DNA from: a virus
Virus record (IMG/VR): IMGVR_UViG_3300043409_001275
Coordinates: 1 to 64,000 of that record
Length of the DNA: 64,000 nucleotides
Direction: 5' to 3' (one strand)
This document shows, piece after piece, positions 1 to 64,000 of this stretch; within the stretch, counting starts at the first letter, position 1; every line of letters begins with the position of its first letter. A program made the position numbers and the translations under genes. Below the pieces are notes generated by a model, which was not told the DNA's origin, made no database searches, and saw only the letters and a list, made by a program, of their open reading frames with translations.

Positions 1-447
1 GGGGAGAGCAAGAACTTCTTCGTAGTCTTTGTGTAAAATTTCAATCCACCCCGATTCAAAATCAACCCATCTTTTCTGTATTTCCAAGTGCGCAATTTGT
101 TTGTCTTCTACCATTAAAGAATCTAATGCAGCTTTGGTTAGGTTGTCTATGTCAGGTTTGGATTGGTGAAATCTGCCGTGATGTAATTTCTTTTTTTTCT
201 TTGACCAAGAAGGTGGTACTGGAATAAAAAAAGTTATGGAAGCTCCTATTGGTGGAAGGATAAATTGTTTGGCTTTGGCTTCAGCTAGAAGGTCAATTTT
301 GTACTTGTTGTATTTCTCTAGGCGGAGTAATCTGCTTAAACCGGATGGGCGTAGTTTTTCTCTTGGGATTCTAAAGAATATGGAATCACCTTGAGTTGCC
401 CTAACGTGGGTTTGAGGGGTTATGTTGAGTATTACTTTTTTTAACAT
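1..447 (-). CDS. rusA: RusA-like Holliday junction resolvase, 3' end beyond the window
   Basis: I translated this from the start at 447 down to base 1: 149 residues with no stop, so the C-terminus lies outside the window. A VPPSWSKKKKK stretch (about residues 76-87) is followed by KPDIDNL at 97-103 and VEDKQI at 113-118. This is the RusA pattern, in which the Asp residues of the KPDxDN motif and of the later (D/E)D motif bind Mg2+. RusA enzymes cut four-way junctions, and phages use them to resolve recombination or replication intermediates before packaging. The start overlaps the stop of the upstream small gene by 7 bases, so the two are probably translated together. The family call is firm; the exact role is inferred. 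Confidence 0.85.
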   Translation of the reverse strand, partial: MLKKVILNITPQTHVRATQGDSIFFRIPREKLRPSGLSRLLRLEKYNKYKIDLLAEAKAKQFILPPIGASITFFIPVPPSWSKKKKKLHHGRFHQSKPDIDNLTKAALDSLMVEDKQIAHLEIQKRWVDFESGWIEILHKDYEEVLALP

Positions 448-608
448 TCTGTTATTTTGTAATGCTTTTTTAGGTCTTTCTCTATTTGCTTTTGTAGGAC
501 AATTGAAATATATCCTTTTGTTGTTTGTCCAGTTTTTGCTGTAATCAACTTAATACAATTTAATATTTCTTTTTCTACTCTAAATGACTCTGTGGTACTT
601 TGTTTCAT
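441..608 (-). CDS. Small ribbon-helix-helix-like protein
   Basis: 55 residues starting MKQSTTESFRV. A short strand (ESFRVEKE) is followed by two predicted helices (ILNCIKLITAK and TTKGYISIVLQKQIEKDLKK), which fits an Arc/MetJ-type RHH fold. The open frame extends upstream to 737, but that longer version would read through the terminator at 691-720, so the Met at 608 is preferred. Its stop overlaps the start of the resolvase. It may be a small DNA-binding regulator; no function is proven. Confidence 0.6.
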   Translation of the reverse strand: MKQSTTESFRVEKEILNCIKLITAKTGQTTKGYISIVLQKQIEKDLKKHYKITEC

Positions 609-690
609 ATTGTGGTATTTATTACACAAGATACAATATGTTATAACATTTTCCAAATTAAAAGAAAGTGTAGCGTTACGCTTTACAAAA

Positions 691-720
691 CAAAAAACCT
701 CCTTTTTAGGGGAGGCTTTG
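691..720 (-). terminator. Intrinsic terminator after the lytic transglycosylase gene
   Basis: Read on the minus strand, CCTCC, a 7-base loop (CCTAAAA-like) and GGAGG are followed by TTTTTTG. It sits just downstream of the gene ending at 740 and before the small gene starting at 608. A run of A on the other side of the stem means it could also work in the plus direction. Confidence 0.6.
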
Positions 721-739
721 CATAAGAAATTGAACACTT

Positions 740-1453
740 TTATCTGATATTCTTTATGTAATTGGCTAATTGTTCGTCCTTTCTTAAAACATTATCTCTT
801 AAATCCAAAACCCTTTTACCGTATAATGGATTCTTCCTCATGTCGATACCTTCCTTTGGTAATGGAACTCCGTATATGCTTTGCATTGCAAAACCGTGGT
901 ATCCTTTTTCTGTGTTGGGTGTAATCTTACCTAACCCATTGTATGTTTGCATCCTTGTTGCAGGGTCTTTTATTCCAAGTCTATCTGCGTATTTCATCTT
1001 TGACATATACGCTCTAGCAAACATATCGTATTCATCTTTAACTCCCTCTTCTTCTGTATCCATCTTTGTTGGAATGTCGTTTATTATTTCATTATCAGAC
1101 ATTTTTATTTGTCCTAATCCTTCTCCTTTTTTATTTAAACCTGTTTCCTGAAGTGATACTGATAGTAAATCATACGGGTCTAAATTGTATCTTCTAGCTG
1201 CTTTTACTATGCCGTATATATCTTTTGAAGGGTATTTACCGCTTACTAAATCTCTATTTGGGTTTATTGCTTTACCTGTTGTGGCGCTTACTTTTCTGTT
1301 ATCCTTCAACTCATAATCTCTTGGCATTACAATATTTCTTCTTGTTGGCGCTGCTTTAGGTGTAACACTAAATACCTTTTTAAGAAAATCCATTATTGGA
1401 TTGCCTTCGTTTTCACTATGAATTGTTTCTGATATTGCGTCTAACTCTGCCAT
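740..1453 (-). CDS. Lytic transglycosylase-like (SLT fold) protein
   Basis: 237 residues. The central part reads like a soluble lytic transglycosylase catalytic domain: LDPYDLLSVSLQETGLN (91-107), with candidate catalytic Glu103 in a QETG context, then GLGQIK at 112-117 and a later QTYNGLGKI segment. These enzymes cleave the MurNAc-GlcNAc bond of peptidoglycan. The first 75 residues are not recognisable, and there is no signal peptide. The gene is cotranscribed with small conserved phage genes upstream (2-base gap) and has a terminator after it. It could be a virion-associated muralytic enzyme for DNA entry or a lysis enzyme; a second muralytic gene (M15 peptidase, 59983-60447) lies in the clear lysis cassette. 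The match is by motif only. Confidence 0.6.
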   Translation of the reverse strand: MAELDAISETIHSENEGNPIMDFLKKVFSVTPKAAPTRRNIVMPRDYELKDNRKVSATTGKAINPNRDLVSGKYPSKDIYGIVKAARRYNLDPYDLLSVSLQETGLNKKGEGLGQIKMSDNEIINDIPTKMDTEEEGVKDEYDMFARAYMSKMKYADRLGIKDPATRMQTYNGLGKITPNTEKGYHGFAMQSIYGVPLPKEGIDMRKNPLYGKRVLDLRDNVLRKDEQLANYIKNIR

Positions 1454-1455
1454 AA

Positions 1456-1746
1456 TTAAGATTTTTTATGTCTATTTGCAAACATTCTTGCTTTTGCGAC
1501 AGAGCTAAATCCCCACGCTTTTAATGCTAATGCTTTTCTTGTAGGCTCACCATTTGGTTTTTTCATTGCTCCTTTCATTCCGGCAAATCTTGCGGCAAAA
1601 GAAACCCTGCGTGGATTGACACCTGACTTTACGGGGGCTTTTAAGTTACCTCCGGTTTCGGCATTATATGATGCTCTGCCTTTTTCGTTCAGTCCTCCTT
1701 TCGGATTTTTGCCTTCTGCCCTTGTCCAAGCTGGTGTCTTACGCAT
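1456..1746 (-). CDS. Conserved small basic phage protein (DUF6321-like)
   Basis: 96 residues, rich in Lys, Arg and Gly. The N-terminus MRKTPAWTRAEGKNPKGG and the later RRVSFAARFAGM are typical of a small protein widespread in podoviruses and cyanophages. From memory this is DUF6321; I could not check it. The function is unknown. The start overlaps the stop of the preceding small gene (TAATG), so translation is probably coupled. The high positive charge suggests binding to nucleic acid or to the packaged genome, but this is a guess. Confidence 0.65.
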   Translation of the reverse strand: MRKTPAWTRAEGKNPKGGLNEKGRASYNAETGGNLKAPVKSGVNPRRVSFAARFAGMKGAMKKPNGEPTRKALALKAWGFSSVAKARMFANRHKKS

Positions 1747-1883
1747 TACTTTTTTTCTTTTGCTTTAATCTTCTTTTCTTGCTCAAGCATTTCTGGTGTT
1801 GGCTTTTTACCGCTTCCCTTGCTAGCACGGATATTATTCCAAAGGCTATTTGCAACTCCTAGTTTGTTTAATTTTCCTTTCAT
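1746..1883 (-). CDS. 45-aa conserved small basic phage protein
   Basis: 45 residues, MKGKLNKLGVANSLWNNIRA then SGKKPTPEMLEQEKKIKAKEKK. The block NSLWNNIR...GSGKKPT is one I recognise as recurring in small proteins of unrelated tailed phages, usually next to the DUF6321-like protein as here. The stop and the next start overlap as TAATG. Function unknown; half of the C-terminal third is Lys or Glu. Confidence 0.6.
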   Translation of the reverse strand: MKGKLNKLGVANSLWNNIRASKGSGKKPTPEMLEQEKKIKAKEKK

Positions 1884-1892
1884 AGTACTAAA

Positions 1893-2291
1893 TTACAAAT
1901 TTCCTAATATATTTGGCTCATTTTTAGTATCAATTATATCAATAAGTGGTTTTCCCCCTGTGTCTATTATTTCAACTTCTTCTCCGGCAAGCATAGCGTC
2001 TATTGTTTCCTCTATGATTTCTCGCTGTTCTGGGGTCAATAGGGCAACTTTCTCGTTAATGGCGGGTACTGCAAAGACATCGCTTAAAATCTCCTTCTTT
2101 ATGCCATCTCTGACCGATTGTGTTATATGCGGATGGGTTATGGTATCTTTAAATATCCAATTAATTTTATTTACATGGCTTAAAAATAACCTTGCGCCAC
2201 TTGATTCAGGGTATTGTCTAATAAAATCATCGTAATGTTCTTTTGCCATTTTTAGATGCTGAATAGCACTTACTATATTTGCTCCGTTCAT
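1893..2291 (-). CDS. Hypothetical phage protein in the recombination operon
   Basis: 132 residues, mostly helical in appearance, with an acidic C-terminal third (TIDAMLAGEEVEIIDTGGKP). No family recognised. Its start overlaps the stop of the exonuclease gene by 4 bases (ATGA type), so it belongs to that operon. It is a soluble protein with no signal or membrane segment. Confidence 0.6.
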   Translation of the reverse strand: MNGANIVSAIQHLKMAKEHYDDFIRQYPESSGARLFLSHVNKINWIFKDTITHPHITQSVRDGIKKEILSDVFAVPAINEKVALLTPEQREIIEETIDAMLAGEEVEIIDTGGKPLIDIIDTKNEPNILGNL

Positions 2292-3010
2292 TTATTAAAG
2301 TTTAAATGCTTATATTCTAATTCTTGTAAAAATGTTCTCGCTTTGAGAACTTTTGCTTTTGCCTTTTCAATCAATTCTTCATTTCTATAAACAGGAAATA
2401 AAAGTATTCTTTCTTCTAATGGAGCATTTGAAAATATCATGTTAGATTCTTTTTCATTCCATTCTTTTATAAATTCAGGTGACTCTTCACTAATAACATT
2501 CATTTTTCTTAATAAAGAATATTTTACTGAATTCCTAATGTGTTCTGGAGTATCAAGTAAACAATAAGCAACGCAAGCTTTTTCTAATCCTAACAAATCC
2601 ATGTAACCATTTACTTGTGCTTCGTATTCACTATCTAATTTATCTGGCACTTTAGAAAGGAATGTAACCCAGTCCCAGCTTGACTTTGTATCATATACAA
2701 TTGTTTCATCAATAACATCTGGTGTTCCTACAAAAAAATCATTGCTAAATGTTTTAATGTTTTTTTCAAGTGGTCTTTTTATTGTAAGCGATAACATGTC
2801 TATAGCTTCCGGTTCTACTGTGTTACCCTTATCTGTATACTTGTTATCAATTTCTTTTTTGAATCCGTATCTTTTATTAGCATAGACTTCTATCAAATGT
2901 GTCTTTGCTGTTTTAGAAAGTTCTCCAGCTTCTTTGTCTGCTTTAAGTTGTGGTTCTGTAAGCAATTTACCAATGCTACTGCAATGGATAAGTGTGTTAA
3001 AGAATTCCAT
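2288..3010 (-). CDS. PD-(D/E)XK exonuclease (YqaJ/lambda-exo-like)
   Basis: 240 residues with the ordered motifs of the phage recombination exonucleases: NTVEPEA (64-70), GTPDVID (95-101), DTK at 107-109 (the D-x-K of the catalytic core) and QVNGY (132-136), the usual QxxxY. Such enzymes degrade one strand from double-strand ends to give 3' overhangs for annealing or strand invasion. The neighbours fit: the 122-aa protein upstream overlaps its start and a RusA-like resolvase lies further along the operon. No obvious single-strand annealing protein was recognised. PD-(D/E)XK membership is well supported; the exonuclease role is inferred from the motif order and context. Confidence 0.75.
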   Translation of the reverse strand: MEFFNTLIHCSSIGKLLTEPQLKADKEAGELSKTAKTHLIEVYANKRYGFKKEIDNKYTDKGNTVEPEAIDMLSLTIKRPLEKNIKTFSNDFFVGTPDVIDETIVYDTKSSWDWVTFLSKVPDKLDSEYEAQVNGYMDLLGLEKACVAYCLLDTPEHIRNSVKYSLLRKMNVISEESPEFIKEWNEKESNMIFSNAPLEERILLFPVYRNEELIEKAKAKVLKARTFLQELEYKHLNFNK

Positions 3011-3378
3011 TATTTTATGCTTTTTAATTTTTTGTTATAATGTTCTAGTAATTCCGGATTGCTTTTTGACATCAGCTCCCAAGACTTTAGCTCTGCTCTT
3101 GTTTTACAAGCATCTATAAATTCTTTAGTTTTTTCAGTTAATGTTTTCTTTGATTGTGTTGGAATAGTTTCTATTTCGATTTGGTCTTCATAGAAATAAC
3201 CTAAATCTTTTAGTTTTGCCACATTTTCTTTGTGGTATTCTTCTACTAATGATTTAGCGGTTTCCAAAGCTTCTTTAGCATCTTCTCCGGCGTTAATAGC
3301 CACTTCTACGCCAATCTTTTCTGAAGCGTAGTTTCCTAAATTGAATGTTCTTTGATAATTGATTACTTGGATGTGCAT
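3010..3378 (-). CDS. Conserved protein paired with the exonuclease
   Basis: 122 residues from MHIQVINYQRTFNLG. The segment QRTFNLGNYASEKIGVEVAI resembles a widespread small phage/archaeal family in which a beta-rich start (xxYxxTFNLGNYESxRI) precedes a helical part; I know no function for that family. An upstream Met at 3420 would add 14 residues; the A-rich leader before 3378 looks better. The stop touches the start of the exonuclease gene, which suggests the two work together. Confidence 0.6.
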   Translation of the reverse strand: MHIQVINYQRTFNLGNYASEKIGVEVAINAGEDAKEALETAKSLVEEYHKENVAKLKDLGYFYEDQIEIETIPTQSKKTLTEKTKEFIDACKTRAELKSWELMSKSNPELLEHYNKKLKSIK

Positions 3379-3500
3379 AGCAATTTGTGTGTTTTTAAAA
3401 ACTGGTAGCAATCTCATCATTAATTGCCTTTCTTTTTTATGAAAGAGCTTAAGTGTAGAAATTGCGTACCAATTAGGGGATTTTGATTTTTAGTTGAAGC

Positions 3501-3698
3501 CTATCTAACTCTTATTACTTGTGTTGTGTTTTCAATGACTTTTATCTTAAAGATTTTGTCTTTGTGGTCTTCTTTTCTTTTTAGATTTGAAATCATTACA
3601 GCAATAGATGTATATGGGTTAGTAAATTCAATAATCTCATTCACTTCTAGCGTAGAAACCTTACTAGAAACTGAATCTGGGTTAATGTGTCTTGCCAT
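3501..3698 (-). CDS. Hypothetical small protein, first gene of the left minus operon
   Basis: 65 residues (MARHINPDSVSSKVSTLEVNE start), basic, with alternating strand-like segments at the end (KIFKIKVIENTTQVIRVR). It follows a good Bacteroidetes-type -7 element at 3715-3722. No family recognised. Confidence 0.6.
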   Translation of the reverse strand: MARHINPDSVSSKVSTLEVNEIIEFTNPYTSIAVMISNLKRKEDHKDKIFKIKVIENTTQVIRVR

Positions 3699-3714
3699 TT
3701 TTGATAATTTTTAA

Positions 3715-3722
3715 CAAAGTTA
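3715..3722 (-). promoter_or_regulatory. Minus-strand -7 element for the left operon
   Basis: Read on the minus strand the element is TAACTTTG, matching the Bacteroidetes TAnnTTTG -7 box, followed by TTAAAA, and lies about 17 bases before the ATG at 3698. No clear -33 TTG was found at the right distance, so confidence is moderate. Confidence 0.45.
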
Positions 3723-4120
3723 AGTTAATTATTTTAAATTAAAAAACTATTTTTAAATTAATTTTGTTGCCTAATAGGGAAACTTTTGTTACCAAAACGG
3801 GAACTTTGTTTCTTATCTGCATGAATATTCTGAAAAATTCATGCAATAGTTAATAAATTGGCAATATATGTCCGAAATAGTGTCACTAATTTATATAAAT
3901 ATGTGACATAGTAAGGGGTAATTCGGTTATATCTTGTAACATATAAAAGGTAAAAATGTTACAAAATAGGTGCAAATGAATATAAATGGGCGCAAAGTAG
4001 TAATAATACTACCCTATTATCAAAAAATGTAAACTATGCAAGTTTTGATATTATAAAATCTTGTTGTACCTAAATTATAATAATCTGCTTTAAAGTAACA
4101 TATAGATATTCTTATTTTAC

Positions 4121-4195
4121 TTTACTCAATCGACTGAGTAATTTTACTCAATGAGCCGTAAATGATTGATAAACGGCTCAAGAATGATTGATAAA
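4121..4195. repeat. Phased direct and inverted repeats (origin or operator candidate)
   Basis: TTTACTCAAT occurs at 4121-4130 and 4143-4152, 22 bp apart. AATGATTGATAAA occurs at 4161-4173 and 4183-4195, again 22 bp apart. TTACTCA/TGAGTAA form an inverted repeat (4122-4128, 4135-4141), and TGAGCCGT/ACGGCTCA form a perfect 8-bp stem (4152-4159, 4173-4180) around one copy of the second repeat. Two helical turns between copies is typical for protein-binding iterons or operators. The binding protein is unknown. Confidence 0.55.
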
Positions 4196-4379
4196 GTGCC
4201 ATATAAAGCACAAAAGCATATCAGAATGTGCATTTTATGACGCATTATGCACTCATTAGTGTCAAATAATGCACTTTATGGTGGGTATTCCCGAAATTGA
4301 TATATAATTATCTATCGCAAATCCGCCAAACCCTTATAAACATTCGCTTTAGCGAAAAGAAATCCCAGAACACTTGGAA

Positions 4380-4672
4380 GGGGAGGGGGTAACGCCCAGA
4401 ATCAGGGGGCGGTCGAGCGAAAGGGGAAGTCAAGCAATCAAAGGTACGGGGGGTTCGGTTTTGGTTTTCGGATTCGGTTTATGGTGTAGTATAATTAATA
4501 TGTTCCCGACCTGCATACAAAGTAATATGGTATTGAGTTTGGTATGTGTTAGCGGATTCGTGAAGGGGGGATATATTACACGCAATTATAGAGCGGGAAA
4601 CTTGCTACAATGATATGTTAAAACTTTAACAAACCTTTAACTTTTGTGTTGATTGTGGTATGGATTAGGGGG
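4380..4672 (+). other. Segment with G-runs confined to the plus strand
   Basis: Runs of four to six G occur at 4380-4383, 4385-4389, 4405-4409, 4423-4426, 4448-4453, 4565-4570 and 4668-4672, all on the plus strand. This is striking in a genome this AT-rich. The 4340-4460 part is also GC-richer than any nearby sequence. It could be a structured RNA, a single-strand or replication-associated region, or recently acquired DNA; the sequence alone does not decide. Confidence 0.4.
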
Positions 4673-4688
4673 AGTATATTAAGTTAAT

Positions 4689-4745
4689 AATGTAGCTACA
4701 TTTGTTGGTTTTAATTTAATTATTGTGTATATTTGTAGCTACAAA
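4689..4745. promoter_or_regulatory. Pair of palindromic operators
   Basis: Two perfect 14-bp palindromes share the core TGTAGCTACA: AATGTAGCTACATT at 4689-4702 and TTTGTAGCTACAAA at 4732-4745. Their centres are 43 bp apart, about four helical turns. The first lies at the -33 region of the promoter at 4705-4735; the second overlaps the end of the -7 box and the likely start site. This is the expected layout for repression, probably by the RHH protein encoded immediately downstream (autoregulation). Confidence 0.7.
4705..4735 (+). promoter_or_regulatory. Bacteroidetes-type promoter for the RHH gene
   Basis: TTG (4705-4707), a 20-base AT-rich spacer, and TATATTTG (4728-4735) fit the -33/-7 consensus of Bacteroidetes housekeeping promoters. 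The start codon at 4754 is about 19 bases downstream of the -7 box. Confidence 0.65.
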
Positions 4746-4753
4746 CAATAAAT

Positions 4754-5047
4754 ATGGCAAAAAGTAAACCAATCGGAGTCAGATTTGACTTGGAAATTTT
4801 AGAAACGATTAAAAAAGAACAAAATTTAATATCAACACAAGCGGTGGTAAATTATTTTATGGATTCTTATGGCAAAACGGAAACTAAAAGAGGCGCACCA
4901 TTTAAAAATATGCCTCCTTATGACAGAAATAGCCCAAAATTAGAGGTTAGTTCCAAATTGGAACAAATACCAGTCGAAAACCATAAAACGCCGCCAAAGG
5001 GCTTAAAAGGGATAGATTTAATTATTTGGAAATCGGAAAATTTGTAA
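4754..5047 (+). CDS. RHH-type transcriptional regulator, probably autoregulatory
   Basis: 97 residues. Residues 5-45 fit a ribbon-helix-helix fold: strand KPIGVRFD, helix LEILETIKKEQN, turn, helix STQAVVNYFMDSYGK. RHH dimers insert the strand pair into the DNA major groove and usually bind short palindromes. The rest (about 46-97) is Pro- and Lys-rich and looks disordered. Two TGTAGCTACA palindromes flank its own promoter, so autorepression is likely. A strong terminator follows at 5118. It sits beside the 1-kb control region and may set early/late or maintenance decisions; this is inference. Confidence 0.7.
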   Translation: MAKSKPIGVRFDLEILETIKKEQNLISTQAVVNYFMDSYGKTETKRGAPFKNMPPYDRNSPKLEVSSKLEQIPVENHKTPPKGLKGIDLIIWKSENL

Positions 5048-5117
5048 TGTAGAATATATAAAAAAATACTATTTTTACATTGTTCTGTGTTTTTTTTGAT
5101 TGATTTTTTAGTTGAAG

Positions 5118-5142
5118 CCCTCCTTTCTAGGAGGGTTTTTTT
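5118..5142 (+). terminator. Strong intrinsic terminator after the RHH gene
   Basis: CCCTCC, loop TTTCTA, GGAGGG (5118-5135), then seven T. The stem is perfect. It ends the monocistronic RHH transcript and separates it from the convergent HNH gene, whose stop lies in the T tract. Confidence 0.85.
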
Positions 5143-5650
5143 ATTTATTTTGGTTATAATATTCAATTAATATTTGTGGTATTTTTCTTTTTTCTTCTTC
5201 AGCAACATTTGGATATATCCTTATAAATTTTTCTATTATTTCATCAAAACAATTCATATCTATAAGGTCAATAACACTATTGTCAAAATTAGTGTGGCAA
5301 CTATTACCCCAAAAACAAAGCTCTATCCAATTATCTGGATGCGTGGCTACGGATGGAAATAATCTTTTTGGCAATATATGTGCTATGCTATAATGAAACT
5401 TTTCATCATCTTTTTTTGATGAAGGGTTATTACAATTAGAACATACACCTTTCATTTCTTTTCTTCTTTCTTTAAACCAATCCCATAATTGCTCTTTATC
5501 TTCTTTTATATTTTCGTGCCTATGTTTTATAATCCTATTAGCCGTATCCTCAAGCGTTGCGTGTTTTTTACACCTGCTCTTGCTAAAATTATAATCATAA
5601 CAACCACATTTTAGTTGTTTTTTCTTAACTATTATTGTGCTATATGCCAT
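5141..5650 (-). CDS. HNH nuclease-like protein with zinc-binding cysteines
   Basis: 169 residues. The C-terminal half has the HNH-type layout: CSNC at 70-73, HYSIAHILPK at 86-95 (His91 candidate general base), NW at 107-108, then CHTNFD at 118-123. The N-terminus carries another cluster, CGC at 15-17 with CKKH at 27-30, probably a second zinc site. The IAHILPK...HPDNWI pattern is like restriction-type HNH enzymes rather than intron homing types. It overlaps the next gene on the same strand (5640-6029) by 11 bases, giving a two-nuclease unit. It could act in DNA packaging, host DNA degradation or defence against other phages; no target can be read from the sequence. Confidence 0.65.
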   Translation of the reverse strand: MAYSTIIVKKKQLKCGCYDYNFSKSRCKKHATLEDTANRIIKHRHENIKEDKEQLWDWFKERRKEMKGVCSNCNNPSSKKDDEKFHYSIAHILPKRLFPSVATHPDNWIELCFWGNSCHTNFDNSVIDLIDMNCFDEIIEKFIRIYPNVAEEEKRKIPQILIEYYNQNK

Positions 5651-6029
5651 TTTGTTTGTTATTTGCTATATCGTTTAGTAATCTTGTTAATGGAATTAAA
5701 AATCCTTTGGAAGTATTATTATCTCCGCCATTCTTAAGGAATATGCTTTGTTTATAGTAAACCCTACAAACATCCTTTAAGGCTTTAGTTGGAAATATTA
5801 ATGACGAATCAAGTTCGCTCATTCTGTAAATCCAATAGTCTGCAGTGGTGGTTGCTAGTCCACTAGGTTTATCTCTTGACTCGTATTCAATAAATAAATT
5901 TCCTGTCTTATGTATCATTCTATCATTTTTTACTTCTATAAGTTTACCATTAGAAAACAATTCATTTACCCAATCTTCAGCTTTTTCTCCAAAGTTTAAA
6001 TCATGTGTAAAACTAGATGAGTATTTCAT
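5640..6029 (-). CDS. PD-(D/E)XK nuclease-like protein
   Basis: 129 residues. GEKAEDWVNELF (14-25) is followed by IEVKND (31-36, with E32-V-K34 as the E-x-K catalytic pair) and LFIEYESR (45-52), then SGLATTTADYWIYR. This order is typical of small PD-(D/E)XK enzymes of phages, including resolvase-like ones. The gene leads a two-gene minus operon with the HNH protein and has its own -7 box at 6047-6054. Nuclease activity is likely from the fold motifs; the substrate is unknown. Confidence 0.6.
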   Translation of the reverse strand: MKYSSSFTHDLNFGEKAEDWVNELFSNGKLIEVKNDRMIHKTGNLFIEYESRDKPSGLATTTADYWIYRMSELDSSLIFPTKALKDVCRVYYKQSIFLKNGGDNNTSKGFLIPLTRLLNDIANNKQNGI

Positions 6030-6046
6030 AAGTTATGTGTTATATG

Positions 6047-6054
6047 CAAAAGTA
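6047..6054 (-). promoter_or_regulatory. Minus-strand -7 element for the nuclease pair
   Basis: Read on the minus strand the element is TACTTTTG (TAnnTTTG), 18 bases before the ATG at 6029. It is divergent from the promoter at 6101-6130 that serves the HTH gene. Confidence 0.5.
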
Positions 6055-6100
6055 ATTAATATAATTAAATAAATAAAAAATATTTTTCAAAAAATAAATT

Positions 6101-6130
6101 TTGCAATTAAAAATAAAGTTCATTACTTTG
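6101..6130 (+). promoter_or_regulatory. Plus-strand promoter for the replication operon
   Basis: TTG at 6101-6103, a 19-base spacer and TTACTTTG at 6123-6130. The second base of the -7 box departs from the consensus A. The ATG of the HTH gene is 20 bases downstream. Confidence 0.5.
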
Positions 6131-6150
6131 CCTTTCAATCAAAATTTTTT

Positions 6151-6348
6151 ATGAAAAACTCAAATGTCAAAGACGAGATTCTTCTCTATCTCGAACAGGA
6201 AGAACGACCATTAGCTTGGCTTTCAAGAAAAACAGAAATACCATATCCAACACTTTATTCAATTTTTATACAAAGGATAATGAACCTTTCTGATAAAAAT
6301 TTAGCTACAATTAACAAAGTATTAGACACTGATTTTATTAACGATTAA
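6151..6348 (+). CDS. Small HTH protein (Cro/repressor-like)
   Basis: 65 residues. Helices EILLYLEQEE, PLAWLSRKTEI (with the turn) and YPTLYSIFIQRIMNLS form a compact helix-turn-helix like phage Cro proteins; the C-terminal DKNLATINKVLDTDF fits the last helix of that fold. It is the first gene of the replication transcript and is divergent from the nuclease pair, a usual place for a transcription switch. Binding site not identified. Confidence 0.65.
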   Translation: MKNSNVKDEILLYLEQEERPLAWLSRKTEIPYPTLYSIFIQRIMNLSDKNLATINKVLDTDFIND

Positions 6349-6358
6349 TTACAAAAAG

Positions 6359-7069
6359 ATGGCTAAAAGATTTACTGACACTGAAAAGTGGAAGAAGCCC
6401 TTTATAAGGGGCTTACAAGGTGCTTATAAGCTCCTTTGGTTATATATCTGTGATGACTGTGACCATGCAGGTATTTGGCAAGTTGATATGGAAGTTGCTG
6501 CAATAAGAATTGGTGAAAAAATAGATATAAAAGAAGCAATTAAAAGTTTTGATGAAAAAATTATAATTATTGATAAAGGCAATAAGTGGTTTATACCATC
6601 TTTTTTAGAATTTCAGTACCCATCTGGTTTAAATTCAGACAATAGAGCGCACAACTCTGTAATCATATTGCTTGAAAAATATAATTTAAGAATATCTAAA
6701 GATAAGCCCCTTATAAGCCCCTCGGAAGGGTCTATGGATATGGATATGGATAAGGATATGGATAAGGATATGGATAAGGATATGGTTAAAGCAGAAAAAA
6801 AAGTAAAATTTAAAGAAAATATTTTATTGACACAAAAAGAGCATTTACAGCTTGTTACAGAATTTGGTGAAAAGCATGTAACTGATTTTTATGAATATTT
6901 GTCAGCCTATAAAATAGAAAAGTCTTATAAAACAAAATCAGATTACTTAACTATCAAGAGATGGGTTGTAGATGCTATTTTAAAGCAAAATAAGACAGCT
7001 TCTCCAAAGATTGGTAATAAGTATCAGAACGAATTAGAAACCGCTAGAAACGCCTTTAAACCAATATAA
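6359..7069 (+). CDS. Replication initiator / replisome organiser-like protein
   Basis: 236 residues. The N-terminal 110 residues (KRFTDTEKWKKPFIRGL, then LYICDDCDHAGIWQVD) look like the winged-helix start of the DnaD-like phage replication proteins. A low-complexity linker of alternating Met, Asp and Lys (about 125-143) joins it to a helical C-terminal part that resembles DnaD-type ssDNA- or helicase-binding regions. The position just before the primase-helicase supports a helicase-loading or origin-binding role. The linker is encoded by hexamer repeats and may vary in length. Confidence 0.55.
   Translation: MAKRFTDTEKWKKPFIRGLQGAYKLLWLYICDDCDHAGIWQVDMEVAAIRIGEKIDIKEAIKSFDEKIIIIDKGNKWFIPSFLEFQYPSGLNSDNRAHNSVIILLEKYNLRISKDKPLISPSEGSMDMDMDKDMDKDMDKDMVKAEKKVKFKENILLTQKEHLQLVTEFGEKHVTDFYEYLSAYKIEKSYKTKSDYLTIKRWVVDAILKQNKTASPKIGNKYQNELETARNAFKPI
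6734..6787 (+). repeat. Hexanucleotide repeat (ATGGAT/AAGGAT) inside the initiator gene
   Basis: About eight to nine hexamer units of the form ATGGAT or AAGGAT encode the Met-Asp/Lys-Asp linker. The units keep the frame, so slippage would change linker length by two residues at a time without destroying the gene. Confidence 0.75.
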
Positions 7070-7072
7070 ACG

Positions 7073-8932
7073 ATGATTACCATTTTTAAGAACATTTTTT
7101 CCAAGGAACCAAATTACATTTCTGTTGAAGCTGCGTTAAAAAGAATACAGCAGGGTAAAAGTAAAACAACCGTAGAGGAAATTAGAAAAACGATTGATAA
7201 GGAGAAAGCAAATAAGATAAAATTAAACCTTCCGTCTATTTGCTTTAGTGGAAAATTTGGAGCAGATAGAACTGATGCCCAATTAATTCAACATAGTGGT
7301 TTTGTTGTGCTTGATTTTGACAATATCTTTGAATTAAGGGAAAAGCAAACCGAAATAATATCAAATCCGTTTGTTTATGCTTGTTGGATTAGTCCTTCTG
7401 GAAATGGATTGAAGGCATTGGTAAAAATAGCCAATGGGGCAAAGCATAGAGAACATTTTCAAGCTTTACAAGAAGTTTTCCCAGAAATTGATAAAAGCGG
7501 TATCAATGTAAGTCGGGTTTGTTACGAGAGTTATGATACCGAAATTTACATAAACGAAAATGCTGAAGTATTTAAGAAAATTAAGAAAACAGAGAAGGTT
7601 GTCGTTTATGAAAAGAATGATGATGACGAAAAGATTTTTAAAAATATCGTTACTTGGCTTTCAAATAAAAACGAGGCTTTTGTAACAGGGGAAAGAAATA
7701 ATTTTATTTTTAAATTAGCATCCGCTTGTTGCCGTTTTGGTATTAATGAAATGACCGCTAATTCAATGATTCATAGCGAGTTTTTAACTAATTCAGAGTT
7801 TACAAAAAACGAAGCTAATAGGGCAATCCGTTCAGCATATAAAGCTAATTCGGGTAATTTTGGTAGCGCATCTTTTGACAAAGAAATCTTGGTAGATAAG
7901 GTTTCAAGAAGGGAAGTTGAAGTTGAAAAAGCAGTATTTGATGAAGGGTTAAAGTTGAAAGATGTTATTTACGGAATTGATGTAAAAGAGCAGGCGTTAA
8001 AAATTTATGATGAAGGATATGCTAGGGTTGATGGTATTGGAGTTCCCGAATTAGATGAAAGATTTAAACCAAAGAGAGGGGAGATTACCGTACTTACAGG
8101 AATAGGGAACTATGGTAAATCTTCATTTAAAAAGTGGTATCAAGCTATGAGGATAATGTTGTACGGAGAGAAGTTTGCTACATTCTCGCCAGAGGATAAT
8201 CCACCTGAAGAATACTACCACGACTTTGTTGAGATTATATTGGGATGCGATTGTAGTCCTGCAAATCCACATAGACCAAGCAAGCAAGTATATGAGTATG
8301 TTTATGACTTGGTTTGTCATCATGTATTTTATGTTTATCCAAAGGATGTATCACCTACGCCACAATACATAATGGAAGTATTTTTAGAATTGATTGTTAA
8401 GGAGAATGTTGATGGGGTTGATATTGACCCGTTTAACCAATTAACAAATGAATATCAAAAGTTTCAAAGAAGTGATAAATATTTAGAGTGGGTATTGTCA
8501 GTGTTTTCAAGATTCTCTCAAATAAACAATATTTTCTTTTGGATAATTGCGCATCCAACAAAAATGCAAAAAGCAGCAGATGGAAACTATCCATGTCCCG
8601 ATGTATTTGATTTAACTGATGGAGCTATGTGGAATAATAAAATGGATAATATCCTTGTGTATCATAGACCTTTTGCTCAAACAGACCCTCAAAATCCGTC
8701 TTGTGAATTTCATAGTAAAAAAATAAGAAGGCAAAAGATTGTTGGTAAAAAAGGTTTTATTTTGTTTCAAATGTTTTTTCAAACTAGAAGATTTTTATTT
8801 AATGGATTGGATTCGTTGCAGAAGATTATAAACGATAAAAATATAATTTTAAGACCAGATGCCGCGGTGCAAAAGACATTTGATAATTGGGTTCCCTATA
8901 AAGATGACAATGGAGAAGATGTAAATTTTTAA
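7073..8932 (+). CDS. Primase-helicase (BT4734/VirE_N-type primase fused to RecA-like helicase)
   Basis: 619 residues. Residues about 40-180 match the BT4734/VirE N-terminal type (SGKFGADRTDAQL, VVLDFDN, WISPSGNGLKALVKI), a Bacteroidetes primase-like domain. Residues about 190-260 resemble a PriCT-like helical linker (TGERNNFIFKLASACCRFG). The C-terminal half is a DnaB/RecA-like ATPase: Walker A TGIGNYGKSS near residue 342-351, Walker B-like VDGVDIDPFNQL near 447, then an HPTKM segment like the DnaB sensor region. Such fusions unwind and prime the phage fork. No DNA polymerase lies in the window. It begins 4 bases after the initiator gene and is followed by SSB. Confidence 0.75.
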   Translation: MITIFKNIFSKEPNYISVEAALKRIQQGKSKTTVEEIRKTIDKEKANKIKLNLPSICFSGKFGADRTDAQLIQHSGFVVLDFDNIFELREKQTEIISNPFVYACWISPSGNGLKALVKIANGAKHREHFQALQEVFPEIDKSGINVSRVCYESYDTEIYINENAEVFKKIKKTEKVVVYEKNDDDEKIFKNIVTWLSNKNEAFVTGERNNFIFKLASACCRFGINEMTANSMIHSEFLTNSEFTKNEANRAIRSAYKANSGNFGSASFDKEILVDKVSRREVEVEKAVFDEGLKLKDVIYGIDVKEQALKIYDEGYARVDGIGVPELDERFKPKRGEITVLTGIGNYGKSSFKKWYQAMRIMLYGEKFATFSPEDNPPEEYYHDFVEIILGCDCSPANPHRPSKQVYEYVYDLVCHHVFYVYPKDVSPTPQYIMEVFLELIVKENVDGVDIDPFNQLTNEYQKFQRSDKYLEWVLSVFSRFSQINNIFFWIIAHPTKMQKAADGNYPCPDVFDLTDGAMWNNKMDNILVYHRPFAQTDPQNPSCEFHSKKIRRQKIVGKKGFILFQMFFQTRRFLFNGLDSLQKIINDKNIILRPDAAVQKTFDNWVPYKDDNGEDVNF

Positions 8933-8949
8933 TATAAAAAACAAAAACA

Positions 8950-9291
8950 ATGATTAGAATTTCTGTAATCGGAAGATTAGGACAAGACGCAGTCGTAAAC
9001 AATGTCAATGGTAAAAATGTAATTAATTTCTCTGTAGCTTACAGCGAAAAGTTTAAAAACCAACAAGGAGAAGATACCGAAAGAACAACTTGGGTTTCTT
9101 GCGCTTATTGGACTGAAAAGCTTAATGTGTCAAACTATTTAAAGAAAGGTACATTGGTTTATACGGAGGGAAAGCCAGAAGCAAAGTCTTATCAAAACAC
9201 CAAGACAAATGAAACCGTTCCTCAATTACATTGTAGAGTATCAACAATACAATTATTATCAAGTAGTAATAAAGAAGAAAACAATTTTTAA
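8950..9291 (+). CDS. ssb: Single-stranded DNA-binding protein
   Basis: 113 residues with the bacterial SSB OB-fold pattern: IRISVIGRLGQDA, INFSVAYSE, RTTWVSCAYW, KKGTLVYTEGKPE and a final LHCRVSTIQLL. The C-terminus ends NNF, shorter than but reminiscent of the acidic DDIPF tip of host SSBs (here KEENNF). It coats ssDNA at the phage fork. Its TAA overlaps the next ATG (TAATG), so the two are coupled. Confidence 0.85.
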   Translation: MIRISVIGRLGQDAVVNNVNGKNVINFSVAYSEKFKNQQGEDTERTTWVSCAYWTEKLNVSNYLKKGTLVYTEGKPEAKSYQNTKTNETVPQLHCRVSTIQLLSSSNKEENNF

Positions 9292-9536
9292 TGTATATTC
9301 ACGAATTAAACAACCCAATAGATGTCGAAACTCCACTTGGATACGGAAAAGCAATTGCATGGATTGACTACGGAAGTGACACAAACACTGTTTGGAAAGT
9401 CATACTATACCACAACGGCATGGTGCGGAACTTTTACGACGACGACATACTCGTGCATCCAAATAAAATGGACGGCGGCGAATTAGATAAAGATTATTTT
9501 AAAAACAAAACTAAAAAAAATGACACATTTATTTAA
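9291..9536 (+). CDS. Conserved small phage protein after SSB
   Basis: 81 residues. The core ELNNPIDVETPLGYGKAIAWIDYG and later WKVILYHNGMVRNFYDDDI looks like a small beta-rich protein I recognise from replication clusters of Bacteroidetes phages; no function is known to me. It overlaps the SSB stop by one base and the next gene by 17 bases. Confidence 0.6.
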   Translation: MYIHELNNPIDVETPLGYGKAIAWIDYGSDTNTVWKVILYHNGMVRNFYDDDILVHPNKMDGGELDKDYFKNKTKKNDTFI

Positions 9537-9759
9537 CTTTTCAAAAGAGTATTTTGAATCAATTAAAAATGGAGAAAAAAATTTCATTTTAACAAAAAGA
9601 GATAGACCTTACAAAAATGGTGACGAAATAGTCGTTCAGGAAACTGACGAAGGTTTCGGTTTGACATCAGATGAGTTGAGGTTTAAAATTACTTTAATTG
9701 AAAATGGTGAAGGATTAAAGTCAAATTATTGTATTATTGCAATTAAACTTTTAAATTAA
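9520..9759 (+). CDS. DUF3850/ASCH-like small protein
   Basis: 79 residues. YFESIKNGEKNFILTKRDRPYKNGDEIVVQE matches the DUF3850 pattern (KxxFxIRKNDRxFxxGDxLxLxE), a PUA/ASCH-like fold associated with RNA or modified-base binding. It sits between replication genes and the chaperonin. The family assignment is by eye. Confidence 0.55.
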   Translation: MTHLFNFSKEYFESIKNGEKNFILTKRDRPYKNGDEIVVQETDEGFGLTSDELRFKITLIENGEGLKSNYCIIAIKLLN

Positions 9760-9764
9760 AAAAA

Positions 9765-9884
9765 ATGGCAAAACTTGCGTCTTCAAGTAAAATTACATTT
9801 GGTAAAGCAAAAACAGGCAGAGCTAAAAAATCTTACAATAAACACAGTCAAAGACCAAAAGCGTATCGAGGTCAAGGGCGCTAA
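9765..9884 (+). CDS. 39-aa basic phage protein
   Basis: 39 residues beginning MAKLASSSKITFGKAKTG and ending PKAYRGQGR. Nearly a third are Lys or Arg and there are no acidic residues. I recognise this as a recurring tiny protein in Bacteroidetes phages, of unknown function. It starts 5 bases after the DUF3850-like gene. A different frame is open through this stretch, but the true GroES start is downstream at 9916. Confidence 0.6.
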   Translation: MAKLASSSKITFGKAKTGRAKKSYNKHSQRPKAYRGQGR

Positions 9885-9915
9885 TTATATTAAAAACACA
9901 AAAATTAAATTAAAA

Positions 9916-10176
9916 ATGAAATTTAAACCATTAAACAAAAGGGTATTAGTAAAACTTGACGAAGCAAAAATGCAAACAGATGCGGGAATTTATCTTCCGC
10001 AAACGGCTCAAAATGATTTTTCAACAGGCAAAGTAATTGCTGTTGGAACTGAAGCTGCGCTTGTAAAAGAAGGCGATAGAATAATGTTTGCCCATAGTGT
10101 AGGGGTAGATATTGAGGTTGACGGAGAGAAGTTAAGATTAATTCCAGACGAGAGCTATATTGACGCTGTAATTTAA
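9916..10176 (+). CDS. groES: GroES-like co-chaperonin
   Basis: 86 residues from MKFKPLNKRVLVKLDEAKM. The order FKPLNKRVLVKLDEA, AGIYLP, GKVIAVG, VKEGDRIMF and the late YIDAVI is the GroES beta-barrel pattern; the mobile loop (about 17-32) is near-normal in length. Phage co-chaperonins such as T4 gp31 adapt host GroEL for folding capsid proteins. A longer in-frame opening starts at 9775, but the A-rich leader and homology begin at 9916. A terminator follows, and a larger GroES-like gene comes next. Confidence 0.85.
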   Translation: MKFKPLNKRVLVKLDEAKMQTDAGIYLPQTAQNDFSTGKVIAVGTEAALVKEGDRIMFAHSVGVDIEVDGEKLRLIPDESYIDAVI

Positions 10177-10180
10177 TTTA

Positions 10181-10220
10181 AAAAAGTGCCTTCAAAATTT
10201 TTGGGGGCATTTTAATTTTT
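10181..10220 (+). terminator. Intrinsic terminator after groES
   Basis: AAAAAGTGCC, a loop TTCAAAATTTTTG, GGGGCATTTT and a following T tract form an imperfect hairpin (one bulged G). It separates the replication transcript from the virion genes. Confidence 0.6.
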
Positions 10221-10243
10221 AATAAATAAAAAAGTCTAATTTT

Positions 10244-11092
10244 ATGCCATATATGCAAGCACAACCGGTAAATCATATTTTTTTAAGCTTAACAAAACCT
10301 ATTCAAGATACAATTAAAGTAGGTGATTTAGAGTTATATCTTGACGGGTCATATAGACCTGAATGGAACGCTACGGTAGTAGGTGAAATTTATGGATTGC
10401 CAAAAAATCCAAAAGGAGATAATTCTAAAGTTGTTTCTAAACTTAAAAATGGAGATAAGGTTTTATTTGATTATTCCGTAGTCGCAGAAAGGAAATTTGA
10501 ATCAGATGGCGGAAGTTTTACGGAAATAACAAAAGATAGTCCTTATTATCAAAAGTTTACAAATGGCAAAGGAGAGAGATTGCTTATTGTAGCGATGCCG
10601 GGGAAGATAACTCATATTTGGGTAGGTACATTGCATGATAAAAGAGGTAATTTTGTTGACGGATGTCAAGGGTCTGAACATGATTTAAGTAGATGGAAGT
10701 CTCAATTTAGTTTTGGAGAAACGCAAAAGTTTTTATTTAAAAACTTAATTGACATAAACGATAACGATGTTTGGAAAGCTGACTACAGGGATATTTATGC
10801 TAAAATAGTTAAGGATGAACTTATAACAGTTGGGGATAGAGTTATTTTAGAACCAATTGATGAAAGCATACCAAAAGATGTAATTAAGCAAATGGGTATT
10901 GTTGATACTATTGAGGCAAAAGTTAGACTTGGTGATAGAGCAAGAGTATTGTCAGCGCCAGATGATTCTAAATTAAAAAAAGGAGATATTATTGGGTTTG
11001 AACCACAATATCTTGAGAAATACGAATACGGAGATAAATCTTATTATTTAATAAAATCCCATAGAGCATTGGGAATTTGGGAGGAAAATTAA
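10244..11092 (+). CDS. Tandem GroES-fold protein (putative large co-chaperonin)
   Basis: 282 residues. The C-terminal 95 residues (ITVGDRVILEPIDES, ARVLSAPDDSKLKKGDIIGFEP, then ALGIWEEN) follow the GroES strand order, including a long central segment in the mobile-loop position. The N-terminal 100 residues (GDLELYLDGSYRPEWNATVVGEIYGLP, KLKNGDKVLFDYSVV) repeat the same logic: strand, loop, GxV, KxGDxVxF. I infer two GroES-like barrels joined by a middle domain. It lies next to a normal groES and just ahead of virion genes, so a role in folding virion proteins is plausible. A plain virion-associated beta protein is the alternative. Confidence 0.5.
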   Translation: MPYMQAQPVNHIFLSLTKPIQDTIKVGDLELYLDGSYRPEWNATVVGEIYGLPKNPKGDNSKVVSKLKNGDKVLFDYSVVAERKFESDGGSFTEITKDSPYYQKFTNGKGERLLIVAMPGKITHIWVGTLHDKRGNFVDGCQGSEHDLSRWKSQFSFGETQKFLFKNLIDINDNDVWKADYRDIYAKIVKDELITVGDRVILEPIDESIPKDVIKQMGIVDTIEAKVRLGDRARVLSAPDDSKLKKGDIIGFEPQYLEKYEYGDKSYYLIKSHRALGIWEEN

Positions 11093-11093
11093 C

Positions 11094-11735
11094 ATGGCAT
11101 ACAACTTAAACGAAATATACAACTTCATGGTCTTTATTGTGCGTAAAGAAAGAGGTGTATTTGTTACAATACCGGAATTTGAGTCAACACTTGATAACGC
11201 ACAAATAGAAGCTGTATCAGATTGGTTTGAGCAGTACGGCGCAACGCAAAAGATTCATGACGCAATTAGAAAGCTTCGTTCACAAGTTCAATTTACTTCT
11301 GCGTCAGACGGACAGGTTAATTTTGCTTCTGATTATTTACATATGATTGGGGGCGCATATACCGTTACGGGTAGCAGTGTAAATCCAGTAAGATTTGTAA
11401 ACGAAGACGAAACAGCTTTAGCTTTAAAGAGTCAATTAAGACCTGTAAGCACATCATTGCCAATAGCAAAGGATACAGCAACCGGATTTCAAATATACCC
11501 GCAAGTTGCTCAAACTGGTTTTTATAATTACTTGAGAAGACCTTTGAAACCCGTATATGGTTACACGACCTCTGGAAGAACAATAAATTACGACAACGCT
11601 ACAAGTACACAATTAGAATTTACGGATGTTTATATCAATAATATTATTTCAATAGCATTAAAATTTTGGGGCATCAATATGGCTGAACAAGACATACAGG
11701 CATTTGCACAAAATCAAACGCAAGAAACTAAATAA
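11094..11735 (+). CDS. Virion protein, connector/ring-type candidate
   Basis: 213 residues, no membrane segment. N-terminal helices (LNEIYNFMVFIVRKERGVF, EQYGATQKIHDAIRKLRS) are followed by a beta-rich half (YTVTGSSVNPVRFVNEDE, YNYLRRPLKPVYGYT) and a final helix. This is the layout of adaptor and ring proteins in podovirus-like phages. It starts one base after the previous gene and is spaced by 2 bases from the next. The assignment rests on context and general shape. Confidence 0.5.
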   Translation: MAYNLNEIYNFMVFIVRKERGVFVTIPEFESTLDNAQIEAVSDWFEQYGATQKIHDAIRKLRSQVQFTSASDGQVNFASDYLHMIGGAYTVTGSSVNPVRFVNEDETALALKSQLRPVSTSLPIAKDTATGFQIYPQVAQTGFYNYLRRPLKPVYGYTTSGRTINYDNATSTQLEFTDVYINNIISIALKFWGINMAEQDIQAFAQNQTQETK

Positions 11736-11737
11736 AA

Positions 11738-12379
11738 ATGGCTAATAGCACTAAATACCTTTTGGCTGAACAAGTACAAACCCGATTAGCCGGCGGATTC
11801 AGGGACGCAAGTCAACCTGTGCAAAATGTAGATATAGTTAAAGCAATAGAGCAAATTATCAACTCTATGTTTCAAATGCAGTATTACAATGCTACATTGC
11901 CAACAGGAGAAACTATCCCAGATAATTTAATGATAGCTTTTTATGAAAATATACCTGTAACAACTCTTGGTGACAAATCACAAGCCGAACTACCAATTAT
12001 TCCAATTTCTTTACCAAGAAATATGGGTGTTTATAGGGTTACAGATAATAAAGATAATGATTTTATTCCTGTTCCATTGGGGCAAGGAGCATTATTGAGG
12101 GCTGATAAATTATTGAACGATTTGTTGGGAAATGTTTGGTTTGAAATAAGAAAAAACGTTGTTATTTTTTCAAAAGATATTTTATTGCTTGGTATTGATA
12201 CGGTAAATATGTATTTGATTGTAATGGATATATCATTGTATTCAAACACTGACCCATTGCCAATACCTGCAAGTATGGAAGAGGAAATTGTAGAGAAAGC
12301 GTTTGCTAAATTTGCTACAGTCATTCCTGAAACGGGCATAGTTAACAATTATAGTTCAGCATCACAAAAAATTAATTAG
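11738..12379 (+). CDS. Virion structural protein, neck/tail candidate
   Basis: 213 residues. It starts MANSTKYLLAEQVQTRLAGGF and contains YYNATLPTGETIPDNLMIAFYENIPV, a pattern I associate with structural proteins of Bacteroidetes podoviruses and crAss-like phages. Beta-rich middle and a helical end near EEEIVEKAFAKFA. It lies in a tight run of virion genes. Role unproven. Confidence 0.5.
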   Translation: MANSTKYLLAEQVQTRLAGGFRDASQPVQNVDIVKAIEQIINSMFQMQYYNATLPTGETIPDNLMIAFYENIPVTTLGDKSQAELPIIPISLPRNMGVYRVTDNKDNDFIPVPLGQGALLRADKLLNDLLGNVWFEIRKNVVIFSKDILLLGIDTVNMYLIVMDISLYSNTDPLPIPASMEEEIVEKAFAKFATVIPETGIVNNYSSASQKIN

Positions 12380-12381
12380 AA

Positions 12382-13176
12382 ATGACTACAGCAAGTTTAG
12401 ATTATATAGTTAAAAATTTTCTTTTAAAAAAAGGATACCCATTGCATTGGTATATGCAATTTATGGTTTACGCATCAGATTGTCTTCGTGATATAACATT
12501 TGACGATTTGCGTGTCATAAATACAAAAATACTTCCGGTAAATCAGGCTATCAATACAGCAGAATTACCTGAAGATTATCAGGATTATGTTAATGTTAGC
12601 GTTATGGTAGGGCAAAGAATACGACCATTAGTGCCTACTTTAACATTAAACCCATTAACAAGTTTAGATACAAATAGTAACTTTAACCCACAGGATTGGA
12701 CAGATAATTTAACGCCTCCGGATTCAAATAACGGACAAGCTCAACTATATTATGGCGCATTGCCTTATGCTCAATGGTTTACAGTCCACTATAATGATTT
12801 TGGTGAAAATATTGGTAGGTTTTTTGGTTTAGGTGCGGGGTATCAAGAAGATACTTTTCAAATTTTTAAAGAAAGAAATCAAATCCAAATAGACCAAAAA
12901 TTATATGTTGAAAATGTGGTATTACAATATATTTCAGATGGTCAGTCAGCAGATGCTGCAACATTGGTAGACCCATATGCAATAAAAACAATTCAAGCGT
13001 ACATTGATTCTCAATTGAAGGCTCATAATAGAAATTACAATATGGGTGAAAAACAATTAGCTCAAAACGAATACATTCGTGAAAGAAAGATATTGAGAGC
13101 AAGAAAAGCTGATTGGAGTGTTGAAAAAATTAAGAGAATTGTCCAAAAGAATACAATGGCAGCGCCTAAATCATAA
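12382..13176 (+). CDS. Tail/ring structural protein
   Basis: 264 residues. The first third (LDYIVKNFLLKKGYPLHWYM, ASDCLRDITFDDL, INTKILPVN, then ELPEDYQDYVNVSVMVGQ) is a pattern I recognise from structural proteins upstream of the large tail protein in crAss-like and related phages. The end is basic and helical (ERKILRARKADWSVEKIKR). Probably part of the head-tail connector or tail barrel. Confidence 0.5.
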   Translation: MTTASLDYIVKNFLLKKGYPLHWYMQFMVYASDCLRDITFDDLRVINTKILPVNQAINTAELPEDYQDYVNVSVMVGQRIRPLVPTLTLNPLTSLDTNSNFNPQDWTDNLTPPDSNNGQAQLYYGALPYAQWFTVHYNDFGENIGRFFGLGAGYQEDTFQIFKERNQIQIDQKLYVENVVLQYISDGQSADAATLVDPYAIKTIQAYIDSQLKAHNRNYNMGEKQLAQNEYIRERKILRARKADWSVEKIKRIVQKNTMAAPKS

Positions 13177-13181
13177 TAGAA

Positions 13182-16100
13182 ATGTTAAGAAGCAAAAAAT
13201 TATTTACTGGCGGAACAAATCAAGATGACTCATTGCATTTATTGGATGATGCTCAATACTTAAGGCTAATGAACGGGCGTGTTGGGGTTACCCAATATGG
13301 TAAAAATTATCGTGTAGAAGGTGTACCCGGAACTACCTCTATAACGCAATCAGTATATCCTCCTTATGGAACAAATATATGTATAGGAAGCTGTGTAGAT
13401 ATTGAAGGTCAAAGATTAATTTGGTTTGTATATAATACATTTGACGACCACGGAATTTATGCATTTGATTTTACAACATCTACAACATATGCTGTATTGT
13501 ACGATAGTCAAGTTGCAGGGGGGTTAAATTTCAATAAGAATAATAGAATTGATAAAAATTGCAAGGTTAATCAAGGTTTACTTTATTGGACAGATAATTA
13601 CAATGAACCTAAAAAGATTAATATTGATAGTGGTATAAAATTAAATTACCCATCATACAATACTGATGCTAGGGCTTATACAAGCTTAACTGACTCTTAT
13701 GAGATTATGTTAATAAGAAGACCTCCGGCATATGCTCCTGCAATAGTAAAACAATACGACAATCAATTTATAAATAATTTTATAGCAAATCGTTCTTGGT
13801 TATTTGTGTGGCAATATATTTATTTTGATGGGGAAGAAAGTGTACTTGGAGAATATTCTGTCGCTTCTATGTTGAATTTAGTTGAATTAGGTGAGCAAGA
13901 ATTGTATAATCACATATATTGTACTTTAAATTTATTAGAAAAAATACCACAAACTGCAAGAATTATTAGACTTGTTGCTAAAGATGAACTTACTAATTCA
14001 GCAAATGTAATTAAGACATTTGACAAATTAATAGACGAGCAGCCATTTATAGCTCATAATAACGGAACGACACAGCTTTCTTTTGATTATTATGGAGATG
14101 TAACAGGAGCAGTTATCCCTAGCTCAATTTCTTCTAAACCATTTGACAGCGTTCCTTTACTTTCGACTACGATAGAAAGCGCATCTAATAGAATGTTTTT
14201 AGCTAATAATTTATCCGGTTATGATACTCCAACGACAACTTCATTGGCTGTTTCACAAACAACAGCAATAGCCGGTGCTAATAAAAGATTCTTTAAAAGT
14301 GAATCATCTTATCAATTAGGTCTTGCGTTTTATGATAAAGCAAGAAGAAAATGCGGTGTTGTAACAAAAGGTAGTAATATTACTACCACCCCACCTAAAG
14401 TATTTACTCCAAATAGTAATTTTAATGTAATTCCTATAATAGCAAATTATGATTTTGCTGTTGATAATAACTTTGAATTTGAAGTTGTGCAATTGGGTAA
14501 TTTTACTGCTAGCGGAGGCGCTGCGGGAAATGGTACTTCATTTGTTGCGACATCTGCTTTTACCGCCGATATATATGTAAATATAATTGGCAGTGTAACA
14601 GCATTAACGCCGGGATTTACGGTATTTAGAATAAGAATACTTAAAAATTATTCTACAGTAATTGCAGAGGAATTTATTGATACTGCATCGATGGGTTTAC
14701 CATATTATTTTAATTCTACTTTAACTTTAAACGATTATGGTATAATACTTGGCGATGTATTTGAAGTTCAATTTATAAGTGCGGGTATTTGCGAATTGGA
14801 ATGTTATGGTGGCTCTCCTTTTACAATAGCATCATCTGATACCGCCTCAAATAATGTATTAACATTAGATTGGACATTAAGTAATGCTAATAGATTAAAT
14901 GAAATACCAGATTGGGCTTATTATTATTCTATTTTAAGAACTAATAACTTAAGAACAAGATATTTTATAGATTCATATAGTAGCACTAATAAATATGCAT
15001 CTAAAAATGTGACAGTTACATCCCCTAATTTTGCTACTTATACTTATTCTCCTACTTGGAATGCCGTTACCACTAACGCAATTGCAATAGATACAACTAT
15101 ATTATTACAATCAGGGTTGGGGTACAATTATACAGAAGGGGATATATGCGTGCTTATTGATAGTAACGATACTAGATACGAAATACCGGTTATAGGTCAA
15201 GATGGAGCTTATATTTTATTAAAATCAGAGTATTTGGTATCAGATTTAACTAATATTCCCTACATATATGAAATATATACACCATACATAAAGGGAGAGA
15301 ATGAACCTTTTTACGAAGTTGGAAACATGTATCCGGTAACAAATGCGGGGACAGTTAATAGGCAGTATTCTGCATTGTCAGGTAGCTTAATAGGCGATGT
15401 TTTTGTATTTCAAAGACAATTTAATTCTACTGTATATTATTACGTAGAAGCCATGTCCCCAAATGACCTTTTTTTTAGAAATTGGTTTACCGACCAAGGC
15501 TTTGCTAATTTTGTTATTTTATTAGGGCAAAATAGAAATGAACACGAAATTAGATATTCTAATGTGTTTACAGCCGGAACTCAAAATAATGGATTAAGTA
15601 CATTTGAGGCTTTAAATTTTAAAACAATTCCATTGGGTACAGGTAGCATACAAAAGTTGCAATTAGCTTCAAAAACAACAGAACAAGGTGTTGTAATGTT
15701 ATCTATTGGCTCTTTTCAAACTGCATCATGCTACTTGGGTGAAGTTCAATTGGTTGGTTCCTCTTCTAATTCATCTTTAGTTCAAGATACTGCTGTAATA
15801 GGTACGGTTAATGTGTTAAAAGGAATGTTTGGAACTACCGCTCCAGAAACGGTAGTTGAATATTTGGGTGTAATATTTTGGTATGATTTAAATAATGGAA
15901 CTATTGTTCAGTATAGCTCAAATGGATTATTTCCAGTAAGCTCTTATAAGCAAGAAAAATTGTTTAAGAATTATGCAAAAGGGTATTTAGCAGCAAGTGA
16001 GGGTAATTTAGATAATATCAATGGATTTCATCATATACCAACATACGTTGACCCTTATCACAAAGAACTTGGTGTAACATTGCCGGGATTGATTTATGAA

Positions 16101-16736
16101 AATTATGCTGATACATTGCCTAGTTATTCTTCAGTTCCATCTTACGCATCTTCTATTATAAATAGATTTGATATGTCTGATGGATTAGCTAAAACATTGA
16201 CTTTTAATATTCAAGAGAATAAGTGGATAAGTGATTATCAATTCATTGCAGAACAATACGACTATTTTGACAACAGAATGTTTGGATGGAAAAATGGTGC
16301 TTTATATGAATTTAATACAAATAGCTCTACGTGGAACACTTGGTTTGGACAACAATACCCTGTAAGAATATGTTGGGTTTTAAATAAGCCATTGAGCGGA
16401 TTAAAAGATATGGCTGAAATTGTAATAGAAGGCAGTCAAGCGCCTAATTTTACGGTTATCTACACAACATTACCTAATACGCAAATTACAGACTTAACAA
16501 GTTCTGATTTTACAAACCAAGAGGGTATTTTGTATGCTAGAATATTAAGGGATAGATTATCGCCAAATACAACAGGAACGGCAGACCAAAAGCTTAATAC
16601 CGGAGATGTTGTTCTTTCTCAAATCCCTCAAATTATGACTGAATTTCAATCTTACGAATCAATAATTTATGTTAATTTTGTTGATGTAGGGTTTAATTTA
16701 TCAAGAGGACAAAATTTTATTCTAGGAAATCAATAA
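13182..16736 (+). CDS. Large tail tube/hub protein
   Basis: 1184 residues, mostly beta, Asn/Ser/Thr-rich, no membrane segment. The start (KKLFTGGTNQDDSLHLLDDAQYLRLMNGRVGV) and segments such as GLLYWTDNYNEPKKINID and YYSILRTNNLRTRYFIDSY resemble the large tail (stabilisation/hub) proteins of crAss-like phages, related in architecture to P22 gp10 and T7 gp12. Late segments (PVRICWVLNKPLSG, DRLSPNTTG) fit a beta-propeller-like nozzle. It follows the two smaller connector candidates with minimal gaps. Good context support; exact role inferred. Confidence 0.6.
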   Translation: MLRSKKLFTGGTNQDDSLHLLDDAQYLRLMNGRVGVTQYGKNYRVEGVPGTTSITQSVYPPYGTNICIGSCVDIEGQRLIWFVYNTFDDHGIYAFDFTTSTTYAVLYDSQVAGGLNFNKNNRIDKNCKVNQGLLYWTDNYNEPKKINIDSGIKLNYPSYNTDARAYTSLTDSYEIMLIRRPPAYAPAIVKQYDNQFINNFIANRSWLFVWQYIYFDGEESVLGEYSVASMLNLVELGEQELYNHIYCTLNLLEKIPQTARIIRLVAKDELTNSANVIKTFDKLIDEQPFIAHNNGTTQLSFDYYGDVTGAVIPSSISSKPFDSVPLLSTTIESASNRMFLANNLSGYDTPTTTSLAVSQTTAIAGANKRFFKSESSYQLGLAFYDKARRKCGVVTKGSNITTTPPKVFTPNSNFNVIPIIANYDFAVDNNFEFEVVQLGNFTASGGAAGNGTSFVATSAFTADIYVNIIGSVTALTPGFTVFRIRILKNYSTVIAEEFIDTASMGLPYYFNSTLTLNDYGIILGDVFEVQFISAGICELECYGGSPFTIASSDTASNNVLTLDWTLSNANRLNEIPDWAYYYSILRTNNLRTRYFIDSYSSTNKYASKNVTVTSPNFATYTYSPTWNAVTTNAIAIDTTILLQSGLGYNYTEGDICVLIDSNDTRYEIPVIGQDGAYILLKSEYLVSDLTNIPYIYEIYTPYIKGENEPFYEVGNMYPVTNAGTVNRQYSALSGSLIGDVFVFQRQFNSTVYYYVEAMSPNDLFFRNWFTDQGFANFVILLGQNRNEHEIRYSNVFTAGTQNNGLSTFEALNFKTIPLGTGSIQKLQLASKTTEQGVVMLSIGSFQTASCYLGEVQLVGSSSNSSLVQDTAVIGTVNVLKGMFGTTAPETVVEYLGVIFWYDLNNGTIVQYSSNGLFPVSSYKQEKLFKNYAKGYLAASEGNLDNINGFHHIPTYVDPYHKELGVTLPGLIYENYADTLPSYSSVPSYASSIINRFDMSDGLAKTLTFNIQENKWISDYQFIAEQYDYFDNRMFGWKNGALYEFNTNSSTWNTWFGQQYPVRICWVLNKPLSGLKDMAEIVIEGSQAPNFTVIYTTLPNTQITDLTSSDFTNQEGILYARILRDRLSPNTTGTADQKLNTGDVVLSQIPQIMTEFQSYESIIYVNFVDVGFNLSRGQNFILGNQ

Positions 16737-16761
16737 ATTGTTTAATTTTAAATAAAAAATT

Positions 16762-17574
16762 ATGTTATTAGGAGCAGTACTTGGAGGCGTTGGGGCGCTT
16801 GGCAAAACCATATCTGGCTTTAGTCAAATGAAAAAAGCTAATCAGATAAACCCAATATTTGCCGAATACGAAAAAAATAAATTAGCAGACCAAAACTTGG
16901 GTGCTGTTCAAAATTTATTTTATGGTAAAAATCGCGCGTTTACGCAAGCTGAAGCTAATATTAGACAAGCGCAATCAAACCAAATGTCTAATGCTCAAAG
17001 AAACGCAACAGATTCGGCTACCTTATTAGCTACAGGAGCAGGCGCTGCCGAGAATGCTAATCAAGCTTTTTCGAATTTAGCTGGTCAAGAAGCTCAACAA
17101 CAAGTAGGAGTTTTAGATAATTTAAGTAGAGCTTACGGAATGTCTATTGCTGAAGGTGATAAAGTACAGGCAAATAAAATGATGAAATTTCAATTAGATT
17201 CTCAAGCTCAAGCTGCATTAAGAGAGTCAGGTATGAATAATATATTTGGTGGTGTTAGTGACCTTGCGGGTGGAATTATGCAATATGGCAACTATAAAAA
17301 CGCAGCCAATTTTAATAAAATGTTAGGAGGGATGGGTGGCGCACAAGATGCAGGGTTTAATGCTCCTGCAAATTACGCTGAACAAGTGTTGCAAGGCGGT
17401 GATTATAGTAAATACGCGGGTATGGAACAGCAAATGCCAAAAGCGTATGGTGGCAATGTTTTGCCTAATGTGCAAAAAGGATATTACGGCTTTGCAAATC
17501 CAGCATCAGGCAAGTATAGCGCTCCTCGTGAATTTAGAGGCAAATTGCCTAGTATGTCTATGTTTGGAAGATAA
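16762..17574 (+). CDS. Internal virion protein candidate (small)
   Basis: 270 residues. A Gly/Ala/Leu-rich hydrophobic start (LLGAVLGGVGALGKTISGF) precedes a long Ala/Gln/Asn-rich helical region (AEANIRQAQSNQMSNAQRNA, then LAGQEAQQQVGVLDNL) and a Gly-rich tail. T7-like phages have a similar small ejected protein (gp14 type) before two larger ones. The next two genes are also long and Gln/Ala-rich, supporting an ejection set. Confidence 0.5.
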   Translation: MLLGAVLGGVGALGKTISGFSQMKKANQINPIFAEYEKNKLADQNLGAVQNLFYGKNRAFTQAEANIRQAQSNQMSNAQRNATDSATLLATGAGAAENANQAFSNLAGQEAQQQVGVLDNLSRAYGMSIAEGDKVQANKMMKFQLDSQAQAALRESGMNNIFGGVSDLAGGIMQYGNYKNAANFNKMLGGMGGAQDAGFNAPANYAEQVLQGGDYSKYAGMEQQMPKAYGGNVLPNVQKGYYGFANPASGKYSAPREFRGKLPSMSMFGR

Positions 17575-17592
17575 ATAGTTTAAAATTATATT

Positions 17593-19155
17593 ATGGCAGA
17601 AAATTTAGGTAGTTATGCGGTAAATATCCCAAAGATGTTTCAATCTCCGGGCGAAGCCTTGCAAGCTGCAACTGCTCAAGAAGAAAGATTTGGGCAAAGA
17701 CTAGAACAAGCTAATTTTAGAAATCAACAAGCAGAGGAAAGAAAAGCTAAAGAATTAGAAGCGGAAAGGCAAAGAAGTATGGCAATGATTCAATCTGGAG
17801 TTAGATTAGACAGGATGCCTGCTGATGAACAAGCTTATATGGTAGCGCAAGACGCTGTATCAAAGGTAAAATCTAACTTAATGGCTAAATTGAATAATAA
17901 GTCAATTGACCCTATTGCATTGCAAACGGAAATAGACGACGCAATGAAAGGTATTACAAGAGCATCAAATACATTTATTTTAGAACATAATAATATTGAT
18001 GAAGTTGTAAATCAATATGCAAAAAATTATCCTTCAATAGATGCTGCTGCGCTTAAAAATGATTTAAGAAGCGATGTTAGAAATAGAAGAATTGCGCAGG
18101 GTCAATTTATTGACCCAAATCAAGTAGAAGATTCTGCGCTTATTGCTCAATTGTCAAATCCGGAAAATTTATCCAAATACATTACAGAATATAACACTTT
18201 AGATAAAGTAATATCAGGTAAAGAATCTTCTCGTAATATAGAGGCTAAACTTGGTACGCCTCAAGCATATACTACATTTTCAGGTAAAATGGGGTTTTGG
18301 AATAAGCCAACATTTGAAGTTGAACCTAGCGGATTTATAAAAAAAGGTGGAAAGATTCCATCTTTGACATATGGAGGAGTTGAAATAGCAAATGAACCAT
18401 TGCCTGCTAATTCATTAAGGGGAGTTGATAAGCCATTAGATATGGTTCCTCAAGGAGCATATGATAAATTTTTAACAGAAGGTGGGAATAATGCTAAATC
18501 TGAAATTGTTTCATTAGCACAAAAGCAATTTACTCCAGAAGAGTACAAAACATTTAGCCCACAAGAAAAAGATTTTGCTAATAGAAATGCTTTATATAAC
18601 TATTTAAAAAAGAAAGATACACAAGGATTTGTGGGTCTATCTGAAACATCATACAATCCTCCTCCATCATATGCAGGGCAAAAACCAACAGAAGGGGAAA
18701 GAAAAGCAGCTAAAATTGGACAATATTTAGATTCGTTTACAAATGCTATTAAATCTAATGATGTAAATAATATAAAAGCATTGGCTGGTAAACTTTATGG
18801 TTTAGGTGGGGGTAAGTCAAAGTTTTCTAAAATAGAGGTATATAAAAGACCGGATGGTACAGTTACTGGAGTGCAATTAAAGTATGTGGATGGCAAAGGT
18901 AAAATGGCGGGCGGCGATATTATTAAAGCGGATGACCCGTATTTAAGAGATAAACTTCAGGGTTCTTATCAGCAAATATCAGGTAGTGAAAGCGCAGCCG
19001 AAATTGAAAATTTACCAAAATCGGGGGAAAAAACACAGCCAAAACCATCTGCAAATAATAAAATTACCGTAATTTTAAATGGTGAAGAAGGTGTTATAGA
19101 TGCATCTCAATGGGAAGCTTTTAGAAAGAAATATCCAACAGCAAAAAGAAAATAA
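17593..19155 (+). CDS. Internal virion protein candidate (middle)
   Basis: 520 residues. Residues about 25-65 form a charged coiled coil (EERFGQRLEQANFRNQQAEE, then KAKELEAERQRSMAM). The rest alternates helices and Gly/Pro-rich linkers and ends with a small beta segment (NKITVILNGEEGVIDASQWE). No enzyme motif. It lies between the small ejection-type protein and the giant gene, as gp15-type proteins do in T7-like phages. Function inferred from position. Confidence 0.45.
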   Translation: MAENLGSYAVNIPKMFQSPGEALQAATAQEERFGQRLEQANFRNQQAEERKAKELEAERQRSMAMIQSGVRLDRMPADEQAYMVAQDAVSKVKSNLMAKLNNKSIDPIALQTEIDDAMKGITRASNTFILEHNNIDEVVNQYAKNYPSIDAAALKNDLRSDVRNRRIAQGQFIDPNQVEDSALIAQLSNPENLSKYITEYNTLDKVISGKESSRNIEAKLGTPQAYTTFSGKMGFWNKPTFEVEPSGFIKKGGKIPSLTYGGVEIANEPLPANSLRGVDKPLDMVPQGAYDKFLTEGGNNAKSEIVSLAQKQFTPEEYKTFSPQEKDFANRNALYNYLKKKDTQGFVGLSETSYNPPPSYAGQKPTEGERKAAKIGQYLDSFTNAIKSNDVNNIKALAGKLYGLGGGKSKFSKIEVYKRPDGTVTGVQLKYVDGKGKMAGGDIIKADDPYLRDKLQGSYQQISGSESAAEIENLPKSGEKTQPKPSANNKITVILNGEEGVIDASQWEAFRKKYPTAKRK

Positions 19156-19157
19156 AA

Positions 19158-22100
19158 ATGCCAGAAGAACAAAATAATCCGTTTGCAGAATTTGGTGGGG
19201 AAGTAGTAAAAAAGGAGGCAAATCCGTTTGCAGAATTTGGTGGGGAATTAAAAAAAAAAGACCAACCTACACGTTCAGGATATTCGGTTACACCATTACC
19301 ATCTCAAGATAAATTTGATATAGGAGAAGAAGTGGCTACTATTGGATATAAAAGTCCAATAGGTAAAGCTATTCAGAAAGATAAAATTAAGGGCAGCAAT
19401 GTAGCCGGAGTATATAATACATTAGTCGGAAGCTTATCGTCAATTGTAGGAGGCGGTGTTTATATGGCTGACATACTTGGCGCTCAACCTTCTATGCCAT
19501 TAAGCGTGAGAATTGCTAATGCGGATGCAGATAGAAAGAAAGCTGTTAGTTTTATAGAACAAGCTCGCTCATCAAGGTCAAGTAAAGAATTCGAACAGCA
19601 ACAAAGTGAGTTTGATGTTACTCCAAAAGAAGGTGGAGGGTTATTTAGTGGCGTAGATTTTGAAGATGTTAGAGGGTTAGCTTTTCAAGCGCCTAAAACA
19701 TTATTAGAAATGGCTGCCGGCGCATATTCTGGTGGTTTGACATTTGCCCAACAATCAATTAATGATAATGCAAAAGAATTAGAAGAAAGCGGGGAAGGTA
19801 AAAAATTAACCGATGTTCAAAAGGTAGGATATTTATTTACTCAAGCGGCAGCTCAAGCAGCTCTTGAGAAATTTTCTATAGATAAAATATTAAAAAATAC
19901 AGGTTTAGCTAAAAGTATACAAAAGAAAATTACAGCAGAGGTTATTGAAGGGTTTGCTCAAAAAGGTATAAAAGCTACTGCAAAAGAGGTTCAAGATGAG
20001 ATGGTTAAAAAAGCAGCTAAACTATCTACTAAATTAAAAAATGTAGGTATAAAAGGAGTAGAAAGTGCTTTTGTGGAAGGAAGTACAGAAGGTATTCAGC
20101 AAGCGGCTTCAGATGCTATAAAAGTAGCAACTAATAAAATAGCAGAAAAAGAAGTTTTTAATGAAGAAGATATAAATAAAAACTTTTGGAAAAATGTTGT
20201 TAATAATGCCGTTATGGGTGCTGCAATGGGCGGAGCAACGGGAGCAGGTTTACAGGGCTTAAATAGTACTGACAAGGCGATTAGACAAGAGATTGCTAAT
20301 GCAACAGGTGAAAAGAAGTTTTATGTTGATGATAAAGAAGTAACAGAAAAGGAGTTTGGTCAATCTACAGGTAACAAAAAAGTTACCACTGATTTGCAGA
20401 ATATACAAGACCAAATTAACAAACAAGTAGAAGAAGGTAACTTAACCCCAGAAGAAGCAGAAGCAGCAAACATAACTGCACAACAATATGCAGAAATTGC
20501 AGGGAAGATTCCTACAACAGTATCAAAAGAAGATAAGTATAAAATTATAGGTGGTATTTCTCAAAGAAATCAATTACAAGAAGATTTGCAAAAAGCTCGC
20601 GAAGAGATGATGCAAGTTGACCCTATATTTAGAAAAGAAAAGCAAGACCAAATTGATTTAATACAAGCTAAAATAGATGAAACAGGCGATTATTTAGAAG
20701 GTCTTGCAACCGGTAAAAAGCCAAGATACATTAAAAGAGATGGCAGAAAAGGGGAAGAAACTACCTATTATAAAGTTGATGAAAATGGGGATAAGACTCC
20801 AATAAGTCAAGCTCGTTATGATTTAGCTAAAGCAATTAAAAAAGAAGATAGCAGAAAGAAAGCTCCTGTTGATGAAAACAGACGCAGAAGAGTAGAGCAA
20901 TTTGATATATTATATGGTGTAAAATCAAACAACCCAGAATTTGATTTTCCTAATTCATTTGAAGAATTTAATAAGAAAATAGATAGCGACCCTAATTATT
21001 TGTCTGATTTATACAAAAGAGCAAAAAAGTACAAAGAAACAGGAGAAATTGCTGAAGATGAAATGGGTACGGAAGCATCTTTTATAGAAGCCATAAATCC
21101 GCCTGTAGAAAAGGATATTACAATAGGCGAGATTGTAGATAAAAAAGGTACATACAAAGACCAAAAAGGAACTTTCTTACAAGAAGGCGATAATGTTGTC
21201 TTTGAGAACGAGGCTTCAGGAGAAAAGTATGAAATAGGTAAAGTGTCTGAAATACAAGAGAAGCCAGCGTCAGAATTTGATATTAAATATGATGAATCTT
21301 TAGTTTCAATTGATGACAAAGGCAATATAAGTGTAAGAGAAAAACCTTACATAAACAGATACTCAAATCCATTAAAAGCTATTAATAAAGATGAAAATGG
21401 AAATATAGTTTCCGTTAATTTGGAAACAGCTGATGGTAAAAAGAGAACATTTAAAGGAAGTATAGCTGAAGATATAGCTTATCAAATAAACTTAAAAGAG
21501 AAAAGCAAAGAAGCGCCTAAAGTTGAACCTAAAGCCGAACAGGTTGTCGAAAAGCCTGTTCAAGTAGTTAAGCCGGTTAAACCAGTTGTTGAAGTAAAAG
21601 AAGAAGTTAAACCATTTGAAGAGTTAGTTAATTTAATTCCGACAGCAGATTTAAAAAGACCAAATGGCTCAATAGGTACGCAAGGGTTTACAGAAGAAAA
21701 TATTATTAATGTAGCAAGGTTTATTGCGAGTGAAACGGGTTTTGATATACCAATATTTGATAAAAATTTAGGCACAAGTAAAATAAAGCAGGTAATTGAA
21801 TATTTAAAAAACAATAAAGAAGCACAACAAAAGATAAAAGAGTATGTTATAAAAGACCCTGTTGTTACAAGTTTATTGCCTGATGGTACTTATGAAATTG
21901 AAGATGGCAACCATAGGGCAAATTTGTTAAATTTAATTGGAGTAGATGCTATTCCTACAATAGAATTAAGTGGCAGAGATAAGCAAACTGCAATTAATGA
22001 ACATAACGCTAAAGTTGAAGCAATAGAAAAATCTCTACCTACCAAAGAAGAACCAACTGAAGTAAAGGAGCAGGTCAAACCTACTAAAGTTGAAGAAATT

Positions 22101-25100
22101 AAAACTAAAATAAAATCTAAATTAAAAAGTTTTAAAGAAAGGTTTGCTCCTGTAAAGAAAACATCTACGAAAGGTGAAAAAATTGCTGAAGCTAAAGATG
22201 TTTATAAAAAAGTAAAAGAAATGGACGCTCCTTCTGACGGAGCGGAGGTTGGGTTAAGGTATTTAGCGGATGGTGGTATAGTTAGTCAGGCTGTTGTTGA
22301 TGAAATTGCAGGTACTACTGCTAATGTTAGAGCCACATTAAATACCGGAAGAAAGGTTAAAACAAAATCAGAGGAAAGCAAGTCTAGAGATTATGTTAGC
22401 GGTAACGAGTCGTTAGATGATTTAGTGCATAGATTATGGGAGGTAAATAAACAAAGGATTGATATAGATGATATTAAGGAGGCTTTGATGGATGAAATTG
22501 GAAATAATAATACAAGATTTGATGCAGCTAAAGCTTATTTAGAAAGATATAGTCCAGAATATACTCAAAAGTCATATGAGGACAGAATGAGCGAGCAGAT
22601 GCAAGCTGAAGAAGAAGAGTTTAGAAGAAAATTAGAAGAAGAAGGATTAGAAGAAGCTCCATTTGCTGTTAGAGAAGCAACTACAGAAGATATAGAATCA
22701 ATGCAAGAAATTGTAGCTGATTATGTAAAAGATGGAGTTACAGCATTGGATGATATAAAAAGAGAGGTAGCAAAAGAATTAGGATATAACACAAAGGCAT
22801 TAAGACAAATCGTTGAGGATGCCTATAATAGATACACTACAACAACCGAGGTTGCTCCTGCAGAGGTTTTAGGGGCTATTGCCGATAGGGTTGGAAATAA
22901 GATGAAGCAAATGTTCGGTAAGGCAGCTCAAGCGCCGGTTATACTTAATGATGCTAATTCTATGCTTGATAAGGCAGTTGAATTGGGAGCAAGTGGTGAA
23001 GTTATAGAATTCCAAAAAGAGCAAGCAAAACAACAAAAAGGCGCATCTATATCAGATAAAACTGCTATTGATGAATTGAGGTCAAAAACAGAAGATAAAG
23101 CTAAAATTAGCATTATTGATGCAGCTGAAAAAATGATAACAACACTAAAATCAGTGTTGCCTAATTTTGATATTGTAATACATGGTAGCAACGAAAGTTA
23201 TAACGCAGCCATGAAAGATGCTGAAATTGACGGTGTAGTTGGGGGCGTTGGTAATTTTAGTTATTCTAAAAAGAAAGGTGAATATTCAGGTCGTATTGAT
23301 ATTAACTTGAACAGAGCAAATAATAAGACATTAGCGCACGAGGTAGCTCATGGAGTTATGTTGAAGGCATTTGGCGATAACCCAAAATTATTTAAAGAAT
23401 TTAGGGAGAAGATAGCATCTGTACTAAATGAAAGTGATAATCAAACATTAATCGATTTTGCTGACAGGGCTACTTATGCAAAAAATGATACTTACGAGGA
23501 GTATTTAGCAGAATTAACAGCTATGTTAGCTGAACAGGAAACTAAATTATCTACAAGTACATTCCAAAAAATTGCTGCTATTATAAATGATATAATAGAG
23601 AAGATAACAAATGGCGCATTTAAACCATTTAAAGATATTAAAAAAACAAAGCAAGTTGTTGACTTTTTTAATGACATATCGGAGTCTATTCGTAAAGGAG
23701 AGGCAATAAAGATTGAAAATATCAAAACCGCAGAGGAATTAAAAAAGCAGGCTAAACTAGAATTAGAGGATTTTGAAAGAATTGCCACAGAAAGCATTGC
23801 GGATATTGCTAGGATGTTTGGTATGGATTTAGGTAATCCAGTAGCTTCAAAAGCTCAAGTTCCTGTTGAAAAGCTTCCTAGACCTGTAATTAATGGATTT
23901 GATGTTTTAAAGAAAAAATTTGGCGAAACAGCAGCTAAAGCAATAAGAAGTAAAATACAAATTGCAATAAATTATCCTACTGAATTTATTGATTTTATAA
24001 CAGCAAAAATACCAATAAAAGAAGATGTTTCATTTATTGTAGACAAGATGGGGGATAATTTGGACGGCTTATTTAGAATAGCGATTCAAAAAAATTCTGA
24101 AGCCGCAGATGCAAAAGGTAAAACTCCAGAAGAATTATCAAAAGAGGCGGGGTATGTATTTTATAAGCCTAAAAGCAATGATGATTTAATAGTATTTAAA
24201 AAGGATTTTAAAGAATTTGAAGTATTATGTACATTTAATGACCCAAGTAGAATAAATAACAATGTTATTTTCTGGTTAAGAAGAAATAACGCAGAAACTG
24301 TATTGCATGCAAGGGAGGTGACACAAGAGTATTTGAAAGAAGAATCAGAAGGCGCTATTTTATGGCGTGATTATTTAGATAAAAAGGGTTTAAAAAAAGA
24401 TGACGGCTCATATGATTTATCAAATTTAGACCCAAGAAGAGAAGACCCTTATGGGACATCTTCAATGAGTGTTCAGATAGGAAGAACTGGTACAGGACCA
24501 GATAGACTCCCGATTGGAAAGCCTTCAATAAAAAATAGATATAATCATAGGGTAGACGCTCCTGACGAAACATTTGATAGTAATTTAGATAATATAATAA
24601 GCGGGCTTGAGAAAGCTGTATATAGTATAGAGGGGGTTCCTGAAAGAAGAAATGAAATTGGACGCCAACCAAGCCTTCCGGATTACATACATAAAGACAA
24701 TCAAGGTAGACTATTTAAATATGACCAACAGATTAATGGTGTTTATATTAGCAAAAATGGATACTATGATGGTAATTTGCATATAATAGATAAATCTACG
24801 CAAAAAATTGTTGACGATTATTTAATTGATTCAAAAAATAAAACTGCAAACTCTTTAGTAGGTACCAGAAGTATTTTAACTGATATTAATAAAATTTCTT
24901 TTGACAAAAATACTATTAAAATTCAATCAGATAAAGGTTCTTTAAATCTTGAGCTTGTTGATGGGGTGCTTGATAAAATAAGTGGCGATATTGCAAGGTT
25001 AGAGAATTCATTTATGTTTTACAATAAATCCTTGACTAGTATTGATTTGCCATCGGTTAAATCTATTGGTAATGATTTTCTTTATTCAAATGAAACCTTA

Positions 25101-28100
25101 AGAAGCGTTAATTTGCCATTAGTTGAAAGGATTGGCGATGAGTTTCTTAATCGTAATATTGCTTTAGAAAATATTGATTTACCATTAGTTAGTATTATTG
25201 GTACTCAATTTCTTAATAGAAATGTATCTTTAGAAAATGTCAATATGCCTTCTGCTGTAATTATTGGCGACGATTTTCTTAAATATAATGAAATTTTGGA
25301 AAATCTTGATTTGCCATCGGTGCAAATGGTTGGTTATAATTTTCTTTACAACAATAAATATTTAAAAAGTGCTAACTTGCCAAACATTAGAGTTGTTAGC
25401 GAAGCTTTTCTTAGCAAAAATCAATCTTTAAAAAATATTGATTTCCCATTACTTGTAAAAGTTCCGTCAAGTTTTTTATCTCAAAATGAAAATATAGAAG
25501 AAGTTAATCTTCCATTAGTAACTGAAATTGGCTCTAATTTTTTAGGTAATAATAAATATTTAAAAAAATTAAATTTACCATTAGTAAAATCAATTGAAAG
25601 TGAGTTTCTTCCCCTAAACAATATTTTAGAAGAAATTAATTTGCCTTTAGTGGAAAAAATAGGTTCTGAATTTCTTCTTTATAACGAATCTTTGACAACA
25701 ATAAGTTTACCATCTGTTAAAAATATTGGTAGTAGATTTATGAAATCTAGCGTTTTAACTAGCATTAATTTACCATTAGTTGAAGGCATTGACCGTGAAT
25801 TTCTTGAAGATAACCGTAGGCTAGAAAGTATTAATTTACCTTCTGCTGAATTAATAGGAAATGATTTTTTAAGTAGAAATCAATACATAAAAAGTGTTGA
25901 ATTACCTTTGGTAAAATATGTAGGTAATAGATTTTTAAGTAATGCTAGAGAATTAATAAATATAAAATTACCATCTGTTAAAATAATTGGTGATAAATTT
26001 CTTTATGTAAACAAATTTTTAACCAATATTGATTTGCCTTTGGTTAATGCAATTGGGGAGGATTTTTTATATAATAATGAATCTTTATCAAGTATAAAAT
26101 TACCGTTAGTTGATATAATTGGAAGTGATTTTCTTCATAATAATAAATCTTTGACAAGTTTAGATTTGCCATTGGTTACAAAAATTGGCTATGACTTTCT
26201 TTTTGAAAATAAATCTTTAGCAAAAATTAATCTTCCATCTGTTATAAATATTAGTAGTTCATTTCTTAAATACAATGAAGCATTGACTAGCATTGATTTA
26301 CCATTAGTTGAGTCTATCGGAAATCAATTTCTTTTTTTTAATGAATCTTTAGAAAATATTAATTTGCCAAATGTTCTATATATTCGAAATGATTTTCTTT
26401 ATAGTAATGAATCTTTTTTAAAAACTCTTAAATTGCCAAAAGTTGTAGGTATAGGTAGCGATTTTCTTCATTATAATAATTCTTTAACAACTCTTGAATT
26501 GCCAAAAGTTGAACGGATAGATGATGATTTTCTTTTTAATAATATGTCTTTAGAAAATTTAGAATTGCCATCTATTAAAATTTTTAGTCCCAACGGATTT
26601 TTTTCTAAAAATAAGGTTTTAGCAAATAAAATAGCTTTGGCTAGCATGGAATCAGCTGAAGTAAGGTCAAAAGCGCAAATGCCAATGTTTATGGCTAATC
26701 AAAATGGGGAAGATATTTTAGGCTTTTCTTATGACAATAGAATGTATTTAAATGGAGAGAAACTTAATCCTAATACTATAATCCACGAAGCAGGTCATAT
26801 TTGGACAGAGTGGATTAAGAATAATGATACTAAATTGTATGATAAGGGTATGGAATTGGTTGAAAAGTCACCATACTTGCAAAAAGCAAAGAATAGCAAA
26901 TTTTACCAAGAACAAGCAGATAAATTAGCTACAGAAGAGCAAAGAGAGGCTTACTTTAAGCACGAAGCATTAGCTATGGCTATTGGTGATAAGGGAGCGC
27001 AATTTGTATTAGAAAGCAAAAAAGAATCATTCCAAGATTGGTTAAAAACTTTGTGGACTAAAATAAAGAACTTAACAGGATTTAAAGATTTGACAGCAGA
27101 AGAGTTCCAAAACTTGACTTTTGACCAATTCTCTAAAATGGCTGTTAAAGAAATTTTAGGTACAGAAGGTGCAGTTGACAAGTTAAATGCAATAAAAAGT
27201 TTTAGGAACAAAAAGAAATTTATAAAAGATAATCTAAAATACGAATCAAATAAAAATGCAATAGACGAACTTGATTTTACAGAAGAAGATTTCATTGAAA
27301 TCGCAAAGTCAAATTTTGATTTATCAACCTTTAAAAATATAAAAGATGCCGTACAAAAGCGAAGCACAAAGAAAGTACTTCAACCAAAACAAGGAGAAGA
27401 TGGAGAAGCAAGGGGTGGACGTAGACGAGTGGAACCAAGAGTCGAAGGGGAAAGAATTGCCGATGAAGAAGGCGAAACCACACAGCCCGAAGGTATTACG
27501 CAAATCCCAGAAGAAATTCAAAATGTAGGATTAGAGAATCAAGACATAGACTATGTCCGTATAACCAAAGCGGAATTAGGTAAATTAAGAGAAAGTCTTG
27601 GACTACCTGCATACAAAGGATTGCCTATTGAAAATCGTGAAATGTTGAGAGAAGCAGCTCAAGAAATGATTAAAAAAGGCGTAAGTGTTGAATCTTTGTA
27701 TGATAAAATTAGAAGAGGTGATGTGTTATCAAACTACGAAAATGCGTTTATGGCTGAATACAGAGCTGCATTGGATGTAGAATTAAAGAACAATCCTTCT
27801 CAAGAATTATTAAAAAAGATTGCAGAATTTGCCGATATTTTTCAACAAGGAGCATCTCTAGCAGGTAAGGCGTTAGAAAGTTTAAAAATAATGAAGAAGC
27901 TTAACGAGGCTAACACATTATCTAACTTTTTATTGACTAGGCAAGAAGATAAAGGGTTTCCGTTGACTCCTAAAATGATGGTAGAAGAAACTGCTAAATT
28001 TGAAAAAGTACAAAAAGCTAAAAAAGAATTAAAAGAATCTGTTGAAAATGATATTATAAACCAAGTTAAAACAGAAGCTGAAAATGAATTAAAGAAAGAA

Positions 28101-30314
28101 GGCAAAGCAAAAGTTAAAAAATCTCACGAAGAATTTGTAAAAGAAAGAAAAGCAGCATTAGTAGCCGCAAAAGAAGCCTTGAAAAAATTAAGAAGTGGAG
28201 AGCAAGGATTAATGGTTTCTGCGCCGGGATTAAATGAATTAGTTGCAATAGCGCCGCATATGAATAAATATGTTAAAAGTTTATTTGCAGAAGGTGTTTC
28301 TAAATTAGATGATATTGTTACAGAAGTACATAAAGAGTTTTCTGAATTGGTTGATGGATTAACAAAAAGAGATGTATTAGATGTAATTGCCGGCAAGCAT
28401 AATCTTAAAAAAAGAACAGCTGACGAATTAAATGCAGGATTAAGACTATTGCGCAGAGAGGCTGAATTATTAGCATTATTAGAAAAAGCTAGGTTGGGAG
28501 AAGAAGAAGCTAAATCTGAAAGCCAAATGGCGGAAAAGAGCAAAAGGGTGCAAGAGTTAGAAAGAAAGATAAAGGAAGTTAAAGCATTAAATAAAGCCAA
28601 AGAATTAGCAGAGGAAGGTGTTGAAGAAAAGTCGCCGACTATTGGTAAGGATGGAGTAGCTGATGCTGATTATAATCAAAAAAGACAAAAATATTTAGAT
28701 AAAAAAATTAAAAAATTAGAAGACGATTTAAAAAATAAAAATTACGATAAAGAAGCAAAAGAAACTATAAAATATAAGGTTTCCGATAAAACCAAAAAAA
28801 TGACAGATAGGGTTATTGAACTTGAAAAAGCAATTGCCCTAGAAAGATACAAAGACCAGACTAACAAATTAAGCAAATGGGAAAAAGCTTGGGATAAAAT
28901 TCAAAGCGTATTGGGAATAAGGAGGATTGTTCAAACTGCTGTGGATGCTTCTATTTGGTTTAGACAATTGGCAAAGTTAACATTGAACCCTAGAAAGTGG
29001 GGGATTGCAAGGAAATTTATATTCGCAGGAGCGCAATCTGTATTTAGTCAGAAAAATTACGATAGATTAATGTACGGAATACATCAAGCACCTGATTTTG
29101 AAGAATCAGTTAAAGATGGCATTAGGTACAATGAGCTAGATAGTATTGACCCTAAAAAGCAAAACGAAATGTTCCCTAAAAGTTTTGTATTTAAAATACC
29201 TATTTTAAGGGAATTAATAACCGCATCACAAAGAATAGCGGATGCGTCTTTAAATGTCGCTCGATATGAATTGTATAATAAATACAAAAGGGAATTATTA
29301 AGAAAGGGAATAACTAGAGAAAGCGACCCTAATGAATACGAGCAGATGGCTAAACTTGTTATGAATAGTACGGGTAGCGGTAATATGCTTGAAATTTTAG
29401 AGTCAAGAAAGGCAGAAAAGGTTATGGGTTCTTTGTTTTACGGAGCTAGACTAATGGCTGCAAATATTAACACCCTGAATCCGGTTTATTATGTTAGAAT
29501 GCCTAAAGAAGTTAGAAAAATGGCAATGAAGGATTTAGCATCATATACAACTACTGTAATAGCTACAACATTAGCTTTTGCCGCAGCAGGTGGTGCTGTA
29601 TCAATGGACCCGGATGACCCTGAATTCTTGCAAGTTAGATTTAATGGTAAAGTTTATGACTTTACAGCAGGGCAAGCTGCTTACATTAGAACATTTTTGA
29701 GATGGGTTGAATTTGGTTATGCTAGAGCCGCTAAAAGTAAATTTGAAGCTAATGAAGCAGGGGCTTTTGCTTGGAGGTCAACTTTAAGCTTTTTTAGAAA
29801 TAAATTAGCTCCAAATAATGCTTATTTAATAAATGCGGCTACAGGTAAGAATTCTATAGGTCAAGATTTTGACCCAATGGAAATATTTCATGTATATCCA
29901 ATGTATGCTGACGATGCTTATGAAGCTGCAAAAGAAGATGGCTTTGTATCGTTATTAACCGTGTTAATGCCAAATATTTTAGGAATAGGATATTCTAGTT
30001 ATTATTCAGATAAGGCAATGAAGCCTATGGATGAAGTAATAAATAGAGCGCAAAATAGCGATGAGTTAGACCCCGAATCGGTAAAAAAGGGAATTACTAA
30101 AAAAGAGTTCGAAGAATTTGCTAAATTGCGTGATAAATTAATTGCAGAAAAAATTGCCGAATTGTATCAAGAAGGTGTATATGATGCGGAAACACAAGAA
30201 TATGTGCCAATCAAAAAATCAACACCAGAAAATATTACAGCGGCTATTATGCAAGCAAAGTCAGCTGCAACAAAAGAAGCTAAATCTGAATTTAATGCCG
30301 ATGATGAAGAATAA
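19158..30314 (+). CDS. Giant polyvalent virion protein with ParB-like, two HExxH and LRR regions
   Basis: 3718 residues in one frame. In order: a duplicated NPFAEFGGE peptide (residues 7-30); hydrophobic segments near 85-105 and 345-370; a ParB/Srx-like segment with DGNHR at 916-920; a first zinc-peptidase motif HEVAH at 1394-1398 with a downstream YLAELTAML that could give the third ligand; a module around 1790-1815 (IKNRYNHRVDAPDETF) just before 24 leucine-rich repeats (1960-2488); a second HEAGH at 2543-2547; an acidic-basic linker (about 2725-2800); coiled-coil helices (2960-3200); and a C-terminal module (about 3240-3640: WEKAWDKIQ, then TTTVIATTLAFAAAGGAVSM) like the large-polyvalent-protein LPD38 type. 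Such proteins are packaged and injected with the DNA. Domain names are by eye. It precedes the terminase genes and is probably the third ejection protein. Confidence 0.7.
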   Translation: MPEEQNNPFAEFGGEVVKKEANPFAEFGGELKKKDQPTRSGYSVTPLPSQDKFDIGEEVATIGYKSPIGKAIQKDKIKGSNVAGVYNTLVGSLSSIVGGGVYMADILGAQPSMPLSVRIANADADRKKAVSFIEQARSSRSSKEFEQQQSEFDVTPKEGGGLFSGVDFEDVRGLAFQAPKTLLEMAAGAYSGGLTFAQQSINDNAKELEESGEGKKLTDVQKVGYLFTQAAAQAALEKFSIDKILKNTGLAKSIQKKITAEVIEGFAQKGIKATAKEVQDEMVKKAAKLSTKLKNVGIKGVESAFVEGSTEGIQQAASDAIKVATNKIAEKEVFNEEDINKNFWKNVVNNAVMGAAMGGATGAGLQGLNSTDKAIRQEIANATGEKKFYVDDKEVTEKEFGQSTGNKKVTTDLQNIQDQINKQVEEGNLTPEEAEAANITAQQYAEIAGKIPTTVSKEDKYKIIGGISQRNQLQEDLQKAREEMMQVDPIFRKEKQDQIDLIQAKIDETGDYLEGLATGKKPRYIKRDGRKGEETTYYKVDENGDKTPISQARYDLAKAIKKEDSRKKAPVDENRRRRVEQFDILYGVKSNNPEFDFPNSFEEFNKKIDSDPNYLSDLYKRAKKYKETGEIAEDEMGTEASFIEAINPPVEKDITIGEIVDKKGTYKDQKGTFLQEGDNVVFENEASGEKYEIGKVSEIQEKPASEFDIKYDESLVSIDDKGNISVREKPYINRYSNPLKAINKDENGNIVSVNLETADGKKRTFKGSIAEDIAYQINLKEKSKEAPKVEPKAEQVVEKPVQVVKPVKPVVEVKEEVKPFEELVNLIPTADLKRPNGSIGTQGFTEENIINVARFIASETGFDIPIFDKNLGTSKIKQVIEYLKNNKEAQQKIKEYVIKDPVVTSLLPDGTYEIEDGNHRANLLNLIGVDAIPTIELSGRDKQTAINEHNAKVEAIEKSLPTKEEPTEVKEQVKPTKVEEIKTKIKSKLKSFKERFAPVKKTSTKGEKIAEAKDVYKKVKEMDAPSDGAEVGLRYLADGGIVSQAVVDEIAGTTANVRATLNTGRKVKTKSEESKSRDYVSGNESLDDLVHRLWEVNKQRIDIDDIKEALMDEIGNNNTRFDAAKAYLERYSPEYTQKSYEDRMSEQMQAEEEEFRRKLEEEGLEEAPFAVREATTEDIESMQEIVADYVKDGVTALDDIKREVAKELGYNTKALRQIVEDAYNRYTTTTEVAPAEVLGAIADRVGNKMKQMFGKAAQAPVILNDANSMLDKAVELGASGEVIEFQKEQAKQQKGASISDKTAIDELRSKTEDKAKISIIDAAEKMITTLKSVLPNFDIVIHGSNESYNAAMKDAEIDGVVGGVGNFSYSKKKGEYSGRIDINLNRANNKTLAHEVAHGVMLKAFGDNPKLFKEFREKIASVLNESDNQTLIDFADRATYAKNDTYEEYLAELTAMLAEQETKLSTSTFQKIAAIINDIIEKITNGAFKPFKDIKKTKQVVDFFNDISESIRKGEAIKIENIKTAEELKKQAKLELEDFERIATESIADIARMFGMDLGNPVASKAQVPVEKLPRPVINGFDVLKKKFGETAAKAIRSKIQIAINYPTEFIDFITAKIPIKEDVSFIVDKMGDNLDGLFRIAIQKNSEAADAKGKTPEELSKEAGYVFYKPKSNDDLIVFKKDFKEFEVLCTFNDPSRINNNVIFWLRRNNAETVLHAREVTQEYLKEESEGAILWRDYLDKKGLKKDDGSYDLSNLDPRREDPYGTSSMSVQIGRTGTGPDRLPIGKPSIKNRYNHRVDAPDETFDSNLDNIISGLEKAVYSIEGVPERRNEIGRQPSLPDYIHKDNQGRLFKYDQQINGVYISKNGYYDGNLHIIDKSTQKIVDDYLIDSKNKTANSLVGTRSILTDINKISFDKNTIKIQSDKGSLNLELVDGVLDKISGDIARLENSFMFYNKSLTSIDLPSVKSIGNDFLYSNETLRSVNLPLVERIGDEFLNRNIALENIDLPLVSIIGTQFLNRNVSLENVNMPSAVIIGDDFLKYNEILENLDLPSVQMVGYNFLYNNKYLKSANLPNIRVVSEAFLSKNQSLKNIDFPLLVKVPSSFLSQNENIEEVNLPLVTEIGSNFLGNNKYLKKLNLPLVKSIESEFLPLNNILEEINLPLVEKIGSEFLLYNESLTTISLPSVKNIGSRFMKSSVLTSINLPLVEGIDREFLEDNRRLESINLPSAELIGNDFLSRNQYIKSVELPLVKYVGNRFLSNARELINIKLPSVKIIGDKFLYVNKFLTNIDLPLVNAIGEDFLYNNESLSSIKLPLVDIIGSDFLHNNKSLTSLDLPLVTKIGYDFLFENKSLAKINLPSVINISSSFLKYNEALTSIDLPLVESIGNQFLFFNESLENINLPNVLYIRNDFLYSNESFLKTLKLPKVVGIGSDFLHYNNSLTTLELPKVERIDDDFLFNNMSLENLELPSIKIFSPNGFFSKNKVLANKIALASMESAEVRSKAQMPMFMANQNGEDILGFSYDNRMYLNGEKLNPNTIIHEAGHIWTEWIKNNDTKLYDKGMELVEKSPYLQKAKNSKFYQEQADKLATEEQREAYFKHEALAMAIGDKGAQFVLESKKESFQDWLKTLWTKIKNLTGFKDLTAEEFQNLTFDQFSKMAVKEILGTEGAVDKLNAIKSFRNKKKFIKDNLKYESNKNAIDELDFTEEDFIEIAKSNFDLSTFKNIKDAVQKRSTKKVLQPKQGEDGEARGGRRRVEPRVEGERIADEEGETTQPEGITQIPEEIQNVGLENQDIDYVRITKAELGKLRESLGLPAYKGLPIENREMLREAAQEMIKKGVSVESLYDKIRRGDVLSNYENAFMAEYRAALDVELKNNPSQELLKKIAEFADIFQQGASLAGKALESLKIMKKLNEANTLSNFLLTRQEDKGFPLTPKMMVEETAKFEKVQKAKKELKESVENDIINQVKTEAENELKKEGKAKVKKSHEEFVKERKAALVAAKEALKKLRSGEQGLMVSAPGLNELVAIAPHMNKYVKSLFAEGVSKLDDIVTEVHKEFSELVDGLTKRDVLDVIAGKHNLKKRTADELNAGLRLLRREAELLALLEKARLGEEEAKSESQMAEKSKRVQELERKIKEVKALNKAKELAEEGVEEKSPTIGKDGVADADYNQKRQKYLDKKIKKLEDDLKNKNYDKEAKETIKYKVSDKTKKMTDRVIELEKAIALERYKDQTNKLSKWEKAWDKIQSVLGIRRIVQTAVDASIWFRQLAKLTLNPRKWGIARKFIFAGAQSVFSQKNYDRLMYGIHQAPDFEESVKDGIRYNELDSIDPKKQNEMFPKSFVFKIPILRELITASQRIADASLNVARYELYNKYKRELLRKGITRESDPNEYEQMAKLVMNSTGSGNMLEILESRKAEKVMGSLFYGARLMAANINTLNPVYYVRMPKEVRKMAMKDLASYTTTVIATTLAFAAAGGAVSMDPDDPEFLQVRFNGKVYDFTAGQAAYIRTFLRWVEFGYARAAKSKFEANEAGAFAWRSTLSFFRNKLAPNNAYLINAATGKNSIGQDFDPMEIFHVYPMYADDAYEAAKEDGFVSLLTVLMPNILGIGYSSYYSDKAMKPMDEVINRAQNSDELDPESVKKGITKKEFEEFAKLRDKLIAEKIAELYQEGVYDAETQEYVPIKKSTPENITAAIMQAKSAATKEAKSEFNADDEE
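19176..19247 (+). repeat. Exact 27-bp direct repeat at the start of the giant gene
   Basis: The 27 bases coding NPFAEFGGE occur identically at 19176-19202 and 19221-19247, 45 bp (15 codons) apart. The identity is at the DNA level, so the duplication is recent or is kept by recombination. Short repeated N-terminal peptides of this kind could serve as docking or packaging tags in the virion. Confidence 0.8.
25035..26625 (+). repeat. 24-copy leucine-rich repeat array in the giant gene
   Basis: Twenty-four repeats, nearly all of 22 residues (66 bp), with the form (T/E)(S/N)I(D/N)LPLVxxIGxxFLxxNxSL. This is a BspA-type (LRR_5) repeat, a solenoid used for binding proteins. Copies 11, 21 and 24 deviate by one residue. 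The DNA copies have diverged at silent sites while the protein pattern is kept, so the array is under selection. Repeats occupy about residues 1960-2488 of the protein. Confidence 0.85.
27346..27528 (+). CDS. Small conserved-type phage protein nested out of frame in the giant gene
   Basis: 60 residues in the +2 frame relative to the giant gene. The sequence opens MPYKSEAQRKYFNQNKEKM and continues VDVDEWNQESKGKELP. The MPYKSEAQRxxF start and the later EWNxxSKGKxLP are features of a small family of phage proteins that I recognise. Random overlapping frames rarely give such a match. The start is preceded by an A-rich leader (AATATAAAAG). In the giant frame the same bases encode a charged low-complexity linker (QGEDGEARGGRRRVEPRVEG region, about residues 2730-2790), which would tolerate overprinting. 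Either a real nested gene or the relic of one absorbed by the giant frame. Confidence 0.5.
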   Translation: MPYKSEAQRKYFNQNKEKMEKQGVDVDEWNQESKGKELPMKKAKPHSPKVLRKSQKKFKM

Positions 30315-30327
30315 CTAAAAACAAAAC

Positions 30328-30639
30328 ATGGAAACATTAGAAGAACTAAAACACAAACTTTCACTTTATGAACAAAATGGCGCAGCCAAATTATTTTACG
30401 CTTTAAATAGGAAAGCGAATGAGATGGCTGACTTATTGAATAAAACCAATATAAGTCATTTGTTACTTGACGACCCTAAAGACAAAACATTTGAAAGACT
30501 AAAAGTTATCTGGAATGACAGCGCTAGTATTTCCGCAGCTATAAAAGAGTTGGGAATTTCGGCGGGTGTTACCGGAGATGAGCAGAAAGATATAGTCAAA
30601 AAACCATTTGTTGAAACTATAGCAGAGTCAAGAAAATAA
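30328..30639 (+). CDS. Candidate small terminase subunit
   Basis: 103 residues, helical. LEELKHKLSLYEQNGAAKLFYALNRKANEMADLLNK is followed by a KDKTFERLKVIWNDS segment and an end with ISAAIKELGISAGVTGDE. No sequence family recognised, but it sits directly before the large terminase, and its stop overlaps the terminase start (TAATG). A DNA-recognition role in packaging is inferred from position only. Confidence 0.45.
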   Translation: METLEELKHKLSLYEQNGAAKLFYALNRKANEMADLLNKTNISHLLLDDPKDKTFERLKVIWNDSASISAAIKELGISAGVTGDEQKDIVKKPFVETIAESRK

Positions 30640-32687
30640 TGTTTGATAAAATAAAAATATACGGGGTAGAAATTAATCTACCTCCCGTCCCTGATGAGGT
30701 TGAGAATTGGGGAACTGATATTGCTAGTGAGCAGTATTGGAGAAGAAAAGAATTGCCTAAATTTTTTGAATCGGTAGAATACGATAAAGAAGGTAATGCG
30801 CTATTGGATTTAGAGCAATCTGATTTTGCAGCAAGAGAGGTAGATAGATGTAGAAAGGGGTTTTGGTTTTATAATAATGGAGTGCCAACTTTTCTTACAG
30901 GTAAACACTATTTTTATCTTCAATGGTGGAAGCTAGAGGATGATATTTATGGTGATTTCAGGGATGCAGATAGGCGTTATTTTTTGTTTCTAGACCATTG
31001 GGAAAAGACTCCTTGGTGTCTAGGTGTTGTTAGAGGTAAAAAGCGTAGAGAGGGCGCAACATCGCAAGCAACATCAAATATCGTTTATGAGTGTATCTTT
31101 TATAAAAATAGCTTTTGCGGATTAACAAGCAAAACGCAGATAGATGCCAAGGCTGCATTTACAAATATGATTTCTTTTGGGTATAGGCAGTTGCCCGTGT
31201 TCTTAAAGCCAAAGCAATTAAACAACAAAGACAGCGTAAGTGAACTTGTATTTGCGCATAAGTCTGTAGAGGTAAAAGGTGGAAAAGGAAGTACAATTGA
31301 CACTGATACCGGACATAGGTCTAAAATTGATTACAGAGCGCCTTCCTTGAACTCTTATGATTCTGGCAGGTTAAGTCGTGGCTTATTTGATGAAGGCGGA
31401 AAATGGGCAAAAGAAAACCCATTCTCGACATTTATATCAATTGTAAGCAAGACACTTGTAAAGGGTGCTAAAAGGGTGGGATTTATAGAATGTCCATCAA
31501 CATCCAATTCAATGACTAGTGGGGGAGAGGAATTTAAGATTGTTTGGGATAATGCAGACCATACTAAATACCCAAAAACTCCTAATAGACTTGCTAAATA
31601 CTTTTCTCCGGCTTATGACGGGTATTTGGGTTTTATAGATAGATACGGGATGAGTGTTATTGACCCGCCAAACGAAGAACAATATAAATTTTTAGTTGAT
31701 AATTATGTAGGAGCAGGTGACCTGAATGAAGAAGATATTAAACTAGGCGCAAAAGAATATTTAAAAGAAAAAAGAAATATTTTAGAAGGCGTACAATTAG
31801 AGGAGGAGATAAGGATGAACCCTTTTGATGAAAGGGAGATGTTTATGCTTCGGAATAATAATTGTCATTTTGATGCTGTATTACTTAACGATTTGTATGA
31901 AATATCTAAAATAAACGAAAAGGAGGTATTGGAATATGGCAATTGGATGTGGAAAGATGGCAAACCTTTTACAGAGGCTGAATGGCATCCTACGACAAAA
32001 GAAAATGGTAGATGGACTATAGCTAAAAACTTTAAGCGACCTGAAGGTGAAACATATATAACTAGAGGGTCTTTGTTTTTGCCTAAAAATCCTGTTCAGT
32101 TTATTATGGGATGTGACCCCTTTCAGAATTCAGTTGTGGAATATGGCGAAGGTTCTAAAGCCACAAGCTTGGTACTAAATAGATATGATATAGGCAACAA
32201 TGACCCCGTGTATAACATGATGTTTGTTAGCAAGTATCACGCAAGACCTAGAATGGTAGAGTTATTCCATATGGATATGGTTTTACAATGTTTTGCTTAC
32301 GGCGGACAGATATTGATAGAAGCTAAAATGGATGGCGGTTTGCGTAAGTTCTTTATAGATAATAATTGCGAAGCCTTTCTAATGAGATTGCCCGATAAAT
32401 CAAATTATGGTATTGACCCTAATGCTGATAATAAAGCACTTATGGTAAACCTATGGGAGCAGTATATCTTAACACATGGCAAAGAAGGTAAATTGATATA
32501 TCCGGAATTAATAGATGATAAATATGATGGGCTTCTTAAATTCAATGTGAATGAAACCGAAGTAAGTGACCTTGTAATGGGAGGCGGGTGGACGCTTGTT
32601 GCTGATTATTTTAAACGAGCAATTTTTAAGAAATCAGAAGATAGAATTAAAATCACAGACTTTTTTAAACAAACAAAAATAGCATAA
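30639..32687 (+). CDS. terL: Terminase large subunit
   Basis: 682 residues. The ATPase half shows a Walker A-like RGKKRREGATSQ (about 130-142) as in crAss-like terminases, adenine-motif region before it, and a Walker B-type GLFDEGGKW (about 247-255). The C-terminal nuclease half has IMGCDPFQNS (about 489-498), QILIEAKMDGG (about 560-570) and a final acidic LVMGGGWTLVADYF segment, matching an RNase H-like fold with Asp/Glu ligands. It powers DNA packaging at the portal and cuts the concatemer. The portal lies 6 kb away, beyond the glycosylation cassette. Its stop overlaps the next ATG. Confidence 0.85.
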   Translation: MFDKIKIYGVEINLPPVPDEVENWGTDIASEQYWRRKELPKFFESVEYDKEGNALLDLEQSDFAAREVDRCRKGFWFYNNGVPTFLTGKHYFYLQWWKLEDDIYGDFRDADRRYFLFLDHWEKTPWCLGVVRGKKRREGATSQATSNIVYECIFYKNSFCGLTSKTQIDAKAAFTNMISFGYRQLPVFLKPKQLNNKDSVSELVFAHKSVEVKGGKGSTIDTDTGHRSKIDYRAPSLNSYDSGRLSRGLFDEGGKWAKENPFSTFISIVSKTLVKGAKRVGFIECPSTSNSMTSGGEEFKIVWDNADHTKYPKTPNRLAKYFSPAYDGYLGFIDRYGMSVIDPPNEEQYKFLVDNYVGAGDLNEEDIKLGAKEYLKEKRNILEGVQLEEEIRMNPFDEREMFMLRNNNCHFDAVLLNDLYEISKINEKEVLEYGNWMWKDGKPFTEAEWHPTTKENGRWTIAKNFKRPEGETYITRGSLFLPKNPVQFIMGCDPFQNSVVEYGEGSKATSLVLNRYDIGNNDPVYNMMFVSKYHARPRMVELFHMDMVLQCFAYGGQILIEAKMDGGLRKFFIDNNCEAFLMRLPDKSNYGIDPNADNKALMVNLWEQYILTHGKEGKLIYPELIDDKYDGLLKFNVNETEVSDLVMGGGWTLVADYFKRAIFKKSEDRIKITDFFKQTKIA

Positions 32688-33313
32688 TGGCTTGGACAGA
32701 CTTTTTTACGAAAATATTCGTTATAAATTTACCCGAAAGGACTGATAGGTTATTAGATATAGCCGGCGAATTAGATAAATGGAGTATTCCGTATGAGCTA
32801 GTTAATGCTATTAAGCATGAAAAAGGAGCAGAAGGACTACGCCTTACAGTGCAGGGTATATTTGAAAAAGCTGTTGAAAATAAATGGGATTCAGTATTAA
32901 TTTTTGAAGATGACGCAATGTTTGTTGAATCGTGTGGCAATCCTAATGAAACAATGGAAAAGGTAGTAAAACAACTACCCGAAGCTTGGCATATATTACT
33001 ATTAGGGGCGCAGGTTACTGGTGGTTTTAGAGCAAGAACATCCCCTAATTTATTAAGAGTAGAAAAGGCTTTCGCTACCCACGCTTGGGCTTTGTCATTG
33101 CAAGGGATGAAAGAAATATTAATTCAGGGCTTATACGCTCCGATAGATAATTGCATCGTTGAAAAAATACAACCTATGCAGCAAACTTACATAACATATC
33201 CGTTACTTTGCACGCAGAAGGAAGGAATGTCTGATATAGGCGGTCAATTTATAGATTGGCGACCATTCATAGAAAATAGATACTATCAAAAACTAGGAGA
33301 AATACAACCATGA
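32687..33313 (+). CDS. Glycosyltransferase family 25-like
   Basis: 208 residues. Starts with KIFVINLPERTDR (9-21), the family 25 signature, and has FEDDAMF (73-79), the acidic site that would hold the metal-nucleotide sugar. Family 25 enzymes usually transfer galactose in LPS assembly; collagen galactosyltransferases belong to the same family. It overlaps the terminase stop by one base and the next gene by 4 (ATGA). First gene of the eight-gene cassette. Confidence 0.8.
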   Translation: MAWTDFFTKIFVINLPERTDRLLDIAGELDKWSIPYELVNAIKHEKGAEGLRLTVQGIFEKAVENKWDSVLIFEDDAMFVESCGNPNETMEKVVKQLPEAWHILLLGAQVTGGFRARTSPNLLRVEKAFATHAWALSLQGMKEILIQGLYAPIDNCIVEKIQPMQQTYITYPLLCTQKEGMSDIGGQFIDWRPFIENRYYQKLGEIQP

Positions 33314-34005
33314 GAACATTATCAATCTGCGTACCTACTTGGAATAGAGTAGAAATGACATTAAATAGTTTTAAGGAAGTTTACAATGATGATAGGGTAG
33401 AAGCTATTGTTATCGTAGATGATGCAAGCGATGAGCATATTTATAACAAATTAAAAGAAGAGTGCGATAAATTATCTAAAGTTAAATTATATAGAAATTT
33501 GACTAATAGAGATTGTTATGCTAATAAGTATGTTTCTATTAGCTTATCCCCTACCAACTATTGCATTATATTAGACTCTGATAATCAAATAGATACACTA
33601 TATCTTGATAAGATTTTTGAACAAGAATGGGCGGAAGATATGATTTTAGCTCCAGATTGGGCAAAACCAACATTTAATTATACAGAGTATTCAAATTTAA
33701 TAGTCAGCAAAGACAACTTAAAAGAATATATAGATAAGCCAATGTTTGAAACTTGCTTAAATTGTATGAATTATTTTGTAAACAAAAATGCTTATTGTGA
33801 TGTTTGGGATGCTACAACAGACCCCGTAACAAGTGATAGCTTATTCCAAAATTATAATTGGCTAATGTCAGGTAAGTATATTCATATTGTTCACGGGTTA
33901 AGGTATAATCATTTGGTTCACAATCAATCTCATTATATAAATAATGTTCAAAGAACAGGTGATTTTAGAGAAATATTATTAGAAAAGATTAGGAAATTAA
34001 ATTAA
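33310..34005 (+). CDS. Glycosyltransferase family 2
   Basis: 231 residues, GT-A fold: SICVPTWNRVEMTLNSF (5-21), IVIVDDASDE (33-42) and IILDSDNQID (86-95) with the DxD pair at 89/91. The C-terminal part after about residue 150 has no known module. Cytosolic and inverting by family. Donor and acceptor cannot be read. Confidence 0.8.
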   Translation: MRTLSICVPTWNRVEMTLNSFKEVYNDDRVEAIVIVDDASDEHIYNKLKEECDKLSKVKLYRNLTNRDCYANKYVSISLSPTNYCIILDSDNQIDTLYLDKIFEQEWAEDMILAPDWAKPTFNYTEYSNLIVSKDNLKEYIDKPMFETCLNCMNYFVNKNAYCDVWDATTDPVTSDSLFQNYNWLMSGKYIHIVHGLRYNHLVHNQSHYINNVQRTGDFREILLEKIRKLN

Positions 34006-34022
34006 ATTAATTAATTTTACTT

Positions 34023-34760
34023 ATGGTATCTTTTACAAATGCGGGAAGAATGGGTAATTTTTTATTTGAATGTGCGACAGCCATAGCTTATGCTATAAAA
34101 CATGATTTAGAATTTACAGTCCCATTAGAAACAAGCAATCCAAAATGGAGTCCTATTTATTGTCATCATTTAATTGATAATACATATAATCCAAGTTTAG
34201 AGAAAATACAATTATGGGAAGGTAAGCACTCTTACGAGGAGTTGCCATTTGAAGAATCTTGGAGAGATAAAAATATTATTGTAGAGGGATACCGACAAAC
34301 TGCAAAATATTTTGATGAATACAGAAGTGAGATTTTATATTTATTAAAATTTGATTGGGTAAAGAAAGAAGGATATGTCGCAGTTCATGTGAGAAGAGGG
34401 GATTATGTTGAATTAAGACAAAAGCATCCAGAGGTAACGGTAGAATGGTACGAGAAGGCAATGGCTATGTTTCCTGATTGTAAATTTAAGTTTTTTTCAG
34501 ATGATATAGCTTGGTGTCAAAAAAAGTTTGCTCATAGAAATGATTGCGAATACTCTGGAAACGCAGATGAACAAAGTGATTTAATAGAAATGAGTTGGTG
34601 TGAGCATCAAATATGTAGCCCGTCTACATTTAGTTGGTGGGGAGCTTACTTAAACAGAAACGAAAATAAAAAAGTAATATTCCCGCAATTTTGGTTTAGC
34701 GAAGGATGGTGCGGATTAGATACAAGTGATATTGTAAAACCTGAATGGATAAAATTATGA
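34023..34760 (+). CDS. Glycosyltransferase family 11 (alpha-1,2-fucosyltransferase-like)
   Basis: 245 residues. NAGRMGNFLFECATAIAYA (6-24) and VHVRRGDYVE (121-130) are the two signatures of GT11 enzymes, the latter binding GDP-fucose. FFSDDIAWCQKKF and FSWWGAYLN near the end complete the pattern. GT11 enzymes add alpha-1,2-fucose to glycans. Phages may use host GDP-fucose; the cassette also holds a GDP-sugar-epimerase-like gene. Confidence 0.8.
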   Translation: MVSFTNAGRMGNFLFECATAIAYAIKHDLEFTVPLETSNPKWSPIYCHHLIDNTYNPSLEKIQLWEGKHSYEELPFEESWRDKNIIVEGYRQTAKYFDEYRSEILYLLKFDWVKKEGYVAVHVRRGDYVELRQKHPEVTVEWYEKAMAMFPDCKFKFFSDDIAWCQKKFAHRNDCEYSGNADEQSDLIEMSWCEHQICSPSTFSWWGAYLNRNENKKVIFPQFWFSEGWCGLDTSDIVKPEWIKL

Positions 34761-35344
34761 GTGAATTAATTATGTTTGATTTTCAGCATTTCTACCAAAG
34801 AATTGCAAAAGAGCTTCCTGACGATTGCAAAGTTTGTGAAGTTGGTGTTGCTAATGGCGATAGTGCCATTTATTTAGCACAAGAGATAAACCGACTTGGT
34901 AAAAAGTTTAAGCTGTATATGGTTGATAATATGGATTATGGTGGTTATTTGCAAATGAAAACTATATACCAAAACATTATAAAAAGCGGATTGGGGGAGT
35001 TTATTGAAGTAGTTCCATTTGAAAGTTTAGAGGCTGTAAAATTATTTAATGATGGTTATCTTGATTTTTGTTACATTGATTCGTCACATACTTACGAGGA
35101 AACTAAAAAAGAAATAAAAGCTTGGTATCCAAAGGTAAAAGATGAAAACATATTAGCAGGGCATGATTACAATGCTCCTGAAGTAATGAGAGCGGTTGAC
35201 GAAGTAGTTCCTAAAGTTTTTTTAAGAGATGAATTAGATGGGCAAACTTTTAATCCCGAAGATATTTTACATTCAGAAGATACTTTGAATAATTGGGGAT
35301 TATGGTGGTTTAAGAAACAATGGTATTTAAAATTAAATAAATAA
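34757..35344 (+). CDS. Class I SAM-dependent methyltransferase
   Basis: 195 residues with the start at 34757 chosen because it overlaps the previous stop as ATGA; an in-frame ATG lies 12 bases upstream. CEVGVANGDSAIYLAQEI is motif I for SAM binding, YMVDNMDYGGY gives the acidic post-I position and FCYIDSSHTYEETKKEI is typical of the Methyltransf_24 group found in sugar gene clusters. Probably O-methylates a sugar. Final target unknown. Confidence 0.7.
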   Translation: MSELIMFDFQHFYQRIAKELPDDCKVCEVGVANGDSAIYLAQEINRLGKKFKLYMVDNMDYGGYLQMKTIYQNIIKSGLGEFIEVVPFESLEAVKLFNDGYLDFCYIDSSHTYEETKKEIKAWYPKVKDENILAGHDYNAPEVMRAVDEVVPKVFLRDELDGQTFNPEDILHSEDTLNNWGLWWFKKQWYLKLNK

Positions 35345-35346
35345 TT

Positions 35347-36354
35347 ATGAAAACAGCATGTGTATTAGGCGGACACGGAATGATAGGTATGCAACTTGTA
35401 AACAGACTAAAGAAAGAAGGGGTTTGGGTGCGTTCGGTAGATATTAAGTTTCCTGAATTTTCGGAATCAAATGCAAACGATGTTTTAATAGCCGACTTAA
35501 GAAACATAAGCGAAGTTTCAAAAGCATTGTATGCCCCAAATCAAACTAGTATTTTTGACAAGGTTGGTAGTTTTGATGAGGTTTATATGTTAGCCGCTCA
35601 AATGGGTGGCGCTTTATATGTATTTACGGGAGATAATGATGCTGATATTATATACGATTCAACTATAATGAACTTGAATGTAGCAAAAAAAGCGTCAGAA
35701 TTTGGTGTAAAGAAATTATTCTTTTCTTCTAGTGCTTGCGCTTATTCGGAAAGATTACAAGAGGATTTGAATAGCGCATCTTTAAAAGAAAACACAGCTT
35801 GGGATGGTAAGCCTGATAGTGTTTATGGTATAGAAAAGCTAATATCAGAGCAGGTTTACGATTCATTTAGAAGGAATAAAGGTTTAGATATTAGAATAGG
35901 TAGATTTCACAATATATTTTCTCCAGAATGTACATACACAGGCGGCAGAGAAAAAGCTCCGGCAGCTGTTTGTAGAAAAGTTGCAGAAGCGGATACCGAA
36001 ATAGAAATATTTGGAGATGGATTGCAGCAAAGAAGTTTTTTATATATTGATGAATGTTTAGATGGTATTAGAAAATTAATGGATAGCGAATATGTTTATC
36101 CGGTAAATATCGGCTCTGATGAAATGATTTCTATTAACGATTTGGCTAAAATGGTTATTGAAATATCTGGTAAAAAATTATCAATTAAAAATGTACCATC
36201 AAACGCATTAGGCGTTAGAGGTAGAAACTCTAACAATGAATTGATACATGAAGTAACGAGTTGGCGACCTACTCAATCTTTGAAAACAGGAATGGAGAAA
36301 TTATACCATTGGGTAAGTGCAGAAGTAAATCAATATAAAAGCAAAGGCATATGA
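35347..36354 (+). CDS. NAD-dependent nucleotide-sugar epimerase (GDP-mannose 3,5-epimerase-like)
   Basis: 335 residues, extended SDR. GGHGMIGMQL (8-17) is the NAD-binding glycine motif; AAQMGG, SSSACAYSE and Y160xxxK164 (VYGIEK) are close to the GDP-mannose 3,5-epimerase/GDP-fucose synthase group, where the same AADMGG and SSACxYPE appear. Such enzymes make GDP-L-galactose, GDP-L-gulose or similar. This would supply an activated sugar to the neighbouring transferases. Donor specificity is inferred. Confidence 0.75.
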   Translation: MKTACVLGGHGMIGMQLVNRLKKEGVWVRSVDIKFPEFSESNANDVLIADLRNISEVSKALYAPNQTSIFDKVGSFDEVYMLAAQMGGALYVFTGDNDADIIYDSTIMNLNVAKKASEFGVKKLFFSSSACAYSERLQEDLNSASLKENTAWDGKPDSVYGIEKLISEQVYDSFRRNKGLDIRIGRFHNIFSPECTYTGGREKAPAAVCRKVAEADTEIEIFGDGLQQRSFLYIDECLDGIRKLMDSEYVYPVNIGSDEMISINDLAKMVIEISGKKLSIKNVPSNALGVRGRNSNNELIHEVTSWRPTQSLKTGMEKLYHWVSAEVNQYKSKGI

Positions 36355-36986
36355 TGATATCATTTGACTATTTAGTCGATAAACACAAATTGGATATAAA
36401 GGGAGTCTTGCATTTAGGGGCTTCTACGGGACAGGAAAGAGATGCATATGATAGCTATTGTAAGGGTTGGGTAATTTGGGTAGAAGCTATACCTAAAGTT
36501 TATTTAGACCTTCAGCAAAATATAAAATCATACCCACAGCAAACAGCCTATAATGCTTGTTTAAGTAATGTAGATGGCGATGAAGTCGTATTCAATGTAT
36601 CAAATAATGAAAGCCAAAGTTCATCAATTTTAGAGTTGGGCGTTCATGCATTGATTCATCCGGAAGTGCATTATATAGAGCAAATAGCTATGAAAACGCA
36701 AAGAGTAGATACATTACTAAAAGATGTAGACGTATCGACTATTAATTTTCTGAATGTAGACTTGCAGGGTGCAGAGCATTTAGCAATAGAAGGAATGGGC
36801 GATTTGATTAAAAATATTGACTACGCATTGCTTGAGGTTAATATGAAAGAAACGTATAAAGGGTGCATGTTGGTAGAGGAGCTTGATTATTTCATGCTAC
36901 AAAGGGGATTTGAAAGAGTTGAAACGGGGGAGTGGGTAGCCGAAACATGGACAGACGCATTATATATCCGTAAATACAAAATATGA
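36351..36986 (+). CDS. FkbM-family methyltransferase
   Basis: 211 residues. LHLGASTGQERDAYDS is the SAM motif, VDTLLKDVDVSTINFLNVDLQGAEHLAIEG is the characteristic FkbM block, and LLEVNMKETYKG follows. FkbM proteins O-methylate sugars or polyketides. It overlaps the neighbours by 4 bases at both ends, so it is firmly within the operon. Confidence 0.8.
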   Translation: MMISFDYLVDKHKLDIKGVLHLGASTGQERDAYDSYCKGWVIWVEAIPKVYLDLQQNIKSYPQQTAYNACLSNVDGDEVVFNVSNNESQSSSILELGVHALIHPEVHYIEQIAMKTQRVDTLLKDVDVSTINFLNVDLQGAEHLAIEGMGDLIKNIDYALLEVNMKETYKGCMLVEELDYFMLQRGFERVETGEWVAETWTDALYIRKYKI

Positions 36987-37801
36987 TACATATACCAGAA
37001 GAATTTATTCCAACAATAAATACAGTATATCCTTGGGAAAATGATATTATATTTGAAGATTGGGTTTCACACGAGCATATCCCAAACACTGAAAGGCATT
37101 ACCTTCCAATTCAATGGACAGCATATCATGTAAATAATAATTATGGTAATAATCCTGTAGCAAGAAAGCAATTACAAGACTATGTAGATAAGTTACCTAA
37201 AGATTTGAAATATTGGACTATTTGCCAATATGATGACGGGGTAATGACTGATTTTAAAGATTTAGATATTTTAGTCTTCAGTATGAGCAAAAAGACGGGG
37301 GTTGAAATTCCTTTATTGTGTAAGCCACATTCATACGAGTGGAATCATAGCAAGTCAATATTTGCATCATTTATTGGTACACATACGCATCCAATTAGGG
37401 AAAATGTATTTAACATACAGAATAAGGATTTTTATATTTCCGATAAGCAGCATGACATACAATCATTTTGCGATATAATCTCTCATTCATTATTTGGATT
37501 ATGTCCAAGAGGGTATGGGCTAAATAGTTTTAGAATAGCGGAATGTATGCAATACGAAACCATCCCCGTATATATTTCAGATGAATTTATTAGTTGCTTT
37601 GATGCTAATTTTGAAGACTATGGAATTATAATAGAAGAGAAGGATTCAAGTAAAATAGAAGAAATTTTAAAAAGCTACACTGATTTACAGATAGTAGATA
37701 AGCAGTTGAAAATCAAGGATATATACAATGAGTATTATACATACGAAGGGGCTTTTAATAAGATTAAAAACATTCTAAATGCAAATAGCAGTAATCCATA
37801 A
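36983..37801 (+). CDS. Exostosin-like (GT47) glycosyltransferase
   Basis: 272 residues. The C-terminal region SLFGLCPRGYGLNSFRIAEC then ETIPVYISDEF is the exostosin signature (CPRG...S.RL.E.....IPVI..D). The N-terminal half (WTAYHVNNNYGNN, YWTICQYDDGVMTDF) is like other small phage GT47 proteins. Likely adds a hexose or a uronic acid; the donor is unknown. Confidence 0.75.
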   Translation: MIHIPEEFIPTINTVYPWENDIIFEDWVSHEHIPNTERHYLPIQWTAYHVNNNYGNNPVARKQLQDYVDKLPKDLKYWTICQYDDGVMTDFKDLDILVFSMSKKTGVEIPLLCKPHSYEWNHSKSIFASFIGTHTHPIRENVFNIQNKDFYISDKQHDIQSFCDIISHSLFGLCPRGYGLNSFRIAECMQYETIPVYISDEFISCFDANFEDYGIIIEEKDSSKIEEILKSYTDLQIVDKQLKIKDIYNEYYTYEGAFNKIKNILNANSSNP

Positions 37802-38324
37802 TTTTGATTCGGCTACTAGATTTGATATGTTAATGCAGGAATTTAAAATTCAAGGCATAAGGGATTTTAAATTTTTCCCGGCAGTTCATGATAGTCATTC
37901 TGTTAAGAAGGCTATAAATTTAGCGCACAAACAATGCGTCAGGTATGCTTTAGACAACAATTTGCCTGAAATATGCATAATGGAAGACGATGTTCGTTTT
38001 ACTAACAAAAATAGTTTTTCTTATTTTTTAGAGCATAAACCTGAAGATTTTGATGTATATTTAAGTGGTATTTATTTAGGAGAGATTTTGAAGGATAATT
38101 CAGTAAAAGAGTTTTCTGGATTTCATTGCTACATTGTAAATAAAAAATTCTATGAAACTTACTTATCATTACCGGATGATGCTCACATTGACAGGGCGTT
38201 GGCAGGTCTTGGGAAGTATTATGTATCTAGCCCTTTTATAGCAATTCAACACAATGGATTTTCCTATAATACAAAAATGGAAATGAATTACGATGACCTT
38301 TTGATAGGAAGAGAATTATATTAA
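37779..38324 (+). CDS. Second glycosyltransferase family 25-like protein
   Basis: 181 residues, shorter than the first GT25-like protein. It shows CIMEDDVRF at 66-74 and a similar start (QIAVIHNFDSATRFDML), but lacks a full VINLxxRxxR signature. It overlaps the previous gene by 23 bases. Last gene of the cassette; an AT-rich gap with a promoter follows. Confidence 0.65.
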   Translation: MQIAVIHNFDSATRFDMLMQEFKIQGIRDFKFFPAVHDSHSVKKAINLAHKQCVRYALDNNLPEICIMEDDVRFTNKNSFSYFLEHKPEDFDVYLSGIYLGEILKDNSVKEFSGFHCYIVNKKFYETYLSLPDDAHIDRALAGLGKYYVSSPFIAIQHNGFSYNTKMEMNYDDLLIGRELY

Positions 38325-38343
38325 TTTAATTAATAAAATATAT

Positions 38344-38376
38344 TTTGTTTTTTTTATTTACTTTTAATTAATTTTG
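38344..38376 (+). promoter_or_regulatory. Promoter ahead of the homing endonuclease and portal genes
   Basis: TTTG (38344-38347), 21-base spacer and TAATTTTG (38369-38376), then GTAATAAA. The same -7 extension (TTTGGTAA) recurs at 45401 and 51166. Confidence 0.55.
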
Positions 38377-38393
38377 GTAATAAATTTTATTTA

Positions 38394-38927
38394 ATGCAAG
38401 AAGTTTGGAGAGATATTATTGGCTATGAAGGACTTTATCAAGTAAGCAATCTTGGTAATGTAAAGACATTATACAGAGAATATTCACCAAACGGAGCCAA
38501 AAGATTTACTGAAGAAAAAATATTAAAATATAGTAAGCATTTGGGTTATTTGAGAGTTGGGTTGTCTTGCAATGGCAAGTTAAAAACATTATTAATACAC
38601 AGATTGGTAGCTTTGGCATTCATCCCATGTGTAGATAATAAGTTAGAAATTAACCATATTGATGGTGATAAATCTAATAATAAAATTAATAATTTAGAAT
38701 GGTGCAATAGAAATGAAAATTTAATTCATTCTTTTAAAAATGGGTTAAGTAAATCTAGAAAACTTGAAGAACATAAAATGGCTAAAATAGTTTTAGACTT
38801 GCAAACAGGTGTTTTTTATGGGTGTGCTAAAGAAGCTGCAAAAGCAAAAAATATAAATTATAGCACATTGATAAATAAATTATCTGGGTGGCATAATAAT
38901 AATCACACAGGCTTAATATATATATAA
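38394..38927 (+). CDS. NUMOD4-HNH homing endonuclease with NUMOD1-like tail
   Basis: 177 residues. NUMOD4 start (EVWRDIIGYEGLYQVSNLGN, 3-22), HNH core (NHIDGDKSNNKINNLEWC near 84-101) and a C-terminal DNA-binding module (AKIVLDLQTGVFYGCAKEAA onward). Such free-standing endonucleases spread by cutting homologous genomes that lack them. It is inserted between the sugar cassette and the portal gene, with stop and portal start adjacent (TAAATG). Its tail matches that of the GIY-YIG protein at 60447-61118. Confidence 0.85.
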   Translation: MQEVWRDIIGYEGLYQVSNLGNVKTLYREYSPNGAKRFTEEKILKYSKHLGYLRVGLSCNGKLKTLLIHRLVALAFIPCVDNKLEINHIDGDKSNNKINNLEWCNRNENLIHSFKNGLSKSRKLEEHKMAKIVLDLQTGVFYGCAKEAAKAKNINYSTLINKLSGWHNNNHTGLIYI

Positions 38928-41294
38928 ATGCAACAACAAACAAATACTTATCCTAATCAACAAGTTGACCCACGGGACAAGGGATATGATTTTATCTTGC
39001 AATATTGCAAAGCGGCATGGGGGGATTCCCGTGGTTATGTGCCGAATAATATGTTGAACTTTGGTCAGTCTAAAATGAATGAAATAAGAGAGTATGCATT
39101 AGGAAGACAAAGCACTACAAAGTATAAAAAACTTTTGAATGTAGATGAGCAAACAGATAAAACATGGCTTAATACGGATTGGACTCCACCTTCATTTTTA
39201 ACAAAGTATAGAGAGATAGCTATTTCAAAACTTGTTCAAAGGCGTTATGATTTGCAAGCATTTGCAGTTGACCCATTAGCTAAAAGTGAAGAAGATGAAC
39301 GCTTTAATGAAATGAAAGTTAAAGTGATGATGCGTGAGGCTGCAATGAAAGCAGGTAATGAGCAATTAGCTAACAGCCCAGTATTAAAACCAATGGAGGG
39401 TGAGCCTGAAGATATGGAGCAGTTGTTAATGGAGCAACAATTTGGTTACAAACATGTTATGGCAATGGAAGCAGAATGTGCTATTGCTTTGACAATGTAT
39501 AAAAATAAATTTGACGAGAAAAGAAAAAGAACTATTGAAAATTTATTTGATTTTGGTATTGGTGGATATACTGAATATATAGATGAGAATGGTGCGGTGA
39601 ATGTAAGAGAAGTTAATCCTGAAAATTTAGTATTATCGTATTGCGCAAAAAATGACTTTTCCGATTTAGTACATTTCGGAGAAGTTAGAGAAGTATATGT
39701 AGGGGACTTGGCACCTTATTTTTCCCCCGACCAATTAAATTTGATAGTTCAATCTGTAGCCGGACGCTTTGGTAACCCATCTAACTTTATGTATGGCACA
39801 GACTATTCAAAGTATTGGAATCGTTTTAAGGTGCTTATTTTAGATTTTGAATTCCTATCATGGAATGATTACACTTATAAAGAAGAAATAGATAACAGAG
39901 GTAATGCTCGCTTTGGTAAAACAAAGTATCAGGATTCAAGCAAAATGGACTTGGCGGTTAATGAGAAGGGAACAATTGAAAAGTTTGACTATGCAGGTTC
40001 TGTACCTAGTTTAGTTGACTCAAAGAGCAAAGGACAAGCCGAGCCTGTATATATGCCTGTTACTAAAAAGGTTGTTTATAAGTGTAAATGGTTAATTCAA
40101 ACTGATTATATGTATGATTGGGGTATGTCTGAAAATCAAATTAGACAACCTTCGTCTTGGTGGGATACAAAATTAAACATCCAATTATATTCATGGAATT
40201 TCTATAAGATGCGTTTTGCAGGCATTACAGAAAGATTAATTCCGTTAGAAGATAAAGCGTGTTTAGCTTGGTTCAGGCTTCAAAATATGTCTAATAAATT
40301 AATTCCGTATTTAATAAATATAGATTTAAATGCATTAGAAGGAGTTGATTTTGGTGGTGGTGGAGATAAGATGAATCCAACAAAGGTTATGGATTTTATA
40401 TTTTCTAATTTTGTTGTACCTTATCGTTCAACTGATTTGTTAAGTCAAAATCCAAACTACAAGCCAGTAAGCATTGAAGCTTCAGGGCAATTAGCTGTAT
40501 TTGGTCAATTGTATCAAGAGTTGCAAAACACTATTGATATGATGCGTCAAATATCAGGATTGAATGAATTGACAGATGGCTCTACTCCAAATGCAAAAAC
40601 ATTAGTTCCAGTTGCAAACGCTGCAATGGAAAGTACTAATAATGCTTTATACTTATTAAGTTTTGCAGATAAGCAATTAGTGCAAAATGTTGCAGACGCT
40701 ATTGTTGCAAAAGTACAAATAGCTGTTAAATTAGGTAAGGTAGAAGGTTATGGTAGAGCATTAGGTACGGAAACCGTTAAATTTTTCCAAATCAATCCTA
40801 ATATATCTATTCATGAATTTGGTATATTTATTGAAGATAGCCCGTCTGATTACGAAAGACAACAATTAATACAAGAATTAAATATTAGAGATTCTCAAGG
40901 ATTGATTGAGCCTGAAGATAAAATACTTGTAATGAGTTGCCGTAATTTAAAAATGGCATCAATGATACTTGCATATAAGATTAAGAAGCGTAGAGAGAAG
41001 ATGCAAGAGTTTGAATTGCAAAAGGTAAGAGAGGCTTCTCAAGGTAATGTAATGGCGACTCAAGCAGCAGAGCAAGAAAAGCGTATTACATTGCAAGACC
41101 AATTAAATGCAGATATAGCTAAAATTAATGCTGAAAAACAATGGGAATATATTATTCAAATGGGTAAGAAGGATAAAGATATTCAAGAAGCTGAAATACA
41201 AAAAGAAGCAAAAGTTATCGCTCAAAGAATAGCAGCAGATGCTAGAATAGCGGTAAGCGACAGGAAACAAGTACAAACAATGAAAACAAAATAA
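38928..41294 (+). CDS. Portal protein
   Basis: 788 residues. Large helical-rich protein with the usual late region: PVSIEASGQLAVFGQLYQEL, NTIDMMRQISGLNELTDGS, NAKTLVPVANAAMESTN, then an extended helical barrel with KKRREKMQEFELQKVREAS and a Gln/Ala/Lys-rich coiled-coil end (about 700-788). The isgLNE...dg...tav.. pattern before a long helix is typical of crAss-like and podovirus portals. It forms the dodecameric packaging ring and is followed by the ferritin-like, scaffold and capsid genes. Confidence 0.75.
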   Translation: MQQQTNTYPNQQVDPRDKGYDFILQYCKAAWGDSRGYVPNNMLNFGQSKMNEIREYALGRQSTTKYKKLLNVDEQTDKTWLNTDWTPPSFLTKYREIAISKLVQRRYDLQAFAVDPLAKSEEDERFNEMKVKVMMREAAMKAGNEQLANSPVLKPMEGEPEDMEQLLMEQQFGYKHVMAMEAECAIALTMYKNKFDEKRKRTIENLFDFGIGGYTEYIDENGAVNVREVNPENLVLSYCAKNDFSDLVHFGEVREVYVGDLAPYFSPDQLNLIVQSVAGRFGNPSNFMYGTDYSKYWNRFKVLILDFEFLSWNDYTYKEEIDNRGNARFGKTKYQDSSKMDLAVNEKGTIEKFDYAGSVPSLVDSKSKGQAEPVYMPVTKKVVYKCKWLIQTDYMYDWGMSENQIRQPSSWWDTKLNIQLYSWNFYKMRFAGITERLIPLEDKACLAWFRLQNMSNKLIPYLINIDLNALEGVDFGGGGDKMNPTKVMDFIFSNFVVPYRSTDLLSQNPNYKPVSIEASGQLAVFGQLYQELQNTIDMMRQISGLNELTDGSTPNAKTLVPVANAAMESTNNALYLLSFADKQLVQNVADAIVAKVQIAVKLGKVEGYGRALGTETVKFFQINPNISIHEFGIFIEDSPSDYERQQLIQELNIRDSQGLIEPEDKILVMSCRNLKMASMILAYKIKKRREKMQEFELQKVREASQGNVMATQAAEQEKRITLQDQLNADIAKINAEKQWEYIIQMGKKDKDIQEAEIQKEAKVIAQRIAADARIAVSDRKQVQTMKTK

Positions 41295-41295
41295 A

Positions 41296-41790
41296 ATGGT
41301 AAAATCCTTATTATCTAAAAGTATGAAAAGCGTCTTGCAAGAGGCGTTATATCTAGAGTTATATCAATCTAATCTTTGGAAAGCTTTGGCTAACCAAATG
41401 CAACAATATGGCTTCTTTGGTACACAAAAATATTTTTTAACAGAAAGCGCAGAAGAATTAACGCATTATCAAATGCATGTTGAGTTCCAAAATGATATGG
41501 GTGATTGCGCCGACATGCCTTCAATTGAAGCTATTAAAGATAAAGTAAAAACTATTGGCGAATCTTTAGAAATAGGCTACGAAATGGAGCTTGAAGTGTA
41601 TAATAAATATAAAGAGTTTTACAAAAAGGCAGAAGATGAAGATTGCGTTGTAGGACAATTTTTATTACAATTCTTGGAAATACAAAGAAAGGCAGTAGGT
41701 CATTATGGTGATTTATTGGCTAAATATGAAATAGCTGAAGCAACTAAAGAAATATTAGAATTTGACCAACATATCAACGATGTTCCTTAA
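41296..41790 (+). CDS. Ferritin-like four-helix protein
   Basis: 164 residues. LELYQSNLW (20-28), ESAEELTHYQMHVEF (50-64) and a third helix with GYEMELEVYNKYKEF (94-108) line up with bacterial ferritin (FtnA): LELYSSLL, QEEMTH and YKHEQLI. Glu21, Glu54, His57 and Glu98 fall where the ferroxidase ligands are. The ligands of the fourth helix (Gln/Glu in FtnA) are not kept (FLEIQRKAVGHY). It could store or oxidise iron, protect DNA, or be a structural helper that kept only the fold. It starts one base after the portal stop, so it is part of the head operon. A ferritin here is unusual. Confidence 0.7.
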   Translation: MVKSLLSKSMKSVLQEALYLELYQSNLWKALANQMQQYGFFGTQKYFLTESAEELTHYQMHVEFQNDMGDCADMPSIEAIKDKVKTIGESLEIGYEMELEVYNKYKEFYKKAEDEDCVVGQFLLQFLEIQRKAVGHYGDLLAKYEIAEATKEILEFDQHINDVP

Positions 41791-41819
41791 ATATAATTTC
41801 GTAACGAAAAAACACAAAA

Positions 41820-42953
41820 ATGTCAGAAGAGCAAAATCAACAAACAACACAGGAAGAAGCAAAACCGGTTTACAAAGCTAGTACGGGTATCCCAAGCGTA
41901 GATGATTACAGAGAAGCCGAAAGTCAAAACTTTAAAGCCGAGGAAAACGAAGCGCAGGTAGAAACACAAACTCAAACTGTTCAAAATGAGAACACTGCAG
42001 TTAGTGATAATACGCCACTTGAAGATAACGCATCTTCTTTTTCAATGCCATCACTTGATGGAACAGATGGAGAAGAAGTAAGCGCAACAATTGGCGACTG
42101 GAAGGAAGAGTTAAAAAAAGCAAATCCAAAAGATATTCTAAAGGAATTAGGATATGATGATTTTTTAGCGGAATTTGCAGAGTATAGAAAGAATGGAGGA
42201 GATGCGTATAAGTATTTAGAAGCAAGAGCGTTTGATTGGGATACTGTATCGCATCAGGATTTGATTTTAGATGAATTAAAATCGCAATACCCCCATCTAA
42301 CTGAAGATAAGGTTGAAAGACTATATCAGTCTAAATACAAGCAATCAGATATGGCATCTGATGAAGATAGAGAAATTGGATTAATTCAATTAGAGGCAGA
42401 CGCAGAACTTGTAAGACAAAAAAGAGTTACCGAACAGAAGCAATTCCAAATACCAGACCCCGCAAGAACGCAAGAGGCGAATACGCAGGCAATGTATGAA
42501 GAGCAGCGAAAGTTAGAAATAGACCAATCACAAAAGATTATTCAATTTTTTCAGGAACACGAAGCCACTAAAAACTTATATCAAAGCAAGAGAGTTGCTA
42601 TTGATTTGGGTGATAATGGTAAATTCAATTTTAATATTGATAAACCTGAAAATCTAATGTCAGTAGCGTTAGATTCAGAAAAATGGCAAAGAGCAATATC
42701 AGTAAATCCGCAAGAGGCAGATGTGAGTAAGCTTATACCAGATGTCGCTAAATTGCAAAAAATTGCATTAGTGGCAATGAATCCAAACTATGAGAGAGAT
42801 TTAGTGAACTATGGTAAATCATTGGGGCTGAAAGCTATTGTGGAAGAAGGGCAAAACGCACGAAGACCAATAGGTAATACGCCTGCCCAACCCAATGAAT
42901 CGTTTGCTGAAGCTATTAAAACAAGAGCTAAAGTAAGCACACTAGGCAGGTAG
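41820..42953 (+). CDS. Capsid scaffolding protein
   Basis: 377 residues, very acidic and Gln/Glu-rich. The first 90 residues are disordered (EEQNQQTTQEEA, TPLEDNASSF); a helical middle follows (WKEELKKANPKDILKELGYD, ERLYQSKYKQ, EDREIGLIQLEADAELVRQK). The C-terminal tail is basic (IKTRAKVSTLGR), as in scaffolds that contact the capsid inner face. Immediately upstream of the capsid gene. No protease motif seen. Confidence 0.65.
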   Translation: MSEEQNQQTTQEEAKPVYKASTGIPSVDDYREAESQNFKAEENEAQVETQTQTVQNENTAVSDNTPLEDNASSFSMPSLDGTDGEEVSATIGDWKEELKKANPKDILKELGYDDFLAEFAEYRKNGGDAYKYLEARAFDWDTVSHQDLILDELKSQYPHLTEDKVERLYQSKYKQSDMASDEDREIGLIQLEADAELVRQKRVTEQKQFQIPDPARTQEANTQAMYEEQRKLEIDQSQKIIQFFQEHEATKNLYQSKRVAIDLGDNGKFNFNIDKPENLMSVALDSEKWQRAISVNPQEADVSKLIPDVAKLQKIALVAMNPNYERDLVNYGKSLGLKAIVEEGQNARRPIGNTPAQPNESFAEAIKTRAKVSTLGR

Positions 42954-42983
42954 AATTTATTTTACCCTTAAAAACAAAACAAA

Positions 42984-44336
42984 ATGGCAAATATTGGAAA
43001 TATAACCAAAGCCTATGTCAGCGCTATTGACCCAGTGCTTGACACGAGAGAGATTAACAAATTAGTTACCGACATCCAAAACGAAGATGCGTTAACCGAC
43101 ATTTTATGGTTGGGAGATAGAAAAAAACCAATCGCAACAGGTCAACCTTTGTACTACACATTTGTAAACGAAAGTTTATTTAAATTGTTAGATACAACAG
43201 GTGGTACAGTTAATGGTACAGGTACAACTTCATTAAACTTCACTTGTACAGCAGCGACTTCAGGTCAAGCTCGTAAAGATGATTTAGTGTTAGTTCCTAC
43301 TGGTGCTATTTCCGCTATCGTTACAAACGTAGTATCTACTTCAGGTATTGATACAGTTTACATTAAGACAGTTTCTGGAGCTAACGCTACTTTGACTGCT
43401 GGTGATAAATTATCTTTATTCTCTGTAGCAGTTGGTGAGAACTCTGTTTCTCAAAGCAACTTACGTTTCGGTTTGACTCGTTACACTAACAAGTATCAAA
43501 TCTTTAGAGAAATCTCTAAAATCACAGATGTACAAAACGCTGCTACAATCGAGGTGGAATTTAACGGACAAAACAAGTTTATCGTTAAAGACCATTTAGA
43601 GAAAGCAATCCGTTTAAAAGGACAAATCAATGCTGCTTATATCGCAGGTGATATGTCAGTTACAACTTTCAGCGATAGCAACCCTATCTTGACTGATGCT
43701 AACACTTCTGGCGGAGATGGTGGTGGACCGGTACAAACTACTCGTGGATTGAACAAATACATTGAAATGTATGGTTCTACATTAGTAAATGGTACTTTAG
43801 GTACTGTACAACAAACAAATATTGATAACGCTTTAGATGTGTTGATTTCTCAGCGCTCTCCTAAAGATTATTTAGTATTTGGTTCTTCTGCTGCAAAGCG
43901 TGCGCATGATACATATTGGAAGGCTTTAGGTTCTTCTGGTGTTCAATCAGTACGTATTGTAGTTGATGGTAAAGAATTAGATTTGACTGTAGACAAAGTT
44001 AGCTACGGTGGATTTGATTTACATTACATGGCAATGCCAATTCAAGACCAACCGGTATTATTCAGCCAAACTACTATCAATAAGAGTGTTTACTACATTC
44101 CTTATAATAATAGAGTTAAAGTTGAAGGCGGTGGTTATGATTCAGCAATGCGTGTAAGATACGTACCTGCTCAAACCAAGTATGGTAATGACATGATTGG
44201 TGAAATCCATACAGGAGCATTATCTCCTGTTAATCCTAACGGAGATGCGATGAACTGGACATGTTCTTGGACAACTGCGCAGGGTCTCGAATGTTTAGGT
44301 GTTCAGCACTTTTTACGTCAACAAGTTTTGTCATAA
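42984..44336 (+). CDS. Major capsid protein (HK97 fold candidate)
   Basis: 450 residues. Codon use here is richer in C and G at third positions than in neighbours, as often seen in highly expressed genes. N-arm helix (ITKAYVSAIDPVLDTREINKL), long central helices (KDHLEKAIRLKGQINAAYIAG), a TTRGLNKYIEMYGSTLV segment and a beta-rich P domain near the end (HTGALSPVNPNG) fit capsid proteins of Bacteroidetes podoviruses. Scaffold upstream and a terminator downstream agree. Confidence 0.75.
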   Translation: MANIGNITKAYVSAIDPVLDTREINKLVTDIQNEDALTDILWLGDRKKPIATGQPLYYTFVNESLFKLLDTTGGTVNGTGTTSLNFTCTAATSGQARKDDLVLVPTGAISAIVTNVVSTSGIDTVYIKTVSGANATLTAGDKLSLFSVAVGENSVSQSNLRFGLTRYTNKYQIFREISKITDVQNAATIEVEFNGQNKFIVKDHLEKAIRLKGQINAAYIAGDMSVTTFSDSNPILTDANTSGGDGGGPVQTTRGLNKYIEMYGSTLVNGTLGTVQQTNIDNALDVLISQRSPKDYLVFGSSAAKRAHDTYWKALGSSGVQSVRIVVDGKELDLTVDKVSYGGFDLHYMAMPIQDQPVLFSQTTINKSVYYIPYNNRVKVEGGGYDSAMRVRYVPAQTKYGNDMIGEIHTGALSPVNPNGDAMNWTCSWTTAQGLECLGVQHFLRQQVLS

Positions 44337-44350
44337 AAATGTGATATTGG

Positions 44351-44376
44351 AAGGGTGGTTTTTAGCCACCCTTTCT
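44351..44376 (+). terminator. Terminator after the capsid gene
   Basis: AAGGGTGG, loop TTTTTAG, CCACCCTT: an 8-bp perfect stem (44351-44373), then TCTTATCTTTG. The following sequence is only moderately T-rich, so it may be partial, letting some transcription through. Confidence 0.65.
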
Positions 44377-44384
44377 TATCTTTG
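44377..44384 (+). promoter_or_regulatory. -7 element after the capsid terminator
   Basis: TATCTTTG matches TAnnTTTG, 37 bases before the ATG at 44421. A TTG at 44347-44349 is too far upstream for a good -33. A weak candidate. Confidence 0.35.
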
Positions 44385-44420
44385 TATAAACTAGAATTTC
44401 ATAACAAAAAAACACACAAT

Positions 44421-45323
44421 ATGCAAGTAGTTGGAAAATTCAACGCGATTTCAGAGGAATTAAAAAAACAAATTCCTGCGTTAGAGGTTGGTCAAACAAT
44501 CACATTTGAAATGCTTACCGGTCAAAAGAACAATGACCCTGATGAAAAAGAAAGACAAAAAAGTCCTATGCTTTATCCTAAAGCAAATATTCCTTTAAGG
44601 GATAGAATCAAAGACCCTTATATAAAAGAAGGAAGTTCTTGGGTAGATATCGTAGTTGCTGATTCATGGGATAGAGATGGTAATCCTAGAGAAAGATTTT
44701 TTATGCCGGGGATTAGTGATGGTTCTGGAGATTTTAAATTTGGAGGTAAGTTTTCATTAACCGGTGGAAACCAAAGAGATGAAGAGTTGTATGAGTTTTT
44801 GATGATTTCAAATTGGAATCAAGATAGTATTATAGGAGAAGGAGGAAGAGATAAAAGCAAAGCTCCTATGTGCAAGGTTATTAATCAAAAAGTTACAAGT
44901 CAAAAAGTTATGACTGGCTTTAACACATTAAAAGAGGCAATTAATATTGTTACCAAATTAAAACCTTTTGAAGCTCGTCAAATTGGTGCATCATTAAATT
45001 GGAATGAGTTTACTGATGATGAAGTTATTTTAGCTCAAGTAGCTGATTTAGCTCGCACTAAACCTGAAGAGTTTTTAAGAGTTTATAATGACCCTAATAA
45101 ACCAATTAAAGCATCTGTTAGAAAAGCATTAGATTCCGATGTTCTTAAGTTTGATATTGCAACAGGAAAAGTTACTCTTGGTTCTCAAGAAATAACAACT
45201 ATATCAAAAGAAGATAGAGGAAATGTTACAGAAGCTTTAACTCAATTTATTAATTCTGCAAAGAATGGTAAACAAGTTTTAGATAATATTAATAAACAAT
45301 TAACTGAACCAGAAACGGTATAA
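44421..45323 (+). CDS. Conserved hypothetical protein after the capsid gene
   Basis: 300 residues starting MQVVGKFNAISEELKKQIP. The frame is open back to 44355, but that would place the start inside the terminator at 44351-44376, so the A-rich leader and ATG at 44421 are preferred. Beta-rich front (GQTITFEMLTGQKN, SWVDIVVADSW), helical end (TKPEEFLRVYNDPN). No family recognised. Could be a head accessory or cement protein. Confidence 0.5.
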   Translation: MQVVGKFNAISEELKKQIPALEVGQTITFEMLTGQKNNDPDEKERQKSPMLYPKANIPLRDRIKDPYIKEGSSWVDIVVADSWDRDGNPRERFFMPGISDGSGDFKFGGKFSLTGGNQRDEELYEFLMISNWNQDSIIGEGGRDKSKAPMCKVINQKVTSQKVMTGFNTLKEAINIVTKLKPFEARQIGASLNWNEFTDDEVILAQVADLARTKPEEFLRVYNDPNKPIKASVRKALDSDVLKFDIATGKVTLGSQEITTISKEDRGNVTEALTQFINSAKNGKQVLDNINKQLTEPETV

Positions 45324-45343
45324 TTAATTTAATTATTTACAAG

Positions 45344-45380
45344 AAAGCTCTTACTTAAAAAAAGTAGGAGCTTTTTATTT
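45344..45380 (+). terminator. Strong intrinsic terminator
   Basis: AAAGCTCTTACTT, five-A loop, AAGTAGGAGCTTT, then TTATTT: a 13-bp stem with one G-T wobble. It ends the head-gene transcript and is followed at once by a new -7 element. Confidence 0.85.
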
Positions 45381-45400
45381 ATAATACTATTATTTTTTGG

Positions 45401-45408
45401 TATTTTTG
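45401..45408 (+). promoter_or_regulatory. Late-type -7 element for the tail-fibre transcript
   Basis: TATTTTTG followed by GTAAAAG, just downstream of the terminator and 16 bases before the ATG at 45424. The shared TTTGGTAA extension with sites at 38369 and 51166 suggests one promoter class. No clear -33. Confidence 0.5.
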
Positions 45409-45423
45409 GTAAAAGTTTATATT

Positions 45424-45960
45424 ATGCCTTTAGTACCAAATTTTACAGTAGCGCAATATGTATCAAATCCAAATTTAATTGTATTTACAGATACGAGTAC
45501 TGGAACAGACTCTTCGGTAACTGTGCGATATGTATATATGCAAAAATCAGATGGAACATATCTTGTTCAGGAAGGAACAACAACAAATTATGAGATATGG
45601 TCTTTAGCAAGTGGTAATACAATTAGTTTTGATGTCCTTGATAAAGATTATGCATTAAATATTACAGTAGAATGGAGAAGCACAACTTCTACATTAGGTG
45701 ATAGTGTAGTGTTGTATAACAAAAGTGCATCGTATTGTTTTTCAACATATGCAAAAATTTATAACACAAAGTTATCAAAAGCGCAAGTTTCAAGTCCTAG
45801 TTTATTAGATGGCGCTAACTGGTTGGCTACTAAAAAAGCATTAAATACTTATATAGATGCCGCTGATGATGCAGTATCATTTGGCGCAGGGATTACGATT
45901 GCGCAATTATCATTAAATAAAGCGAAGTTCATTATTGACAATCCTAAATTAGTATTCTAA
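45424..45960 (+). CDS. Beta-rich virion accessory protein
   Basis: 178 residues from MPLVPNFTVAQYVSNPNLIVFTD; a 9-residue longer frame from 45397 would start inside the promoter. The opening (LIVFTDTSTGTD, VRYVYMQKSDGTY) is like immunoglobulin/PKD-type beta sandwiches used as capsid or tail decorations; the end is helical (LLDGANWLATKKALNTYIDAA). Its stop overlaps the next start (TAATG). Confidence 0.5.
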   Translation: MPLVPNFTVAQYVSNPNLIVFTDTSTGTDSSVTVRYVYMQKSDGTYLVQEGTTTNYEIWSLASGNTISFDVLDKDYALNITVEWRSTTSTLGDSVVLYNKSASYCFSTYAKIYNTKLSKAQVSSPSLLDGANWLATKKALNTYIDAADDAVSFGAGITIAQLSLNKAKFIIDNPKLVF

Positions 45961-46478
45961 TGTTAAATACAGTGGATGTTATAGAGATAGCAAAGGTTAC
46001 AGTATCTGTTGTTATAAAAGCTATTGAATTAAATCAAGAGAATGATATTGAATTGCCTAATAAAATTTCTATAGAGGCTCGTGCATTAGAGTGGGTTAAT
46101 TCTACAAATTATACAGGAATAAATTTAGCAGGTTTTACTGAATATGTTTATGGTATGTGTGGTGGATATGCATTTGAGGCAGAAGCTTTAATGGGACTTG
46201 CAGGATATGTAGTTGACCCTTCTAGTGGTGGAGGCGCAAGAGTACCTGAACAGTACAGCGCGTTTGCAAGTACCGGAAGTGTATCTATTATATTTGCTCA
46301 AGCTATTGGGAAAACATTACTTTATGCAAGTAGAGGTGGTATAGATGTAGGGGAAATAATTTTATCAGGAGTGCCTGTATTAAATCAGGTTAGGTGGGAT
46401 ATTGCGACAGGAACTTTAACAGTGGCAGCAACAGTTCCTTTTGTAACAGGTGAATATGTAAAAATCATAGTATATTAA
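45960..46478 (+). CDS. Virion accessory protein
   Basis: 172 residues. Helical N-terminal part (VIEIAKVTVSVVIKAIELN) and a C-terminal small beta domain with an SIIFAQAIGKTLLYASRGGI core and a final TVPFVTGEYVKIIVY, similar in feel to bacterial Ig-like or carbohydrate-binding modules. It precedes the fibre gene, so it may connect fibre to tail. No firm family. Confidence 0.4.
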   Translation: MLNTVDVIEIAKVTVSVVIKAIELNQENDIELPNKISIEARALEWVNSTNYTGINLAGFTEYVYGMCGGYAFEAEALMGLAGYVVDPSSGGGARVPEQYSAFASTGSVSIIFAQAIGKTLLYASRGGIDVGEIILSGVPVLNQVRWDIATGTLTVAATVPFVTGEYVKIIVY

Positions 46479-46489
46479 AATTTAGCTTA

Positions 46490-49400
46490 ATGGCAATACA
46501 ATCAATAATAACAGGTGATTTACAAATAAGGGACTTAAACGGAGTTCTTATTGCCAATAATGGTATAGTAACTTCTGTTGGAAATATAACTTCAGGAACA
46601 GCGGGAACTAGCGGTACTTCAGGTTCGGCAGGGACTTCGGGTACGGCAGGAACTAGTGGATTCGCAGGAACAAGCGCAAGAATTGTTTTTAATTATGTGG
46701 CGACAGCGGGGCAAACTACTTTTAATGTGCCTAGTGGTTATGAAAATGGGATGATTGATGTTTTTGTGAATGGGGTAAAATTATTTCCAAGCGATTATAC
46801 AGCGACAGATGGTTTCAATGTAATACTTAATAATCCTCTTCAAGCAGGTGATAATGTAGAGATTGATAATTTTGTATCTAGCTATGTGGCATCTTCAGGT
46901 ACTTCGGGTACAAGTGGAACAGCTGGTACTTCGGGTACAACAGGTACTTCTGGTATTGGTGGTGATAAATATTACACCATATCAGTTTCAATATTTACTT
47001 TAGGAACGGGTGGTTACTTAATGGTTTCACCCGGTTTATCATACTCTCCTGCACAATCAATTATAGTAGTACATGATAATACTCACTTTCAAGAATGTGA
47101 GGTTGTTTCTTATAATGTGGTTACAGGAGAAATAGTTTTTGGCGACCCTAGTAGGGTTGTCGGTGGTGGAACTTTTTCTAGTTGGGTAGTAAACCTAGAT
47201 GGTGCTTCAGGTGGTGATGGTACTTCAGGTACTTCAGGTTCAAGTGGTTCATCTGCTACTTCAGGTTCATCAGGAACTTCGGCTACTTCAGGAACTTCTG
47301 CTACTTCAGGAACTTCAGGTTCAAGTGGTAGTAGTGGCTCAAGTGGAAGCAGTGGCACTTCTGGTTCATCAGGAACGAGTGCAACTAGTGGTAGTTCAGG
47401 AACATCAGCAACTAGTGGGTCATCAGGCACATCAGGTGTTGATGGTACTTCTGGTATTAATGGTACTAGCGGTTCTTCAGCAACTAGTGGTAGTAGTGGT
47501 ACTAGCGGAACAACAGGAACTTCAGGTACGACAGGTACTAGTGGAACAGCAGGTACGACAGGTACTTCAGGTCTTTCAGGAGATAGATATAGAACAACAT
47601 CTACTACAACTTTTACTTTAGGTAATGCAGGAACTTTAACAGTAGGAACACTATTGGGATATAGCCCTGCTCAATCAATTATAGTGGTTTATGACCCTTC
47701 AAACTTCCAAGAGTGTGAGGTAGTGTCTTATGATGCAAATACAGGCGTTTTAATATTCCTTGCTCCTACTAGAACAGTGGGTAGTGGAACTTATAGCTTA
47801 TGGACAGTGAACTTGGATGGCGCGAGTGGTGGTGATGGTTCAAGTGGTACTTCAGGCACTTCTGCAACAGCAGGAACGAGCGGTACAACAGGCACTAGTG
47901 GTACGACAGGCACAAGCGGTACAACAGGAACGAGTGGTACAACGGGTACTTCAGGAACGACAGGAACGAGTGGTACAACGGGTACAAGCGGTATCAATGG
48001 TGTATCAACTAATTTATTCTTATACGAAGCTGACGCAAATACTTTTACGGGTGCGCCTTCAAGTGGGCATATTCTTTGGAATAATGCAACACAGATAAGT
48101 GCTACCCAAATAAACATAAATCACTTAACAGATACCCCGATAACAGATATTGATATATTTATAGCTTTATGGCAAACAGGGCAAAAATTAACAATACAAG
48201 ACAGAAGCAATTCAGCTAACTATCAAGTATGGACAATTAGCGCTACCCCTATTTATGTTTCTCCAACTTATTGGACAATACCTGTTACATTGGTATCATC
48301 AGCAGGAACGGGAACAACAGGGTTTGCTAATAACCATCCAATATTTGTAGCTACATCCGCCTTTAGCGGAACTTCAGGAACTACAGGGACTAGTGGCACA
48401 ACAGGGACTAGTGGCAGCAGTGGTTCAAGCGGAACTACGGGGACAAGCGGTACAACAGGTACTTCAGGTTCAAGTGGCTCTTCGGGTTCTAGTGGCTCTA
48501 GCGGTAGTAGTGGTTCAAGCGGTTCAAGTGGTACAAGTGGTCTTTCAGGTACTTCAGGTGCGCAAGGGACTAGTGGAACAACTCCCGTAGGTGTAATTAC
48601 AGGTTCAGGAACAAGTGGCTACCTACCTAATTTTACAGGTGCAAGTACAATAGGTAATAGTTTAATCCAAGACAATGGAACAGGTGTTGGTATTAGTACA
48701 TCGCCTACTGCTGGTTATCTTTTAGATGTATATGGTACTGCTACATTTGGTGCTAGTGCAACAGTTGGCAATAAAGTACATATTGGTAGCGGTGCAGTTC
48801 CTTCTGGTGCAGCTGGTATTGGTTTATGGGCTACAGGAAGTAATTTATTTAGTATTGTAGGTTTTGGAGATACAACATTAGATTCAAGAGGTTCATATTT
48901 ATTAATAAATCCTAATGGTGGAAATGTAGGTATAAATAATTCATCCCCTAGTTATCAGCTAGATGTTAATGGTACAGGAAGGTTTAGTGGGCAATTGAGT
49001 TCTACTATGGGCAACAATACATTAATTTTTAAATCTCAAACTGCAACTACAGGGTATCAATATATAAATCTTTCTAATACTTCAGGTAGTTTATTATTAG
49101 GGATAGAAGGAACGGCAGCAGGTAGTTTATTGACAGGAGGTTCTGCTTATGCAACAGTTTTAACATCAGGAACTGCAACAAATCTTGAATTTGGTACTAA
49201 CCAAGTATTAAGATTAAAGTTAGATGGCTCTACAGGAGCAGCTACATTCTCTAGTAGTGTAACGGCATTAGGTGGAATAAATGGTTATTCAGGTTTAAAC
49301 GGATATGCAGGCGTTACGCATAATTTTTTTGTAGATTGGTCTGCTGAATCACAAATAACAACTTTAACTGCAACAAATTTATTTTTTGGTACAAATGCTC

Positions 49401-50815
49401 AAAGGAGAATGACTATTACAAGTGGAGGCAATGTATTAATAGGAACTACTACTGATGCAGGCTACAAGCTAGATGTTAATGGTACAGGAAGATTTAGTGG
49501 TAATGTTGTTTTAAGTGGTAGTGATTCAAGGTTTAATGGTGGTGATTCAGTTGGTAGATTAATTATGTCAAATTCAAACACAACTACTTACATAGGATTG
49601 TATGGTGCAACTCATCCAACTTTACCTTATGTAATGTCGTTTGTAGTAAATAGTGCATCTGCCTTGTCCATAGCATCCACAGGAGCAGCTACATTCTCAA
49701 GTAGTGTAACGGCAGATAGGGTTTTAACTGCCAATAAAACAAATAATAGTACATTAGTTGCAGGTAGTATTGAAATACAATCTTACGCTTTAAATAATAG
49801 TTGGGTAGGTGATAATCTTTATTTTGATGGGGCTGCATTTCTAGCTAGGAATACAGGATATACATCTCAAATATATTTTCAAACTGATGGAAGTATTCAG
49901 TTTAAAACAAGTCCTTCAACTGTTACTTCAGGTTCAGCATCAAATAGTACTCCAAGACTTACCATAGCATCCACAGGAGCAGCTACATTCTCTAGTAGTG
50001 TTCAAGGAACAATTTTAACTGCAACATCTTATTTTACATCAGATTATTATAGAGATAGTAGATTGGAAGCATTATTATTATACGCTGGTTCTAATCAAAT
50101 TAGATTAGGTAGCGGTGTTGCTGCTGACTTTTTAACATTTTATGGTGGGGGAAGCGAAAGAATGCGTATTACAAGTGCAGGTTTAGTTTCTATAAATGGT
50201 TTAGCAGCATCTACAAATTATAAATTAGGTGTAACAGGAGCAGCGTATATTGAAGGAACTAATAGCAAGGGTATATTTTTTACCGACCAAGCATCGCATT
50301 CTTCAATAGTAGGAATAAATAGTGGAATATCTTCTTATAATAGTATGGAATTAAGGGCTAGTGGAACTGATGGTCAATTATTTTTAATAACATCTGGTAA
50401 TGTAAGTATAAAAACAAAAACTGATTTTGGGTATGCTTTAAACTTAAATGGTCAGCCTGGTGCAAATGGGTATACCGCTTGGACAAACTGGTCAGATTCA
50501 AGATTAAAAGAAAATGTAACTGACTTGGAAGTTACTAATGTATTAGATAAAATTAATAGAATAAGACCAGTAACATATAATTACAACGAACTATCAGGCT
50601 TTGATGAAACCACAAGAGCAAGAAGAATATCAGGATTTATAGCTCAAGAATTAATGGAGGTATTCCCTGATATGGTTGGTACAATTAAAAAAGAAGATGT
50701 TGAATATTATGATACTAATTTATCTAATTTAACTTTGTACTTGGTAAAAGCCATCCAAGAGCAACAAAAACAAATTGAAGAACTTAAACAAATTGTAGCT
50801 ACAATTAATAAATAA
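46490..50815 (+). CDS. Long collagen-like tail fibre with S74 chaperone end
   Basis: 1441 residues. Gly-X-Y triplet blocks of Gly, Thr and Ser lie at about 35-65, 135-155, 245-363, 453-505 and 630-700. Two copies of an 85-residue beta module (158-244, 364-450) separate them. A beta-helical shaft with repeated YKLDVNGTGRFSG and TGAATFSSSV motifs covers 740-1300. The C-terminus (from about 1334: WSDSRLKENV, then ISGFIAQELMEVFPDMV) is a peptidase S74 intramolecular chaperone, which trimerises fibres and cuts itself off at the Ser/Lys site. Receptor-binding fibre; the triplets are also candidate glycosylation sites. Confidence 0.85.
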   Translation: MAIQSIITGDLQIRDLNGVLIANNGIVTSVGNITSGTAGTSGTSGSAGTSGTAGTSGFAGTSARIVFNYVATAGQTTFNVPSGYENGMIDVFVNGVKLFPSDYTATDGFNVILNNPLQAGDNVEIDNFVSSYVASSGTSGTSGTAGTSGTTGTSGIGGDKYYTISVSIFTLGTGGYLMVSPGLSYSPAQSIIVVHDNTHFQECEVVSYNVVTGEIVFGDPSRVVGGGTFSSWVVNLDGASGGDGTSGTSGSSGSSATSGSSGTSATSGTSATSGTSGSSGSSGSSGSSGTSGSSGTSATSGSSGTSATSGSSGTSGVDGTSGINGTSGSSATSGSSGTSGTTGTSGTTGTSGTAGTTGTSGLSGDRYRTTSTTTFTLGNAGTLTVGTLLGYSPAQSIIVVYDPSNFQECEVVSYDANTGVLIFLAPTRTVGSGTYSLWTVNLDGASGGDGSSGTSGTSATAGTSGTTGTSGTTGTSGTTGTSGTTGTSGTTGTSGTTGTSGINGVSTNLFLYEADANTFTGAPSSGHILWNNATQISATQININHLTDTPITDIDIFIALWQTGQKLTIQDRSNSANYQVWTISATPIYVSPTYWTIPVTLVSSAGTGTTGFANNHPIFVATSAFSGTSGTTGTSGTTGTSGSSGSSGTTGTSGTTGTSGSSGSSGSSGSSGSSGSSGSSGTSGLSGTSGAQGTSGTTPVGVITGSGTSGYLPNFTGASTIGNSLIQDNGTGVGISTSPTAGYLLDVYGTATFGASATVGNKVHIGSGAVPSGAAGIGLWATGSNLFSIVGFGDTTLDSRGSYLLINPNGGNVGINNSSPSYQLDVNGTGRFSGQLSSTMGNNTLIFKSQTATTGYQYINLSNTSGSLLLGIEGTAAGSLLTGGSAYATVLTSGTATNLEFGTNQVLRLKLDGSTGAATFSSSVTALGGINGYSGLNGYAGVTHNFFVDWSAESQITTLTATNLFFGTNAQRRMTITSGGNVLIGTTTDAGYKLDVNGTGRFSGNVVLSGSDSRFNGGDSVGRLIMSNSNTTTYIGLYGATHPTLPYVMSFVVNSASALSIASTGAATFSSSVTADRVLTANKTNNSTLVAGSIEIQSYALNNSWVGDNLYFDGAAFLARNTGYTSQIYFQTDGSIQFKTSPSTVTSGSASNSTPRLTIASTGAATFSSSVQGTILTATSYFTSDYYRDSRLEALLLYAGSNQIRLGSGVAADFLTFYGGGSERMRITSAGLVSINGLAASTNYKLGVTGAAYIEGTNSKGIFFTDQASHSSIVGINSGISSYNSMELRASGTDGQLFLITSGNVSIKTKTDFGYALNLNGQPGANGYTAWTNWSDSRLKENVTDLEVTNVLDKINRIRPVTYNYNELSGFDETTRARRISGFIAQELMEVFPDMVGTIKKEDVEYYDTNLSNLTLYLVKAIQEQQKQIEELKQIVATINK
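46590..48585 (+). repeat. Gly-Thr-Ser-type triplet repeats in fibre 1
   Basis: Blocks of 9-bp units coding GTS, GSS, GTT, GIN and similar triplets. Synonymous codons are mixed, so the array is old enough to be shuffled at the DNA level while the protein period of three is kept. Collagen-like geometry (Gly every third residue) is nearly unbroken within each block. The reverse strand is open over these stretches only because of the repeat. Confidence 0.85.
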
Positions 50816-50834
50816 ATAAAAAACAAAATAAAAT

Positions 50835-51137
50835 ATGAAGACAATCTCTCCAGTGGTATTCCCACTAAATTTAGGAACTGCAACAGTGCTTAACGCTTAT
50901 TGCATTAATGACAATTTAAGCACTTCAGCTACCTTTTATTATGCACTTTTAAGTGATACTATGGCACAGCTTTCTCAAGGCAACTTGAATATGACAGGTC
51001 AAGATTATGCTGATTGGCAAACCAACCAATATGCCTATGACTGGATTGCAACTCAAATTGATGTAACCATCACAGGCGATTATGTACCTCCAGTACCTCC
51101 AGTAGTAGAAGAAGTTGCTCCAACAAATAGTTTATAG
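50835..51137 (+). CDS. Small fibre-associated protein
   Basis: 100 residues. MKTISPVVFPLNLGTATVL is followed by LSTSATFYYALLSDTMAQ, QDYADWQTNQYAYDW and a Pro/Glu/Val-rich end (VPPVPPVVEEV). The pattern is typical of small proteins next to tail-fibre genes in Bacteroidetes phages. Possibly a fibre assembly factor; function unproven. Confidence 0.45.
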   Translation: MKTISPVVFPLNLGTATVLNAYCINDNLSTSATFYYALLSDTMAQLSQGNLNMTGQDYADWQTNQYAYDWIATQIDVTITGDYVPPVPPVVEEVAPTNSL

Positions 51138-51142
51138 CCTTA

Positions 51143-51173
51143 TTTGTTAATTGAATAAATTAACATAATTTTG
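51143..51173 (+). promoter_or_regulatory. Promoter for the second fibre transcript
   Basis: TTTG (51143-51146), 19-base spacer, TAATTTTG (51166-51173), then GTAAAAAT. The best -33/-7 pair in the window; ATG at 51190. Confidence 0.65.
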
Positions 51174-51189
51174 GTAAAAATTTTAAATT

Positions 51190-51363
51190 ATGAACAACGA
51201 ACCAAAACAATTACCGGTACCATCATTAACAGCTGAACAAGTTCAACTATTGGTAAATCTTGCACTTGAAATGCCTACTAAATATGGTAGTGAAATTTTA
51301 AAAGTAATTGAAAAAGCAGCTTTTGATATAGAAAAGGCTGCTCAAGCTCCTAAAGTAGAATAA
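51190..51363 (+). CDS. 57-aa hypothetical protein
   Basis: 57 residues, MNNEPKQLPVPSLTAEQVQ then a helical stretch EILKVIEKAAFDIEKAAQAP. It is short, but has a good promoter, an A-rich leader and a normal stop, and it lies 10 bases before the next fibre gene. No family recognised. Confidence 0.55.
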   Translation: MNNEPKQLPVPSLTAEQVQLLVNLALEMPTKYGSEILKVIEKAAFDIEKAAQAPKVE

Positions 51364-51373
51364 AAAGAATAAA

Positions 51374-53284
51374 ATGAGTAAAAATACAGTCATCAGTGAA
51401 ATAGCTAATGTATCAGGATTAGTAAAACAAGTCGGTACAAGTGGTTTTTCAACTGCAATCCCAAATGTAGATTATCAACTACCAATTAGTTTAACCACAT
51501 TCGGGGTGACTGGACCCGCTACTTTTAGTAGCAATGTATTAAATATTCCTATTTATGGCTCTAGTGGAACTACGGGTACTTCAGGCACTAGTGGAATAGG
51601 TACTTCAGGCACTAGTGGTAATGGAACATCAGGCTCATCTGGTTCTTCAGGCTCAAGTGGAAGCTCTGGCTCTTCGGGGTCAAGTGGTTCTTCAGGCTCA
51701 TCAGGAACTAGCGGTATTAATGGTACATCAGGAACTACGGGTACTTCAGGAACTACTGGCACATCGGGTTCTAGTGGGTCTAGCGGAAGCTCTGGTTCTT
51801 CAGGTTCTAGTGGTTCAAGTGGAAGCTCTGGCTCTTCTGGTTCTAGCGGTTCATCAGGAACAACGGGAACTAGCGGTTCATCAGGTACAACAGGAACATC
51901 AGGTACTACTGGTGTAAATGGCATTAATGGAGATAAGTATTTAACCACTTCAGCTACATCTTTTACTCTAGGAAATTCAGGAACAGTAACTGTTGGAACA
52001 GGATTGGCTTATAGCTCCGCTCAAAGTATATTGATTTCTTACGATGGCAGTAATTATCAAATATCAGCTGTAACATCTTACAATAGCATAACAGGTAGTT
52101 TATCTTTCGGTTCACCAAGTACAACAGTTGGTTCAGGTACATATAACTCTTGGACTGTAAACCTAGCAGGTGCAAGTGGTGGAGATGGTAGCTCTGGTAG
52201 TAGCGGTACTTCGGGAGTTGCAGGAACAAGTGGAGTCAATGGAACAAGTGGATTAAACGGAACAAGTGGGATAAATGGTACTAGCGGTACAAGAGGTACA
52301 AGTGGGGTAAGTGGTTCTTCAGGAACATCAGGTGTAAATGGAGGCAATGGCTCATCAGGGACATCAGGAATTAATGGTATAAGCGGAACTAGTGGTATAA
52401 ACGGAATTAATGGTACTTCAGGTATCAATGGCGTAAACGGTACTTCAGGAAATAGCGGTTCAAGTGGTAGTAGCGGTTCAAGTGGCGTAAGTGGTTCATC
52501 AGGTTCATCAGGAATCAATGGTGCCAATGGAACAAGCGGTATCAACGGAACAAGTGGAATAAACGGAACAGCAGGGATTAGCGGTACTTCTGGAGGTAAT
52601 GGTACTTCTGGAATTAATGGTATTAATGGTACTTCAGGAATTAATGGCTTAAACGGAACATCAGGTATTAATGGCGGAAATGGTAGTTCTGGGACTTCGG
52701 GCGCACAAGGCGGAAATGGTAGTTCTGGGACTTCGGGCGCAAATGGTTTAAATGGCTCATCAGGAACAAGCGGAATAAATGGTATTAATGGTACAAGTGG
52801 TATCAACGGAATCAACGGCACATCGGGTATAAATGGTGTCAATGGCACTTCGGGAAATAGTGGTAGTTCAGGAACTTCAGGAGCTAATGGAACAGGGTTT
52901 ACTTCTATCTCACCAACCAATGTAGGATACGTCCTTTTAGCCAATGGAACATCTAATAGTGCAACAGGAAGCTCATCCGTTTATGTAACAAGTACTAGTC
53001 AGTTAAATGCTGGTTCTTTTTATGAAACTTCTGATATAAGATTTAAAAACGTACTTGAAACAAACCCATCCATAGATTTACCATTAGATGTAATTAAATT
53101 CACTAGAACAGATGAAAATAGTGATGCAATTAGATATGGCTATTCAGCTCAACAAGTACAATCATACCTTGCAGATGTAGTTTCAGGAAATGAAAAATTA
53201 GTCGTAAACTATTCAGATATACACACATTAAAAATAGCAGCCCTAGAGAAAAGAATTGCAGAACTTGAAGCCAAATTGAAATAA
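51374..53284 (+). CDS. Second collagen-like tail fibre with S74-type end
   Basis: 636 residues. Start STVI-like segment with GLVKQVGTSGFSTAIPNVDYQ (14-34), a Gly-Ser/Thr triplet block (about 62-180), one copy of the 85-residue module also found twice in fibre 1 (187-272), then a longer block with many GIN, GVN and GLN triplets (about 275-510). The C-terminal 90 residues begin SDIRFKNVLETNPS and end in a short coiled coil (LEKRIAELEAKL), a compact S74-like chaperone. Confidence 0.75.
   Translation: MSKNTVISEIANVSGLVKQVGTSGFSTAIPNVDYQLPISLTTFGVTGPATFSSNVLNIPIYGSSGTTGTSGTSGIGTSGTSGNGTSGSSGSSGSSGSSGSSGSSGSSGSSGTSGINGTSGTTGTSGTTGTSGSSGSSGSSGSSGSSGSSGSSGSSGSSGSSGTTGTSGSSGTTGTSGTTGVNGINGDKYLTTSATSFTLGNSGTVTVGTGLAYSSAQSILISYDGSNYQISAVTSYNSITGSLSFGSPSTTVGSGTYNSWTVNLAGASGGDGSSGSSGTSGVAGTSGVNGTSGLNGTSGINGTSGTRGTSGVSGSSGTSGVNGGNGSSGTSGINGISGTSGINGINGTSGINGVNGTSGNSGSSGSSGSSGVSGSSGSSGINGANGTSGINGTSGINGTAGISGTSGGNGTSGINGINGTSGINGLNGTSGINGGNGSSGTSGAQGGNGSSGTSGANGLNGSSGTSGINGINGTSGINGINGTSGINGVNGTSGNSGSSGTSGANGTGFTSISPTNVGYVLLANGTSNSATGSSSVYVTSTSQLNAGSFYETSDIRFKNVLETNPSIDLPLDVIKFTRTDENSDAIRYGYSAQQVQSYLADVVSGNEKLVVNYSDIHTLKIAALEKRIAELEAKLK
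51550..52895 (+). repeat. Gly-X-Y triplet repeats in fibre 2
   Basis: Two blocks of 9-bp units on either side of the shared beta module. The second block is rich in GIN, GVN, GLN and GGN triplets and has a near-exact 36-bp tandem duplication around 52674-52745 (GGNGSSGTSGA twice), so unequal exchange is recent. Confidence 0.8.
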
Positions 53285-55038
53285 TGAAAGCTAATAACTA
53301 CCTAGTAACTTGGACTGACTTAAGTACTATGGGCTTAACCGCTAGAGGAACACCTCCTACCGGATTAGCTATTGCTAATAAAGCTGAATTGATTGCTGCT
53401 TATTATGTAGACCAATCGGCTTCCCCATTTTCTACTTATGCATCAAACAGATGCCCTAGATATCAGGATATAGTTGCATTAGATATACCTTCGCTTTCCG
53501 TATGGGGTGCTAGGGATTCTTATAGTGGGTTTTCGATTAATGCAGGATTAGTATTTACTAACTATTCAGGATTAACTACTAATGATGTTTATAATGCAAT
53601 AGGAGTAAGTAATGATGGAGTTTATGTATGTATTTCAAAAGATTTTGGTTTTTCCGATAATGGGAGATTGATGATATCCAATAATAGCGGCTCAACATTT
53701 ACAGCGATTAGTTTTTATTTTGGTTCGCCATCTAATACAGATATTGTGTTTGGAAAAGTGGGTGTGTCATTCACAGGTCAGTACATGATGGCAATTGTTT
53801 GTAGCACCCCTCCCGGTGGCGGAAGAATTATTGGCTTTTACGGGTCAAGTAATTATGGAAGTAGTTGGACTCCAATAGATTCTAAAAATACTAGTTCGGT
53901 TGGCAATTGCGGTATGTCGCAAAATGGAAGATATCAAACATTTGTATGGTTTTTAAGCGGTGATTCATATAGATATTATTCAACAGATTTTGGTTCGAGT
54001 TGGACATTATCTAGCGCCTTTTCAACAACTCTTTATACTGATATAAAAATGTCAAATACGGGATTATATCAGATAATTTCAGGATATAATGGAGGTACAG
54101 GAGGAGGAAGAATATACGCAAGCTCTAATTCAGGGGGCAGTTTTACAGAGCGCATTTACGATGCAAGTTATTCTATGGATTTTGTGGCTATGACAGATGA
54201 TGGAGTTTATCAAATAGGGATGGGCAAGAGTGGGAAATATTATATTTCAACAGATTCGGGTGCGACATTCCCAATAACAGGAATTATTTCTGGTGGTATT
54301 ATAACATCAATAGCAATGACTGCTTATGATTATGGTTCAACTCCATATATAATGGCTTACTCTTCTAATCAAGCGTATGTATATATTTCAAAATCTCCGT
54401 TTTCATCATGGAGTGCAGTGCCTATAGATAATGTTATTTCTTGGAATAATATACAAAGTAGGGCAATAGTCTATCCATACACACCTGAATTAATTCCTTT
54501 AGAATATTCTTATACATTATACTACGACTATAATGATACACTACCTGTTGTAATAGGATTTACAGTTGCAGATGATGCTTGTTCGGCAGTTAATTCATTT
54601 ACCGTATATTCTAATTATAGCCCTATAAGTGTAGGCGCAACTCTTTATTATGATATTTATGGAACAACAGAAATAGAAGCTGTTCCAAGTAGCGCAGCAT
54701 CTCAAAATTATTATGCAATAGGGAATAACATAATACAATTTTCTGATAATTATACTATTGACTCAATAACATCATGTCCAGTATATGCAGGAGATGTTTG
54801 GTTTGGTACTTATTCAGGCGAAGCTTGTAGCGAAAGTAGTCCACAACAATATTTATATTGGGAAGGAAGCCAATTATTCTACAATGGATTAGTTTTATAT
54901 ACAGATATGGCATTATTATTCCCTTACAATAATACAAGCGGATATACATATTGTAGAAGTGATGGTAGCGGTGGAGGGTTTGATGAATTTAATTTAAGCG
55001 GGGATACATTAGGTTCAGCTACAGGAGTTGCTTGTTAA
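53284..55038 (+). CDS. BNR/sialidase-type propeller spike protein
   Basis: 584 residues. Repeated Asp-box motifs (SxDxGxxW/F) such as YYSTDFGSSWT, ISTDSGATF, ASSNSGGSFT and GSSNYGSSWT between residues about 130 and 380 predict a beta-propeller of the sialidase/VPS10 type. No clear catalytic Arg triad was seen, so it may bind rather than cut glycans. N-terminal 80 residues (TWTDLSTMGLTARGTPPTG) may attach to the fibre; the end carries a Cys/Tyr-rich module (ACSAVNSFTVYSNYSPI, then CSESSPQQYLYWEGSQ). Its start overlaps fibre 2's stop by one base, and its stop overlaps the convergent gene by 4. Confidence 0.65.
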   Translation: MKANNYLVTWTDLSTMGLTARGTPPTGLAIANKAELIAAYYVDQSASPFSTYASNRCPRYQDIVALDIPSLSVWGARDSYSGFSINAGLVFTNYSGLTTNDVYNAIGVSNDGVYVCISKDFGFSDNGRLMISNNSGSTFTAISFYFGSPSNTDIVFGKVGVSFTGQYMMAIVCSTPPGGGRIIGFYGSSNYGSSWTPIDSKNTSSVGNCGMSQNGRYQTFVWFLSGDSYRYYSTDFGSSWTLSSAFSTTLYTDIKMSNTGLYQIISGYNGGTGGGRIYASSNSGGSFTERIYDASYSMDFVAMTDDGVYQIGMGKSGKYYISTDSGATFPITGIISGGIITSIAMTAYDYGSTPYIMAYSSNQAYVYISKSPFSSWSAVPIDNVISWNNIQSRAIVYPYTPELIPLEYSYTLYYDYNDTLPVVIGFTVADDACSAVNSFTVYSNYSPISVGATLYYDIYGTTEIEAVPSSAASQNYYAIGNNIIQFSDNYTIDSITSCPVYAGDVWFGTYSGEACSESSPQQYLYWEGSQLFYNGLVLYTDMALLFPYNNTSGYTYCRSDGSGGGFDEFNLSGDTLGSATGVAC

Positions 55039-57839
55039 ATAGGTAGCTTATCTATAACCATTTGACCGGTAATTGATTTAGTACACTCAAATTGTCTATC
55101 AGTATCTTTATAGTCTTCACACCAATTCCAATCAGCAGGATTTAGTCGGTATCTATTAAAGCATCCACTACATTTCCCTTCGGGTGCAGATATCCTAATG
55201 CAATCTTCTACTTCAGCAAAAGGCTCTGAAAATCCACTTATAATAGCAGTAGGAACACCTAACGACCAAGATAACCAAGATAGACCACTTCCTATGCCTA
55301 TAAATAGCTCCGATTTAAGCATTTCTTCCATAACTGACTCAATGCTACCATTGGGATGTAGAACTACGCCATTTGGGGCTATATTGCCCATATAATCTAT
55401 TCCTTCTTTAGATAATAGTTTAACCACATACCCTTTTCCTAGTAGATAATCCACAACTTCTTGCCATCCCGTAGGGTTATTCCAATACTTTGCTTGAGCA
55501 GTTGAATGAATGGCTATAACCACTTGCTTCACTTTTTCTACCTTTTTTACCTTTAATTTGGCTCTAATTTCCTTGTATTCCAAGCCTAATATGTTGGTGG
55601 CAGACTTCTGCATTGGTATTGTGTGCGGTACTTCAGGCTCTCTATCTTCATTATAAAACCATCCAACCCTATATAAACCATAGATGTTTTGAACTACTGT
55701 CCCCGGCTTTACAAATTCTAGTTCTGGATAGTCAAAAATATCATTCCAAAATGTACTGCAAATCACCGTACAATTATGTTTCTTTTTAAATTCTAGGGCA
55801 TACGGAACCCAAGCCAAAGTATCTCCCAATGATTTACTTTCAAGCGTTATCAAGACCCTTTTACCTTCGTAGTTTAATGTGTTTTCATGGATTAATTTAC
55901 CTTCATCCCATATCTTAAGTTTCCAATTGGTAAACCATTGTCTGTTTAATTTAACCCAATTATTGACATCAATGTGGTTATTATAGACGCATTTGCCATT
56001 GTCATCATAGTATTCAACATAAAATCTTTTATCTATAACTACCTTATCTCTTTGTTCATTATTGGTATAATCTATTCCTTCAACATCTACCTTGTTGTTT
56101 TTCTTTAGGTCTGACATTAAAAGTTCCTTGATATTGTAATCACTTTGTTTTAGGAAATTATAGAATTTAACTTCCAATATATTAAAGGATGTTCCGCTAG
56201 TATAATAGTCTTTTTTATCTTTAAATTTAGTCACAAAAGAATGTATAGCGTCTATTCTAGCTGAAAAGAAAGCAGAGCAATAAGAATTTTCCTCGTAGCT
56301 AGTGCTACCATACTTATAAACTACAAAATCTTCCGTATCTAGTGCTTTAAGATTATCATTAATGGTGGCTTTTGAAAGCTCGTAATCATAGTTTATAATG
56401 TTTACTTTTTTATACCCTAGTTTTTTCGCATACTCAACGCCATTACGCATTAAAGTATAAACACAATACCCATGCTCTTTTTCAAATAGCTCATATATTT
56501 TTTCCCCTTTTTCATTTGTATGGAAATGGTAAAAAGCTACACCATACTTATCAAATTCATCCTTATAAAGCAATGGGTTTTCTTTTGTATAAATAACATA
56601 ATCACATAATGATTGAGCATCTTCTTCTACAGGATAGTTTACAGATAGGATAATATTAGTGTTCAATCTGTTTAAACAATTCTTTAATAGCTGTTTTCTA
56701 AAGTCATTATTAGGATGTGCAAGTACTATGGACACTGCATCTTTATCCCTTTTATCAAATGGGTTGACGCCTTTAATCTCTAAAAAAGGTTGGTCAACAA
56801 AATGTTGAATTATAATAGGCTTTTGCTCTTTTAAGGGCAATTCTAATAGCTTTTTATAGGCTTCTTCATGTCTTAATCCAAAGGTCAATGAGGTATTATC
56901 AGTAGGTACTTTGTAATTACATTCTAAATTATTTAAATCAGTATCAATAGGATTAATATAATCATCATACATTCCCGCATATTGAGGTAGATTACGAGCA
57001 ACAATAGGAAGTCCATTAGCAATAGCTTCACGCAATACCAATGGATTAAGCTCCCAAGTAGAATTGAACATAAAGATATCAGCCGCCATCATGAATAAAG
57101 ATATATCGCTTCTTTCTCCCCATACCTTTACATTTTTAGGCAAATCATTCATTAATGGTCGCCAATAATCCTCAAAATTACCCGCTTGATTACCAATAAA
57201 ATGGAACATCATATCAGGATACTTACGAGCAATCTCAATGCCTTCTTTTTGATTCTTGCCCGGAGTCCATAAGCCTACATTAATAACATGTTTCTTATTC
57301 CCTTCAAACCCTAATTCAGCTCTTGATACCCATCTGTTAGTAGTAAATTGTATATCAATTGGATAAGGTATAGTTACAAATTTAGCATCTAATCCTGCAA
57401 AAATATTCTCATGCCAAGGGGTGCAGAAAGCGTACATATCAGGATGAAAGCGTTTCTCTTCATGTGGTTTAAAGTTGGAATTATGGCAGGTTTCAACGAT
57501 TCTCCACTTTCTATCATTACGATACAAATCAGTGAAAAGCCTATCATTATTCGTTGACTCTGGCATTTCATCTAGGTGGACAATATCTATCTCTTCAGTC
57601 CTCACTATTTCCATCACCCTCATCTTATTCTCACCAAGGCTAAAGAAATTATCCCCCACTAACTTCATTATTTGATTTCTTTGTACGGGGAAAATCTTGC
57701 CATAATCATCATATTCAGCAACAAATATCTCAAACGAATCAGTATAATCTAGTAATGTTTGAATGCGTTTTAACACAAATTGAGGCATCCCCCCCGTTGA
57801 AATGTGGCTCATCAAGTAGAGCAGTTTAATCTTTTTCAT
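55035..57839 (-). CDS. Fused glycosyltransferase: GT4, middle domain and TibC/BAHT-like heptosyltransferase
   Basis: 934 residues. The N-terminal 340 (LMSHISTGGMPQFVLKRIQ, NVGLWTPGKNQKEGIEIARK, PLVLREAIANGLPIVARN) is a GT4 type. The middle (about 365-590) resembles a GT-A-like or unknown sugar enzyme. The C-terminal 330 (VLITLESKSLGDTLAWVPYA, VVIAIHSTAQAKYWN, LFIGIGSGLSWLSWSLG) is a GT9-like fold of the autotransporter O-heptosyltransferase (BAHT/TibC) kind, with a four-cysteine cluster C890, C893, C907, C919 where TibC has its iron finger. That family puts heptose on Ser/Thr of repeat-rich surface proteins. It lies tail-to-tail with the Ser/Thr-rich fibre genes. Confidence 0.75.
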   Translation of the reverse strand: MKKIKLLYLMSHISTGGMPQFVLKRIQTLLDYTDSFEIFVAEYDDYGKIFPVQRNQIMKLVGDNFFSLGENKMRVMEIVRTEEIDIVHLDEMPESTNNDRLFTDLYRNDRKWRIVETCHNSNFKPHEEKRFHPDMYAFCTPWHENIFAGLDAKFVTIPYPIDIQFTTNRWVSRAELGFEGNKKHVINVGLWTPGKNQKEGIEIARKYPDMMFHFIGNQAGNFEDYWRPLMNDLPKNVKVWGERSDISLFMMAADIFMFNSTWELNPLVLREAIANGLPIVARNLPQYAGMYDDYINPIDTDLNNLECNYKVPTDNTSLTFGLRHEEAYKKLLELPLKEQKPIIIQHFVDQPFLEIKGVNPFDKRDKDAVSIVLAHPNNDFRKQLLKNCLNRLNTNIILSVNYPVEEDAQSLCDYVIYTKENPLLYKDEFDKYGVAFYHFHTNEKGEKIYELFEKEHGYCVYTLMRNGVEYAKKLGYKKVNIINYDYELSKATINDNLKALDTEDFVVYKYGSTSYEENSYCSAFFSARIDAIHSFVTKFKDKKDYYTSGTSFNILEVKFYNFLKQSDYNIKELLMSDLKKNNKVDVEGIDYTNNEQRDKVVIDKRFYVEYYDDNGKCVYNNHIDVNNWVKLNRQWFTNWKLKIWDEGKLIHENTLNYEGKRVLITLESKSLGDTLAWVPYALEFKKKHNCTVICSTFWNDIFDYPELEFVKPGTVVQNIYGLYRVGWFYNEDREPEVPHTIPMQKSATNILGLEYKEIRAKLKVKKVEKVKQVVIAIHSTAQAKYWNNPTGWQEVVDYLLGKGYVVKLLSKEGIDYMGNIAPNGVVLHPNGSIESVMEEMLKSELFIGIGSGLSWLSWSLGVPTAIISGFSEPFAEVEDCIRISAPEGKCSGCFNRYRLNPADWNWCEDYKDTDRQFECTKSITGQMVIDKLPI

Positions 57840-57841
57840 TA

Positions 57842-58087
57842 TTATAGGTTTTCTATTTCTTGTTTTACTTCAGCCCAATAGTCTTTCATTCCATATTTTG
57901 CACCACTATATTTTTCAATATTTCTTATTGATGCATCATATATTGAATTAAAACTTTCAATTAATTCATTTACTGCTATCAATGCACATCTTTTAGCATA
58001 AACTATGTATATATCATAATCTAATGCAAAATCTAATTCATTTCTATATTTAATAAATAATTCCTGTGCTTTTTCTTTTGGTGTCAT
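57842..58087 (-). CDS. Conserved small helical phage protein
   Basis: 81 residues. MTPKEKAQELFIKYRNEL, AKRCALIAVNELIESF and a final DYWAEVKQEIENL match a small family common in Bacteroidetes phages. Function unknown. It lies 2 bases upstream of the glycosyltransferase and is its operon partner. Confidence 0.6.
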   Translation of the reverse strand: MTPKEKAQELFIKYRNELDFALDYDIYIVYAKRCALIAVNELIESFNSIYDASIRNIEKYSGAKYGMKDYWAEVKQEIENL

Positions 58088-58109
58088 AGGTTATTTGTTT
58101 TGTTTAAGG

Positions 58110-58153
58110 CAAAGATATTAATTTAATTTAATTAAATAAATTATTTATCTTTG
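58110..58153. promoter_or_regulatory. Divergent promoter pair
   Basis: CAAAGATA at 58110-58117 (read on the minus strand as TATCTTTG) serves the minus unit starting at 58087; TATCTTTG at 58146-58153 serves the plus gene at 58158. The 28 bases between are nearly all A and T. The two -7 boxes are exact mirror images, so one regulator could control both. The plus box lies only 4 bases before its ATG, which implies a very short leader. Confidence 0.5.
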
Positions 58154-58157
58154 TTTC

Positions 58158-58382
58158 ATGAATAAAGTAAAAGAAATATTGCTATCCTATATGACTGCAA
58201 TGAACCCAACAGAAGAGCAGAAGGAAGTAGCTGAAAAAAGACTTGAGATATGTGCTACTTGTGAGTTTTGGAAGCAATCACTTGTTAGGGATTTTTGTAG
58301 TAAATGTGGGTGTACGACTTCAAAAAAGGTGTTTAGCCCTGTTGGTAGTGACGCTTGTCCGGAAAAAAAGTGGACAATATAG
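58158..58382 (+). CDS. Small four-cysteine zinc-binding protein
   Basis: 74 residues. CATC (31-34) and CSKCGC (47-52) form a zinc ribbon, with a further Cys near the end (DACPEKKW). The helical N-terminus (YMTAMNPTEEQKEVAEKRLEI) is typical of a small phage family of unknown function seen before lysis genes. Possibly a nucleic-acid binding or regulatory protein. Confidence 0.6.
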   Translation: MNKVKEILLSYMTAMNPTEEQKEVAEKRLEICATCEFWKQSLVRDFCSKCGCTTSKKVFSPVGSDACPEKKWTI

Positions 58383-58404
58383 GTAAATATAATTAAATAA
58401 TATT

Positions 58405-58412
58405 TATATTTG
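58405..58412 (+). promoter_or_regulatory. -7 element for the lysis operon
   Basis: TATATTTG, then GTTAAAA, 13 bases before the ATG at 58426. No good -33 found. Confidence 0.45.
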
Positions 58413-58425
58413 GTTAAAAATTGAC

Positions 58426-58611
58426 ATGACTCAACATAATTTAGCGGACGCATCGGCATCTATAAGCATACTATCGGCAGTCGTTACTATCAGTTCCATT
58501 CAGCCATTTGTAAGCTTAACTGCTGGATTAGTTGCTATTGGGTCAGGTTTATTTGCAATGAGGTATTATTATTGGAAAACCAAACACATCAAAAAAGATG
58601 GCAACAGCTAA
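58426..58611 (+). CDS. Holin-like membrane protein
   Basis: 61 residues with two likely membrane segments: ISILSAVVTISSIQPFVSL (about 13-31) and AGLVAIGSGLFAMRYYYW (33-50), then a basic cytosolic tail (KTKHIKKDG). Size and topology fit a small holin. It is the first membrane gene of the lysis cassette; a second holin candidate lies at 59755. Confidence 0.55.
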   Translation: MTQHNLADASASISILSAVVTISSIQPFVSLTAGLVAIGSGLFAMRYYYWKTKHIKKDGNS

Positions 58612-59155
58612 AAACATTTTAATACTTTTATTAGTATTAGTTTTAGGTTTTTTTGTACTAGGTGATTCCACTTACATAAAAGACGACCACATAATAACGA
58701 GGGTAGATACCTTAATAAAGGACACTACAATATACAAATATAAGAAAGGGAAGGACATCCCTTTTGTCGTTTTAGACACATTATTTTTAGTTGATTCTAT
58801 AAAAATACACGACACAGCATACATAGTTAAAGATTATAGGGAAGTAAAGCAATATACGGATACTTTACGGATAGATACGGCTCAATACGTATATATTCAC
58901 GATACAATATCTCAAAACAGAATTTTAGGCAGAGGTTATGGCGGACATTTTGTACAAAAAACAATCACAATAAAGAACGATATTTACCACAAGCCTAAAA
59001 ATGAATTATTCTTGGGGTTAATAGGCGATTACAGAAGGTTTGACCAAAAACTAGGAGTCGGAGTGGGTGTTATTTATAAGAAGCAAAAAGAGGGATATAC
59101 ATTTAATTATACAACCAATCACATAAGCGTAGGCTTATATAAAAAATTATTTTAA
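58598..59155 (+). CDS. Spanin-like envelope protein (DUF6808-like)
   Basis: 185 residues. N-terminal membrane helix (NILILLLVLVLGFFVLG, about 6-22), a long periplasmic Asp/Thr/Tyr-rich region with repeated IHDTxxI/TDTLRIDT motifs, and a beta-rich end (LFLGLIGDYRRFDQKLGVGV to a final SVGLYKKLF). Tail with alternating residues and terminal Phe is outer-membrane-like. One protein could thus link the two membranes. Spanin function is inferred from position and layout. Overlaps the holin by 14 bases. Confidence 0.5.
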   Translation: MATAKNILILLLVLVLGFFVLGDSTYIKDDHIITRVDTLIKDTTIYKYKKGKDIPFVVLDTLFLVDSIKIHDTAYIVKDYREVKQYTDTLRIDTAQYVYIHDTISQNRILGRGYGGHFVQKTITIKNDIYHKPKNELFLGLIGDYRRFDQKLGVGVGVIYKKQKEGYTFNYTTNHISVGLYKKLF

Positions 59156-59157
59156 AT

Positions 59158-59424
59158 ATGATACCAATTAAATTTAAAGAGTTTGCATCCAACCCTGTCG
59201 TGGGTACTTTGTTTGTGGTTTTAGTAGCCATTGGCTATTTATATGTTGATGTGCGTTCTACCTTTCAAGGTCAGGCTAAAAATCAAGATGTAAAGATTGA
59301 GAAACTAGAAACTAGGCTGGATGTGGTTACAAATGCTTTACGCAGATGTGATTCAAGTTTAGCAGCAGCAAGTACAAAACTTTCTACTTTGGAGCAATTA
59401 GGTAAAATTCAAAAGATTAACTAA
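59158..59424 (+). CDS. Membrane-anchored coiled-coil protein (i-spanin-like)
   Basis: 88 residues: one membrane helix (VVGTLFVVLVAIGYLYV, about 14-30) then a coiled coil (DVKIEKLETRLDVVTNALRR, then LAAASTKLSTLEQL). This is the usual shape of an inner-membrane spanin subunit. The next gene supplies a lipoprotein-like partner; they overlap by one base. Confidence 0.55.
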   Translation: MIPIKFKEFASNPVVGTLFVVLVAIGYLYVDVRSTFQGQAKNQDVKIEKLETRLDVVTNALRRCDSSLAAASTKLSTLEQLGKIQKIN

Positions 59425-59753
59425 TGAAATATTTATTTATTTTATTTTTATTTGGTTGCGGGGTATCTGCTCAAAAGGTTGACAAGGATATTGAATTTGA
59501 GGAATTAATGAAGCAAGTAGATGCAACCAATGTAAAATCTGCAACAGTTCTAGCAAAGGCAACTAAAAAGGAAAAACAATTAGTTACAAATGCAGTTGCA
59601 ACCATTACCCAAATGAAAAGCGAAATTAGTCAATTAAAAAATGAAATAAGTATTGTGAAAATAGATACTATTTATGTTTACATTCATGATACTATCCAAA
59701 TTAAAGAGAAAAAGAATTTTTGGGGTAAAGTCAAAACCGATACAACTAATTAA
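59424..59753 (+). CDS. Lipoprotein-like o-spanin candidate
   Basis: 109 residues. Signal peptide YLFILFLFGCGVSA with Cys12 in an LFGC context (a lipobox-like site; cleavage after VSA is the alternative), a coiled coil (TITQMKSEISQLKNEISIV) and a tail with IYVYIHDTIQI, the same IHDT motif as in the 185-aa protein. Paired with the membrane protein just upstream. Confidence 0.5.
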   Translation: MKYLFILFLFGCGVSAQKVDKDIEFEELMKQVDATNVKSATVLAKATKKEKQLVTNAVATITQMKSEISQLKNEISIVKIDTIYVYIHDTIQIKEKKNFWGKVKTDTTN

Positions 59754-59754
59754 T

Positions 59755-59979
59755 ATGAAACAATTTTTCACCGAAGATAACGGAAGGTTATCAATGAAGC
59801 GTTTATGTGGTTTATTGTGCGTTGTAGCGTTATGCATTACAATGTACCACAATTCATTTAGCGAATTAAATAAAGCTCCTAGCGAGGCATTAGTGTACGC
59901 AGTTGCAACTTTAGCTTTTGGATGTCTTGGATTAACTACAGCAGAAAAGATATTTAAAAAAGAAGAACCAAAATCATAA
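59755..59979 (+). CDS. Holin (two membrane helices)
   Basis: 74 residues starting MKQFFTEDNGRLSMKRL; the frame is open back to 59674, but that overlaps the upstream gene and lacks a leader. Segments LCGLLCVVALCITMYHN and EALVYAVATLAFGCLGLTTA are membrane-spanning, with a charged tail (EKIFKKEEPKS). The layout is standard for class II-type holins before an endolysin, which follows 3 bases later. Confidence 0.7.
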   Translation: MKQFFTEDNGRLSMKRLCGLLCVVALCITMYHNSFSELNKAPSEALVYAVATLAFGCLGLTTAEKIFKKEEPKS

Positions 59980-59982
59980 TAT

Positions 59983-60447
59983 ATGAAAATTTCAGAACAT
60001 TTAGATTTATCAGAAGTAATCCGTAGCGAAACTGCAAAGCGTCATGGCATTTCAAATATGCCAACAGAAGAACACATAGCTAACTTTAAATTGTTAGCAG
60101 AAAATGTATTTGAAAAAGTAAGGAATCATTTCCGTTGTCCTATTCATATTAGTTCTGGATACAGGAGCAAAGAGCTTAATGCTTGTACGCCGGGGGCTTC
60201 TAAAACATCAGACCATTGTCTTGGTCGTGCGCTTGACCTAGACCAACAAGGGCATAGTCATGGCATAACCAACAAAGAAGTGTTTGATTATATTAAAGAT
60301 AATTTAAATTTCAAGCAATTAATCTGGGAAGGTGGTACAGAACAAGAGCCGGATTGGGTTCATGTAAGTTACGATGAAAGTAATCTCAAAAAAGAAGTTT
60401 TAAGGGCTGTAAAAGTTAATGGTAAAATGACATATTCAAAATATTAA
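59983..60447 (+). CDS. M15 peptidase endolysin
   Basis: 154 residues of the D-Ala-D-Ala carboxypeptidase/L-Ala-D-Glu peptidase M15 type. HISSGYRSKELN (55-66), SDHCLGRALDLD (76-87; His78, Asp85 zinc ligands) and WVHVSY (125-130; His127 third ligand). It cuts peptide cross-links of peptidoglycan once the holin opens the membrane. No signal peptide, in keeping with holin release. Ends at the start of the GIY-YIG gene (one-base overlap). Confidence 0.85.
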   Translation: MKISEHLDLSEVIRSETAKRHGISNMPTEEHIANFKLLAENVFEKVRNHFRCPIHISSGYRSKELNACTPGASKTSDHCLGRALDLDQQGHSHGITNKEVFDYIKDNLNFKQLIWEGGTEQEPDWVHVSYDESNLKKEVLRAVKVNGKMTYSKY

Positions 60448-61118
60448 TGGCATATTTATACAGACATATTAGGTTAGATAAAAATGAACCATTTTATATT
60501 GGTATTGGGAGTGATTCTAATTACAATAGAGCGTATGAAATAAAAAAAGATAGAAGGAATATTGTTTGGTCTAGAATAGCATCAAAGTCTGAAATAGAAG
60601 TAGAGATAATGCTGGATGGGTTAAGTTGGGATAATGCTTGTGAAAAAGAGATTGAGTTCATTAAGTTATATGGAAGAATAGACAATAGCAATGGGATATT
60701 ATCCAATTTAACTGATGGTGGCGATGGTACTCTTGGATTAATTGTTAGTGAAAAAACAAGAAAAGAGAACAGTGAAAGATTTAGTGGGAAAGGTAATCCT
60801 ATGTATAATAAATCTCATTCTAAAGAATTAATAGAGCAAATAAGATTAAAAAATATGGGGAAGGTTGCTTGGAATAAAGGCTTAAAAACAGGTGCGAATA
60901 TAAAATTATCAAAAGCTAAAAAAGGTTGCATTGCTTGGAATAAAGGCTTAAAAAATGTTAATGGGGTATCATTATCTAAACTTGTTTTAAATCTTCAAAA
61001 CGGAGTTTATTATCAATCTTGCAAAGAAGCATCTTTTGTATATGGGTACAAGCATAGTACATTAAAGTCGATGCTAAATGGAACTAATAAAAATAAAACC
61101 TCATTGACTTACATTTAA
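60447..61118 (+). CDS. GIY-YIG homing endonuclease with NUMOD modules
   Basis: 223 residues. The GIY-YIG core appears as YLYRHIRLDKNEPFYIGIG (3-21), then catalytic region with WSRIASKSEIEVEIML and ACEKEIEFIKLYGR. NUMOD3 repeats follow (GKGNPMYNKSHS; KAKKGCIAWNKGLKN), then a C-terminal module (SKLVLNLQNGVYYQSCKEAS) nearly the same as in the HNH homing endonuclease at 38394-38927. It is inserted between the endolysin and the phosphoesterase. Confidence 0.85.
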   Translation: MAYLYRHIRLDKNEPFYIGIGSDSNYNRAYEIKKDRRNIVWSRIASKSEIEVEIMLDGLSWDNACEKEIEFIKLYGRIDNSNGILSNLTDGGDGTLGLIVSEKTRKENSERFSGKGNPMYNKSHSKELIEQIRLKNMGKVAWNKGLKTGANIKLSKAKKGCIAWNKGLKNVNGVSLSKLVLNLQNGVYYQSCKEASFVYGYKHSTLKSMLNGTNKNKTSLTYI

Positions 61119-61127
61119 ATAACCCTT

Positions 61128-62135
61128 ATGGCTTCACAAAATGGCAACACAAAAATAGCAAGAGAATATAGAACAAAATATCCCGATTATCCTACTAAAA
61201 AGCTAGCAAGGATAATGTACGCTGAAAATAATTTGTCATTTAGAGATGAAGAAGGTGCAAGAACTTGTTTAAGATATGTTGAAGGCAAACAAGGGGCGGA
61301 GTACAAAAAATATGCAGTAAGCGTTTCGCCCAATCTTGTTAAGGATGAAGCCCGACCTAGAAATCCATATAATTTACCGACATCAGATGAAACTGCTTTT
61401 GAACCATACATATTCAAAGGGCATAAAAAAATTCTAATATTATCTGATATCCATGTCCCCTACCATAGCATAGATGCAATTACGGCTGCCATCCAATATG
61501 CAAAGAAAACCAAGCCCGATGCGTTACTATTGAATGGCGATACTATTGACTGCCATCGTTTAAGCAGATTTATTAAAGACCCAAAGAAAAGAAACTTTAA
61601 GCTAGAACTAGATACATTCAAAGCATTGTTTGATGTCTTTGAAAAGGAGCTAAAGTGTAAAATATATTTTAAGATAGGAAACCACGAGGAGAGATACGAG
61701 CATTTCCTTTACGAGAAAGCCGGTGAATTAGTAGGTATTGAGGAGTTTGAATTTGAGAATATCATTAAGGCAAGAGCCAGAGGGATAGAAATGATAGGGG
61801 ACAAGCGTCCTATGAAATTAAATAATCTGTGGGGGATTCATGGGCATGAATATGTAGGTGGAATATCAGCACCTGTAAATCCTGCTAGGGGATTATTCTT
61901 AAAAGCAAAGGTTAGCACATTCCAAGGACATAACCACCAGACATCAGAACATACAGAACCTACCCTTACCGGCAAGATGGTAACCACTTGGTCATTGGGT
62001 TGCCTTTCTGAATTGCACCCCGCCTATATGCCCCTAAATAAGTGGAATCATGGGTTTGCAGAGGTAGACCTTGACTCGAACGGGGAGGACTTTGAATTTA
62101 ATAACAAAAGAATATTCAAAGGTAAAATTGTATAA
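61128..62135 (+). CDS. Calcineurin-like metallophosphoesterase
   Basis: 335 residues. DIH (107-109), GDTID (137-141), GNHE (184-187), an IHGHEY segment (about 231-236) and GHNH (about 267-270) supply the two-metal site. The first 60 residues (NTKIAREYRTKYPDYPTKKLARI) look like a short DNA-binding or adaptor part. Substrate unknown: these enzymes act on nucleotides, DNA ends, RNA or phosphoproteins. It is followed 2 bases later by the GNAT gene. Confidence 0.8.
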   Translation: MASQNGNTKIAREYRTKYPDYPTKKLARIMYAENNLSFRDEEGARTCLRYVEGKQGAEYKKYAVSVSPNLVKDEARPRNPYNLPTSDETAFEPYIFKGHKKILILSDIHVPYHSIDAITAAIQYAKKTKPDALLLNGDTIDCHRLSRFIKDPKKRNFKLELDTFKALFDVFEKELKCKIYFKIGNHEERYEHFLYEKAGELVGIEEFEFENIIKARARGIEMIGDKRPMKLNNLWGIHGHEYVGGISAPVNPARGLFLKAKVSTFQGHNHQTSEHTEPTLTGKMVTTWSLGCLSELHPAYMPLNKWNHGFAEVDLDSNGEDFEFNNKRIFKGKIV

Positions 62136-62137
62136 CC

Positions 62138-62560
62138 ATGAAAACCATAAAGGTATTCAGTAGAGGCAAAGTGCTAAAGCCTAATCTTTACGAGCAAGTA
62201 ATAGAATTGGATTATAAGGTATTTAATGGATGCAATGATGAGTTTAAATTAAACAGGGACTGGTGGGTAATAGTTTCGGGGAATCAAATTATAGCTTATT
62301 GTGGATGCGGGTTTACTGAAGGGCTTTGTATATTTGTAAGGGCGTGGGTACATAAAGATTATCGCGGACAAGGATTGCAAAAGAAAATGATTAAATTAAG
62401 GATTAAGTCAGCCTATGATTGTCATATGGCTATAACCTATACAAGTATTGATAATTACCCAAGCGTAAATAGTCTAATATCACAAGGGTTTAAGTTCTAT
62501 TCTCCCGAATATGCTTATGGCGGTAGAGAAATGCTTTACTTTCAAAAGGAATTAAAGTAA
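62138..62560 (+). CDS. GNAT-family N-acetyltransferase
   Basis: 140 residues. VRAWVHKDYRGQGLQKKMI (about 67-85) is GNAT motif A for acetyl-CoA binding, followed by TYTSIDNYPSVNSLISQGF as motif B. Such enzymes acetylate small molecules or proteins. The target cannot be read. It ends inside a terminator hairpin shared with the convergent unit. Confidence 0.75.
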   Translation: MKTIKVFSRGKVLKPNLYEQVIELDYKVFNGCNDEFKLNRDWWVIVSGNQIIAYCGCGFTEGLCIFVRAWVHKDYRGQGLQKKMIKLRIKSAYDCHMAITYTSIDNYPSVNSLISQGFKFYSPEYAYGGREMLYFQKELK

Positions 62561-62585
62561 AACGCCCCTTAAAAAAGAGGCGTTT
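62560..62585. terminator. Bidirectional terminator between convergent units
   Basis: AAACGCC, loop, GGCGTTT form a 7-bp stem (arms 62560-62566 and 62579-62585). It lies between the plus GNAT gene and the minus gene ending at 62569, whose stop is inside the hairpin. Poor T tract on either side. Confidence 0.6.
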
Positions 62586-62763
62586 CGGGTTTAATAATTA
62601 GTTCATAACAATCTATTCCATTAGGTTTTATTTCAACCATCCATATTTTATAAATTCTTTTTCTGTCGTGAACATTAGGATAAGTGTACTCTCTTATTAA
62701 ATTATCATTTTTGAATAATTGCATTTTCCCTTTTCCCTTGTACCACTTTTTCTCTTCTTTCAT
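62569..62763 (-). CDS. Small basic hypothetical protein
   Basis: 64 residues, Lys/Tyr-rich (MKEEKKWYKGKGKMQLF; later KIWMVEIKPNGIDCYELI). Last gene of the right-end minus unit. Its start overlaps the previous gene by 59 bases in another frame. No family recognised. Confidence 0.5.
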   Translation of the reverse strand: MKEEKKWYKGKGKMQLFKNDNLIREYTYPNVHDRKRIYKIWMVEIKPNGIDCYELIIKPETPLF

Positions 62764-62875
62764 TCTCTTCTTTCAGTTTTTTTATTTCTAATGTTAATTC
62801 TTTAATTCGCTCCCTAAAAGTTTCATTTTCTATGGACAATAACATTGTTTGTTTTAATTCGTAGTTATTTTTCAT
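62705..62875 (-). CDS. 56-aa coiled-coil protein
   Basis: 56 residues, MKNNYELKQTMLLSIENETF then RERIKELTLEIKKLKEENER, a heptad-patterned coiled coil. It starts one base beyond the stop of the preceding gene, and overlaps the following gene. Unknown function. Confidence 0.5.
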   Translation of the reverse strand: MKNNYELKQTMLLSIENETFRERIKELTLEIKKLKEENERREKVVQGKRENAIIQK

Positions 62876-62876
62876 A

Positions 62877-63095
62877 TTATATAATTTCTAAAAAAGCTCT
62901 TTTATTGACAAATGTTTCTATGATTTCACATTCTATATCGTGCATATCTTTTTCATCAGTATTATCCTTCATAAGTCTAAATCTAAATAATCCTATAAGT
63001 ACTTCACAGCAATCAAGCTGTTCGTTATTAGTACATGAATTAATGCAATTAATTATCCACTCTACATTTCTTTGATTGTAATTTTCTTTATTCAT
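62877..63095 (-). CDS. Small hypothetical helical protein with clustered cysteines
   Basis: 72 residues. Contains INCINSCTNNEQLDCCEVLI, with four Cys within 14 residues, and an acidic stretch (NTDEKDMHDIECEIIE). Mostly helical. No family recognised; may be an early host-interaction protein. Confidence 0.5.
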   Translation of the reverse strand: MNKENYNQRNVEWIINCINSCTNNEQLDCCEVLIGLFRFRLMKDNTDEKDMHDIECEIIETFVNKRAFLEII

Positions 63096-63112
63096 TTTGT
63101 TTATATTTTAAA

Positions 63113-63316
63113 TTAAAAATTCGCCAACACGGTTATAACATGGATTTTCCCTACTCTATTGTATTTTACTACTTCTGGCAATGGCATCCCGTTTTTAATC
63201 CTGTATTTTATAGCTTGTTGTGTTATTTGTTGATTAGGAAATTTCCTATTAGCCCTAAAGTGAGAAGGGTTTATTTTTTGAGAATATTCCATTAAACTAA
63301 TTTGTTTAGTTTTCAT
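63113..63316 (-). CDS. Small HTH/excisionase-like protein
   Basis: 67 residues. ITQQAIKYRIKNGMPLPEVV followed by YNRVGKIHVITV resembles the winged-helix layout of MerR/excisionase-type proteins. The basic N-terminus (SHFRANRKFPNQQ) would contact DNA. Regulatory role inferred. Confidence 0.5.
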   Translation of the reverse strand: MKTKQISLMEYSQKINPSHFRANRKFPNQQITQQAIKYRIKNGMPLPEVVKYNRVGKIHVITVLANF

Positions 63317-63502
63317 TTATTTTTCTATTGTTTTAATGGTTTCCTTTATTGTCCCCGTAGGGTTATCTTTTAATAAATCAAAAAATCCTTCAGCTTGTTT
63401 TAAATTTTCAGTAGCAGTATTGCTTACATATTTGCCATCCATTTCAACGGAATATAAAATTGTTCCGTTTATTTTTGTTTCTTTTACTAATTCTAATTTC
63501 AT
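63317..63502 (-). CDS. Small hypothetical protein
   Basis: 61 residues, MKLELVKETKINGTILYSVEMDGKYVSNTA: a beta hairpin, then a helix (TENLKQAEGFFDLLK). The pattern is common among small early phage proteins. It abuts the next gene (stop at 63317, start at 63316). Confidence 0.5.
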   Translation of the reverse strand: MKLELVKETKINGTILYSVEMDGKYVSNTATENLKQAEGFFDLLKDNPTGTIKETIKTIEK

Positions 63503-63521
63503 TTTTTTTGGTTTTTGTTTT

Positions 63522-63861
63522 TTAAAATTTATTAATTTGTTCTTGTTCTATTTGGTTTTCGGTTTGCCTATCTTTTTCTAATTCTTCTTTATCTTCAATT
63601 TGGTGTTTGAGTTTATATGTTTGATTAAAATAATCCTCGCCACCTTCGTATTCAAAAATATTCCCATCTCTATCCCTATTCCAAACATTCATTTCGCCAT
63701 TATTAAATGCATCTCTAATTTCCCTTTGTTCATCAATAAGGACTTCTTTGGCTAATCTTTGTGCTTCCTTTAATCCGTAAAATTTAATGCCACCAAGTGA
63801 TGTTTTCTTAATCTCTTTTTCTAATGTTTCAATTAGATTTGTTAGTGTTGTTTTTTTTCAT
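63522..63861 (-). pseudogene. Hypothetical protein gene with a frameshift in a run of eight A
   Basis: On the minus strand the gene starts at 63861 (ATG then eight A) and the ATG frame stops after 10 codons. The +1-shifted frame is open for about 108 codons to the stop at 63522 but has no ATG near its start. With seven A instead of eight, the reading is MKKTTLTNLIETLEKEIKKT and continues for 112 residues (KFYGLKEAQRLAKEV, NVWNRDRDGNIFEYEG, EQEQINKF). The protein reading is natural, so the extra base is a real frameshift mutation, a slippage site or a sequencing error. No family recognised. Confidence 0.6.
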
Positions 63862-63870
63862 TTTAATTTT

Positions 63871-64000
63871 TTAAAATTTATATACTTTAGTTTCCTTTCT
63901 ACATTTTACTTGCCAATCGTGGTTATTTAATTCTTGAAAGCCAAAAGTTAATTTGCTATCAATTTTCTTTATAACCAATCCTTCATACATATCAACTTTA
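63871..64000 (-). CDS. Ligase-like nucleotidyltransferase, 3' end only
   Basis: Only the last 42 residues are in the window. They read YEGLVIKK (about residues 5-12 of the visible part) and NNHDWQVKCRKET (25-37). These match motif IV (EGxVxK) and motif V (xKxK/R) of ATP-dependent DNA or RNA ligases. The N-terminal lysine motif lies beyond 64000. Ten bases separate its stop from the next gene. Family call rests on these two motifs only. Confidence 0.5.
   Translation of the reverse strand, partial: KVDMYEGLVIKKIDSKLTFGFQELNNHDWQVKCRKETKVYKF

What the first reader, a model, noticed from the sequence alone, without database searches (positions are those of the whole stretch)
46490..57839. Candidate phage-encoded O-glycosylation of its own collagen-like fibres
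Two fibre genes (46490-50815, 51374-53284) carry hundreds of Gly-Thr/Ser-Ser triplets. Directly convergent with them is a 934-aa glycosyltransferase whose C-terminal third has the GT9-like fold features of the TibC/BAHT autotransporter O-heptosyltransferases, including a four-cysteine cluster (C890, C893, C907, C919; CX2C-X13-C-X11-C) where TibC has its iron finger. In bacteria that family glycosylates Ser/Thr in repeat-rich surface proteins. Family 25 enzymes, which include collagen glycosyltransferases, are also present elsewhere in the cassette. Together these suggest a self-contained virion glycosylation system. I know of no established phage tail-fibre system of this kind, but I could not search for one.
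Basis: partly seen in the sequence, partly recalled or inferred. Interest (0 to 1): 0.88.

Follow-up and report, generated by a model that had tools for sequence, protein, structure and literature searches.

The report
Phage enzyme sugar-coating its collagen-like fibres
This virus of bacteria carries a TibC-like sugar-attaching enzyme beside its collagen-like fibre genes; the same pairing recurs in many unrelated phages and in some bacteria, so the enzyme very probably coats Gly-Thr/Ser-Ser repeats with sugar, though no sugar has yet been measured.

Summary
Observation confirmed. The 934-aa protein (55035-57839, minus) has a C-terminal domain (aa 586-931) matching TIGR04414 (AAH/TibC) at 5e-71, above the curated cutoff. 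An AlphaFold2 model lies on TibC (TM 0.85), far from generic GT9 (0.55 or less). All four iron-finger cysteines and the catalytic Asp673 align.

New evidence links enzyme and repeats. Around 51 non-redundant phage homologues, Ser/Thr-rich collagen-like genes fall from 0.173/kb within 1 kb to 0.008/kb at 6-10 kb. Contigs chosen only for seven consecutive G-[ST]-[ST] triplets carry the enzyme in 24 of 50 cases; contigs chosen for Gly-Pro-X repeats, 0 of 44. In methylotroph bacteria the same enzyme branch lies 13-141 bp from a secreted GTSGTSG-repeat gene (7 of 8).

This branch is sister to the autotransporter enzymes (100/100 split) and has lost the adenine-contacting Arg286 (kept in 1 of 61, against 12 of 12), so the donor sugar is open. 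Most likely the C-terminal domain O-glycosylates fibre triplets in the cytoplasm and the fused GT4 and GT-A-like domains extend the glycan. The GT25 collagen-lysine idea is not supported. No glycan has been shown; I found no published report of this system.

The parts
55035..57839 (-). 934-aa three-domain glycosyltransferase
   Evidence: ORF; Pfam GT4 + GT9, NCBIfam TIGR04414
56958..57839 (-). N-terminal GT4 (GT-B) glycosyltransferase region, aa 1-294; proposed glycan elongation
   Evidence: PF00534 9.5e-13 at aa 169-291
56094..56750 (-). Middle domain aa ~364-582, GT-A-like (nucleotide-diphospho-sugar transferase fold); proposed glycan elongation
   Evidence: AF2 pLDDT about 78-96 per 10-residue block over most of this stretch (one block 67), whole-model mean 68.7; Foldseek best 3cgx 1.9e-6 and other GT-A hits, TM 0.3-0.55: fold only, weak
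55047..56084 (-). C-terminal TibC-like domain, aa 586-931; proposed initiating O-glycosyltransferase
   Evidence: TIGR04414 239.6 bits; TibC 4rap 1.5e-50; model pLDDT 92.5, TM 0.85 to 4rap
55083..55172 (-). Iron-finger cysteines C890, C893, C907, C919 (aa 890-919)
   Evidence: Aligned with TibC C339/342/358/370; invariant in all 73 homologues examined
55821..55823 (-). Catalytic base Asp673 (TibC Asp110)
   Evidence: Invariant in 73 of 73; role in TibC from PMC4358343
46490..50815 (+). Collagen-like tail fibre, 98 G-X-Y triplets, C-terminal Peptidase_S74 chaperone; proposed substrate
51374..53284 (+). Collagen-like tail fibre, 121 G-X-Y triplets; proposed substrate
53284..55038 (+). 584-aa protein between fibre and enzyme, possible beta-propeller-type tail protein (SxNxGxSW-like repeats); role unknown
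   Evidence: weak NF045728 2.7e-5
32687..38324 (+). Eight-gene sugar cassette between terminase and portal: GT25, GT2, GT11, methyltransferase, NAD-epimerase, FkbM methyltransferase, GT47, GT25; possible glycan extension or decoration
   Evidence: Pfam; all five cassette-bearing relatives of 57 kb or more also carry the TibC-like gene

Best explanation
The 934-aa enzyme glycosylates the phage's own collagen-like fibres in the host cytoplasm. Its C-terminal TibC-like domain attaches the first sugar to Ser/Thr of the Gly-[Thr/Ser]-[Ser/Asn] triplets. The fused GT4 and GT-A-like domains, and probably the eight-gene cassette, then lengthen and decorate it. The result would be proline-free collagen-like shafts densely covered with sugar, which could stiffen them, protect them from proteases, or mask or modulate binding. 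Shown here: the enzyme's family, fold, catalytic and iron-finger residues, and the genomic link to Ser/Thr triplets in phages and bacteria. Inferred: that the fibre is the acceptor, the order of sugars, and the benefit. Open: which sugar, since the residue that contacts adenine in TibC is lost.
For: Profile, sequence and fold all point to TibC, a protein O-glycosyltransferase, not LPS GT9. D110, T226, K230, W305 and the four Cys are conserved in all 61 phage and collagen-type enzymes aligned. S/T-collagen gene density falls 0.173, 0.104, 0.038, 0.018, 0.008 per kb with distance in 51 non-redundant loci; 20 of 29 clusters at 70% identity have one within 5 kb. This includes distant phages: Microcystis phage Mel-JY01 and a 735-kb phage. 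Bacteria: the same branch lies 13-141 bp from an exported GTSG-repeat gene in 7 of 8 methylotroph genomes, the eighth next to a poly-Ser version of the same protein; canonical-branch enzymes in the same bacterial family lie by autotransporter repeats instead. Triplets: 89% T/S at X, 63% S and 25% N at Y, Thr at Y only 3%, almost no Pro or Lys.
Against: No glycan has been observed. About half of the GTS-run contigs show no TibC-like gene (26 of 50), and 8 of 10 GTS-positive control contigs lack it, so the pairing is not obligatory, although most are fragments. Some phage homologues have no collagen-like gene within 10 kb, and the 636-kb phage LR756504 has no such repeat run in its whole record. 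Arg286 is lost and the beta-hairpin thumb shortened: donor and oligomer may differ from TibC. The window domain scores 240 bits against 480-663 for canonical members.
Confidence: 0.75

Rival explanations
1. The enzyme and the sugar cassette modify the host surface (LPS or capsule) to block superinfection, and lie near the fibre genes only because both belong to a host-interaction module.
For: Phage glycosyltransferases are often interpreted this way (PMC7029224); the window also has GT2, GT11, GT25, GT47.
Against: The closest enzyme is protein-specific TibC. Association is with the S/T composition of the collagen, not with collagen in general (24/50 vs 0/44). Bacterial pairs with secreted GTSG proteins have no evident phage context.
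Confidence: 0.12
2. The enzyme O-glycosylates a different virion protein (for example the 584-aa neighbour or another tail protein), and the collagen-like fibres are merely neighbours.
For: Some phage homologues lack a nearby collagen-like gene but have other large S/T-rich structural genes; one bacterial partner is poly-Ser, not Gly-periodic.
Against: The feature shared by phages and bacteria is the GTS/GSS repeat, in both search directions.
Confidence: 0.08
3. A sub-case of the main explanation: a conventional TibC/AAH-type heptosyltransferase, using ADP-heptose and a ring-shaped dodecamer, simply captured with a new substrate.
For: Catalytic and most donor residues and the iron finger are kept; ADP-heptose exists in Gram-negative hosts (established knowledge).
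Against: Arg286, which contacts adenine, is lost in 60 of 61; thumb loop three or more residues shorter; separate branch in the tree. These affect donor and oligomer only, so this overlaps with the main explanation rather than excluding it.
Confidence: 0.4

Closest known systems
TibC / AAH autotransporter heptosyltransferases (TIGR04414; PMC4358343)
   Same: Fold (TM 0.85), catalytic Asp, Thr226, Lys230, Trp305, four-Cys iron finger; linked to repeat-rich S/T substrates
   Different: Separate branch, Arg286 lost, thumb shortened, fused to GT4 and GT-A-like domains, partner is a collagen-like fibre rather than an autotransporter beta-helix
BclA of the Bacillus anthracis exosporium and other glycosylated collagen-like proteins (cited in PMC3368898)
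   Same: Collagen-like triplets carrying oligosaccharide side chains (literature)
   Different: From my own knowledge BclA uses Pro-containing GPT triplets and rhamnose-type glycans; I know of no TibC-like enzyme there (not tested)
Mycobacteriophage virion glycosylation (Freeman et al. 2023, as cited in PMC12619734)
   Same: Glycans on phage virion proteins, attributed to phage glycosyltransferases
   Different: There the C-termini of capsid and tail-tube subunits are modified; no collagen-like fibre
E. coli prophage collagen-like proteins EPclA/B (PMC3368898)
   Same: Phage side-fibre collagen-like domains
   Different: Pro- and charge-rich, reported unglycosylated as recombinant protein

Membership tests
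BAHT / TIGR04414 (autotransporter heptosyltransferase) | Score over curated cutoff (200 bits) | tested here: met
   239.6 bits, aa 586-931
BAHT / TIGR04414 (autotransporter heptosyltransferase) | TibC fold rather than generic GT9 | tested here: met
   TM 0.85, rmsd 2.7 to 4rap; WaaC and other GT9 0.55 or less
BAHT / TIGR04414 (autotransporter heptosyltransferase) | Four-Cys iron finger | tested here: met
   C890/893/907/919 aligned; invariant in 73 of 73. Iron itself not testable
BAHT / TIGR04414 (autotransporter heptosyltransferase) | Catalytic Asp110 and donor residues Thr226, Lys230, Trp305 | tested here: met
   D673, T780, K784, W855
BAHT / TIGR04414 (autotransporter heptosyltransferase) | Arg286, adenine contact | tested here: not met
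   Val836; R in 12 of 12 canonical, 1 of 61 phage/collagen type
BAHT / TIGR04414 (autotransporter heptosyltransferase) | Beta-hairpin thumb needed for dodecamer (F265, V266) | tested here: inconclusive
   Y816, M817; loop three residues shorter in most, more in one clade
BAHT / TIGR04414 (autotransporter heptosyltransferase) | Falls within the canonical (TibC-containing) clade | tested here: not met
   Split from it by a 100/100 branch of length 0.97
BAHT / TIGR04414 (autotransporter heptosyltransferase) | Partner is a strand-loop-strand autotransporter | tested here: not met
   Neighbours are collagen-like fibres
BAHT / TIGR04414 (autotransporter heptosyltransferase) | Heptosyltransferase activity with ADP-heptose | not testable with these tools
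   Needs biochemistry
GT25 collagen (hydroxylysine) glycosylation | Lys in the triplets and a lysyl hydroxylase | tested here: not met
   Window triplets about 0.01 Lys each; no hydroxylase among the genes scanned

The most novel reading that the evidence does not exclude
A second branch of TibC-like enzymes, shared by phages and bacteria, is a general O-glycosylation system for proline-free Gly-Thr/Ser-Ser collagen-like repeats. It may use a donor other than ADP-heptose, and the glycan may take the place of proline and hydroxyproline in stabilising the fibre.
Probability: 0.35. Interest if true: 0.9.

Novelty: new variant of a known kind. Interest (0 to 1): 0.8.

Why it matters
It would give a function to GTSG-type collagen-like fibre genes, seen here in many phage contigs, and to a phage enzyme family found in at least 577 IMG/VR contigs. 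It would be a new type of virion glycosylation, on fibres rather than capsid or tail tube, with consequences for phage adsorption and stability. It also defines a testable enzyme-substrate pair with a short repeat sequon, potentially useful for making glycosylated collagen-like proteins in bacteria, and it corrects the automatic label 'autotransporter heptosyltransferase' for this branch. At least one carrier, Microcystis phage Mel-JY01, has a named host, so the question looks directly testable.

Tried and rejected
GT25 as collagen-lysine glycosyltransferase: rejected, almost no lysine in triplets. Mel-JY01 'cytidylyltransferase' as ADP-heptose synthase: no NCBIfam match, only a borderline CTP_transf_like hit. 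Window epimerase as heptose epimerase: best match GDP-fucose synthase, below cutoff. GT25 and GT11 searches as neutral controls: they returned mostly the same phage group, so I used terminase and Gly-Pro-X controls instead. Literature searches for phage tail-fibre glycosylation with collagen-like proteins or heptosyltransferases found no such system; the library lacks most subscription papers.

Full report
Observation. The window is 64 kb of a 70,128-base IMG/VR virus record. The fibres hold 98 and 121 Gly-X-Y triplets in runs and match Pfam Collagen; the first ends in a Peptidase_S74 chaperone, typical of tail fibres. A 584-aa gene separates the fibres from the enzyme gene, which overlaps it by 4 bp tail to tail.

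The enzyme. NCBIfam places aa 586-931 in TIGR04414 (hepto_Aah_TibC) at 5e-71, 239.6 bits against a cutoff of 200. phmmer against PDB finds only TibC, 1.5e-50. An AlphaFold2 model from 54 homologues has mean pLDDT 92.5; Foldseek gives TibC 4rap at TM 0.85, rmsd 2.7, and then a sharp drop to WaaC and other GT9 at 0.55 or less. By the eLife TibC paper (PMC4358343) the iron is held by C339, C342, C358 and C370, the base is D110, and donor contacts are T226, K230, R286 and W305. In our alignment all of these except R286 are kept: C890, C893, C907, C919, D673, T780, K784 and W855, invariant in all 61 phage and collagen-type sequences, while R286 is Val836 here and Arg in only 1 of 61, against 12 of 12 in the canonical branch. 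The thumb loop that joins TibC dimers into a ring is shorter. So donor and oligomer should not be assumed to be those of TibC. The rest of the protein is a GT4 domain and a middle domain of GT-A type by weak fold match, which suggests that glycans longer than one sugar are built.

Link to the repeats in phages. The first search gave 13 relatives, most with a convergent collagen-like gene nearby. In 51 non-redundant loci the density of S/T-rich collagen genes falls from 0.173/kb within 1 kb to 0.008/kb at 6-10 kb; terminase-centred control loci show no such peak. The pairing holds in distant phages: in Mel-JY01 a 202-triplet frame lies 1.7 kb away, and in the 735-kb LR756501 a 44-triplet gene lies next to the GT genes. 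From the other side, contigs chosen only for seven consecutive G-[ST]-[ST] triplets carry the enzyme in 24 of 50 cases, contigs chosen for Gly-Pro-X repeats in 0 of 44 (Fisher 1.5e-8). The share rises with contig length: 5 of 20 under 50 kb, 10 of 18 at 50-100 kb, 9 of 12 over 100 kb (table). Of 33 control records, selected by terminase (28) or by cassette-GT relatives (5), two have the enzyme and both have the repeats.

Link in bacteria. The genome scan found six bacterial loci, five of them with an S/T-rich collagen-like gene within about 110 bp. In 201 genomes of the methylotroph family, eight enzymes of the 300-330-bit type lie 13-141 bp from a signal-peptide GTSG-repeat protein in seven cases; the eighth has a poly-Ser version of the same protein. 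Enzymes of the 654-663-bit canonical type in the same family lie by SGG-repeat autotransporter-like genes. This is a natural control: enzyme branch and partner type go together. In the wider canonical set such neighbours were seen for about six of eleven within the flanks available, so the label 'autotransporter-linked' is not verified for every member. The maximum-likelihood tree separates the 12 canonical from the 61 phage and collagen-type enzymes by a 100/100 branch of length 0.97; rooting is arbitrary.

The repeat. Over 7279 triplets from enzyme-bearing phages, X is Thr or Ser in 89%, Y is Ser in 63% and Asn in 25%, Thr at Y only 3%, with almost no Pro or Lys. A likely acceptor is therefore the X-position Thr/Ser, but this is inference. 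Thr glycosylation is known to stabilise collagen in other systems (cited in PMC3368898), so a stabilising role in proline-free shafts is plausible and untested.

The cassette. Eight sugar genes lie between terminase and portal. All five cassette-bearing relatives of 57 kb or more also have the TibC-like gene. They may extend or decorate the glycan. No pathway for the initiating donor was identified in the window.

Limits. There is no chemical evidence of sugar. The association is not obligatory, some branches have no collagen-like gene nearby, and LR756504 has no such repeat run in its record. Contigs are fragments and partly redundant. Labelling rests on repeat patterns. The literature library is open-access only.

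Verdict. Observation confirmed; central interpretation supported as the best explanation (0.75). I file it as a TibC-like sister branch, not as an autotransporter heptosyltransferase, because Arg286, the tree position and the partner type were tested and not met.

Noticed in passing
L016 (Microcystis phage Mel-JY01 PP395634) 1-3052: The record starts inside a collagen-like fibre frame (202 G-X-Y triplets, + strand), but the deposited annotation shows a minus-strand hypothetical CDS 739-2298 over it and only a 3' piece as a gene: probable misannotation.
   Followed up: partly
window 32687-38927: Sugar cassette plus an HNH/NUMOD4 homing endonuclease inserted between terminase large subunit and portal.
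   Followed up: partly
window 53284-55038: 584-aa protein with SxNxGxSW-type repeats (possible beta-propeller or Asp-box), weak glycosylhydrolase family match.
   Followed up: no
window 10244-11092: GroES-like co-chaperonin match next to structural genes.
   Followed up: no
window 19158-30314: 3718-aa protein without any PHROG match; role unknown.
   Followed up: no
L024, L044 and related loci: Phage TibC-like branches without a collagen-like gene within 10 kb; at least one (contig 3300032213_001568, loci L048 and L405) has GTS repeats elsewhere in the record.
   Followed up: partly
NCBIfam TIGR04414: The equivalog cutoff also admits the phage and collagen-linked branch, so automatic annotation as 'autotransporter heptosyltransferase' will mislabel it.
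   Followed up: yes
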